From contig OU744451.1 of the NCBI GenBank assembly GCA_916610825.1, forward strand, positions 1,674,001 through 1,738,000: 64,000 nucleotides of DNA, in the 5' to 3' direction. Below the pieces are notes generated by a model. The model did no database searches. It was not told where the DNA came from and saw nothing but the letters and a program-made list of their open reading frames with translations. Below are positions 1-64,000 of the stretch, one piece after another. Position 1 is the stretch's first letter; every line of letters starts with the position of its first letter. The translations under genes and the position numbers were made by a program. Origin of the DNA: Haliclystus octoradiatus. Lineage: Eukaryota > Cnidaria > Staurozoa > Stauromedusae > Haliclystidae.

Positions 1-339
1 GTAGAAATATTAATCTTACAGACAAATTATATGCTTGAATATCACAACATTTTAAGCTGCCGAATTATGCATTCCATACTTGTATAACTCTTTGTTCTAC
101 ACTATTATGTGCGTATATATCTTGCTGTACATTACTATTCTGTTCATTGAAGTTTTGCGGAAGAAATTTATTTGAATTGAATCATCTAAGCTCAGAAGTC
201 TTTGAATGTTGTTTTGAGTACTAAATTCAATGTTTTTGAATCTGTAATCAATTTATTTGATCCACAACGTTACCATGAAGGCTAAACCTTATACGGTAGC
301 CCAAAATTAATCTGTGTAACTTCTCATGTGAAAACAGTT

Positions 340-442
340 CATGGATGTTAAATAGCTTAATTTCAAGGACTGTTCATGAACTGTTTTGAAGATGTTCATA
401 ATTGTTGGTAAAGTTCATGAAATCTACAAATTTTTTCGCAGG
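340..442. repeat. GTTCATGAAC-type palindromic repeat
   Basis: A run of GTTCATGAAC-related decamers in a PEX1 intron, ending in a TTTTTTCGCAGGG-like terminus. It belongs to the short inverted-repeat family seen in full at 4555-4727. Confidence 0.6.
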
Positions 443-526
443 GTTTGTCCAACGTCTTTTTAACCAATCACAGTTTGTGAAAATTTGACAATTTCATAAT
501 ATTTTTCACTATATTTTACTTTTTAG

Positions 527-6514
<5,988 letters not shown>

Positions 6515-6954
6515 TATGGAATTTTGTATAATTGTTGAGCGCAATTAACTTGTATTATAATGATTATATGTAAACAATGAACTTTACTTAATTCTAATTC
6601 ATGACAATTATTCAGCGATAAACTTTCATAGTTGTTGTCCTCATACGACTGATTGAGGATGACTTAAAGGTTTTGATAAACATATTACGATAACGAAATA
6701 ATTATATGGTATTATACTTTGTAAAGATTTTACATAATTTTACATTGTAGTTTTGAATTTTGGATTATAAAATGAATTTACATTAAGCTCAAGCAATCAA
6801 TAAATTAAATTTCAGTTCATTTTTAAGGTAAAATTGTCAAATGTTTTGTTATGTTCCTCGGATTACGGTTGATGGTTCTATATTAGAATATAATAGTATT
6901 AGTAGTACAAACAAGTCACATTGTAGGGTTGTGCCATCTCTCTTTCTCCTAACA

Positions 6955-7300
6955 TATTTTCATCATAATCATTTATTCAGAAACCTGATAAGTTTTACAA
7001 TAACTTTTTTCACAGGACTGATTTACGTAATAAACTAGAGAACAAACATAAAATAATTGATTACAATAATACATAGATATATATATACAGCTACAAGGTT
7101 AATTAAATACGAACTGAACAGTCAAGATGCTGTAATTTTATTGGTATTTAAATGCTTCTCAAGGAAACTTTTGAAACTTTTCCTTTTGGAAACCTCCTTC
7201 ATTGTAGACGGTAGATCAATGTGGACATTCCACTTGTGAGCACCAGCATATTGAAATGAGTGGCGATGGCTTGTCTTGATGTATATGTCATTATGGGGTT
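6955..7300 (-). mobile_element. LINE 3'-end fragment
   Basis: Nearly collinear with 47480-47790, which on the minus strand encodes the C-terminus of a non-LTR reverse transcriptase. The shared stretch includes AACCTGATAAGTTTTACAATA and CAAGGAAACTTTTGAAACTT. A further scrap of the same sequence follows at 7693-7760. Broken, not functional. Confidence 0.7.
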
Positions 7301-7581
7301 TCTACGAAAACAACGCCAAAAATCAAGATCAGACTGTCTCAGTGTCCATATCCTCGACAAAACGTCTCCTTCGGGGGGTCACACAGTGGCTGTGAAACAT
7401 ATATAATATATACGATGTTGATCTCTCGACATGACCTAACAAAGACATATGACGTTGATAAGCCACATTAGAGGGAGAAGGATGAGGTTTTTTTAAATTG
7501 AGCAGGATCTTGATGGAGAGTATAAGATTACTTCGCAGTCTTTAATTGTCACTGCTACTGTAACTTAATTGGCACATCCTA

Positions 7582-7692
7582 TAGCCTGCTCGCAGACTCA
7601 CTGTCGAAATGTTAACATGAATAAACAGTATTACAAACTTGTCTACTGTTCTACGAAGTTCACATTTAGACAGTGAGTATGCGAGCAAGCTA
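7582..7692. mobile_element. Short MITE with ~31-bp TIRs
   Basis: Left arm TAGCCTGCTCGCAGACTCAC... (7582-7612) and right arm ...GTGAGTATGCGAGCAAGCTA (7662-7692) are reverse complements with a few mismatches. It separates two LINE-related scraps. Confidence 0.65.
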
Positions 7693-8076
7693 TGTGCGCA
7701 CCAGCATTTTGAAATGAATGGCAATGGCTTGACTTGATGTAACTGTCATTGTGGGCGTTTGACGTATGTCAATGTAATGTCAATGTAAATGTCATTGGAT
7801 TTTGAACTACCATATTTGAAAGGCCTTGATATTAATCATATACAATAACTGGTTATAGTTTAAGATCTACTCCACGGAAGAAAGACATTGAAGTTGCTGC
7901 AGTAGTAAGGTCAAAAGAATCGTTACCCGTAACAGCGAGAGGTATTGTTGAGGCTTCATTATTGTGTCCAGACGACATCATAACCAGAGAAGGTTCATGT
8001 GTGTTCTTGTTATAATGATGCGCGATATAATATCTCAATACACTATTTTATTTACACCTTTTAAATTTTCGAAAAC

Positions 8077-8312
8077 TGCTCCGCACTCCGTGTCTCCGTT
8101 ACTCATCGAATAGAGACTACCGGAGAGCCTGTTTATTGTCAACCGCGACGCTTACACCCTCAAAAGCTGGCTGTAGCACGCGCTGAATTTAATAAATTAT
8201 TAGATGCAGGTATTATCAGACCCTCAAATTCACCATGGGCAAGCCCATTACATCTTGTTCCTAAACCGGAGCCAGGAACCTTACCGCGCCCTGTTGGTGA
8301 TTATCAAGCAGT
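8077..8312 (+). pseudogene. Ty3-type retrotransposon pol fragment
   Basis: Conceptual translation gives the N-terminal lead-in of a Ty3-type reverse transcriptase: HRIETTGEPVYCQPRRL, then a leader helix ending LLDAGIIRPSNSPWASPLHL and VPKPEPGTLPRPVGDY. The GDYR motif is degraded (GDYQ) and similarity stops soon after. No LTRs or other pol domains are nearby. An old scrap. Confidence 0.75.
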
Positions 8313-8872
8313 AATTCGAATTCAAATCAATGTTTTACTACAGTGGAGCTGAAATTCAAATAGAAGCTACGCACATCAGTCAACGCACATCAATACATCC
8401 GCAACAGAAATCATAACAGCAAATCGAGCCACGCCCATGGGTGTGGCCAACCCTGCTATAACGTACCGTACATCAGCAAATTAATGTATATCATTCCGTT
8501 TTTCTAGTATTCGGTTCTTTACTAAATAAATGAGGGGGTTTATTTCAATTAGTAAAGTATTTATAAGTGAAAGTTCATTGTGGGAAAGGTCAAACAATTT
8601 TTAGTATAATTTGTATGAAGACCTGAATTTGTAAAGCACCTCTATTAGAGTTATGTAGGCCTATGGAATTTCAATACGAAAGAAATAACGAAAGCACGGC
8701 CTAAGACATTTCAAATGTACATTGCATGAAATTAAAAAACCTTTTATTCATCAGTTATCCGATTTCTATACTAAACTATTTGTTTTGATAATACTCTCTT
8801 GATGGTATGGTGAAATGATTTTTGTCTAATCATATGCATGACTACGTATGGTTTTCATCTGTATCAACTTCG

Positions 8873-8880
8873 TATATAAA
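8873..8880 (+). promoter_or_regulatory. Candidate TATA box of SLC28 gene
   Basis: TATATAAA lies 279 bp upstream of the SLC28 start codon. It would place transcription start near 8905 with a ~250-nt leader. No RNA evidence; position and consensus only. Confidence 0.4.
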
Positions 8881-9158
8881 GAGACGTTGGCAGATTTGTA
8901 ATTTTTAAAATCAAGCTGTGAACTTTTGACGGTAGCGATCATTTTCTTCAACACCTTCTCAAAAGTCAAAATACCCACATGTAAATCTACTATCACCCAT
9001 CTCATGACTGGATTTCCTCTTTATGTAAATAAAGAATTGTAAAAAGAACGACATAGATTTATATCAACATCGGGAAAGTCAACAAATTTTGTGCTGGTGC
9101 AGCGCTTGATACAATTTGAAATCATCCATCCTGCTTTTTTATTGAATTAGAATTGAGC

Positions 9159-12100
9159 ATGGCAAGCGAAGGCGTTGAAATAAATTTACGGGATGAAGAT
9201 GACAATAAAGCAAATGATGAAAAGAAGAAAGTTAAGGATAATGTGGTAAGTTTCGATTTTATTTTAATTGTTTAATCTACATATCTTACGGATTGTGTAG
9301 ATTTACAAAAAGCTCAATCGATACTTTACGGTATTGCTATAATTCGTATACATTCCCAAATTGACAATATTTAATTTTAAAAGAACTATTTTAATTAGTC
9401 ACCGTTTGAGGTGTTTTGATTTTGATAAGCATTGTCATAAACTGTGCAATTGAGTGAATAATATATAGATTTTGCAAAGGAATGTTCTATTTGTTTTTGG
9501 ATTTGAATTTTTACGAACGTTTGCAAATAAATAATGTGAGGGAGATGGGATTTGCTTTGCCTTGGAGACCAAAGCATTTTGTTTACTATTAGTATAGATT
9601 GCATTAAAATCCGATGCTCCATTTATTTTACCCATCAATTGTTTATATTCATTGATAAAATGTTATTGTCAGAACAGAAACGTGGTTCTTTTGAATTAGA
9701 AAATGGCCGGTGCTGTTTAGCTAGTTCTGTTTGAATCAGTCTTTTTTAATCGGACAGTGGAGAGTAATCATAGAACTGTTTATCAAACCAAGTAACTAAT
9801 AATTTGAAATTATGGATAAAAAAGAAAAATACTTATTAGCACATAACGAGGTATGGTTTTAATAGAAATGGGGTTTGGTGAAATTTTACAAGGGCTTGAT
9901 TTGCTTCGGAAATTCGCACGTGTTCCCACAGTGTTTTTACGTTCTTTCGGTATCACCTTACAAAATATGAAACACCTAGTCAAATGATTGTATTTATTCT
10001 GTAACAGATGTGTTACTAAATGTATATCCACGGAACAAATATTATGTTAATAGTTTATATTAATTAACTTTTGAGATAAATAATCCTTGAAATATATTGA
10101 AATCATCGAAGCTTGATGAAAATTGAGGTCATCGAAGCTGAATGAAAAATGAAATAAAAGTGTTCTAGGGGTGTGCGGAAGTTTGTTGCTTTCGGAGGTG
10201 TGAAAATAGATAAACTCTTGATAATTTGTCATTATTTCACGTTAATGTGCTTCGTGATTACCGCCAAATTGTTGATTGCGCAATATTTGAGTACAATATA
10301 TCTGCTCGTTTCGTGCGTCATACGACTTACGATTTATGATTTTCGTGTTTGAAAAAAAAATTGTAAAAATATTTAATTCAGTTGCTTGACCCAACTGCCT
10401 CTTTGAGAAATAAGTAAAATATTTTTGATATATCAGAAATACATCTTGACTACAACTTCATTCATATGCATTCCATTGGAGATATCTCATACTTTTTGAA
10501 ATGATAGACAGCACAACCATTTCATGTTATGTTAAAGGCATAAAATTGACCATCACATCTTGCAGGCTCAAAGTTGAAAAATAAATGCCATTATAAGATA
10601 GTAAAGTCGTCGTCATGGGAACAACAATCAAACAAAGTATTTGTGCCTATAACCTCACAGACCCACATCAATGTATTCAGTTGGGTACTGTTTAGATTAG
10701 CTAATATAGCCCCAATTCATGCATTAGTGCATGGCGATGCACTCAGGCATGCTATATGATAGTACTATTTGGAATACGCGTAAGAGCGTCTTCGATGAAC
10801 TCAATTGCATTATCGATAGCCCGACCCCCATTTTTTTCAAAACCTCATTTTCAAACACCAGTTGTGACATCACCAACTCCGTTTAAGAAATGTTCTGATA
10901 AAATTTCAGACTTGTTCGCACGGAGTGATGATTTTAAAAGAGAAACCCTGATTGTCATCATCTTTATATTCAACTCGTATTGCTTTGCTTGTGTTATTTC
11001 AAAAATGTTACAATATTAGAAGTCGCGTTTCAGAATTCACAGCTCAAATATCATCAACTCACTGAAATAACATGACGTAAATAAAAAAGCTACGAGATCA
11101 GATTTCAAAAAGTTACATACAAAGGCTGCCGGTCTTGTTTGACCCTTTAACTAATGCTAACTTATTCCGATTGGGCTGAAAATGTGACTAATTCCCATCT
11201 TGTGTTTCTTCTCTTGACGTCTCTGATTGCAAGATTTCATATATTTGAATATTTATTGCTGCTACATTATTATTTGTGTCAAATTTTACTATTAGTCTAT
11301 TACGTTTGTATTGATTCCATCAGAATTTGTTTGGACATCTGAAATGTTGTTTGTTTTAATTTTAAAGATTTAATTCTTGTTTGTTTTCCAGGATCCAGAT
11401 ACTAATGGTACGGAAATGTCAACAATAAATATTCATGATAATAAAGTTGGAAAGGATTACATACCACGCGACGAAAAGGCAGATAATGCTGTACAAGCTG
11501 CAAATGGTTTTGATGCATTCCGACCACTCGATATTGTCATTACGTATGCAACAGACACTGGTAAAGATATCTATAAAAAACATCAGATGCCTGTTTTGGT
11601 ATTAATCACTGCTCTTTGTGTTGCTGGCTATACTGCGTATTTTATCATTGCACTTTCTAAAAATTTCGATCGAGCGTTGGATTTATTTATAGTGACAATG
11701 TTTGCGTTATATTGTGTTGTTTACTGGTTGATTAGAAAGTTTTTTGGCGAACCTATTTATAATAATATTTTCAAACCTTTTAAAGATTTCATTCAAAGTC
11801 GTTGGCTAATATTCAAATGGTAAGTCTATTATAGTTCTTCCTTCATTCATTCATTCATCCATTCATTCATTCATTCATTCATTCATTCATTCATTCATTC
11901 ATTCATTCATTTATTTATTCATTCATTTATTCATTCATTCATTCATTCATTCATTCTTTCATACATTCATTCATTCATTTATTCATTCATTCATTCATTC
12001 ATTCATTCATTCATTCATTCATTCTTTCATACATTGGTTCATCTATTCATTCAATCATTCATCCATTCATTCATCCATTCATTCATTCATTGGTTCATCT

Positions 12101-15100
12101 ATTCATATATATATTTGTAAAGTATGTCGCATTTCAAGAACACATCAGTTATCAATAAATTAAAGTTAAAGTCTTTGTTGTTGTTAATTACCTCTGTTAT
12201 TTAAATTAACTCAGCGATGCGGGTGACTTTACAATAGAAATTTACAAAATATTTACATTATAGAAAAAAAATAACTAATTATCATAATTAATCTAAATTA
12301 TGGAGTGTAATACATTAATACATTATTTAACACTGAATGATATCAATATTAATTTCACTGAAGAAGCTAACGAAGGGCAGCGAAAATATTTTGATATAAA
12401 TTTAAATTTTTAAATTAAATGTATATTATCTAATCACACTGTTGTTATAGTTGTTGCGTATTATTAGAATGGTTACCAAATTACCCAACTACAGTTTATC
12501 TTACAAAACACGAGATCATATAAAGGTTTTGATAAATCAATTAAGTCATTATATAACAAAAAAGGCTAATTTATTGAACAAAGAGCCTGGATGTAATGTG
12601 CGATAAAAAACAAATTTCTAATCGGTATTGAACACTATCATATCTAGCCTGCGTAAAAGCCCCAAGGTTTATTTCTAAAACCATAGGGTCTGTGAATTAA
12701 TGTCTGATTTTCAGCCCAATAAGTTCCCATGAGTTTGGAATATAATTTATGCATTACGTCGTATTATCATTAAAGTGGGAATAAACCCCCAGACTATCTT
12801 TACATATGTAGTAGAACCCGACGTGAAAAAAACAATGGCGTAATTTTTTTTTCGATCTGGAAATTATTTCTTGGTGAAAAATGCCTCCAAAGTGGTGTTT
12901 TGACCCAAATGTCGCTGAGGAAAAAAAAGGGATTGGATCTAGCTTTATGACGACAAAGTCACAAGTCGTGTGGTTTTTCTAATAGACTTTAGATCGGATT
13001 AATCACGCGATGTTACGTTTGAGATGGCGTAGCTCTGTAACGGCAATCTGTTTTTCTCTCCCACAAAACTGAGGTAAGGAAAAACATATAAACTTAAGAG
13101 CAGCAAAATCCCAGATGATTTAATGATTTTAAAGTTCACGAATTTCAAGAAAATAAAAATCAGAAAATATTTCATTCGTAGCGCGCGTTATACAGATTAT
13201 ATTTTGACATATCACTCTCACACATATTTAACACATATCAAAATATTCTCTGGTGACCACAAAAGCTAGCTAAGTAACTTCTGCACTGTATTACCGCATC
13301 CTATAAACTACAGATTGTGACGACATGATGCTAACATGTTCCACTTTCTAGCCGAAGGAATGGAAACTAGACTGGTAAAATCACTTTGTGGCGTATGTAT
13401 AATCAGGAACGAGACTTCACATTGCAAAACCCTAATTTTGTTAATCAGATAACTTTGATAGAGAGGATAATAATTTATGCAATGAAGATATACCCCAAAA
13501 CCGACAAATGATAAAGAATCTGCATTACTGTAGTTCTAGTATACGGCTGTAAACTTGAATAAGAACGTCCGATCCCTCTATCATGTAATGTACTGAAGAA
13601 TTCTCAATGGTACTTTGTTAGACTATAGTATTGAGTATAATATATCTATCTATACAGTCGTATAAACTATACGATTACATGGTTTAAGTTTTACTATACA
13701 AACATCAATTTTAAACTTTAACGTTGAAATGATAATAATGAAAAATGTCTATTTAATAATTTAGTAATACCGGTACTTGAATAAATCCGAAAAGGTATAA
13801 TTAAAACTTTGCAGACCAACTATCTTGAGGAAAAGTCGTCTGTGCATGCCCATGCAAATCAAGTCAGTTTATATTCACATTTAGATCATGAAAAGGATAT
13901 CCTGTAGAAATATTTACTCAAGAACAACTTGCAGATCATAGAGTTAAAAATAGTTAAAACTTATATAGCGTAAGATCAAGCTATTTTGAAGGGCACTTGT
14001 CTACTAATTAAGATTTGAGAAGTACTGCGGTCACACAGAATACGTAACTAATATGTGTCACTAGACTAGTCACAAAGGAACACTCGCACTGCCTGACATT
14101 TGTGTTAATCCGCAATCTATATCAGATTCATCGCGCTTAATGACGCTACGAGAAATTATTTATCGAGAGATTATCAATCCAAGGTACACTTATTAATCTA
14201 CACCTATTACAAAATAAACTGTAGGACTATGATAATTTATCAACAAGGCAATTGATATCATAAGACGGATGCAGGGCATGCTCCAATAACTAGGTTTTCA
14301 GAAGACGCACCATCACGCCACCACGTGCTTCATCATGGACCACTTGATGAAATCATTGAACATTTGCCAATTGATATGAAACACAGTTCAGCATATTTTG
14401 TCCTCAATGAATTATCAATATATATAGGCACTGTTACATCTAACTATTGGATATTTTTATTGCAAGTATACTATGTTTTCGTTACCTTTTATTTTATTAT
14501 TGATTTTATTTTAACCCTTGATCGAATTTCGAACACTGAAACGAACATCTCGCCAAAAAATTCAAACTTTTTTATATGAAAAAGACGCTCCAAAACACAT
14601 CTCCGAGTAGGGATACCTACAGTGAGTTTTTCGGCATTTATATGATAGAAAATTCTTGCAAACAATTTGAGAAAACTTAACATTTTTTGAACTGATTGAT
14701 GAACACTTTCAAATATTTTCAAAACTCTGAATTGAAGAGGAAATACCATTCCTTTTCCAATCAAGGCTTGCTTTTTCGATACTGACTCGGATCCCCGTGT
14801 CTCCGGACATACCCTCTCGGTGCGTCGCTCTGATGAGTTTGCTTTAGCCAACGGGTTTTAACCTGGGCTCTCGACAAACGAAACGCGTCAGCCTGATTTT
14901 ATGCGCGCCGAACTCCAAACTGCCTTGCTCAGTATCAAGCGCGAAAATGTAGAATCAGTGGGGGACACACAAGATGGTGTCCACCCTAAAACTATGAACT
15001 ATACAAGAAACACCAAAACAACTCCTATAGCCCCAGTCATGTCATGGGATGGGCGGATATCACTTCTAACCAACTGGTCCTATCTCACATCACTCTAAAT

Positions 15101-18100
15101 CAGACATAACAAATGTAAAACAATTAAATCGTCCATTGACTCAATGGGAACCTGATAACGAGATATGAACACCTAAAACAGAGACCACCTGTCTACAACG
15201 ACTAATATGGTTCTCCAAAGGCAAGATATAATAAATTAACACATCATTACAAAATCACGAACAGAATATTAACGTTCAGGACAGTGAAAGGCAAATGAAG
15301 CTAACTCCCAGAGGATCACAACAGACATCATACCAAGGTAATAATAGTAATAATTAATAATTAAAATAAATATACACAGGATGTATTAACAATATAAATA
15401 TGTAACAGCACACAGAACAGCAGCGGATCAGCATAACCCAACCAATAAAATCTACACCAAAGGCCGTATCTGGATCCAGACAAATTGAGAACATCAACTG
15501 ACTTCTCTAAAACCAAGTAAAGACCCTAAAACATAAATTAGAATTAATAAATCGGAAAAATAATACTAAAAATTTAACAGGAAAATCAGTAGGCAAACAA
15601 AAATACTAACATAAAAACGAGACAGGATCAATGGAGCAGTGATATCCAATACCCCTAATGACATGAAGGTATAATCCTGAATGATAACAATTACTGGATA
15701 GAATCAAACATGATATAATGATCACCTCAATATAGTGATCACCTCTCTTAATGACCACTAATCCAATGCCAAAGAATAGTGTCTTATATAATAGTTTCAC
15801 TGTAGCTATATAACATTAATTTTGTACAATCAGTGATATACAACAATCAGATAGAGAAACAGTCCGTTATAATTACTAGGACAGTAACACTATTCGAGAC
15901 ATGCAGCCTCCCTCCCAACCATCACACACCCATAAAGAATCAAGGGTTAGTACCCTTTCCCATGAGGGACGTTGAAGGTTAAAACTGTAGTAATGTCAAT
16001 GGAACGAACATTCCATTGATAGTTACTATTTAGGAAACAAACAGATGATATTCACTTTCAGCCACCCCTCTACCCGCGCCAGTCCAATATAAATATAAAT
16101 ATAAATACAATTATAATCATTATATGGTCCATTATAAGTACTATCTACACCACCTTATCCCAGCTCGCTACAGACACACTCAATACAGCATCAAGGTCAG
16201 CACCCTTTCCCAGGAGGAAAGTCCAAAGTTAAAACTGCAGTACTGTTAGCGGAACGAACATTCCAATAATAGTTACTAATTAGGAAACGAACAAAAAATA
16301 CTAACCACATTGCCCAAAAAAACACTGCCTTATTCCAACTTTTTCACAGAAACACTCATACAGCAACAAGGGCTAGTGCCCTCTCCCATGAGGGTCGTTG
16401 GAAGTTCAAAGGATAATTTCCATTAGGGAAACCGTCTTTGAAATACTTCCAGTTACCCCTCTACCCATGTCAGTCCATTCTCTTTCTCATTCCGTCATAT
16501 TCACCTTTAATTTGCAGACCCCCAGAAAATAGCCTCTTTCCCATAGATCCTTTTGAAACATTAACACAATGTAGATAATTGACCGTGTGATACCCATCTG
16601 CACGATACATAAACCCAACACATTATTCTTGACCAACAGATAACTATGGAGGCATCTCAGGATTCAATATCTATTTTCCAGTTGGATAACGATGAAATGG
16701 AAATCGACCCAATTTTTGACATTTCAAAGAAAAAGGAAGAAACATCCAGTAAGGCATCAAATCAAGCTTCCAATACCAGGATCACACCACAAACACCCAG
16801 CAAATCCAATCAATATAAAATCCCAAAAGTAACAGGAACCAAGGATGCCCCAAAACAGCCAACACTTACTAATTCCAACAAAAATAAGACCTTGAGAACA
16901 ACAGAAACCATCAAAAAATCCCACAAACAAACCGGAACCAGCAAAATAACAGCAAATGCCAAAAAACCGTCACCTAAGAAAACCCCATCCCGAAAATCTC
17001 CCCAACCGTCATCCCCAAAAACAAATAAACCCTCGGAAGAAGAACCCCTAACAAACCAACAATCTGAAACTCTTCCTTCCATTCAAAATCTGAACATTAC
17101 CGATCAAAATCAACCACCCCAAGAACGTCCCTGCCCCATGGAAGTGACCAACCTTAGCCAGGAACAACCCCTAATCTCCATCACAGATTTAACCACCACA
17201 AATAACCAATTCAACACTAACATAAACAGCAAAACCTTCCTCATACCAACCCTTATCTCAACTTCCAACCACTATATCACAAACACAGATCTCATCTCCT
17301 TCTTCATAAAAATCCTAACAATTCTTAACCTACCCCACAACAACATCCACCCAACAAAACTACCCCCCTCCCACACAAAGAAACCCCTGGACCCTGAGCA
17401 CCGACTCCCCACATTTATAGCAGACATTAAAAAATTATTAACGTCAATAATTAACTTTAATTTCCTAAAAGAATGTATCGACAAAAATATCCCCTGGAAT
17501 ATCCAACCAGAGAAAACCTGCCCCCCTCCCTCTGACCTTACACCTGATCTCCAAGAATCTTTCAAAAGGAAAAGAGACAAACACCTAGAAAAATCCTTGA
17601 TCGGCCTGAATAGAATAGCCTATGAACAATACACTGAACACCTCCCCGCTCTTGCCCGCCGTATGCTACACACCTATAATGACCCATCTAGCCCCATTCT
17701 ATCTGACTCCCAACTCCAATCCTTTCTCCTTGTAACCTGGTGTAAAATTAATTTCGACCTTAAAAAAATAATTGAAAAGAAACAAAAAAATTTAATAGCC
17801 CTAATAATTCCTAAACCAAAACACCCTGACCACCAACCACCAACTAACATAATCCTGAATCAAGACTTCCCATCTGAAACCCCCCCAGCACCACTAATGT
17901 CACACCGCAATCAAATACCATCACTATTACAATTTAACCCATATTACCCCAGAAGCCACCATGATAACTCCCAATCACCACACTCATACTACCCACATAG
18001 ATATAGACCACGCCATCATTCCTCACGAAACCAACCATCTGGGACAACAAAACCATACGAACGCCGACACAGCAACTACCACAACTGAAAACAAAAGACA

Positions 18101-21100
18101 AAATGCCTACCATCTATACTCCATGTGAAATTACTAATCTATACTCTTTATATGCTCTATACTCTGTACTACAACCTATACTCTATTCAACATTATCAAT
18201 ATATATCCCTTCAACGAAACAAACTATCAGGATTACGTCTACCATAACCATAATCACTGGTATATAATTTAATAATTTATAATTTTATAATTTCATATCT
18301 ATCAAGTATCATTGATATCACTACTTTATCCTAATAAACGTTACAAAAGTTAGCAATGTTTAAGTTCTTCACCAATGTAATAATCTCCATAATCAACATT
18401 ACATTAAGTAATTCAGCATTATAAAATATTCTTTACTGTCAAACAAATTTATTTAATTACAAAAACTAACTAAAAAATCATTGATAATTTGATCATTGAT
18501 CATTGGTAATTTGATTTCAAATAACAATAAATTAGTAACAACAGAACACAATTTGAATATTTAATCTCTGTCTCAGCCAGAACATCTCTGTTTCAAACAG
18601 TCATCTCTTAGAACATTTGTTGAATACCTTTATTTAACAGATCATATGATGATATCATTGCAAAAAAGTAAGAAAGGAGGCAACAACAAGAAACACCATA
18701 CCCACCCTTACAATAGAGACCATAGATCACCATCAAAATCTCAACATCCACCTCGAGGAAAATCACTGAAAAGTTTTTTATATTACCTAGATGAACCACA
18801 TCATAACTATATGAAACACCTCCGCAACGACATCCATAAAACCCTATACAACACCCACAAACTTCTCCAACAGTCCGGCTCCATTTACCATGACCAAAAC
18901 ACTGCTCAAATTAAGACATTTCTCAATCAAATAACTCCCCCTCGAGTAGTTAACCTTAGTAATATCCCACTACCAAAAGAAACTCTAGAATTTTTAGAAC
19001 TGGGACCCAGTTTCTGTCCACACCCACCCAAACATGTCTTCCAGTATTCCTTGGAAAATGCATTCCAACAAATTAAAACGAAACTCAATAACCATCACAA
19101 GAAAGGCTCTTTTGGTACCACAACCCCACATGAACTCCAGTACCTAATAAAAAAACTCAGAACCCCGATTAACCTAGCGTACGAAGATATGGAGGAACGC
19201 TGCCAACAATCTAAGAGTATGTCACTACATACTCAAAAATTCTTAGATAGCCTCCACACACAAATCCTCTCCATACCTCATAGAACCCACATAGAAAAAC
19301 CTACATGTGACCAACAACATAAATCCATTGATCTAATCCATGAGCTACAACAAAAGTACCAACTCATAATCAAACCCGCAGATAAAGGAGGAGCAATAAC
19401 AATCCTCACAAAATCCCAATACATCGAAAAAGTACAAAAACACCTCCAGAACACCCAGACATACCAAAAACTATCCACCCAAGACCCAGAACAACGCTTC
19501 CGAAATGACCTAAATAATTTTTATGATAACCTAAAAAAACGCAAGATAATTGATGATAAAACCTATGACCTCCTTACTGATTACCCGACTTCTATACCTC
19601 CCCAATTCTATATACTACCAAAGATCCATAAGTTGGGCGCACCAGGCAGACCAATTATATCTGCCTGTACAGCACTAACTAACCCCCTGTCAGCTCTTAT
19701 AGACCACTATCTTAATCCCTTACGTAAATTGATCCCATCCCATATTGATAATACACCTCACCTCCTTGAAAAGCTAAAAGCTATAAAATTACCGGAAAGT
19801 TGTCTGCTTGTTACAATGGATGTCTCTAGCCTATATACTTGTATCCCACACAAAGAGGGCGTTGCAGCAATAAATACATTTCTACACAATAACCCAACAT
19901 CCTACCACGGCCCCCCAATCCCCACCTTACTAGCCATGATCAAACGAGTCCTAACAACCAACTACTTCCAATTCAATGAGGATTTTTATCTACAACTACA
20001 AGGCACAGCCATGGGAACAAGAATGGCACCAGCATATGCCGACATCTTTATGCATGTCTTCGAACAACAATTCCTAGAAACGCAGACCCTACTACCTATA
20101 ATATACTACCGATACCTTGACGACATCCTAATGATATGGCCACACAGCCCCTCCACCCTCACAGACTTCCATAATAACATTAACACCACCTGCCCACAAA
20201 TAAAACTCACTATGGAATCATCCAAAACAGATATTGCATTCTTAGATCTGAAAATCTATATTGATAAAGGAACGCTATCCACAGACCTATACCGTAAACC
20301 AACAGATACCAACAATACCCTACACTTCAAATCCTTTCACTCTCAAGCCACTAAAATAGGCATCGTCAAATCTCAAACAGCACGCTACTACCAAAATATA
20401 TCTGACCCTAAAATCCTACACATCAGACTTTATCTACTCTACCTTTCATTCATAGAGAGAGACTATCCATCCCTCGCCCTCCTCAAAGCTATGAAACTGA
20501 CACTTTCAAAACAGAAAAGTGAACAACCCTCACCAACAACATCCAAACAAATCCTACCAATAGTACTCCCATATCATCCTGACTTTGAACGACTCCTAAA
20601 ACCTATCTTTAAGAACTACTTAACACCGTTCCTAGAACAACAAATACAATTCTGTCGCCTTCAACCCACACTCACTTATAAACGGCATTTAAACATAAAA
20701 AACCACCTGATCCATACCAGGGACCAACTCCACTGTGAGCACTTCCGAAATCAACTTCAAAACAATGAATCAAATCTAGACACCCCCCCCCCCACATTGA
20801 TAACCTAGGCCATCCCTATCACCCTGAAATTAATGACTGAAGGAACGTCAAATATATCTCAATTACAATGCAACTCTTACTTATCAAACACTAACCCATA
20901 GATTCAGTAAATAGATCCACTATTCTACTCCCTCCATGGTACAAGTACCCACGTTATTTGACCTCGAACATAGGATAAATAAATAGACTCCTCAACTTCA
21001 GACCAATGCATCGAAAGTCGGCCAAAAACAGAATACTATCATGAGAAATAGAGAATGGCCATGGCAACATAACCAAGGAAATAACCAATGGATAAAAAAC

Positions 21101-24100
21101 TATGAGACATGAACTATATGAATAAATATATAAAATAGACATACCCACCTAATTATCTATCAATGTTAAAAATTTAAAAATACTGATAACAATCACATGT
21201 ATGTCACATCAGCCTACATTTAGTAGCTCCATACAATTTAATGTATTTGACTAATTGACTCCTATTTTCAAAAACCAGAGTCGTATATCTATATATTCAT
21301 AGCACTACAATTAAACAAGTTGATAACTGAAATATCAAGTTAAACAACGGATCACAACAAACAATAGTTATGAGTTCTTATATACAACAACATTAATTTG
21401 ATTATCTCTATATAACTTACAATATCAACAAAAAATAGCATGTATTGGTCTTAATTTCAAGATGATTAAAAAATATCAATAAATACCCTTCAGGCTACAT
21501 TTATTATCTTCAATTCGTATTTATTACAATAATAATTTGGAATTAAAATACTAGGCCTATTGAACCAGTTCATCGAATCCAAGAAACACAACAGAGCCTC
21601 ATCAAACACCCCCTATCAGACACTTTTCGGCTAGAACACATTTGAACCATAAACCAGCACACCAGATCCATGAGATACAGTAAAAGCTCATAAAACATTC
21701 TTATCTAATACCCCCCACTTTATACAATACACACAAGTAAAACAAACCCATGAAACACAAAATAATCCCATTAAACACCCCCTATCTGACCCCTCCCCAC
21801 TTAAAATACTTTTGAACCGTCAGTCAGCATAGCAGATCCATGAGACACAGTATAAGCCCACCAAACGCTTCTACCTGATACCTCCCATTTTATAACTATA
21901 GGCTATACCATCTCCACAAGTCCAAAAAATACAACAGAACCCCATCTGACATCTCCATATTTTAATAAGAAAACAGGCTCCAACAAACCAGCTAGACGAG
22001 AATTACAGCACATAATACCTCCTCCTAATCATATAATGCTATATGATTCTACCAACAGCAACAGCCCTAGGACCGTCAGGTGACCGAAGCCGAAGGAAAG
22101 ACAGTTAGAAAGACCAAGCCAAAGATACGATAAAACAATGATTTAAAAAACTTACCAGTGGACATTCCACTTTCCAATGTCCCCCAACAAACAATTCGTA
22201 GATGAATCCCGAACCATATACCCATGAACTAATAACAAAGTAATCCCAATTCCCAAGTAATTTAAGTTTAATAATACTCCATAAATACAATTCAGCTCTA
22301 CCATTTTGGATCCTATATTTAGGAATGTTCTGAATCCAATAAACCCGATCGGATCTAGCTAACGAACCTCTTTCTCGGAGCAGAGCCTCCTCCTGAGCCA
22401 AAGGATTTATAATCCTCCACCCAATAAATAACCATGACTACAACCAATGAACGAAGGGCAAATAAAATCGATAAGTACCTCGTGCTTGGCCTTAAAATTT
22501 CTCTTCCCGATTTATCATCACTAGAGTTAGTCAAAAGACACAAATCAAAAATTATTATCAAAATATCAATCCAAGGTACACTTATTAATCTACACCTATT
22601 ACAAAATAAACTGTAGGACTATGATAATTTATCAACAAGGCAATTGATATCATAAGACGGATGCAGGGCATGCTCCAATAACTAGGTTTTCAGAAGACGC
22701 ACCATCACGCCACCACGTGCTTCATCATGGACCACTTGATGAAATCATTGAACATTTGCCAATTGATATGAAACACAGTTCAGCATATTTTGTCCTCAAT
22801 GAATTATCAATATATATAGGCACTGTTACATCTAACTATTGGATATTTTTATTGCAAGTATACTATGTTTTCGTTACCTTTTATTTTATTATTGATTTTA
22901 TTTTAACCCTTGATCGAATTTCGAACACTGAAACGAACATCTCGCCAAAAAATTCAAACTTTTTTATATGAAAAAGACGCTCCAAAACACATCTCCGAGT
23001 AGGGATACCTACAGTGAGTTTTTCGGCATTTATATGATAGAAAATTCTTGCAAACAGTTTGAGAAAACTTAACATTTTTTGAACTGATTGATGAACACTT
23101 TCAAATATTTTCAAAACTCTGAATTGAAGAGGAAATACCATTCCTTTTCCAATCAAGGCTTGCTTTTTCGATACTGACTCGGATCCCCGTGTCTCCGGAC
23201 ATACCCTCTCGGTGCGTCGCTCTGATGAGTTTGCTTTAGCCAACGGGTTTTAACCTGGGCTCTCGACAAACGAAACGCGTCAGCCTGATTTTATGCGCGC
23301 CGAACTCCAAACTGCCTTGCTCAGTATCAAGCGCGAAAATGTAGAATCAGTGGGGGACACACAAGATGGTGTCCACCCTAAAACTATGAACTATACAAGA
23401 AACACCAAAACAACTCCTATAGCCCCAGTCATGTCATGGGATGGGCGGATATCACTTCTAACCAACTGGTCCTATCTCACATCACTCTAAATCAGACATA
23501 ACAAATGTAAAACAATTAAATCGTCCATTGACTCAATGGGAACCTGATAACGAGATATGAACACCTAAAACAGAGACCACCTGTCTACAACGACTAATAT
23601 GGTTCTCCAAAGGCAAGATATAATAAATTAACACATCATTACAAAATCACGAACAGAATATTAACGTTCAGGACAGTGAAAGGCAAATGAAGCTAACTCC
23701 CAGAGGATCACAACAGACATCATACCAAGGTAATAATAGTAATAATTAATAATTAAAATAAATATACACAGGATGTATTAACAATATAAATATGTAACAG
23801 CACACAGAACAGCAGCGGATCAGCATAACCCAACCAATAAAATCTACACCAAAGGCCGTATCTGGATCCAGACAAATTGAGAACATCAACTGACTTCTCT
23901 AAAACCAAGTAAAGACCCTAAAACATAAATTAGAATTAATAAATCGGAAAAATAATACTAAAAATTTAACAGGAAAATCAGTAGGCAAACAAAAATACTA
24001 ACATAAAAACGAGACAGGATCAATGGAGCAGTGATATCCAATACCCCTAATGACATGAAGGTATAATCCTGAATGATAACAATTACTGGATAGAATCAAA

Positions 24101-27100
24101 CATGATATAATGATCACCTCAATATAGTGATCACCTCTCTTAATGACCACTAATCCAATGCCAAAGAATAGTGTCTTATATAATAGTTTCACTGTAGCTA
24201 TATAACATTAATTTTGTACAATCAGTGATATACAACAATCAGATAGAGAAACAGTCCGTTATAATTACTAGGACAGTAACACTATTCGAGACATGCAGCC
24301 TCCCTCCCAACCATCACACACCCATAAAGAATCAAGGGTTAGTACCCTTTCCCATGAGGGACGTTGAAGGTTAAAACTGTAGTAATGTCAATGGAACGAA
24401 CATTCCATTGATAGTTACTATTTAGGAAACAAACAAACAGAATACTATCATGAGAAATAGAGAATGGCCATGGCAACATAACCAAGGAAATAACCAATGG
24501 ATAAAAAACTATGAGACATGAACTATATGAATAAATATATAAAATAGACATACCCACCTAATTATCTATCAATGTTAAAAATTTAAAAATACTGATAACA
24601 ATCACATGTATGTCACATCAGCCTACATTTAGTAGCTCCATACAATTTAATGTATTTGACTAATTGACTCCTATTTTCAAAAACCAGAGTCGTATATCTA
24701 TATATTCATAGCACTACAATTAAACAAGTTGATAACTGAAATATCAAGTTAAACAACGGATCACAACAAACAATAGTTATGAGTTCTTATATACAACAAC
24801 ATTAATTTGATTATCTCTATATAACTTACAATATCAACAAAAAATAGCATGTATTGGTCTTAATTTCAAGATGATTAAAAAATATCAATAAATACCCTTC
24901 AGGCTACATTTATTATCTTCAATTCGTATTTATTACAATAATAATTTGGAATTAAAATACTAGGCCTATTGAACCAGTTCATCGAATCCAAGAAACACAA
25001 CAGAGCCTCATCAAACACCCCCTATCAGACACTTTTCGGCTAGAACACATTTGAACCATAAACCAGCACACCAGATCCATGAGATACAGTAAAAGCTCAT
25101 AAAACATTCTTATCTAATACCCCCCACTTTATACAATACACACAAGTAAAACAAACCCATGAAACACAAAATAATCCCATTAAACACCCCCTATCTGACC
25201 CCTCCCCACTTAAAATACTTTTGAACCGTCAGTCAGCATAGCAGATCCATGAGACACAGTATAAGCCCACCAAACGCTTCTACCTGATACCTCCCATTTT
25301 ATAACTATAGGCTATACCATCTCCACAAGTCCAAAAAATACAACAGAACCCCATCTGACATCTCCATATTTTAATAAGAAAACAGGCTCCAACAAACCAG
25401 CTAGACGAGAATTACAGCACATAATACCTCCTCCTAATCATATAATGCTATATGATTCTACCAACAGCAACAGCCCTAGGACCGTCAGGTGACCGAAGCC
25501 GAAGGAAAGACAGTTAGAAAGACCAAGCCAAAGATACGATAAAACAATGATTTAAAAAACTTACCAGTGGACATTCCACTTTCCAATGTCCCCCAACAAA
25601 CAATTCGTAGATGAATCCCGAACCATATACCCATGAACTAATAACAAAGTAATCCCAATTCCCAAGTAATTTAAGTTTAATAATACTCCATAAATACAAT
25701 TCAGCTCTACCATTTTGGATCCTATATTTAGGAATGTTCTGAATCCAATAAACCCGATCGGATCTAGCTAACGAACCTCTTTCTCGGAGCAGAGCCTCCT
25801 CCTGAGCCAAAGGATTTATAATCCTCCACCCAATAAATAACCATGACTACAACCAATGAACGAAGGGCAAATAAAATCGATAAGTACCTCGTGCTTGGCC
25901 TTAAAATTTCTCTTCCCGATTTATCATCACTAGAGTTAGTCAAAAGACACAAATCAAAAATTATTATCAAAATATCAATCCAAGGTACACTTATTAATCT
26001 ACACCTATTACAAAATAAACTGTAGGACTATGATAATTTATCAACAAGGCAATTGATATCATAAGACGGATGCAGGGCATGCTCCAATAACTAGGTTTTC
26101 AGAAGACGCACCATCACGCCACCACGTGCTTCATCATGGACCACTTGATGAAATCATTGAACATTTGCCAATTGATATGAAACACAGTTCAGCATATTTT
26201 GTCCTCAATGAATTATCAATATATATAGGCACTGTTACATCTAACTATTGGATATTTTTATTGCAAGTATACTATGTTTTCGTTACCTTTTATTTTATTA
26301 TTGATTTTATTTTAACCCTTGATCGAATTTCGAACACTGAAACGAACATCTCGCCAAAAAATTCAAACTTTTTTATATGAAAAAGACGCTCCAAAACACA
26401 TCTCCGAGTAGGGATACCTACAGTGAGTTTTTCGGCATTTATATGATAGAAAATTCTTGCAAACAATTTGAGAAAACTTAACATTTTTTGAACTGATTGA
26501 TGAACACTTTCAAATATTTTCAAAACTCTGAATTGAAGAGGAAATACCATTCCTTTTCCAATCAAGGCTTGCTTTTTCGATACTGACTCGGATCCCCGTG
26601 TCTCCGGACATACCCTCTCGGTGCGTCGCTCTGATGAGTTTGCTTTAGCCAACGGGTTTTAACCTGGGCTCTCGACAAACGAAACGCGTCAGCCTGATTT
26701 TATGCGCGCCGAACTCCAAACTGCCTTGCTCAGTATCAAGCGCGAAAATGTAGAATCAGTGGGGGACACACAAGATGGTGTCCACCCTAAAACTATGAAC
26801 TATACAAGAAACACCAAAACAACTCCTATAGCCCCAGTCATGTCATGGGATGGGCGGATATCACTTCTAACCAACTGGTCCTATCTCACATCACTCTAAA
26901 TCAGACATAACAAATGTAAAACAATTAAATCGTCCATTGACTCAATGGGAACCTGATAACGAGATATGAACACCTAAAACAGAGACCACCTGTCTACAAC
27001 GACTAATATGGTTCTCCAAAGGCAAGATATAATAAATTAACACATCATTACAAAATCACGAACAGAATATTAACGTTCAGGACAGTGAAAGGCAAATGAA

Positions 27101-30100
27101 GCTAACTCCCAGAGGATCACAACAGACATCATACCAAGGTAATAATAGTAATAATTAATAATTAAAATAAATATACACAGGATGTATTAACAATATAAAT
27201 ATGTAACAGCACACAGAACAGCAGCGGATCAGCATAACCCAACCAATAAAATCTACACCAAAGGCCGTATCTGGATCCAGACAAATTGAGAACATCAACT
27301 GACTTCTCTAAAACCAAGTAAAGACCCTAAAACATAAATTAGAATTAATAAATCGGAAAAATAATACTAAAAATTTAACAGGAAAATCAGTAGGCAAACA
27401 AAAATACTAACATAAAAACGAGACAGGATCAATGGAGCAGTGATATCCAATACCCCTAATGACATGAAGGTATAATCCTGAATGATAACAATTACTGGAT
27501 AGAATCAAACATGATATAATGATCACCTCAATATAGTGATCACCTCTCTTAATGACCACTAATCCAATGCCAAAGAATAGTGTCTTATATAATAGTTTCA
27601 CTGTAGCTATATAACATTAATTTTGTACAATCAGTGATATACAACAATCAGATAGAGAAACAGTCCGTTATAATTACTAGGACAGTAACACTATTCGAGA
27701 CATGCAGCCTCCCTCCCAACCATCACACACCCATAAAGAATCAAGGGTTAGTACCCTTTCCCATGAGGGACGTTGAAGGTTAAAACTGTAGTAATGTCAA
27801 TGGAACGAACATTCCATTGATAGTTACTATTTAGGAAACAAACAGCTAAGTAACTTCTGCACTGTATTACCGCATCCTATAAACTACAGATTGTGACGAC
27901 ATGATGCTAACATGTTCCACTTTCTAGCCGAAGGAATGGAAACTAGACTGGTAAAATCACTTTGTGGCGTATGTATAATCAGGAACGAGACTTCACATTG
28001 CAAAACCCTAATTTTGTTAATCAGATAACTTTGATAGAGAGGATAATAATTTATGCAATGAAGATATACCCCAAAACCGACAAATGATAAAGAATCTGCA
28101 TTACTGTAGTTCTAGTATACGGCTGTAAACTTGAATAAGAACGTCCGATCCCTCTATCATGTAATGTACTGAAGAATTCTCAATGGTACTTTGTTAGACT
28201 ATAGTATTGAGTATAATATATCTATCTATACAGTCGTATAAACTATACGATTACATGGTTTAAGTTTTACTATACAAACATCAATTTTAAACTTTAACGT
28301 TGAAATGATAATAATGAAAAATGTCTATTTAATAATTTAGTAATACCGGTACTTGAATAAATCCGAAAAGGTATAATTAAAACTTTGCAGACCAACTATC
28401 TTGAGGAAAAGTCGTCTGTGCATGCCCATGCAAATCAAGTCAGTTTATATTCACATTTAGATCATGAAAAGGATATCCTGTAGAAATATTTACTCAAGAA
28501 CAACTTGCAGATCATAGAGTTAAAAATAGTTAAAACTTATATAGCGTAAGATCAAGCTATTTTGAAGGGCACTTGTCTACTAATTAAGATTTGAGAAGTA
28601 CTGCGGTCACACAGAATACGTAACTAATATGTGTCACTAGACTAGTCACAAAGGAACACTCGCACTGCCTGACATTTGTGTTAATCCGCAATCTATATCA
28701 GATTCATCGCGCTTAATGACGCTACGAGAAATTATTTCGACTGAGCGTTTCAATAGATTTTATTCTGCTCCTGAAATCACAAATTGTATCTTTTTTACGT
28801 AATTCACGAGTATATATGTTTGTTCATGGCTCAGCCTTGTCAGAATTTTTTTTTGTGTGACTTCTCGGAGCTAGGTCACCTCAAAGATAACGTCGCGTGA
28901 TCAGCCCACTCTTGAGTCTGTTAGACAAACCGCACGACTTGTGACTTTGTCGTCATAAAGCTAGATCCAATCCCTTTTTTTTCTCAGCGACATTTGGGTC
29001 AAAACACCACTTTGAAGGCACTTTTCACCAAGAAATAATTTCCAGATCGAAAAAAAAATTACGCCATTGTTTTTTTCACGTCGGGTTCTACTACATATGT
29101 AAAGATAGTCTGGGGGTTTATTCCCACTTTAAGATCATTGTTGTTGCTGATGAGTATGACGTGATTGACAAAGAGTTGTGATTCTATGACAATTGATTTT
29201 TTATGACAGTGTGTGAATTGAAGTGTGAATAATTTACCAAATTTATATAGGTGCTATTTTCAATGGGCTGAGAATCACACATTGGTTCACAGACCCTATG
29301 GTTTCAGGAGAAACCTCGGGGCTGGTACGCAGGCTATAACATATCTGAAGATAGATAAATCTGTCTTTATTCTTATAATATTATCATTATTAATATTATT
29401 TCACACAGAGTATAATTGCAAAATACGAAATATGGTCTATATATATATATGTCTCTTCTATCGCTGTCGTTGATGTCAAAATTGTGATTATGAATTTATT
29501 GTGAACGTATGATTAATTGCAGTTGCTGTACTACCAATATGTTTTAATAATAATTAAATGGTTGATTGATTATGATGTTGTGTATTTCAGGGTTTCAATT
29601 GCCATCGTTATTATCTTGATTGTACTTTGGCTTGTACTTGATACAGCTAGTCAACCAATCAGATTGATCTCGTTAGCAGGTCTTGCTGTTTATGTCCTGA
29701 TGGCTTATACATTCTCAAATAACAGACGTCAGGTATGTTGCATCTTGACCTGCTTTTCTGACAGATCTTTTTATCATATAGACTGTATGCGCATATGCGC
29801 TGAGTATTACATACTAAGTGTTTACACATAATACTGAATTCATTAAAATTGACAAGGGGGAATTGACAAATTGACAAATTAATTGACAAATTAATTGACA
29901 AATTTGGTAATTGACAAATGGATTGACAAAGGGGCAAAATTGACCGGCGACCGCTGCGAGCACGAGTTGAATTTATGCTTAGCGTAATTCAACCGTCTCG
30001 CTTTGAAACAATTGTTATACGCAGGCCTAACTTGTAATAAAATTCATGTCAACAATGAACATTGTGTTATAACAATAAGCGTGCACGTGATCCTAAGTGC

Positions 30101-33100
30101 GTAGCGCCTGCCGGTCATTTTTGCTCCTTTAAATCAATATTTATAAAGTGTGGTCACCTGTCATTACTCAAGTTTCAATGTTTTAAAATACTTGTCAATT
30201 GTCTAATTGTCTTGTTTGATAATAAAAATCTATTTGTTTTTTTTCTTTAAGCTCTATTTAAAAGATATTAAATTATTTCTAATAGTGTATTATGTAACTA
30301 TCTATAATTAAATAAGAATGGGCATAACAACTCCAAATTCAAAATGTATGCCTAATTTATTTGCTGTTATAAGTGCCTTAATTACTTTGCCAAGCTTTTT
30401 GACAAACGGGTGAATATATTTTGAGAAAAAAATCATTTGATAAAAATACCTTTCCCAATTTGAAAAACTTAGATTCAAAATTACTTACATCAATTTCGTA
30501 ATGCAATCATCGGTCCATATCTGAAGGCCATTTGTCTATAGCTGTGTATCTAGATCTTATAGATGACTTCTACAAATATATAGGTGGTTTGGTAAAGTTC
30601 AGCTTGCTATAGCAACCACCTCTATACAACAACCACCTATCTATATTAGCTGTGTATCTAGATCTTATAGATGACTTCTACAAATATATAGGTGGTTTGG
30701 TAAAGTTCAGCTTGCTATAGCAGCCACCTCTATACAACAACCACCTATCTATATTAGCTGTGTATCTAGATCTTATAGATGACTTCTACAAATATATAGG
30801 TGGTTTGGTAAAGTTCAGCTTGCTATAGCAACCACCTCTATACAACAACCACCTATCTATATTAGCTGTGTATCTAGATCTTATAGATGACTTCTACAAA
30901 TATATAGGTGGTTTGGTATAGTTCAGCTTGCTATAGCAACCACCTCTATACAACAACCACCTATCTATATTAGCTTTGTATCTAGATCTTATAGATGACT
31001 TCTACAAATATATAGGTGGTTTGGTAAAGTTCAGCTTGCTATAGCAACCACCTCTATACAACAACCACCTATCTATATTAGCTGTGTATCTAGATCTTAT
31101 AGATGACTTCTAAAAATATATAGGTGGTTTGGTAAAGTTCAGCTTGCTATAGCAACCACCTCTATACAACAACCACCTATCTATATTAGCTGTGTATCTA
31201 GATCTTATAGATGACTTCTACAAATATATAGGTGGTTTGGTATAGTTCAGCTTGCTATAGCAACCACCTCTATACAACAACCACCTATCTATATTAGCTT
31301 TGTATCTAGATCTTATAGATGACTTCTACAAATATATAGGTGGTTTGGTAAAGTTCAGCTTGCTATAGCAACCACCTCTATACAACAACCACCTATCTAT
31401 ATTAGCTGTGTATCTAGATCTTATAGATGACTTCTAAAAATATATAGGTGGTTTGGTAAAGTTCAGCTTGCTATAGCAACCACCTCTATACAACAACCAC
31501 CTATCTATATTAGCTGTGTATCTAGATCTTATAGATGACTTCTACAAACATATAGGTGGTTTGGTAAAGTTCAGCTTGCTATAGCAACCACCTCTATACA
31601 ACAACCACCTATCTATATTAGCTGTGTATCTAGATCTTATAGATGACTTCTACAAATATATAGGTGGTTTGGTAAAGTTCAGCTTGCTATAGCAACCACC
31701 TCTATACAACAACCACCTATCTATATTAGCTGTGTATCTAGATCTTATAGATGACTTCTACAAATATATAGGTGGTTTGGTAAAGTTCAGCTTGCTATAG
31801 CAACCACCTCTATACAACAACCACCTATCTATATTAGCTGTGTATCTAGATCTTATAGATGACTTCTACAAATATATAGGTGGTTTGGTAAAGTTCAGCT
31901 TGCTATAGCAACCACCTCTATACAACAACCACTTATCTATAGTGGTCACTCTTGGTATGTCTATTAAAACAAACCTGTATATATAGGTCACCTGTACATG
32001 TGGTCAGTTTATCTAGACGGTGTAGGTAGCTGCTACATAAAAGTTTTTCGGTACTACAACTAATTGTGTAACTATTTTACTGCAAATGTTTCTAACTAGA
32101 TGACATTTCCATTTTTAGGTACGATGGAGGCCTGTTCTTTGGGGTTTAACATTACAGTTCTTGTTTGGTGTTTTGATTTTAAGAACAAGACCTGGTTTCT
32201 TGGTTTTTGATTGGCTGGGTGATCGTGCCACAATATTTTTGAGTTTCTCTGATGCTGGTGCCAAGTTTTTATTTGGAGCAGAAACATATACACATCATTT
32301 CTTTGCATTCAAGGTATTAACTATTACCATATTATTCAGGCATGAGTGTCGAGCGTACCCATTCTTTTATACAGTGTCCGACAAAAGATTTGACGTTCTG
32401 AAATCTTGAAAAAAGGTCTTATTTCTTCCCTTTCCTTTTTTGTGCTAGCTTACCGGACTCTCAGTCCCAGAATTTCCCCATTATATCGAACCCTGTAGAT
32501 GACCAATGATTACAGAATAAATTGTGATAATGTTTTAAAAAATGATATAATTCATGTTTACAGGTTCTACCAGTCGTTGTGTTTTTCAGCGCATTCATTT
32601 ACATGGTGTATTATCTTGGTGTAATGCAAATCGTAATTAAGAAAATTGCATGGTTGATGCAAGTTACCATGGGAACATCTGCTGCTGAATCGTTAAATGC
32701 TGCTGGAAATATCTTTATTGGCCAGGTAATTTGAATTGCTTATATTATACAATATAGTTATTGTTCAATATACGCAATTACGCATGTACAGGCTCAGTCT
32801 TCTGGAATCCTAGAGGTATTTCAAGATTTTATTGTGAATATCTTTTGTTGATGTTTCTAATAAAACATTAATAATATCAATTTTCTTCTGAATTTTCTCT
32901 AGCCTTCTGTAATTTAGAATTCAAGGATTCCCACTTTTGGGAAAAAGTTTTACCTTTAGGAATTCTAAGGTTTGCTTTAAATTTTCTTCTGAATTTTGTC
33001 CCACAACATAACAAAAGAATCAATAAATAACTTCATGAATACAATATCCAATTTTAGTGGAGTCCAAGAGACTGGGACAGAATATTTTTTTTTTGCTGCA

Positions 33101-36100
33101 TAATTAAACCATCCTCAAATTAGATATGATTGTTTTACAAAATTTCAAACTTCTGACAAACTTGTTATTACAGACTAGGAGAATTTCGGGTTCCTAGATG
33201 CCGGGATCCCTATTTTTCTCATACACTGGTAGCAGGGTCCGACAAAAGTGGGGATCCTGGAATTCTAGATCCCATAAAGCTAGAACGAATTCAGAAGGAA
33301 GTTGATAATTTTCAGGTTTATAGGCCAAACTTCAACGAAAAAATCTAAAGAAAATTTACAACATTGTTCAAAATCCTGGAAGGCTAAACCTTTTGTCAGA
33401 CACGCTGACTGGTAGTGGCCAATTACAAGATTAGAGAATATTGACCAAGAGCTTAGCTGACCCTTCTATAGAGGTTGTAAAACTCAACATTTGTAACATT
33501 ACAAAGTGACCACTATAAACAGGTGGCTGCTCTATAAGATGATATTTTATGTACATTTTTTATTATCTTCTACTTTTTCAGACTGAAGCTCCTCTTCTCA
33601 TCCGTCCATTTCTTGATGACATGACATTGTCAGAACTTCACGCTGTCATGACAGGTGGTTTTGCAACAATCGCTGGTAGTGTCTTAGGTGCATATATTGC
33701 GTTTGGTGTCTCTGCGTCTCATCTTTTGTCAGCGTCTGTTATGTCTGCACCAGCTGCGTTAGCCATTTCAAAATTAATGTATCCGGAAGAAGAAGTGCCA
33801 AAAACTTTGAAAGTTGAAGACATTGTCATCGAGAAAGGGTAAGTCAGCATTATAAAGCTAATCTCTCCTAATCTAATCTAATCTCTCATAAGCTAATCTA
33901 AGCTAAGCATTTTAAAGCATTTTAAAGCTCTCCTTGAGACTTTTGATAATCATAGTTTAATGAACTTTATTTACGTTTGTCCTTCAGCAGGGCCTGATGA
34001 AAAGTTCACAAACACTTCATTTGAGCTTGTCATACACTACGTTCAATAAAATAATAATAATAATATTTCATATAATAGATATTAATTTTGGTTTGTTATT
34101 TAACTTTAATAAAAATCCATATACTATGGTACACTTGGAAACAAATATAAATTCCACAAAAGCCTTCCAACAAATTCACTGGAATGTAAAAAGACTTCTT
34201 CTGTGAAAGGGTTATATCCCCATGGAACAATTTGCCGAAGGATATTGTAACATCAAATTCATATAGTAGGCCTAACAAGATGTACTTTTTTTTTTCTTTG
34301 ATGGCATTTTATTAGCGCTGCTTTTCAGGTATGCCATTACTTGCTAATTTCACTTTCACTTTATCTATTGTATATATTATCTAACCTTTTAACTGAAATT
34401 GGAAATAAACAAGCGTATATACATACATACAAATTTGATTATTAGGTAGTATTGCATTTTCAATAAGAGTCTTCTTTGATAGTAATTTGACACAATAGCT
34501 AACAGCAAATACATTTATTAATAATGAACAATGGAAGCGGGACCATATACATTTTTAAAATGTTGACCAACAGCAGAAGATTGTCGTTGATGCTCTGTAT
34601 CGCGTTTGTGTAGATACCGGCAAGTAAAACCGACATAATTTGCCTCACATAAATCACACTTAAAATGGTACACAAGGTATTGCATTTTGACAGGTTTAAT
34701 AATAAGTTAGATAAACAACTGCTGTAATTTTGAGTATCAATCAATTTTTTTCAGTTGCCGTAATATATTATTATTTTTGTTGTTGTAGAAAAGAAAGGAA
34801 TGCCATTGAGGCACTTGCTGCTGGTGCCAGTATGTCAATCTCTTTGGTTGCCAACATTGCTGTAATGTTAATTGCTTTTCTGTCTGTTCTTGAACTGTTG
34901 AATGCTGTTTTGACCTGGTTAGGAGGAATGGTTGATATCGATGGTCTTACATTTCAAGTGAGTACAGCATATATGTGCAAGGTTAAATAGCAACACGGCG
35001 TTCATACATTTAGTGGATAGCAGCAGGGTCTTTTATAACTACTGGTAAGCCTATTTCTCGTTTTTTCGAAAATGTGCGAAAATTAATAATTTTCTGTGGA
35101 TGTAAAGTGGAACATTAAGCAAGGTTGGAATATGAGAGTTTATATGGAGAATGGAAGATTAAATCAACGTTTATGTGGGGATAAAATGTGGGGCATAAAA
35201 AGGGATATTAAGTTTATTAACCCCAGTTTTGCCACTGTCATATCATACCATATCATCAACAATAAATATCGTTGTTGATTTTGTTTTCAGCTGATCTGTT
35301 CCTACGTTCTGATGCCGTTTTCATACGTGATGGGCGTTGACTGGGATGATTGTTTCATTGTTGCTGAACTTCTTGGCATCAAAACATTCTTGAATGAATT
35401 TGTGGCTTACGAGAAATTGTCAGAATATATCCAAAACCGTGTACAGAGAAGAGGTGGCGAAACAATATCGGTATGAATTTAATTAAAACATAAGTTTTTA
35501 CAATTACTGATGCAATACTGTGTAACCCGCATAAGTGCATTTTGAATAAATGGGATTCCCACTCATCTGCAACCTGAGTGTGAAACCATACACAGGGTCC
35601 AACAAAAGGTTTAGCCTCTGGGATGCTAGTAGCCTGTGTACCAGCCCCGAGGCTTTTTCCGAAACCATAAGGTCTGTGAACTAAAGTGTGACTTTTAGCC
35701 CAGCAAGTTCCCATAAGTTTGGAATATAATTTATGCATTACGTCGTATTGTCATTGTTGTTGCTGATGAGTAAGACGTGATTGACGAAGAGTTGTGATTT
35801 TATGACAATTGATCTTTTGTGATAGAGTGTAAATAATTTACCAATAGTATATAGGTATTATTTTCGATGGGCTAAAAATCACACGTTAGTTCACAGACCC
35901 TATAGTTTCAGGAAAACCTTGGGGTTGGTACGCAGGGATTCTAGAGGCATTTCAACATTTTTTTCTGATTTTTTTTGTTGGCGTTTGACCAATTAATCAT
36001 AAAAATAGCAATTCTCTTCTGAATTTGCGTCTAACCTTCCGGAATCTAGGATTCCAGCATTCCTACTTTTGTCGAACCCTGACTATATACATAATATTGT

Positions 36101-38344
36101 GGTCAAACCATTTCTAAATAAATTTGGATAATTTCAAATTGGATAAAATAAATCAATATATCTAAATAAATAAAAATTGTTGGTAATTTGACTTGCAATT
36201 AAGCCGGTTATACTATATCAGTTGTAGACACTTAGCATCATTTTTAGGGGTACTATTTGAGATCGTGTTATGAACAACATGGAACCCAATTGCTAGGGGT
36301 TTTATATGGCACGTTTCTCAAATGATATCATTTTCCAAATATACAATGACGTCAGCTCGAGCAAACGCATATAATATGAGAAAGCCATATAAAGATCTTT
36401 TAAGAGGAAGCAATAACTCATCTTTCTTCATTGTTACATAATCAAATATATCTCGATTCAAATAATTTCTCTTGTCAGCCAATTGAAGGTTTGTTTGCCT
36501 GTACTTTGCCCGTACGAGCCATACTTTAATTTAATTGGGAATCGTGCCATTGAATGGTTGGTAAATACCCTGTGTGTGAAGCTTATACCAACGTTTTCTG
36601 TCTGTAGTACTGGTAGGCCATCTATAAGTTTTGTATGGAGAAGTTTACAATGAAACATTATATATTAAACAGCCAGCTGTTGGAGGTAGATAAACTGACC
36701 ACTATATAGAGGTGGTCTTTATATACAGGATCGATTCAATAGAAAATACTATTTTAGACATTGCAAGAGTGACCACTATAGACAGGTTTGGGTGTATTGT
36801 TAAGACTGCTATACGACACTGTCAATGTTACCATAATAACAGTCAAATTTTAACATAATATTAACAGTATTAAATGGCAGGGTTCAATAAAATGGGGACT
36901 GCTAGGACCGCCGGTCGCAAGCACATTTTGAGCGCAATAGAATTACTACAGAGGCAACATTCAAAACTGCACAAATTTCTGCATTTTGAATGATTATTGA
37001 TGATTTTTTTCAATTAGTAATGTTATAACTTCCAAACATGCCTCAATCGATGTTATTCTCACTAAAATAGTATCCTTTCATAAGTCTGTAACCTGAACAA
37101 CTTTCAAGCACTTTGAAAAGGGAAAATATATTTTTAGACCCCTCTAATAATTGGGTTACACTGTACCAGACTCTTCAGTCTCTCACTACTTTTTGATATT
37201 ATTTTACCGTGTAGCAACGCTCTGAGATCATTGCTACGTATGCTCTATGTGGTTTTGCTAACATTGGATCAGTCGCTGTACAGATTGGAGGTATCAGTGC
37301 ATTAGTACCACATCGAAGATCAGATCTTGCAAAGATTGCGATGAGAGCATTGGTTGCAGGAACTATTGCTTGTTTTATGACGGCATGCATTGCAGGTAAG
37401 ATGATGCTATTTTAACCTGTCAGAAAGGTCACCTCTGTTAACTAGCCTTGTGTAGACATCATGATTGTTACTACAGAAGAAATATTTATGTTACCGTGGT
37501 TACCTATGTATAGAAGTCAGTTGGGATATGTAAAGAAATTGACCACTATACACTACACGTTTTGAACACCTACTGAAAACATACGAAATAAGCTACTGAA
37601 TTGGGCACTTTTGATAATTAGTTGATTTCAAATTTTAAGATGTGTTTCAGTAGTTTTTCAGAAGAATGCAGATTGAAATTCAGTATAGTTCCAGTACCCA
37701 ATCTCATTCCAGCATGTTTACTGTAGGTTTTCTGTAGCGATCCAGTTTATCCAAGATTTGTAGTGATATATGGAGACATTTTTTATACAGGTTGATGCAA
37801 TAGAAAATACTAATTTGGAAGAATGCCCGCCATAGACAAATGGATGAATACCATTTTTGACTTTTGATTTTATTGGATTCCATCACATTAGTAATACATT
37901 CTATTTTCAAATAGAATTTCAAACTACAGCGTAGTATTTCTAATCACATCTAATAAAAAAACGATTACAGTATACAGTACTGAGAATGACCACTATAGAC
38001 AGGTGACCTTCACTTCCAATGGGAAATACTATCCAGATACTGTAGAAGTGATATAGACCTTTTTACATAGGGTTGATTCAATAGAAAATACTTTTTTAGA
38101 CGTGCCAGGAGTGACCACTATAGACAGGTGGCTGATGTATAGAGGTGACCATTATAACAGGTTTGACTTTGTTTTTCGTTTAAAATTATTTGTTCATGTT
38201 ATCACGTAAATATATAACAATAATCGTATTTTTGATGCAGGTATACTCTACGATGAATCCTTGGATGATTCCAAAGTAAATATACCACAAGCTGTCGCAA
38301 AATGTTTTGTAATACCTAAAGGATGTAACATTACATATGTTTGA
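9159..38344 (+). CDS. SLC28A: SLC28-type Na+/nucleoside concentrative transporter (CNT)
   Basis: Ten exons join in phase to 634 aa: 9159-9245, 11392-11819, 29591-29732, 32119-32313, 32564-32725, 33582-33838, 34789-34957, 35291-35470, 37215-37395, 38241-38344. The start is the first ATG, ahead of an acidic/lysine-rich cytosolic N-tail. Seen: hydrophobic membrane segments throughout, [10 protein letters not shown] at 338-347 (nucleobase-contacting stretch in CNT structures), [13 protein letters not shown], the CNT signature [12 protein letters not shown] at 509-520, and [14 protein letters not shown] near 553-566. Length fits the family (human CNT1 about 650). Known role: sodium-coupled uptake of nucleosides across the plasma membrane. 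Paralogue (A1/A2/A3) cannot be assigned. Odd: intron 2 is 17.8 kb, almost all transposon insertions; intron 3 contains a 108-bp satellite. Confidence 0.95.
9246..11391. other. SLC28 intron 1
   Basis: 2.1-kb intron. I see no gene, RNA or clear repeat; AT-rich sequence with only short, unsupported reading frames. Confidence 0.5.
11836..12110. repeat. (TTCA)n microsatellite
   Basis: Long interrupted TTCA/ATTC tetranucleotide array starting about 16 nt after the SLC28 exon 2 donor. The same tetranucleotide in opposite orientation occurs in a CYB5R4 intron (50884-51060). Confidence 0.95.
12647..12770. mobile_element. CCTGYGTACC MITE, left half of an interrupted copy
   Basis: Matches the left part of the intact copy at 35633-35935 (AAGTTCCCATGAGTTTGGAA, TTATGCATTACGTCGTATT). 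It breaks at 12770, where a long-TIR transposon is inserted, and resumes at 29134. Confidence 0.85.
12771..13080. repeat. Left terminal inverted repeat of long-TIR transposon
   Basis: Reverse complement of 28825-29131. Strong to about 12975 (GACGACAAAGTCACAAGTCG), then patchy (AATCACGCGATGTTACG versus AACGTCGCGTGATC). Confidence 0.85.
13268..14161 (+). repeat. 894-bp direct repeat flanking the retroelement, copy 1
   Basis: Reads the same as 27844-28737 from AGCTAAGTAACTTCTGCAC to GACGCTACGAGAAATTATTT; I found no difference and the lengths are equal. It belongs to the host transposon interior, so it behaves like an 894-bp target-site duplication. Confidence 0.9.
14172..16044 (+). repeat. Pseudo-LTR copy A
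   Basis: About 1.87 kb from TATCAATCCAAGGTACAC to TAGGAAACAAACAG. Contains a hammerhead-like motif at 14818-14910. Short frames inside it (84 aa at 14325, 120 aa on the minus strand at 14489-14851) recur in B and C only because the DNA does; I do not call them genes. Confidence 0.9.
14818..14910 (+). ncRNA. Type I hammerhead ribozyme candidate, copy A
   Basis: Conserved core in order: CTGATGA (14830-14836), stem II closed by GTTTG/CAAAC (14837-14841 with 14875-14879), GAAA (14880-14883), a minimal palindromic stem III ACGCGT (14883-14888) and the cleavage triplet GTC ending at 14889. Stem I forms by GCT/AGC next to the core and CGGTGCG (14818-14824) with CGCGCCG (14904-14910), one G-U pair. 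Loop II can fold further (AGCC/GGCT). Hammerheads with very short stem III are known in Penelope-like element pseudo-LTRs. Self-cleavage would fall after 14889, giving an RNA start ~1.76 kb ahead of the first ORF. Confidence 0.82.
15905..16500 (+). repeat. Three degenerate ~200-bp tandem units in the element leader
   Basis: Units near 15905-16100, 16150-16330 and 16340-16500 share CCCTTTCCCATGAGG, GGAACGAACATTCCA, TAGTTACTA and TTAGGAAAC; units 1 and 3 also share CCCCTCTACCC plus CAGTCCA. The first unit straddles the 3' end of pseudo-LTR A. Confidence 0.7.
16646..18088 (+). CDS. Retroelement ORF1: basic, proline-rich protein (480 aa)
   Basis: Intact 480-aa frame starting with ATG at 16646, 557 bp ahead of the reverse transcriptase ORF. 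Residues 1-30 are acidic. About 30-150 is a low-complexity Lys/Ser/Thr/Pro region ([19 protein letters not shown]). About 200-380 looks globular, with hydrophobic and charged helices. 420-480 is rich in His, Tyr, Arg and Pro ([13 protein letters not shown]). No zinc knuckle, GIY-YIG, RT or transmembrane motif is visible. By position and charge it could be a nucleic-acid-binding ORF1, but I do not recognise a family. The coding strand is strikingly poor in G. Confidence 0.75.
   Translation: MEASQDSISIFQLDNDEMEIDPIFDISKKKEETSSKASNQASNTRITPQTPSKSNQYKIPKVTGTKDAPKQPTLTNSNKNKTLRTTETIKKSHKQTGTSKITANAKKPSPKKTPSRKSPQPSSPKTNKPSEEEPLTNQQSETLPSIQNLNITDQNQPPQERPCPMEVTNLSQEQPLISITDLTTTNNQFNTNINSKTFLIPTLISTSNHYITNTDLISFFIKILTILNLPHNNIHPTKLPPSHTKKPLDPEHRLPTFIADIKKLLTSIINFNFLKECIDKNIPWNIQPEKTCPPPSDLTPDLQESFKRKRDKHLEKSLIGLNRIAYEQYTEHLPALARRMLHTYNDPSSPILSDSQLQSFLLVTWCKINFDLKKIIEKKQKNLIALIIPKPKHPDHQPPTNIILNQDFPSETPPAPLMSHRNQIPSLLQFNPYYPRSHHDNSQSPHSYYPHRYRPRHHSSRNQPSGTTKPYERRHSNYHN
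18646..20808 (+). CDS. Retroelement ORF2: Penelope-type reverse transcriptase (720 aa), no endonuclease seen
   Basis: Intact 720-aa frame. Seen in order: IIKPADKGG at 241-249, [12 protein letters not shown] at 318-329 with GAPGRPIIS, catalytic motif A ([16 protein letters not shown], 390-405; Asp392), motif B ([19 protein letters not shown], 451-469), motif C ([11 protein letters not shown], 488-498; Asp492/Asp493), FLDLKIYI at 532-539, [14 protein letters not shown] at 548-561, and a thumb-like [12 protein letters not shown] at 643-654. These match Penelope-like elements of the type with GTAMG..AP in motif B. In relatives, a Cys-rich linker and GIY-YIG endonuclease follow the thumb. Here the protein ends about 70 residues after the YHP motif, and I see none in the three downstream frames. 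All polymerase residues look intact, so the enzyme may be active. Confidence 0.92.
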   Translation: MMISLQKSKKGGNNKKHHTHPYNRDHRSPSKSQHPPRGKSLKSFLYYLDEPHHNYMKHLRNDIHKTLYNTHKLLQQSGSIYHDQNTAQIKTFLNQITPPRVVNLSNIPLPKETLEFLELGPSFCPHPPKHVFQYSLENAFQQIKTKLNNHHKKGSFGTTTPHELQYLIKKLRTPINLAYEDMEERCQQSKSMSLHTQKFLDSLHTQILSIPHRTHIEKPTCDQQHKSIDLIHELQQKYQLIIKPADKGGAITILTKSQYIEKVQKHLQNTQTYQKLSTQDPEQRFRNDLNNFYDNLKKRKIIDDKTYDLLTDYPTSIPPQFYILPKIHKLGAPGRPIISACTALTNPLSALIDHYLNPLRKLIPSHIDNTPHLLEKLKAIKLPESCLLVTMDVSSLYTCIPHKEGVAAINTFLHNNPTSYHGPPIPTLLAMIKRVLTTNYFQFNEDFYLQLQGTAMGTRMAPAYADIFMHVFEQQFLETQTLLPIIYYRYLDDILMIWPHSPSTLTDFHNNINTTCPQIKLTMESSKTDIAFLDLKIYIDKGTLSTDLYRKPTDTNNTLHFKSFHSQATKIGIVKSQTARYYQNISDPKILHIRLYLLYLSFIERDYPSLALLKAMKLTLSKQKSEQPSPTTSKQILPIVLPYHPDFERLLKPIFKNYLTPFLEQQIQFCRLQPTLTYKRHLNIKNHLIHTRDQLHCEHFRNQLQNNESNLDTPPPTLIT
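21026..22563 (+). repeat. Segment D1 of the retroelement (3' untranslated part)
   Basis: Identical by eye to 24435-25972. It follows the RT stop after about 200 bp. Contains weakly repeated phrases (CATTAAACACCCCCTATC, CAGATCCATGAGA..ACAGTA). No convincing ORF; small minus-strand frames at 22105-22561 recur only with the DNA. Confidence 0.85.
22564..24434 (+). repeat. Pseudo-LTR copy B
   Basis: Same span as copy A without indels; differs by G at 23057. Ends with an extra AAAC unit where it joins D2. Confidence 0.9.
23210..23302 (+). ncRNA. Type I hammerhead ribozyme candidate, copy B
   Basis: Same sequence as 14818-14910, with CTGATGA at 23222-23228 and predicted cleavage after 23281. Cleavage at copies A and B would release an 8,392-nt RNA holding both ORFs. 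Confidence 0.82.
24435..25972 (+). repeat. Segment D2 of the retroelement
   Basis: Second copy of D1, joined directly to pseudo-LTR B at an AAACAG microhomology. The whole ORF-bearing part is absent from this unit, so it is a 5'-truncated or internally deleted tandem copy. Confidence 0.85.
25973..27843 (+). repeat. Pseudo-LTR copy C
   Basis: Same as copy A, including the A at 26466. Its GGAAACAAAC end abuts the second 894-bp flank copy directly. Confidence 0.9.
26619..26711 (+). ncRNA. Type I hammerhead ribozyme candidate, copy C
   Basis: Same sequence as 14818-14910, with CTGATGA at 26631-26637 and predicted cleavage after 26690. The B-to-C fragment would be 3,409 nt and non-coding. Confidence 0.82.
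27844..28737 (+). repeat. 894-bp direct repeat flanking the retroelement, copy 2
   Basis: Same sequence and length as 13268-14161. On its right the host transposon continues (TCGACTGAGCG...) into the right TIR. Confidence 0.9.
28825..29131. repeat. Right terminal inverted repeat of long-TIR transposon
   Basis: Reverse complement of 12771-13080; ends TTTATTCCCACTTTA. Confidence 0.85.
29134..29333. mobile_element. CCTGYGTACC MITE, right half of the interrupted copy
   Basis: Resumes at ATCATTGTTGTTGCTGATGAG exactly where the left half stopped. Ends CTGGTACGCAGG, the inverted counterpart of the left end CCTGCGTA. Together the halves make a ~310-bp element like 35633-35935. Confidence 0.85.
29838..29930. 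repeat. Short AATTGACAAATT tandem repeat
   Basis: About seven variants of AATTGACAAATT in SLC28 intron 3, ending at the adjacent TTAA-type element. Confidence 0.8.
29931..30128 (+). mobile_element. ~196-bp MITE with piggyBac-like ends, copy 1
   Basis: Inverted ends GGGGCAAAATTGACCGGC and GCCGGTCATTTTTGCTCC, with TTAA at the right junction. A second copy lies in opposite orientation at 48809-49003, where both TTAA flanks are intact. Confidence 0.75.
30540..31943 (+). repeat. 108-bp satellite array (about 13 units) in SLC28 intron 3
   Basis: Unit begins AGCTGTGTATCTAGATC and ends CCACCTATCTATATT; period 108 bp, near-identical copies. Variants TATAGTTC, GCTTTGTATC and TCTAAAAATATA occur in units 4-5-6 and again, in that order, in 7-8-9, so a 324-bp higher-order unit was itself duplicated. 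The unit carries the inverted pair TATAGGTGGT / ACCACCT. Spacers are absent, so it is not CRISPR-like. Confidence 0.95.
31944..32040 (-). mobile_element. pogo/Tigger-like MITE piece at satellite edge
   Basis: CTATAGTGGTCACTCTTGG.. then CCTGTATATATAGGTCACCTGTA: the dispersed element defined at 53277-53453, in reverse. It continues directly from the last satellite unit. Confidence 0.65.
32372..32495. mobile_element. hAT-like MITE, short copy
   Basis: Starts CAGTGTCCGACAAAAG and ends ATCGAACCCTG, matching the inverted ends of the element at 33233-33407. In SLC28 intron 4. Confidence 0.6.
33233..33407. mobile_element. hAT-like MITE
   Basis: Ends CAGGGTCCGACAAAAG and CCTTTTGTCAGACACGCTG are inverted repeats. 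The interior contains TTCCAGAAGGCT/ GAATCCTAG-type phrases shared with 32800-33000, 35593-36081 and 50143-50175. In SLC28 intron 5. Confidence 0.7.
35593..36081. mobile_element. hAT-like MITE interrupted by a CCTGYGTACC MITE
   Basis: Outer ends CAGGGTCCAACAAAAG and CTTTTGTCGAACCCTG. The flanking octamers ACCATACA and ACTATATA agree at 6 of 8 places, as for an aged 8-bp target duplication. The interior is split by 35633-35935. Lies in SLC28 intron 8. Confidence 0.75.
35633..35935. mobile_element. Intact CCTGYGTACC MITE
   Basis: Terminal inverted repeats of over 60 bp: CCTGTGTACCAGCCCCGAGG at left, and CCTTGGGGTTGGTACGCAGG at right. Both arms contain GGTCTGTGAAC-type sequence. Serves as the uninterrupted reference for 12647-12770 plus 29134-29333. 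Confidence 0.85.
36305..36455. repeat. Dispersed repeat, unnamed family (copy 2)
   Basis: Shares TTTTCCAAATATACAATGACG and the AATCAAATATATCTC end with 3895-4100. Confidence 0.5.
36670..36810 (+). mobile_element. pogo/Tigger-like MITE
   Basis: Contains TAGATAAACTGACCACTATA, GATTCAATAGAAAATACTAT and GAGTGACCACTATAGACAGG in the same order as 53277-53453. Both ends degraded. In SLC28 intron 8. Confidence 0.7.
37980..38175 (+). mobile_element. pogo/Tigger-like MITE, partly duplicated
   Basis: Two passes through the GACCACTATAGACAGGTG motif around GGTTGATTCAATAGAAAATA, ending GTGACCATTATAACAGGTTT. In the last SLC28 intron. Confidence 0.7.
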
Positions 38345-40190
38345 ATAATTGTATTACCTTCTGTGAGTGCGATAAAATAGGAAAGGAATAGATGTTTCTG
38401 ATTCAATTTTATACTGTAAATATAAAACCAATTAAACCTAAACATAATTTTTACATATAAAATAATTAGGGTTTATTTAAAAGCGATGTAATTTTTAATC
38501 TAACTTGTCTTTATTTTACTTTTCTGTTTGTTTGTTTTGAATTTGTACACTTTATACATACATATTTGATGTGTGGTTTTTGGTTTTGCTTTCTTCCTAT
38601 CTTGTTTTATTTATATGTGTCTATTATAAATAACAAAGTAATTTGGGGTACCTTTTCAAGCATGAAACCGCGTCAAACTTGCGTTACTCTTCGGAAAGCA
38701 TTAAACCATATTGTGTAACACATTTCACATGCGTCTCTCACTACCAACACCAAAATAATGATAATGCCATGAAAATGTTTGGACAATAATAATAATAATA
38801 AGGCATTAATAGAGCCTATATCGTTGTGTTCTAGGCGCTGAAAATGTAAATGAAAATGTAAAAAACCATGAAAACGCAGTGAAATTTCAAAAACAAAATC
38901 ATGGATTTAATGTCAGTAGTGTCTTATGCCCCATTTAGTTCATTTTTGAGGATCTGACTCACTAATAGTAACAAAAATATTAAAAATTATTAAAATATTT
39001 GTTTTACTATTTCAATTTACCATTTCAAAAATTAAAGACAATGTACATTTATAAAAAGGGAATCTTAAAAAAAGCGTACAATTGGGTTTTAAGGAGAGGG
39101 GATCAACATGGAAATATGTGAGAAAGTACTTTACTTGTGGCATAGTTTTTGAGTGTGATCTGATGCAGCAGCCTATAGATGGCAAATAAAGATATGAGCC
39201 GGATCGGATCTACAGAAAATTGATTACGGGTACGAAAGCGATAGTGATCCGAATCCGATCGGAAACATCCAAATTTTTTTGCATGAAATCCAAAATGTTT
39301 CGAGTTCCACACAGGGCATCCAAGATATGTAAATCATGTAAACATCCCATATACGTACATTTAGTCAACATAGTTTAAAACAATGGCACTTATAAATCTA
39401 TCGACACTTGCTTCGTACAGTCCCCCACACAGTCAGATATTTTTCAACTTGATTTCTATGATGATGATATACAATGCTCTTTTCTACGAAGCTTGGCTGA
39501 TACACTTATCCAAGTGTAGAAGTTTCAAGTCACTACTACTGCAATAAAATACAAAACCACAACACCTTACATGACGTTCAATTTGAAGTACCTAGCTGCT
39601 GACTGAGGTCATTATGCCGATATAAGTTGTTTTAGTCAATGATCAACAGTTCAATTTTGGAACATTTATCACACAATTACCCCGTACGTCTTTTCGCCCA
39701 AACAGTTAAAAAAGCAGAGCAGTCAATATATCTTAAAATTGACAGGAGCTTGACCAATCAAATTACCCGATTTCCATATTGACCTATTGGCGGATAACTA
39801 AATACAAATTTTATTGTTGGGTTGGTGAGAAGTAGGCCTACTTGCTCATCAGCGTTGCTGCCAAACTTATCAAATTTTGTTAAACAAAAAGAGAAAATAT
39901 GCACTTTTTATTTTGAGACATAAAAAAATGAAACAGAAATACAAGCAGCAAATAATATTTGCATATATTTTTAGCGTAAAAATTAGAATTTCAATTCTTG
40001 TGTTAAATTTGTTTTCATTTTAAAACAAGAAATAATAAAAATTGACATCATCATTAAGCTACATTTAATAAATTGTATTGATTTATCTAATTTATAAAAT
40101 TGTGAAAGTTGCACCATAATACTAATATCATCCATTTACGAAATAAGAGACATTCTTAAAATTGATGTAAGTTAAATTAAATCATTTTCT
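38345..40190. other. Intergenic, SLC28 3' side to Rab 3' side
   Basis: Two convergent gene ends. No gene or RNA seen. Contains an echo of the unnamed dispersed repeat near 39605-39665. Confidence 0.5.
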
Positions 40191-42997
40191 TTATGACTTA
40201 CAACATCTTTTTGTATTATTTTGATTCTGATTAATATTCTCGTGTGACAAATATAACCCCGAAGGACGGAACGGAAGTGCTTTAACACCATCCCACCCAT
40301 CTCGCTGCTGAATTTCCCCATATTCAAGTCGCCGATGTATATCTTTTGCAACGGTAGTAAATGCTTCTTCAATATTACAAAGTACTTTAGCTGATGTTTC
40401 CATAAATAACATATTATGCGCCTCGGCAAAAGCTTCGCCTTCAGATGTAGGTACTTCTCTGTTAAAGTCCAAATCAACTTTATGACCAACTAACATATAT
40501 ACAATATCTTGTTCATATGTGTTATGCATGGCTTCTTTTAACCAATCACGTACACTTTCAAATGAGCTACGGCATGTTATATCATATATTATCATACAAG
40601 CCGCACAATTTCGATAATAAGATCTTGTTATTGAGCGGAAACGCTCTTGTCCTGCAGTGTCCCAGATTTGAAGTTTAACTCTAACGTCATCTAAAAATAG
40701 AAATAAAAATCAGTATTATAACTCAAAAGTCTTCTGAAAATAGAAATTAAAATCAGAATAATAGAAATTCATGGAATTTGACTTTCCAATCTAATCTCTA
40801 CCTAATCAAATCTAATCTAAGTTAGTTTTAATATGAATTTTTGGTTTCAAAATGTATATATAGGCTATTATAGACATTTTTAATTCGTTAAAGTATAAAT
40901 TACATTAAAGGGCATTTGTATAATACTAGACCAAGCACCACAGAACTAAAACGGCAGATTTCTCCGGGCAATTTGAAAATCACATAAAAATGTTCTTAAA
41001 ATATGCTAAACAATTCCCTATTTCTTATTTTGATTAAATTTTATTGTAAACCTTTCAAAAATCCATTTTATATTTCATGATTCACGGTCAAAGCCGGTAA
41101 AAGCGTTTATCATTTTGAGAAAATGCTGGATGTGAGCTTCATGGTCTTTGATTCTTTTGTTCTCCCAAGATTTTGTGAACTCATAGAAGCATGACGACAA
41201 CACAAAATGTATGAATTAAGAGGGCTCCGCTCTGACCGTGAAATGATTTATAAATTCATCACTGGTGAGCTCCACAATAAAATTTGACCAAAACAAGAAA
41301 CAGGAAAGTATTTATGGTATTTTTATGAACATTTTATATGGATTTCAAGATGTTAGGAGAAACGTGCCGTTTTAGTTCTGTGGCGCTTGGTCTTTATGGA
41401 ATGGGAAAAAAAATTTGCGAGTAAAATCTAATAGCCTACTCTTCTGCAAATTCCTCTGGTGAAAAACCGCTGCATTCGTTCCACCTTGTGGACATTTTTT
41501 ACTAGGGTTGGATTCAAAAAAGGCATGTAGATGACTCCATCAAAGGTCTGACATAGGTTGTGTTAGCATGCGTGCAGACCTAATGTTTTCCTTCGTCAAG
41601 GTAGCGTCTGCGAAACGCTGGCAGAATCTCAGTTCACCTAACAAAAAGCTGTTAAGACCAATCAGCTTCAAGCGAATCGAATTCCTTCTATTAACTCAAT
41701 CGATTTTCTTTGGTCACAAAGGACGGCATTTTGGTTATGTTGGGGAACTGCAATGTAATTCTGAACTAAGATTCTGACAGCGTTTCGCACACAGGCTAAG
41801 ATTGTGTAGGCCAATGTTGACATTTTGAAGAAGGGAAAATTTGGAAAAACAAAGCCAGTTAGGTACAACTGATGACATCAGAGTGTGACGATCTGAACAT
41901 TCTGATAAAAGTGGAGACTGATTATGAAATCCTAGAAGGCTGGACAGGTGTGGCATCAGAATTTCCCGAAGAGGGGGCTATTTATAGAACATATTTGAAA
42001 ACTGCTTGGAAAAGTGTAAACAATTTCCCTGACAGTCAACAAATTTATTTATTATGATATTTTTTTGATTTATAGGATAAAACTCAACAGAATATCTAGT
42101 TGAAAAAGTTTGAAAATGTTCCTAGATTCCAGAAGGCTATGCCTATGTCCTAAATAATTTAAACCTGTAAGCCTATCTCTGTAAATTGTTTCATTCATAA
42201 AGAGTTTTGCGGTTGATAATCTGTCAAATTCCAGTAAAACATGGGGTCTTTATGACTGGAGATTTAAGAAATGATTTGGCATAGTTTAAGCAGCTGTGAG
42301 AAAAACAAACACTTTGAATACAGTGTGAGGGTAGTATGTTATTGTTGATAGCCTGGCCACGCAACTAAGACAATTGCAGTCCACATTATAAAGATGACAT
42401 TTAATACTATGGCACACAGCTTCTAATTGGACTAATATTTTCAAGCGGATTAAAAATAGTTAAATAAAAATATAGCTGCAGTTATTAAATACTGCTTCAC
42501 CAGCCTTGTAAATCAAAAATATGGGATGAATTTTTAACTGCGACTAAACAACGTCAGTAAAACGTCAAAAGATAAGGAATGTGTTTAAAAATGTCCACAA
42601 CAAACGATTAAAAACATAAACTTGAACTTGCAACAAGCATGGCAACACAAAACCAGAAAGGCAAATATTATTTATTGAATGTAGTAGACAATCATGCTAA
42701 TTAGATCCAATATTCTGAGATTGAGACACAATAAACATAAATAAAACAATCAATTTCAATACAGCAAACAAAACCAGATTATATAGACCGGCTCTAGCTC
42801 TATGTCGAAAACTTACCGTTTATCGTTATGATTCTGACGTGAAAATCAACGCCAACAGTTGGATCTGAACTATGCATAAATTGTCCTTCTGTAAATTGTC
42901 TTAAAAGCGAAGACTTCCCAACAGTACTATCACCAATTAGAATAATACGAAATTGATAAAAATATTTTGGATCTTGGAGCTTGTTTGGCGATTGCAT
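40191..42997 (-). CDS. RAB39: Rab39/Rab42-like small GTPase
   Basis: Two exons on the minus strand, 42817-42997 and 40191-40690, join in phase to 226 aa. Seen: P-loop GDSTVGKS at 22-29, switch I region DPTVGVDF at 45-52, switch II WDTAGQERFRS at 70-80, nucleotide motif GHKVDL at 129-134 (His in place of Asn, as in Rab39), SAK at 160-162, and a C-terminal CCKS that provides a di-cysteine for geranylgeranylation. DGWDGVK near 195-201 is close to the DGWEGVK of vertebrate Rab39. Known role: Rab39 proteins act in Golgi/endolysosomal traffic and autophagy. The single intron falls at the position expected for Rab39 genes. It is divergent from CYB5R4, about 1.3 kb away start to start. Rab42 is the main alternative name. 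Confidence 0.93.
41602..41798. mobile_element. MITE with ~35-bp TIRs in the Rab intron
   Basis: Left arm TAGCGTCTGCGAAACGCTGG..., right arm ...CAGCGTTTCGCACACAGGCTA, reverse complements with few mismatches, followed inward by CAGAATCTCAGTTCA / TGAACTAAGATTCTG. No coding capacity. Confidence 0.8.
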
Positions 42998-44305
42998 GGT
43001 TGCAAACCTTCGGCTTCTCTCAGAAAATAATGTGTTTTTAAATTCAAAAACAAAAGAAAGCTATGCTTTTCTTTATCATTAACATCTTGCGTTGTAAATA
43101 ATAAAATTCATTGTTTAACATACAGTATATTATTATCTTTGCCAATAAGAAAGAATTTAATAGGAATCTTGTTTTCTTTTTGAAGTTAATCCCTCGTCCC
43201 TTTCTGTGGCATGTTAGCAGCGAATTCTAATATTTCAGCATGATACAGTTTTGTGTTGATTACGCAACACAAAATGATCTTCTACCAACCGGATTCTTGT
43301 CCGGAATGTCACGTGACCGGAAAAGCCGACGGATTGTAAACCGTGCAACGAAATATCATTTTTACCGTTCTTTTTTTGCCTTTTTCACGGCATTAAAAAA
43401 TCTAAATGTATAGAAAAGAGTTATTATGCTATATGTATGCCATATATTTAAACCTCTTTCTAAATCGAGAAAATAAAAATAAGACTTTTCGAAAATATAA
43501 ATAACATGTTCAAAATGAAAACAGACATGGTTTAAAATAAAATATTTACAAACACTTTGCAATACTGGAATGTTTTAGATATACAAGCAGCTTATTCCTC
43601 AGTTGTGTTAGACTAAACATAATTGACAGTTCATTTGAAAATGTGCTAACAGCTGTATAAATATAAGAGAATGTGGTAAAACTAGGCGAGCGTGGGGAGG
43701 GGGTAATAGCGGTCCCGTTATCTCCTAGAATCATATACTGACGAGATACAATTATTTCATATTTCCCTTCAATACGATTTTATAGATATCAACAGAAATT
43801 TTAGTAATAGATTCATTTTCACAGTTCGTGGTGTGCAGCTTTTCATTTTAGATTATGTTTACCATTTTTTGGTAACATCTTATCTTAGTATTCCTTGCAT
43901 GACTTTTCAAAAGGAAAGGCCAAACATCTGCTTAAGAAAAAATTAAAATGACAATTGACAAAGGATCCATCTCTGCTAACATTTACATAAGAAAATCATG
44001 TGCAAAATATGTCTCAAAATTATAGAAATATGTTTTGATACTTACAACAAAGCTCGATATAGCCAATTAATTGAAGAAATTGTATCATTAAAAAAATAGT
44101 GAGATTATTTTTAAAAGTCGCGAAGCTGGGTTGTACTAGCAGCCGCTTGCCCGTTGACGGCGTATTTATTAGCCGCGCGGTTGATGGAAACGAGGAACAG
44201 CAACAGAGAGATTTCAAAGTTTTGCAAACCGAACGAGAGAACAAATTTTACAATGAAACTAATAATCCAACTGAAACCACTACTACACCAACTCATTTAT
44301 TTGAG
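42998..44305. other. Divergent intergenic region between Rab and CYB5R4
   Basis: Must hold the promoters of both genes. No TATA box, RNA gene or clear repeat recognised. The CYB5R4 frame stays open upstream to 44099, but without an ATG. Confidence 0.5.
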
Positions 44306-47300
44306 ATGTTGAAACCTGGAAATTTCCCTGCACTTGGATCTCCACAAGTTCAGGGTAGTAATGCTGGGAGAGCAAAAGTAGGTTTAAAACCTGGACGAAG
44401 TTTAATGGATTGGATTCGACTTGGAAAAAGTGGGAAAGATTTACAAGGATTTTGTGGTAGAATTACGTCAGTATCTATGACTGAATTAGCTAAACACAAT
44501 AAAGAAAATGATTGTTGGATACTATTAAGAGGTAAACTTTCATCAAAGTAAATGTAAACAACTCAACTTATGCTAGTTTTGGCATTTTGAGCAGGATATA
44601 TAAATATAATAATCGTTGGTGTTTGATGAAGTGTGTATATTAAAAGCATAGGCCTACCCCTAGCTAGAAAATATGTCAGATAGCCCAACAAAACAAAGAC
44701 ATATAGCTTATTTCAGTCCTAGCACACAAATGTGATAATTCCCTGTTTGTTTGGTTTTGAAAAGATAACTTGACCCCTTGATGATATCTTCTGATAATTA
44801 TTGAAGTGCTTAATTACTATTTATTATGATAACTTGATAGATGTAGACTTTACAGATATGTTTTCAATTAAGTCATCCAAATATGCCCTTCTTGGCCATT
44901 CTATGATGCTGCAAAGTAACATCATACCTCGTCTTGAGATAATGAAACATTCCTTTGCCTTGAGAGTCATTCCTTGGTGGAACTGTCTTCCAGACTCTAT
45001 AGTTCTCAATAAAAATTTAAATAAACTAGACTTCGAGTTGCATGCAAATGCATGCTTATATTGAGTTGTGAATCATCTGGTTTAACTGGCTCAAAATAAA
45101 TGCATGAACAAATCTATGTAGAAAAGCCGATCGAAGCCGCAATTTAATTGAGAAAATTTACAAAATTTGGTACTATCTAGTTTATCCCAAAGCACGTGGA
45201 AGTAGTAGCCATAGCCCCCCCAAAAAACCAAGAAACATCACAAACCCGAGTATCATACTGAATGTCATAAAGTTCAAGTTGCAAGGTAACAATTTGTCAG
45301 GGGCTTTTCTAAATTAAATTGTGTTTCACCTATACAACATCGGCATAGCCCGGAGAAATACCAATTATACATATTCCAAGTCATATAGGCAAGGTGGTGT
45401 CGATAATCATGCTAGCTAAATACTTTTCCAATTTTATCTACTTTTAAAACACTAAACAACGTGCCAAATAGTGCCATTTCGTTGTCACAGTACGAAGGGG
45501 GTGATTTTGCTTGAACACTACACTGATTCAGGATAAATCATCGCCATGTGAAAACACATCATCACCATGTGAAATATGTCATCGCCGTGTGAATCGAGTT
45601 TGACCGTAATTTAGCTTCATACGCATGAAACAGTCCTATCTTTAATAGCATGATTACTGGTTTTATTTAAAAGTAGATTATTACATAGTCCTATGTAAAC
45701 GACTGGCCGACTCTCGAAAGTGAAGCAATATTCTCATTTGAATTGATTATATAAATAGGGCCATTATTACAACTCCCGGATTTGTCTGCATTTTATTTAG
45801 CTTCATCACTAAACATTGTAACAACACTCACATCATGGCAACATTTATAAATCCATCGATTTGAATATTCAATAATTGATTCAATCCACTTTCCCGAAAG
45901 AAAAAACTATTTATTATTGTTTACATTTTTTAGTTAAATACACTGATCCCATCAAACTGTTCAATCGAGTGTCATCGCATTTGAATCCTCGTTAAATCTA
46001 TATATGCGATCGCTCATATATAATAATAATAATAATTTGTTGTCGATGATGAAGAGGAAGTTTGTATGTATATTGTTTTCTATATTAATGTCTTTTCATT
46101 GCAGTAAAATTGCCGGCTATCATTATCAGTAGACATGTGAGATTATGTTGAATAAATAAGAATTTCCCCAACATGGGTTTGTTTACAAATGTGATATCGT
46201 TCCTATCCGAACAGTTTATAAATAATTTTCAAAAAACATTGATTATATAATTTCCATTCTGACGCATGACCATACACGAAACAAAAGATCGATCTGCACT
46301 GTTGCTCAGAGACAATAGAAAGTCATTCAAGTGCGAAACTGCTTAGTTAGCGCTTCAGTCTGAGAAAGCATTGTTGTTGAAAATGGAAACAGTTTTCATT
46401 GGTTTTTATCAACTTCGATGTATTTATTTAAGAAATGAAGCCGGCCATGTACGCCTCTGGTTAATAATGAATCCATTGATATGTGTTTCAAGTCAATTGC
46501 ATCAAAAATGGCATCGTGAATCCCCGCCTTACATAAAATGGAAATAGCGTAAATTTAAAAGTAGATTCCGTACAAATTTGGATACTGTAAATTTCAGCAC
46601 CTATTGCAAATATTCCTAGATTTTAGTTTTATATTAGGCTGTACATATATAAGCGGTATCACTAACCTTTTACCCTGTATTCTGCCTGTCATGGCATTTT
46701 TATTTATTTTTTTTGTCATGCAAATTAAATCTATCTATCTATCTATTACCCCCCATGATCTCCCACCACAAGGGGACTTAATTAGGGGAGAACTCTCAAG
46801 AGTTAGCATAGGGTCATATTCGAAATTTAAGGAGCATTGTAGAGACCTGGCTGCATTCCACAAGCTACTTGCCAGAGATTTCCGCCAGTGCAAGTCGCCA
46901 GTTAGCCTACATCACATTTAATGCTAAATTGGGGTGGAATTTCCCCCTCAATGTTTTGTGGTGGAATTTGTTACCATATTTTGGTGAAGAACTGTGCATT
47001 TTCTATTATTTATCATACAGTATAATTTCAATGGGAAAATCAAGGCTATAAAATATTGTCGGCAAATATCCGGCGGCGGGAATTTCCTGAATGCAGACTG
47101 GTGAATAAATAGGTAACATAGAAATTGTTGAATTTGCCTTTTTGAATAGTTGATAAAGAAGCTTAACTAGAAGGCATAATTTAATGAACAGTAACTTTAA
47201 CATAATAATAAATGAAACTGTAGCGCTGTTGGGTTAAATGCACCGTTGCAGTGACATCTGCTCCATTTGGGCAGCAGCTGGGACAGTAACTGTGCCCCAC

Positions 47301-49964
47301 CACTAGCCTATCTATCTTGATTACGTTTTTTAATGTGATATTGTGTTCATATTTACGATACCAATAAACTTATGCAAATGATAAGATTTATTCTCTAGAT
47401 AGTTGAACTGTTTTTTCACCACTTTACTTCAAGTTTGCCGTGCTGGCTGAGGAATATTTTAATCTTTCTTAACTTATCATCATCATCGTCATCATTTTTT
47501 CAGAAACCTGATAAGTTTTACAATAACGTTTTTTCACAGGACTGATTTACGTTATAAACTATAGAATAAACATAAAATAATTGATTACAATAATACATAG
47601 ATATATATACAGCTACAAGGTTAATTAAATACGAACTTAACAGTCAAGATGCTGTAATTTTATTGGTTTTTAAATGCTTCTCAAGGAGACTTTTGAAACT
47701 TTTCCTTTTGGAAGCCTCCTTCATTGTAGACGGTAGATCATTCCACTTGTGAGCACCAGCATAGTGAAATGAGTGGTGATGGCTTGACTTCATGTATATG
47801 TCATTATGGATGTGAGATCTTGTCTTGGTCGTAATTGGTTGTTGAAATATAGGGGAGAGCAGATCAGGAAGAGCTAGATTGAATTTTAGTTTGTGAGTGA
47901 GCATTAGTTGGTGTGAGGTTATTCTGTCTCTGACAGAAAGCCAGCCAAGCCGGCTTTGCATATCAGAGATTCGAGTACGATAATTACAACGGAGTACTGC
48001 CCTCATTCCTCTGTTTTGTAATCTCTGGAGGCGGTCAAGATGTTGGTGAGCTTGTTATGACGCATGGTTGATTGTCTTGTCTAACACAGTGGCATTATTT
48101 TGTAGTCCGTCCAAATGAATGCTTTGCTCAGGGCAGAACATCACTCTCCCAATAACTAGCTAAATATTGTGTGCCTATGCTGTTAGTTTTTAGCTCTAGA
48201 TACACATGACGGATGGAGTACAAAAGATAAACATTCTTGTTGTCACTCCCAATTACACTGCAATATTGATTGGGGGTGAGACGATTGTTCTGGAAATAAT
48301 CGGTTGGCGCAAATTTTTACTTAACAAAAAATAATCAGCATTAACAGATCTACCAAGTTGTTAATCTTTGAATCAATGATAGACAGCATTATTCAAAATT
48401 AGATTTCTTTTTTTGCTCTTTTTGTATTAATTTGTTTTGATGGGAAAGAAAATTCTCCTTTGGAAATTGGAATTGAAAACAGCCAGCGCCAAAATTGTTT
48501 CCAAAAATATTTCACTGCTGGCATCATTTAACCTAGGCTATTTCATTTTGTTGTTAACATTGGCACTTGATTTAACCTAAAGGCCATTTCATTGATTCGT
48601 TGCTTTTTTTAGGTAAGGTTTTTAACATGACATCATACATAGAATATCACCCAGGCGGCGTACCAGAAATAATGAGAGCTGCTGGTAAAGATGGAACACC
48701 TCTTTTTGACGAAGTAAGATTCATGATTTATGATTATGTTTTGATGTATTGTGATAGTCAGGGCATTGAGTTCATGAACCTTCCATAAACCTAGCGAGTT
48801 GTGGTTAAAGGAGAAAAATTGACTGGCATGCGCTACGCACTTAGGATCACGTGCATACTTACTGTTTATAACACAATGTTCTTGTTGACTATTTTATTAC
48901 AAATTAGGCCTGCGTATAACAATCGTTTCAAAGCGAGACGGTTGAATTACGCTAAGCATAAATTCAACTTGTGCTCGCAGCAGTCGCCGGTCAATTTTGC
49001 CCCTTAAGACTAAATAAAAGGTAATACAGGACATTACATATTGAAAACGACCCTCGCATTAGATTCACATTTATCGTTTAGAAAATATTTCCTCGCAAAT
49101 TGAAAACAAGATTTTACGTGTTGCCTCATGTTTCCAAAATTGTTGATATTTAAATACTTATTTGTTTCATAAACTTTCATTGGTTGAGGCGCAGTGATTA
49201 TTTCGTCCAGCTGGTGTGTGGAACAAACTGTTTTTACTCAGGGTATAGACAGTTTGGCATTCAATTTGCTCATTTATTAGGCTATCATTATTTATGTTAT
49301 TAATTGTTTATTAAGCTACTTGTTGTTCATATTACGCATACATTGCTATAATTAGAAGCAGTGATACTGAATGTCCTTTGAGTTAATCTGGATCTAGCCG
49401 TGAATTGTTCATGGACAATGTGTGAATGAAATATGACCATTCAAAGTTCATGAACTGTACTAGATGTAGGGCCAATTGGGAAAGGGGTTAAGCTGGGCAA
49501 TTACCTAATGGGCCCAGGCAAGCTAACTTATTGGGGCCAGCAAGGTTTTCCTATTACATTTTGAATTTGAGGTGAGTTGCGGTTATATTTTGAAATTAGA
49601 TTTCATTTTTGTACATGTTATTTAACTATTGTTTTAGCTTATATATTTGTGTCATGTTTTTCAAAGGTCTCATTTTTAATTTTTTGTTTTGTTTCAGTAT
49701 CATAAATGGGTTAATTTTGAGTCCATGTTACAAAATTGCTACATTGGACCAATTAAATCAAACGGACCAATAAAGAATAGCCCTTCGCTACTAACTGCAA
49801 ACGGTAAGTGGATGACCAACAATTTCATTGAATTTATTTAATAAGGGTTTCTTATTAAAATATCACTTTAAAATAATTAATTGACTGTAAAGTTAAATAG
49901 ATAGAATAAGTAATACTTTGGTTATACTTCATAATATAATAATAATAATAATAATAATAATAAG

Positions 49965-50039
<75 letters not shown>

Positions 50040-53000
50040 AATAATAATAATAATAATAATTTAATTTATTACAAACTCGCTAAACTGAACACACATTATG
50101 ACGAAAGACAAGATTCTATGAAGACAGTAAATACGGACATGGTCCGACAAAAGGTTCAGCCTTCTGGAATCCTTATAATTAATATTAACAAATGCTATAC
50201 AAAATAAACTATTCAATTACAAAAGACAAAATGTTCCAACAACCTGCAACGTCATTGTCATTGCTTGTCATTAAGTCTCCTCAATAATTTATCTTTTGTC
50301 CATGAAGGTCCTGGAAAGTCACCATTAACATTACAAACAGCGCAAATGAAACCACCAAGTAAGTTGTATATTAAGAAATGATTTAGTCTACAATTAAATA
50401 ATGGGAGACAAGTAGCCAATCTTTCTCAGAGATTGAAGGAATGACTACCCAATGGCAACTAGGCTGAGATGAGTTATCTTCATCACTTGAAAGAAGATCA
50501 TATCTGAGTCATTACCAAACAGGGCGTGGCACCAGAAGAATTTTAAAATCTTCATTATTTATATGATTGATAAAGTTGCGGTAACATTTTTCTATGCTTA
50601 CAGACAGTGATCAGGATAGCCTTCTTATCAGAATAGGCGTTTAATGGATTATTTTAATTTGTTATTAATTATAATATTTTTATTAATATGTTTTAGGTTC
50701 TATGATCGTAGCTAAAGCGAAAAGCCAAATGCCTAGGTAAGAGCTAACACTGATCAGAGATTTTACTGCGTGATTACCTCTGCATATACAGCAGTCAAAA
50801 GCGACCACTGTAAATAGGTGGTCCATATATACAGGGTTAATTCAATAGAATTTTCAATTTAGGACATTGCTGAACCTTCGTTAAATAAAATGAAAGAAAG
50901 AATGAATGAATGGATGAATGAGCGACTAGATGAATGAATGAACGAATGAATAAATGAACAAATGAATGAATGAATGAATGAATGAATGAATGAATGAATG
51001 AATGAATGAATGAATGAATGAATGAATGAATGAATGAATGAATTATGGATTTATGAATGAATAAAAGAATGGATTATTGACCTAACAATCAAAAAGACTC
51101 ATCTCGTGAAACACAACTAAACGTGACGTGCACGTAAAACAGTATTTTCGGTAATTGAATTTTGCAGACCACACACAGCAAACTGTGTTTGATATCTGTT
51201 TGACGGAGAAATGATTTTCCAATTACTAAAAATCCTTGTATCTCACATATTTCTTATACATGATTATTAATTCTGAGTAGAGATTTTTCCCAAAGATGCC
51301 TAACTTGGTTGTTGAAACTTTAATGTAGCGCAGAATGAAATACAATTTTTTATATTTCTGACTCTCACCTTTTTCTATGATATCAGCCCTCCTGTCTTGC
51401 TGTTTGTCGTTTCGAGTTTTGAAAACGTAGAAGCATCAAAATAGCACCCTTTTTACATTGAATATCTCTACTTATTTATGTGCGCCCAAATTAAAAATTA
51501 CTTCTACATTCTTCCTCATTCAGAATCAGTATTTTCTTCAATTATGTCCACTTTAATGTGCCTTGCTAATTCATTATGTAAAGCCCTGGAGAATCAATTG
51601 CTGCAAAAAAATAATTCATTCGCCTAACAAAAGCTTCATGAAAAAGTTCATAGAAACCAGGCCACTGAACGATCAGGAACGCCTGTGAATTTTCAGGAAC
51701 CTTTTCATTAACCGTTCATGGACAGTCTGCTAGATTAATGAACCTCCATAAACTCATTAAATTCTTTCCCAGGGATATAATTTACAATTGGTGAATATAG
51801 AGAATTGGAGTTTCCTCGGCATAACACTTATTTTCATGTTCGACCAGATTTAAAGATCAATTCTAATCTTGCCATTCTAGGTATGATTGGTACCAAACAG
51901 ACGATAAAGTGACACTCACGATATTTACAAAAATAAAGGTTAGTTTGATTTAGAATCCCACCCAATTTATTGATTTGTACTTTTATTCGCACCTCTATCC
52001 AGGGTATGATAAAGTGCTTTCTCAAATTCATTTCTCAAATTCTCATTGTTTTATATATGTTTGAGTTATTCATTAGTTTGTATTATAAATTTCTCGTTTA
52101 TCCACAAATCAAATATGGTGAAATCTGTATATAGCAGCCAGCTACGAGAGGTAGACAAATTGACCGCTATAGACTCGTGGACTTCTTCATATACGGGGTT
52201 GATTCGATAGAACATATTATATTGGACATACAAAGAATGACCACTATAGAAAGGTGGCTGCTGTATAGACAGTTTAGATATGTATAGATAGTTTTGATTG
52301 TGGCGTAACTTTTCTTCATCTGGATGATCAATTGATTTGTTGGTATTGGAATCGCGTGTGCGATTAGTAGTGCTACCGAACCTGAGGCCCTGCAGGGAAT
52401 GTAAAGTTACGTTAGAAATTTCATGTACATGTGAACAAGGTGGCAAGCACACATAATTATAAAATCTATTAGACCTCACAACCAACTAGCGTACTATTCA
52501 ATAATCTTCATTCTGATTGGCTGCTCAATCATTCACTATTTTGTCATAGTGAATGATGGCCAGTTCTCTTGCAAATTCCAAACGGTAAACAAGCGATTCG
52601 CAAAATGTCTTTGAATTAGTTTCATATGAGAGTCCATGCCCAAGAGAGCAAAACAAATAAAAAATATGAGATGAAGATTTTTAACGGTAGGCGATGCATA
52701 CAGACCATACACAATTTTAATCTTATTTAACAACACAAGCTACAATCACATAGGAACATAAGTTGTCAAACGCTACCTTTATAAAATGGCCACCAGTCTA
52801 TAGTGGCCACTCTAACAATGTCCAAAATAGTATTTTCTATTGAATCAAACCTGTATATAAAGGTCACCTGTATATATTGGCCAATTTATCTACTTCTCAT
52901 AGTTTCACTGTAGGATATGTTTTTTTATATTTTTCATAGAGTATTAAAGTTTCAGACATAATTGCAATACTCAAAGAAGGCAAGGAAATGGATGTTAAAG

Positions 53001-56000
53001 TGATTTTAGGAAAGATGTACTTTTGGCTACATCTTGGTAAGTAAACTTGAAATTATCTTGGTTACTGGTCGCCCTTGTGAAAACAAGTTGAACCGGTTCT
53101 TAAACTGTTCAGGAATTGTATGTGACTATTCATGAACTGTTTATGAACCTACAAAAAAAAAGAACTCATGGAATTTTTTCACAAGTGCCTGGTTAGCAAG
53201 TGGCTGCTTTCAATTAAGCTATAATTTATAGGTAAATCTTGCTATAACTTTTATTTATGTGCAGCTTAATTATGTACAGTGAAACCTGTATATAACGGCC
53301 AGGTACGAGAGGTAGATAAATTGACCACTATAGACAGGTGGCCTTTATATACAGGTTCGATTCAATAGAAAATACTATTTTAGACATTGCAAAAGTGACC
53401 ACTATAAACAGGTGGCCGCTGTATAGAGGTGACTGTTATAACAGGTTTAACTGTATTAAAATCTCTGGTTTGTAATATCAAATTCTTTTTTTTAATGATA
53501 TATTTCAATATTTTGTTTGTAGAATTTCCTCATTCGATCAACACTTTCTCAGGTAGGCTAAAATTACGGTCACATACATTAGATTGAGCATCATCCATTT
53601 GTGTAGAAATCTTGTTGTTGTGGGTTCGAGTAATACTCCTGCAAATAACAGTTCATGACCTGTTCGTTAGCTGTTCATTGAACAGTTCATGTACTGTTTA
53701 TGAACGCTTAATGACCTAATTTTCATGATCTGTTTATGAACTCAACAAATTTCACAATGGACCTGACTTACGATTATATTGGAATTCAATATTTCCCACA
53801 TGAAAAAATCCAAGAGTTCATGAACAGTTCATGAACATTTTTTGTAAACAGTTCATTAACCGATTCATGAACTGGTTTGTAATTGTGAAATTTCTCAAAA
53901 GTTGATGAACACTTCATGAACTTTTTATGAACATTTAAGGACTGTTCATGAAACTCCATTGACCAACACAAGAGGTTTGAGCAATTTCACATTCATGAAC
54001 TCATAAATTATAATAACAGTTTTTATTACCTAGTAAATATTTTACGAAATATGCTAGATCGTTTTACATTTTTCAATATTTCATTTTGTTTCAGTTGAAC
54101 CAAAATCATGTTCTCTTGGCAAAGCTACTTTCATTCTTACTAAAACGAAAGTTGGTGTTAAATGGGACAGAATAGGTGATCCTTTGGATGGTCATAACTC
54201 ATTATATCCAGATAAAGAGAGAGGTAATGTTGAAAAGGCCAAAGGCAGAAATTACACTATACTGACACCAAAACCGTGAAAAAGCGTGAAATTGTATGGT
54301 TTTTTGTGGTTTTTTCTTGGCATTGTTACATTTTAATATCTTGAATATGGATGTTGCTATGGTTTCAGACTTTTTATTGATCTAAAATACATCGTTTATA
54401 TTTTCAAGGTGTGTCCCTGTACTTCACGTTTACAACATTTACATAAACTCAAAATGACCTATCACAGTTTAGCATGTATAACCTTAGGCGATGGTTGGTA
54501 TATTTACTAATTTATTGAAATACTTGTGACGTCTTTGTGGAATGAAAAAGTGCTAATGATCATAGGATACCATCATCGTTTCCCATTTCTCATCCCGCAT
54601 GTCTCAAGTGGTCTTTTCTATTCTGTTTATAGAATAGGTGACACAATGTGGAATTTTACAAGGCCCAGATGTAGAGTAGATAAATAATGGACCTTGTGGA
54701 ACTAGGCTAATATTTTATTACCAACCATTTTGATGGTACACACACTTACGGGTTGTCACTTGAAACATTGGTATTACTCCTTCTGTTTCAAAATGAGGGT
54801 GGTAGCATTTATCAAGCTATTACGTTTGATTTTGACTAAAATTTAATTTCTTTTCTTTAGATATTTCTTTTCATCAATGCTGTCTCACAAGCATCAAATC
54901 TATCAATTACAACACAAACCTTTACACTGTTACGTTACCTATAAATGTTCATTTTCATGTACCAATTGGTAGGCATTGCGTTTTCAAATTACTTGTTGAT
55001 GGTAAGTTACTGTGGAGCCTGTATATAACAGCAAGCCATGAAGGGTAGATACATTGACCACTATGTGAAGGTGGCCTTTATATAGAGGGCTGATTTAACA
55101 GAAAATACTATTTTAGACATTGCTAGAGTGACCACTATGTACAGGTGGTCTTTTTATGAAGGGTTGATTCAATAGAAAATACCAATCTGGACATTGCAAG
55201 AGTGATCACTATAGACAGATGGTCGCTGTATAGAGGTGACCATTACAGCATGTTTGTTTGCATCATTCATCATTTATTTAATTAAAAACCCGATAAGCGC
55301 CAAGCTTGTTTTCACAGCACTATACGTAATAAATAAAATATATTAACAGGTTATAATAGAAAAAAGGAATTTGAATAAACCAGCGTGTTTGAATAAATGT
55401 GAATGGCTTGTATCAATGTAGATATCGTTGTGGGAATATAGTAATCGTGTTCTGGTTGAGCAAGATTCATGAACTACTTATGAACCACACAAACTGTTTA
55501 TGAACATTTTATGAACTTGATAAACCTGCATTTGATTTGTTTGTGAACAGTGAACACCTTATAAACAGTTAATTAACTGTTGATGAACGCTAAAAGACCT
55601 TCTTTCATGAGTTGCTTTCACTAATGTTTGCAAAACAAAAAACCAAAGCATGTCCTGTCAGTACAAACACTTGAAAAATAACCTATAGAGAAAATATTGC
55701 GAATGCAAATGATTGCAATAATGCATTTGAAGTAGCTTATATATTTAGATAAGCATTTCATGATAATCTGAAACCGTAAAATATTTATTTTCTCTGTATT
55801 TATTTCCTCAGAAATGGAATTAACAAGAAATTACACTGCTATCCCTTCTGCACTTAATAAAAGTATATCGAAATCGAATGAAATAACAATTGATTTTATG
55901 ATAAAGATTTATCAAGATGGAGCTGTCACATCGTCATTACAAAAATTACACGAAGGTATATAAGCATCACGTAGCATCACATAGAAGAAGTTATATGTAG

Positions 56001-59000
56001 GCCATTTGAAGTTATTCTGATGAAATATACACCCGATATTCGTAATATGAAGTGGTAGATATAAATAAGTAAATAATAAATAGATGATAGAATATTTATA
56101 ATGATAGTAATGTCAAGATAATGTTTCTTTTCGTTATTAGATTTCTCGTTTATCCATAAACCGGGTATGCTTGAGGTTTTTACATTGGATAGCTAGTTAA
56201 TTGAATATTTGTGAACATTATGTGAATTGTTTACGAACTTTTTATGAGTACTTGTGTACATCCATGAACAGTTCATCATGAATGGTTTATCAAAAGTTCA
56301 TGAACATTGAATGGCCTGTTTTCTATGAAATTTACCTATTTAAAAATTGAATTATTTAACATTCGTGAACTGGTAAAAAACCACCTGTCTATAACATTTG
56401 GTCAATATTAATTGTCAGTTCTAATGGCTTCACAAAGCTGTTGCGTAAAATTATTTATTATTATCTTATGTTCAGGTGATTTCATTGCTATGAGCGATCC
56501 AATTGGTGATTTTGATTCTTCAAATCTACGGAAGTATGAAAACATCTTTCTAATAGCTGCTGGCACTGGTAAGTAAAATTAACATATATCACACATCTGT
56601 GGAATTGTGCAGAGAAAGCTTGGAAATACAGTGTTACGTGCTTACGTGCAATTCGGATAAGTGAAATTCCCGCTTATCTGCAACCTTGCTTTGAAACCTG
56701 TTAAAAAATTGGTAAGCAATTGGCAAGTCCTTGGTAAGCAATTTCGGATAACTGCAAACTCGGATGCATGCAATTGAAACCGTTGGCAATTTTGACTTGC
56801 ACTTAAGTAGGTTACACTGTGCAATGATTTGGTCATATTTGGTCTGAAACCATGGATACTATGGAATACCACAAAATTAACTTTTATATTCTATTATATA
56901 TTGTTTTCATCAGGGCCGGATCTACTTTTTGAGGCCTAAAGCAACAATCTAAAAAGGCCTAAAAAATGTTCTCACTTCTCTTCATCAACCCATCCCTAAA
57001 TAGACAGCATATATGAGTTGCAATGGCAACACAATTCCCTTTTTCGTGTTCCCATGGAAACGCGATATTTTTCAGTTTAAGGCATTGGACTTGACATACA
57101 TGTGTATAATAAAGACTGGCCTGTAATCCTAAACCATAAATAATTTCATTCATCTCAATATTGTCTTGATAAAAAGAGTCTGAAACTGGAATTTTGAGCA
57201 ATCATGTTTTGAGTAAAATCCAAGCCCCAAATTCCATTTTGTCACCTGTTCGAATTGCAAAACAGGAAATGATAATGGTGTGAACAATGTTGTATGATTG
57301 ACACTAATTGTTCTTGCTTGAATGAATGGCGTAATTGCTCTCAAAATAGATCAAATGTACAGAAAACGGTGTCAACAACACTCATCAATCTCGCGTTTAC
57401 AAAAAGCGATAGCGTCTATGCAAAAACTTTTCTCTGTTTGGTAAAGATATAGTATAAATTATGCTTCCAATTTCCCATAACTTTGTTGAATCAAACAATA
57501 AATCTATTGCAAAGTTTTTTTTGGTAAACAGAAAAGGGCCTATTTTTGATTGGGCCTAAAGTTGGTGCTTGTTGTGCTATCGCCTAAATCCGGCCCTGGT
57601 TTTCATGATATTTTGATGGCTTTTGGTCAAACGCACTGATTAGGATTTTATTGTAAATTTTGTTATATATTTTGTATAAAGTCTGCTCCAACAAAGTAGT
57701 TGTCATTTAGCTCCAGAAAGTTCAAGAACAGTTCATGAAAAAACACATCATATTAAATTGATTAATTTTTTTGAACTTTTCATAGTTTTGTTAATGAACA
57801 GCATTAATACTGTAAACTGTTCATGAAATTGTGTGAAGTTCATGAACTGCGCATGAGCACTTGAAATTGATTTATCTGTTTTGTTTAAGGTATTACACCG
57901 ATGTTAGGTATAATCAAGAATTACCTCAAAGATCCTGAAAATCAAACGTAGGTACCATTAAAATGATAGATTTATTTGATAAAATTATATTTTTACTATT
58001 GGTGAAGAGTAAACCGATAATCATCCATCTTTATTCTATAAACAACATCATCATCGTCATCATGATTTATTTATTCTGATAAGTTGTAAACTTTTTTGAT
58101 AGGGCTGTATGCCATGCTAGCAATGTCTTACCCGCGTTGTTGGATTATAATTTTGGCTGAATTAAAATACCTTTGACATTGTCTGGTTTTCAAGACAAAC
58201 GAATAATTGATGGGGAAAATTTTCTAACTGAAATTGGAGCACCCACAACGACGCAGCTCCAAAAAGTCCGAAAAGCAAAACAAAATCAGTGCATGAAATG
58301 AAATTTTCTTTCAATATTTAAACAAATAAAAAATTTGAAAAAGGCAGTGTTATGTAACATTATTTGAAATTATCTATCAGAAAGTATGCTATGTGATATG
58401 CTTTTGTTAAGGCTGAGAAAATCTAGAAAAATCGCCGCAAACATACATTTACAAAGAAATTTGTATTTATTGCTAATTTAGGTCAAGAGTTGAACAGGTT
58501 AATTGAGATGAGGATTTTAAAATGTATTCAAATTTTGAATTTTAAACTGTTTAGAGTGAATCACATTGTTTATGATCATATGAGATGGCCTTCCCCGACT
58601 GCATAACACACTTTATAGATACACTTTGAGTGTAAAATCCAACCTTGTTTTTAAAGTGCACTTGACTTTTCGCCATTCTTTCTCATTTAACATAATAGCT
58701 CTATCTGAATATGTGTTGATTTGCAATTTAAACCAACCCAACAGTTTCACTATTTGATCTAACAACAATGTCCTATTTGATTCATAATCATTGTTTTTCA
58801 GAAACATCAACTTACTGTTTGCAAATCGTGAAAAGAAAGATATCTTGATTAAAGAAGAACTAGATTTGTTAGCAACCGAATCTAATAATAAGTGAGTATG
58901 CTGTTCTTGTTTGTTTCTTTGTAACAAATCGTTTCATTCTAACCCCTGCGAAACTTCATGAACAGTTCATCAACTATTCATGAACTAGTTCATGAAGCAC

Positions 59001-61362
59001 CATAAATGATGTTGACTTCATTTTCATGAAAAATTTGTTAAAACTTCATGATCAACAAATTCTAAGCTGTTCTTAAACTGTTCTCAGATGTCACGTTTAG
59101 TAAATTAATTAGCAGGGATAAGATTAGTAATGATTGATCATTATATCAAGGTGACTCAACCCAATCCTTTTGCATGCAACAACTGAAGCATCAAAGTCAT
59201 TCCTTGTATCAGAGTATTGTGTATCTTCAAAGTTTTGCAAGTTTAATAACTATGAAATATACACAAAATCAACGCTTTAGAAAATGTTTTGTGAATTTTC
59301 AAACAGTTCATGCACTGTTCATGTCCCTGCGAGAAAATTTATTGAGTTCATGAACAATTCATGAATTAGTTCATGAACGTTAAGTGACCCAATTGTTATG
59401 GACCTTTTCATGAACTGTTAGTGAATACCATAGAAGCAGTTCATGAACAATTCATGAATTAGTTCATGAACGTTAAGTGACCCAATTGTTATGGACCTTT
59501 TCATGAACTGTCAGTGAATACCATATATAGAAGCAGTTCATCAACAATTCATGAATTAGTTCATAAACGCCAAATGACCTAATTTTTATGGACTTTTTCA
59601 TGAACTGTTTTTCACAGGAGTGAACATTGAATAAATAATGTCTGTTTGTCTGTTTTTTTTGTCTGTTTATAATTTTACCAACGATACATGTGTGTAAACA
59701 TTATTACTGGTTCAGGCATGAATGCATCTTTGACATTTAAAAAAAATAAAATAAGCCATTGTTTGATTGTAAGATATTTTCAAAGCGTTTTTGTCATTTT
59801 GCAGTATTAACTTGTTAATATTACGAACTTCTTAATATCATAATTTTTCAAAAAAGCAAATTTCAGACTATTTCCACTCGTTTGAACTCTACTTTTGCTA
59901 TTGAAATTTATTAAAATAATCTAGATATCTTTAATTTCAGACTTTTTTGGAGCTTGAACGCTCATGTCATGTGGTTGCTGTCTGCCTTATATGTGATTCC
60001 ATTGCTTAACTTTTTGATGTTATAATATAATTTTATACTATCCATGCAGGTTGCATATTACCTACATACTTAGTAAACCATCAACCAACTGGGGAGGCTT
60101 AACTGGTCGCATTTCAAAACCAATTTTAGAAGATTTCTTAAATGTCAATCAAGATGACAAGGATGGCGATATTTATGTTTTTATTTGCGGGTCGAATGAA
60201 TTTGGAGAACTCATGGAAAGGTAACCTGCAATGTTTTGTTATTATCAACTCGTTATACAAATATTAAACATTTTCTGCGCAATATACGGGTTATATAAAC
60301 ATAAGTGTTGCGTCTGCTGAGGTATGAGGAAGGCTTAAGAATATCATGATTTGAAGAAATGTTCTTGTTTACCCTGATTAATGTTCGTCAACAATCGAAT
60401 CATGACAATCAAATCCATTTTCAGTCGAATCACACAGAGTGTTTGTGTGACGTTGTATTGATAGCGTTTCGATATTAGGGATTAATGAATGTTTCACTCG
60501 TTCTATTTTATAATTATATTTATGAATCTGAATGTCCAAGTCCTTATTTTCCTCCTCTCTAAATTAATACAACATGTCCAACAGTGCGATTACAAGCAAT
60601 TGTATATCTAAATTCCCACAAACAAGCTACCCAATTGCCATTTCTTACATCCTTGGATGTTAAATGCTGTCTCTCTGCTGCTTCTATCGATCAGTTTACG
60701 TAGCTGATACAAGAAACACAATACTTGTATTATTCTGTCGTAACCCTAAATTATGCTACATTAGGAAGGATTAAATCAGATAGCAGAGCAACCGGACTTC
60801 AGATCTGATCAGGATCATAAAGTCTGATCGGCTGTGGTTCGAATTTCCTGCAACGTCAACTCTTCCTTGACTTTATCTAAACATCAAATGAGTATAATTG
60901 TCTAATGATGGAATGGTCCAAAAGGAGTTTCATAATGTGTAGCTGCGTCGTTTCGCTGCTTATTGACAATCGATACCTATCTGCTTTTCAAGTTTTTAAT
61001 CTGTTGAAATTGATCTGCAGTGTTGAAATTTATAATCTTTGTCTTGAGCAAAAAGATTCACTCCTCTAGAAATAGAAGATTGTTCTGGGTGCCTTCGATA
61101 GGGAAATTCCGTCTCAATTACTCTTGTGAAAAACAATTTAGGAGTTCATGAACGTTAAATGGCCCCAAATTTCATGAACTGTTCATGAACTGTCTGCAAG
61201 TGTTCATGAAAATTTGGGCCATTTAGCGTTCATGAATTGTTCATGAGCTCCTGAACTGTTTTTCACAGGGGTACCACCTTTCAATATACTGTCCTATTAC
61301 ATTTCAGATGTGTTCAAGAAATTGGAGTAACAGATAATAGAATACACTGCTTCAAGGGTTGA
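44306..61362 (+). CDS. CYB5R4: Cytochrome b5 reductase 4 (Ncb5or): b5 / CS / FAD-NAD(H) reductase fusion
   Basis: Sixteen exons join in phase to 529 aa: 44306-44531, 48613-48713, 49698-49803, 50308-50358, 50697-50736, 51881-51938, 52940-53036, 53523-53552, 54095-54223, 54861-55001, 55812-55955, 56476-56568, 57890-57947, 58802-58891, 60050-60220, 61308-61362. The ATG at 44306 aligns with the vertebrate start (LKPGRSLMDWIRL follows). Cytochrome b5 domain about 52-130 with HPGG and heme-ligand histidines at 88 and 111. CS domain about 175-265 (RYDWYQTDDKVTL). Ferredoxin-reductase-like domain 280-529 with FAD motif RNYT at 332-335, GTGITP at 404-409 and CGS at 501-503. Length fits vertebrate CYB5R4 (about 520). 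Known role: ER-associated NAD(P)H oxidoreductase linked to fatty-acid desaturation and redox balance. All key residues present. Exon 8 is only 30 nt. Confidence 0.95.
44835..45064 (+). pseudogene. Non-LTR retrotransposon RT C-terminal fragment
   Basis: Translation shows the usual end of LINE ORF2 proteins: LLGHSMMLQ.. then HSFALRVIPWWNCLPDSIV and a short helix. It lies in CYB5R4 intron 1; nothing upstream of it remains. Confidence 0.7.
47480..48050 (-). pseudogene. LINE 3' fragment with RT C-terminus
   Basis: The minus strand encodes RLGWLSVRDRITSHQLMLTHKL, then FHYAGAHKWNDLPSTMKEAS and SFKSLLEKHLK, the standard C-terminal pattern of CR1/L2-like reverse transcriptases, ending in a stop at 47644. 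The 3' tail matches 6955-7300. Further degraded copies at 55260-55450 and 58040-58130. Confidence 0.8.
48809..49003 (-). mobile_element. 195-bp MITE with TTAA target duplication (piggyBac-like), copy 2
   Basis: Flanked by TTAA at 48805-48808 and 49004-49007. Ends AGGAGAAAAATTGACTGGC and GCCGGTCAATTTTGCCCC. Reverse orientation relative to 29931-30128. Confidence 0.8.
49930..50062. repeat. (AAT)n-(AAC)n-(AAT)n microsatellite
   Basis: Compound trinucleotide array in CYB5R4 intron 3: AAT units, then a long AAC run, then AAT again. Confidence 0.95.
50785..50872 (+). mobile_element. pogo/Tigger-like MITE, partial
   Basis: GCGACCACTGTAAATAGGTGG then GGGTTAATTCAATAGAATTT; central part of the family only. 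Confidence 0.6.
50884..51060. repeat. (AATG)n microsatellite
   Basis: Tetranucleotide AATG/TGAA array in CYB5R4 intron 5; same repeat as the (TTCA)n block of SLC28, on the other strand. Confidence 0.95.
52112..52280 (+). mobile_element. pogo/Tigger-like MITE
   Basis: Starts near TGAAATCTGTATATAGCAGC and continues GAGGTAGACAAATTGACC ... GGTGGCTGCTGTATAGACAG. In CYB5R4 intron 6. Confidence 0.7.
52783..52908 (-). mobile_element. pogo/Tigger-like MITE, reverse
   Basis: CTATAGTGGCCACTCTAACA, TATTTTCTATTGAATCAAAC and CTGTATATAAAGGTCACCTG: reverse complement of the family consensus. Confidence 0.7.
53277..53453 (+). mobile_element. pogo/Tigger-like MITE, complete (177 bp)
   Basis: Flanked by TA on both sides (53275-53276; 53454-53455). 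Ends CAGTGAAACCTGTATATAAC and GTTATAACAGGTTTAACTG are inverted. CAGT..AACC..ATAACGG ends with a TA duplication are typical of pogo/Tigger elements of the Tc1/mariner superfamily. No transposase inside. Confidence 0.85.
53645..54005. repeat. GTTCATGAAC repeat block
   Basis: Two adjoining groups of decamers with GGTTCATGAA/GTGAAATTTCTCAAAAG arms like those at 2905-3346; fills most of CYB5R4 intron 8. Confidence 0.65.
55007..55252 (+). mobile_element. pogo/Tigger-like MITE with duplicated centre
   Basis: Begins only 5 nt after the CYB5R4 exon 10 donor. The block from GACCACTATG to GACATTGCAAGAGTGA is present twice, making this copy about 70 bp longer than the complete 177-bp one. Confidence 0.75.
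58945..59118. mobile_element. GTTCATGAAC element
   Basis: Starts ACCCCTGCGAAACTTCATGA and ends TTAGCAGGGATAAG, so both CCTGC-type ends are present but eroded. In CYB5R4 intron 14. Confidence 0.55.
59290..59622. repeat. GTTCATGAAC array with three ~92-97-bp tandem units
   Basis: Units start near 59346, 59438 and 59535, each AGTTCATGAACAATTCATGA, then GTGACCCAATTGTTATGGAC and a GTGAATACCATA linker. Ends ACTGTTTTTCACAGGAG. Confidence 0.7.
60764..61105 (+). mobile_element. tRNA-derived SINE, copy 2
   Basis: Collinear with 4993-5335 through CTTGACTTTATCTAAACATC and TGTTGAAATTGATCTGCAGTG. Box B GGTTCGAATTT is kept; box A is damaged. In CYB5R4 intron 15. Confidence 0.75.
61125..61272. mobile_element. 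GTTCATGAAC element adjoining the SINE
   Basis: Left end CTCTTGTGAAAAACAATTTA, right end TGAACTGTTTTTCACAGGGG, interior like 4555-4727 (TTAAATGGCCCCAAATTTCA). Ends 36 bp before the last CYB5R4 exon. Confidence 0.65.
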
Positions 61363-62790
61363 ATGGCACGACAACCCAAATAAATTATAACACATCATAT
61401 ATTTTCTATCTTCATATCTTTCAAGTCAAACATCAAATACTACCTTATCATTTATCTACAAGGCAGTATTTTAATGCTATGGTCAGACAGAGAAAGATGA
61501 AGTTACGAATCAAACACATGAATAAATTATTTGTGGAGGATCTAAAGATACATCGACAGTCAAATGGTATTTATCTGCCATGGACGGATAGATAGATACA
61601 TATGGAATAAATATGAAATATAATAAAATGAGAAATACTCTCGTCAAAGTATAATGAGTTGTAATTAACAAGTTGTACAGTTTTATTGTAACCATGGAGA
61701 CAACCATGTGGGTAAAACTGCATATGTTTTCCAGTAGTAAATTTTTTTATCGTCTTGAAGAAAACTGAAGTTATTAAATTCTGAGCTAGGTTATTTATAA
61801 TTCCTCAGCTTTGATTATTAATGATTATGGTTGAGATATACATGGTATGGCCGACGGTATGAAATACTTTTTATAGACCGTGATGCTTATGCTTGTGGCG
61901 AAGCATCAATGGATTGTATGACCTAATACCTTTGTAAACTAACCCCGCAAAAAATATACTGAGTTCATGAGCTGTTAGTGAAAGTTCATGAACAATAAAT
62001 GACCTGTTTTTCATTAAATCTTTATTAATGATGGATCATTCATGCTCAATGATGCTTCTCATATGACTTAGACTTATCTTCCTATATAGTTAATGGCACA
62101 CTTCCTAATTATATTAAAGTACAGGCATACAAACCTTCAAAATAGCCAATAAGAGAAATATTTGAATAAGTATATTTAGTTATGTAAGAAGAACGAAGAT
62201 GGATAGTTCTTGCTTCTCCTTATACAATCTTGTTACGGTTTTCTCATACTTTTGTGTGTTTTCCCATACTGAATTCATTGTATTTTTGGAAAATGACATG
62301 AATTGGAAAATGTTTTCAATTTATTTTTGGAAAGACTCTCTCAATATTATTAATCAAAATAATTTTTCTCAATTTTATTTCATAAATAATTCAAAGAAGT
62401 ATTACAATCTCTTGACATTTTAAGAAGAAATTTACTGTATTCATGAAATATGTATCAACGTCAAGCACTGTTTATGAACTGTCCATTCTAAATAACATTG
62501 CTTTGAAGATTAAACAACATAAAATTCACAACACATTTAAATCTTTTCAAAAACTTTCATTTTGAAAAACACAATCATCTTCTGATTATTTTTTTTTATG
62601 TCTTGGAATTTAGTTTGAAAATTAAATACTACATTTTGATATAAAGAACAAGAGTTTTATTTATTTTATAATAAAAACTCTTGCTACTGTATTTAATTAA
62701 AAAACTTGGTTTATTTATTATCAATTTTGAAATTTGTAAATATTATGATGAGACTAAATTATTTATCTTTTATCATCTAAGAATTTCAAG
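61363..62790. other. Intergenic, convergent CYB5R4 and USP ends
   Basis: No gene seen. 62165-62330 is a reverse-oriented copy of the unnamed dispersed repeat of 3895-4100. A short GTTCATGAAC remnant lies at 61960-62000. Confidence 0.5.
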
Positions 62791-63648
62791 TTAATTGTAG
62801 ACACGTCTATAGAATAACATATAAGCTTGTTTTCGTAATACCCCAGCTTCTGTAATTTCTGATACGTGACTGTCACTAATGCAATACCATTTTGATGTTG
62901 CCATATTGCGTATATATGCAACATAATGTCCGCCGTTCAATGATCCAGAATGTTCTACAATACCATAAAGAGTATACTTTGCATCAGGCAATGTACCGTC
63001 CTAATAAAAATAAAATAAAATCAATGTTTATAATCTCTGGTTCTTAATTTTTTTATCTGGTTCATAGAATAGCACGTTAAAGTTCCTGATTCAAGAATTT
63101 CTGAGAACAATATTGGATTATTGGAAACCTGTATATAACAGCCAGCTACGAGAGGTAGATAAATTGACCATTATAGACAAGTGGTCTTTATATACAGGTT
63201 TGATTCAATAGAAAATACTATTTCAGACATTGCAAGAGTGACCACTTTAGACAGGTGGTCGCTGTATAGAGGCGGCCGTTATAACAGGTTTGACTGTACT
63301 CAATTCACACTTCTTCACGTACTGTCCAAGAATCACAGCCTTTTCTATAAGTATCGATGTTTTAAATTTTATTTGATAGTTCTAATTTACAAGTAGAAGA
63401 TTTATAAATGACATTCAGTTTTTAAGAGAAACAAGAATAAATACTAAATAAATTACATACCTTTGTTGGTGTACAATATCTTGATATATCCAACGTCAGT
63501 TTAAAATCAACATATTTATTAAGTTTACGAAAACATCGACCAGTCTGTGCGAAACGTTTCAAATGTAGCACCAGCGTATTTGGTGGCGATGATATTGAGA
63601 ACTGTTTGGTTGCATCACGTAAAACAGGTTTCTTTTTCTTTGTCGATT
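62791..63648 (-). CDS. USP16/USP45-like ubiquitin-specific protease, last two exons
   Basis: Exons 63461-63648 and 62791-63000 on the minus strand join in phase and end with TAA at 62791, encoding about 131 C-terminal residues. Seen: a Lys-rich lead (STKKKKPVLRDATKQ), the USP segment PNTLVLHLKRFAQTGRCFRK, the His-box EHSGSLNGGHYVAYI containing the catalytic His, and WYCISDSHVSEIT.. QAYMLFYRRV. LHLKRF, GHY and SDS..V mark the USP fold; the RKLNKYVDF stretch is closest to USP16/USP45. Known role: ubiquitin removal by cysteine protease chemistry (USP16 on histone H2A, USP45 in DNA repair). The Cys-box and zinc-finger exons are beyond the window edge. Gene order is convergent with CYB5R4. Confidence 0.9.
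63124..63296 (+). mobile_element. pogo/Tigger-like MITE in the USP intron
   Basis: GAAACCTGTATATAACAGCC to GTTATAACAGGTTTGACTG; nearly full length with the left tip worn. Confidence 0.8.
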
Positions 63649-63823
63649 CTGAAATAGGATAGAATTAATAGTTGACAACTGCGAACAAATATATCGCCTT
63701 TATGAACTTTATGAACATCCATGTATTGTTCATGAACACCTTATAGCAGTGCATGGACGGTTCATGAAGCGTTTGTGAGCTGCTTTTCACATTGGGAATG
63801 AATGATTAGTTAGTAAAAATAGC

Positions 63824-64000
63824 GAAGGTCAACTCTGCCTTGACTTTATCCAAATATCACATGGGTAATAAATTGTGATTGCAGACATGTTGTGCTAGAG
63901 TGAATTAATAATATAGAAATACAACATCCTTTCCGCTTTGATAATCAATTAGGCCTATCTGCATAAAATTTGTTGAAACTGATCCGCAGTCATTTCTTGA
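63824..64000 (+). mobile_element. SINE, partial copy 3 at window edge
   Basis: Lacks the tRNA-like head. Begins AGGTCAACTCTGCCTTGACT and follows copies 1 and 2 to AACTGATCCGCAGT before the window ends. Confidence 0.6.

Follow-up and report, generated by a model that had tools for sequence, protein, structure and literature searches.

How does a Penelope-like element (PLE) that lacks an endonuclease come to lie as a young array in the interior of a chromosome? We addressed this question at a locus of Haliclystus octoradiatus, using a stretch of 64,000 nucleotides (hereafter, the window) together with other copies in the same genome. Our main reading, to which we give a probability of about 0.6, is that an endonuclease-less two-ORF PLE was inserted very recently into a TIR transposon away from the telomere, through the break-priming cycle proposed below.

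Structure of the PLE array

The array comprises the following features, all on the + strand.

14162..14171: filler of 10 nt where the array begins at its 5' junction; by eye, it resembles the adjoining target bases
14172..16043: pLTR A, a 5'-truncated unit (unit 6521-8392)
14819..14910: hammerhead-ribozyme-like motif of pLTR A, with copies at +8392 and +11801
15974..16043, 24366-24435 and 27775-27844: 3'-terminal hairpin plus GGAAACAAACA, the putative start of reverse transcription
16044..24435: full unit, 8392 bp
16174..16293: second copy of the 3'-terminal 120 nt, diverged (82%) and lying in the 5' UTR
16646..18088: ORF1, 480 aa, without a Pfam match
18646..20808: PLE-type reverse transcriptase (RT), 720 aa, RVT_1 E 5.7e-14, GIY-YIG not found
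21026..22563: D1, between RT and pLTR B, without a long ORF
22564..24435: pLTR B, with one private base (23057 G)
24435..25972: D2, opening a 5'-truncated unit (unit 4983 onward) and sharing junction base 24435
25973..27844: pLTR C, the 3' end of the array, a direct-repeat match to A and B

The original prediction had given the order as pLTR A, ORF1, RT, D1, pLTR B, D2, pLTR C, and this order was borne out together with the spacing and near-identity of the pLTRs. The direct repeats start at 14172, 22564 and 25973 (spacings of 8392 and 3409), and repeats of such length are not attributable to chance. The three pLTRs, each 1872 bp long, vary at a single position (14665 A, 23057 G, 26466 A), and D1 shows 0 mismatches to D2 (21026-22563 against the copy 3409 bp downstream). 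The longest stop-to-stop frame within 20809-22563 is 110 aa. The proposed very young age and the head-to-tail arrangement of full and 5'-truncated copies with a common 3' end are likewise supported.

All three pLTRs in the window terminate in GGAAACAAAC followed by A. Because the base after the pLTR end is A at all 18 sites with an intact 3' end, that A is probably the last base of the element, and the array, with this closing A counted, probably extends over 14162-27844 (13683 bp). The window contains 0 N and thus no scaffold gap within the array; of the 10 other array regions examined, 3 contain runs of N.

ORF1, RT and the missing endonuclease

The RT appears to be of the Penelope type, as judged by the RVT_1 match and by 23% identity to a protein of the same genome that combines an RT with a GIY-YIG domain. 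The RT part of that protein matched the window element at approximately 19.3-20.6 kb (E 8e-26) as well as L031 and L032, whereas its GIY-YIG end (the last 133 aa) had no match in any of the three at E up to 10, in agreement with the predicted absence of an endonuclease. We used this search instead of a genome scan with PF01541, whose 16 matches are a weak test because most of the endonuclease-bearing PLEs found with the L044 protein are missing from them. The L044 protein itself had at least 58 matches (58 scored of 3245 candidates) at 49-100% identity, of which 57 reach the GIY-YIG end, and many are frames of 815-829 aa without stops.

The RT protein used singly had no match among PDB sequences, whereas a four-row RT profile retrieved 11 of them, with a best E of 7e-5; the majority were distant prokaryotic RTs. 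One scan of viral contigs found no relative. Among seven RT copies, synonymous and other changes were too few to judge selection.

No Pfam family matched the window ORF1 at E up to 1. When six ORF1-type proteins were scanned, three Pfam families were hit by one member each, with a best E of 0.031. Relatives of ORF1 were found upstream of other PLE RTs in the genome, defining two more families (B and C) with a related ORF1 and likewise without an endonuclease. ORF1 presumably has a role in the transposition cycle.

Insertion into a TIR transposon away from the telomere

The original prediction had missed both the TIR transposon that surrounds the array and the repeat that flanks it.

12774..29128 (no strand assigned): host TIR transposon, interrupted by the PLE array, with TTAA at 12770-12773 and 29129-29132
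13269..14161 (+): left flanking direct repeat, 893 bp (894 if 13268 A counts as target)
27845..28737 (+): right flanking direct repeat, 893 bp

The inverted arms of the host transposon are 98% identical over 161 bp, and its TTAA flanks suggest a piggyBac-like element. Two intact copies elsewhere in the genome (L029 and L030) are 1778-1779 bp long, are both flanked by TTAA, and each carry the 893/894-bp segment once. At the window locus, subtracting the array (13683) and one duplication (893) from 16355 leaves 1779, exactly the intact size. The two copies of the flanking repeat match perfectly (13268-14161 and 27844-28737, 0 mismatches).

The array starts at C7:1,688,162 on a contig of 26.96 Mb where CCCTAA repeats fill the first 300 bases, and thus lies 1.69 Mb from the telomere; the contig coordinates of the other copies are also interstitial. 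The window and loci L001-L047 together yielded a single TTAGGG doublet. Position therefore led us to reject a telomeric element.

Two features of this structure admit other histories. The 893-bp repeat might have arisen otherwise than by the insertion: as an older tandem duplication, by recombination between two insertions, or through an error in the assembly. That it is known at one locus only, and that 3 of 10 other array regions contain runs of N, would allow this, but we regard it as very unlikely: the repeat copies are identical, whereas the left part of the transposon differs from L029 at 13 of 1392 bases and from L030 at 17 of 1395; the 3' junction of the array is the same element end as at other sites; the lengths sum exactly to the intact transposon; and a second perfect duplication, of 89 bp, exists at L038. 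As for the array, two or more cDNAs joined at the fixed 3' start site fit best, and the local duplication that had been suggested is possible and not needed. Unequal exchange could have duplicated D1-pLTR B in tandem to yield D2-pLTR C without a separate cDNA, given that D1 and D2 are identical and pLTRs B and C are one base apart. We consider this unlikely, because the border of the duplication would have to coincide exactly with the element 3' end, because different partial units abut the 3' end in other arrays (7975 and 5463 on C6, 7079 on C2, 8224 on C4), and because the private base of pLTR B is absent from A and C.

A fixed 3' end and 5' ends at a predicted ribozyme cut

The original prediction had called for other copies in the genome and a comparison of their boundaries. 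Such copies were found, and at 18 of 20 insertion sites the 3' end falls on a common point, within about 2 nt. The terminal hairpin folds at -19.8 kcal/mol (pLTR B, 70 nt ending one base earlier).

Hammerheads of PLEs are described as minimal (PMC6155905, PMC7229834). The pLTR motif appears to be of this PLE kind, with a minimal helix III and with core and cut site present. It matched RF00008 in all three window pLTRs at 22.6 bits, below the gathering cut-off of 48.5. Its core is CTGATGAG..CGAAAC, with the predicted cut between 14889 and 14890, and the strict core occurs in 21 of 23 fetched copies covering the region (exceptions, L041 and L042). Rfam reported no hammerhead in L043 and L028 at E up to 5, although the core is kept, and none was found in families B and C.

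Of 20 5' ends that fall inside a pLTR, five are no more than 5 nt away from the predicted cut, compared with one in the densest other 11-nt window; a uniform model gives this a binomial P of 1e-7. Two of these five (C2:17841076 and C7:25122541) adjoin inverted pieces instead of target. This clustering suggests that ribozyme-cut RNA serves as a template, with the activity itself predicted from sequence. For the Anolis PLE (PAc), by contrast, insertion in vitro did not require cleavage, and no reads began or ended at the cut (PMC11167929).

Target sites across the genome

Three of the 20 insertion sites carry an exact duplication of their flank, one of 894 bp, one of 89 bp (L038) and one of 8 bp, and the flank matches of 2-4 bp at the other 17 were no more than expected by chance. 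In a control of 380 mismatched flank pairs, one reached 8 bp and none exceeded it. Most of the 17 sites without TSDs were judged from their own flanks. Long TSDs as a fixed property were rejected, since more than 8 bp was seen at only 2 of 20 sites, and a candidate 2-kb duplication on C8 was rejected because the site lies within a tandem repeat. In older copies, short TSDs may have decayed or the flanks may have changed.

In three other copies of the L039 target, the sequences flanking the insertion are approximately 0.6-0.7 kb apart; from these coordinates, the insertion seems to have replaced that much of the target. At L035, the target repeat ends at the junction in the other rows compared, and the coordinates of other copies suggest that the insertion joins unrelated flanks through a rearrangement. 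Given the irregular duplications, the deletion at L039 and the unrelated flanks at L035, insertion of this PLE looks like capture at broken DNA.

Two alternatives bear on these ends and sites. The 5'-end cluster might mark a transcription start site instead of cleavage; the two are indistinguishable from 5' ends alone, and the free single-strand fold (-29.8 kcal/mol) beats the hammerhead-forced fold (-18.6). We nevertheless think this improbable, since the cluster (pLTR 716-723) coincides with the cut predicted from the motif, 719 being the first base past it. The abundant endonuclease-bearing PLEs of this genome might also help in trans, their GIY-YIG endonuclease cutting the target and sloppy second-strand repair producing irregular sites. 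Many of them are intact, as the L044 matches attest, and the Anolis PLE protein cleaves both DNA strands (PMC11167929). Yet at 17 of 20 sites no TSD exceeds chance, and at the remaining three the lengths are irregular (8, 89 and 894 bp). For Adineta vaga, a study reports no evidence of preferential mobilization of endonuclease-deficient PLEs by endonuclease-bearing ones (PMC3846280). We judge cutting in trans rather unlikely.

A proposed break-priming cycle

Building on the observed anatomy, fixed 3' end, 5'-end clustering at the predicted cut and two long duplications, we infer priming at breaks and template jumping. Transcription would yield multi-unit RNA, part of which the hammerhead of each pLTR would cut at unit 7238/7239. 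The RT would begin at a single internal point, the hairpin plus GGAAACAAACA, primed by the 3' end of a DNA break that was already present, and would copy up to the 5' end of the RNA or halt early. It could also switch templates and resume at this start point on a further RNA, so that arrays build up from truncated and full units. Closure of the break by host repair would then leave a target duplication (893/894 bp at the window locus, 89 bp at L038), a deletion (~0.6-0.7 kb at L039) or a rearrangement (L035).

More tentatively, and with somewhat less than even confidence, we suggest that in this genome a diversified group of endonuclease-less PLEs spreads in chromosome interiors via break priming, that the pLTR ribozyme sets the 5' end of the copied RNA, and that copies of ~1.15 kb are complete products of ribozyme-cut monomers. 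If true, PLE spread would be decoupled from both the endonuclease and telomeres, and a telomerase-related RT could work as a break-repair retrotransposon in chromosome interiors. The 5' ends would then be a genomic footprint of in vivo use of the PLE hammerhead, whose part in transposition the Anolis study left open. With copies so young and so nearly identical, both the break-repair and the hammerhead points are testable.

Comparison with known elements

The window element has the pLTRs and partial tandem copies that characterize PLEs. According to a review (PMC6431247), PLEs have either one ORF (RT plus GIY-YIG endonuclease) or two ORFs without an endonuclease. Because the combination of ORF1 with an endonuclease-less RT is thus already described, the suggestion of a new lineage was not supported. 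Endonuclease-deficient PLEs (Athena and relatives; fungi, protists, plants) share with it the RT without GIY-YIG, two ORFs, and tandem and 5'-truncated copies (PMC6431247 and PMC3846280). However, Athena-type PLEs are described as transposing mostly at chromosome ends and as carrying telomeric repeats where their 5' end is truncated, whereas the sites examined here are interstitial and their junctions carry no telomeric repeats.

Canonical Penelope/Poseidon PLEs, such as PAc of Anolis, likewise have pLTRs from tandem units, a pLTR hammerhead, and an RT that starts within the RNA, at a fixed AC-rich site (PMC11167929). The window element differs from them in lacking the GIY-YIG domain, in its separate ORF1 and in its irregular TSDs.

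Endonuclease-independent LINE-1 insertions at breaks show absent TSDs, target deletions and filler bases, and the sites described here appear to share these marks of break capture. The LINE-1 RT family is unrelated, and the window element, in its ordinary form, has no such enzyme.

Array anatomy and chromosomal position

The original prediction of three near-identical 1.87-kb pseudo-LTRs (pLTRs) spaced 8392 and 3409 bp apart, with one substitution among them, was borne out by the repeat coordinates and by base comparison. A single base, private to pLTR B, separates the three over the 1872 bp compared, and the stretches preceding pLTRs B and C (D1 and D2) are identical. Features of the window are listed below.

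14172, 22564 and 25973: starts of the three pLTRs, 1872 bp each, direct repeats, spacings 8392 and 3409
30539-31941: 108-bp tandem repeat, 13 copies, 98% matches
44099-44551: 150-aa frame with a possible resemblance to a segment of a cytochrome b5 reductase 4 gene
1680-4702, 53815-53872 and 58955-61210: several short arrays on the palindromic 11-mer AGTTCATGAAC

In Pfam, the reverse transcriptase (RT, 720 aa) of this Penelope-like element (PLE; family A) matched RVT_1 at 5.7e-14, and ORF1 (480 aa) had no match. The genome comprises 262 Mb in 33 contigs, and the window corresponds to C7:1674001-1738000. Because contig C7 begins with CCCTAA repeats, which form its first 300 bases, the array lies ~1.69 Mb from a chromosome end. 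Two-ORF PLEs without endonuclease have already been described, according to PMC6431247, and PMC3846280 presents the transposition of endonuclease-less PLEs as largely confined to chromosome ends; the present group differs from the elements described there in occupying interstitial sites.

Copies elsewhere in the genome

A genome search for further copies and a comparison of their boundaries, proposed with the original prediction, recovered copies with varied 5' ends and, in most cases, the same 3' end. Ten array regions and eleven short copies were read against an 8391-base reference (16044-24434). Partial units with differing 5' ends adjoin one common 3' end in the array regions read, and all seven pieces starting at unit position 1, across the window and these ten regions, directly follow a unit end. 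Head-to-head inverted arrays occur in three regions, and three of the ten contain runs of N, where the order is less certain. Two loci, L041 (C10:2708600-2711600) and L042 (C10:2998600-3001500), carry the same 3'-truncated insertion between the same flanks, in inverse orientation, probably an inverted duplication ~290 kb apart.

Insertion sites

The window array sits inside a transposon whose terminal inverted repeats are 98% alike over 161 bp; this transposon occupies no fewer than 40 main places, the window among them (best 40 of 1465 candidates scored). It is intact in L029 (1778 bp) and L030 (1779 bp), with TTAA on both flanks. On each side of the array lies one copy of a perfect direct repeat (13268-14161 = 27844-28737); L029 and L030 each hold this stretch a single time, with the sequence continuing on either side, and the lengths balance (16355 = 1779 + 893 + 13683). 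The 5' junction of the array holds ten filler bases, judged by eye to be similar to the adjoining target.

Flank duplications were tested at 20 insertion sites, omitting C6 (N at the border), C4:31711 (unclear border) and L042 (one event together with L041); C8a and C8b, which have a common 3' junction, may represent one copied event. Duplications measured 894 bp in the window, 89 bp at L038, 8 bp at C8b and 2-4 bp at the remaining 17 sites. Since one of 380 mismatched flank pairs also reached 8 bp, and none was longer, the C8b duplication is borderline. The element's 3' end was intact at 18 of 20 sites (cut short in L037 and L041), followed by A in all 18.

Two sites without target-site duplication, L039 and L035, were compared with other target copies. 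In three other copies of the L039 target, the two flanks stand ~590-705 bp apart by coordinates, so this insertion apparently took the place of target DNA. For L035, other target copies match a single flank, ending at or before the junction. Such irregularities, here compared at two sites, are what capture at breaks would be expected to leave, although older copies could have been altered since insertion.

Hammerhead motif and 5' ends

Every window pLTR contains a Hammerhead_3 match in Rfam at 22.6 bits, under the cut-off of 48.5. Taking the motif as type I, with helix III of two pairs, gives the putative core CTGATGAG..CGAAAC and a predicted cut after 14889; PMC6155905 describes PLE hammerheads as usually minimal forms without helix III. 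A strict core was present in 21 of 23 fetched copies covering it, the exceptions being L041 and L042 (one event), with a single change just after CTGATGA. Several observations weigh against ribozyme-cut RNA as a template. Rfam searches of L043 and L028 found no hammerhead, although both keep the core, and the RNA folds much more stably when unconstrained than when held in the hammerhead form (-29.8 versus -18.6). In an Anolis PLE, ribozyme cleavage required the element's protein, and insertion did not require cleavage (PMC11167929).

For 5' ends, 56 rows were listed (best 40 of 106 candidates scored): 26 begin at the first base of the pLTR, ten that were secondary or came from internal repeats were set aside, and manual selection left 20 starts. 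Of these pLTR-internal starts, five (716, 718, 720, 721 and 723) fall within 5 nt of the first post-cut base, 719, whereas the next most populated 11-nt interval contains one; a uniform model gives P 1e-7, a rough figure. Three lie in unrelated flanks (L033, L034 and L035), and two adjoin inverted pieces (C2:17841076, in L009, and C7:25122541). The fetched cut-site copies span ~1.15-1.2 kb from the predicted cut to the fixed 3' start, the length expected if a ribozyme-cut monomer were copied from that point. The copy at C7:25122541-25123705, beside inverted pieces, is 87% identical, which suggests that starting at the predicted cut is old. Our confidence in capture at DNA breaks, with hammerhead-cut RNA as template and a fixed internal RT start, is moderate at about 0.58, reduced slightly by the two cut-site ends that adjoin inverted pieces and by the chance that C8a and C8b are a single event.

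Related elements

The RT search returned at least 63 matches (best 62 of 750 candidates scored). Among the matches listed, family B accounts for 12 at 53%, all but one free of stops, and family C for those at 38-39%. The family B locus L031 has a tandem unit of 6864 bp with an ORF1 of 512 aa, and the family C locus L032 one of 4251 bp with an ORF1 of 458 aa; an endonuclease was searched for in both loci and not found. At L032 (C8:1721500-1729500) the RT frame is open for ~1127 aa, so it may run across part of the asparagine-rich ORF1, which would then be read in a different frame. The right flank of L038 (C5:27941800-27945000) resembles L031 5186-5895, the stretch upstream of the family B ORF1 (75% over 739).

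ORF1 relatives gave at least 72 matches (best 89 of 107 candidates scored). Five relatives are 18-29% identical to the window ORF1, sharing a central section and having one end that is either basic or rich in asparagine; ORF1 may have a gag-like, RNA-binding role. The genome also carries many endonuclease-bearing PLEs, so help in trans for the endonuclease-less ones is possible. One array of stop-free endonuclease-bearing frames, many spaced 2629 bp apart, occupies C8:5689588-5720789.
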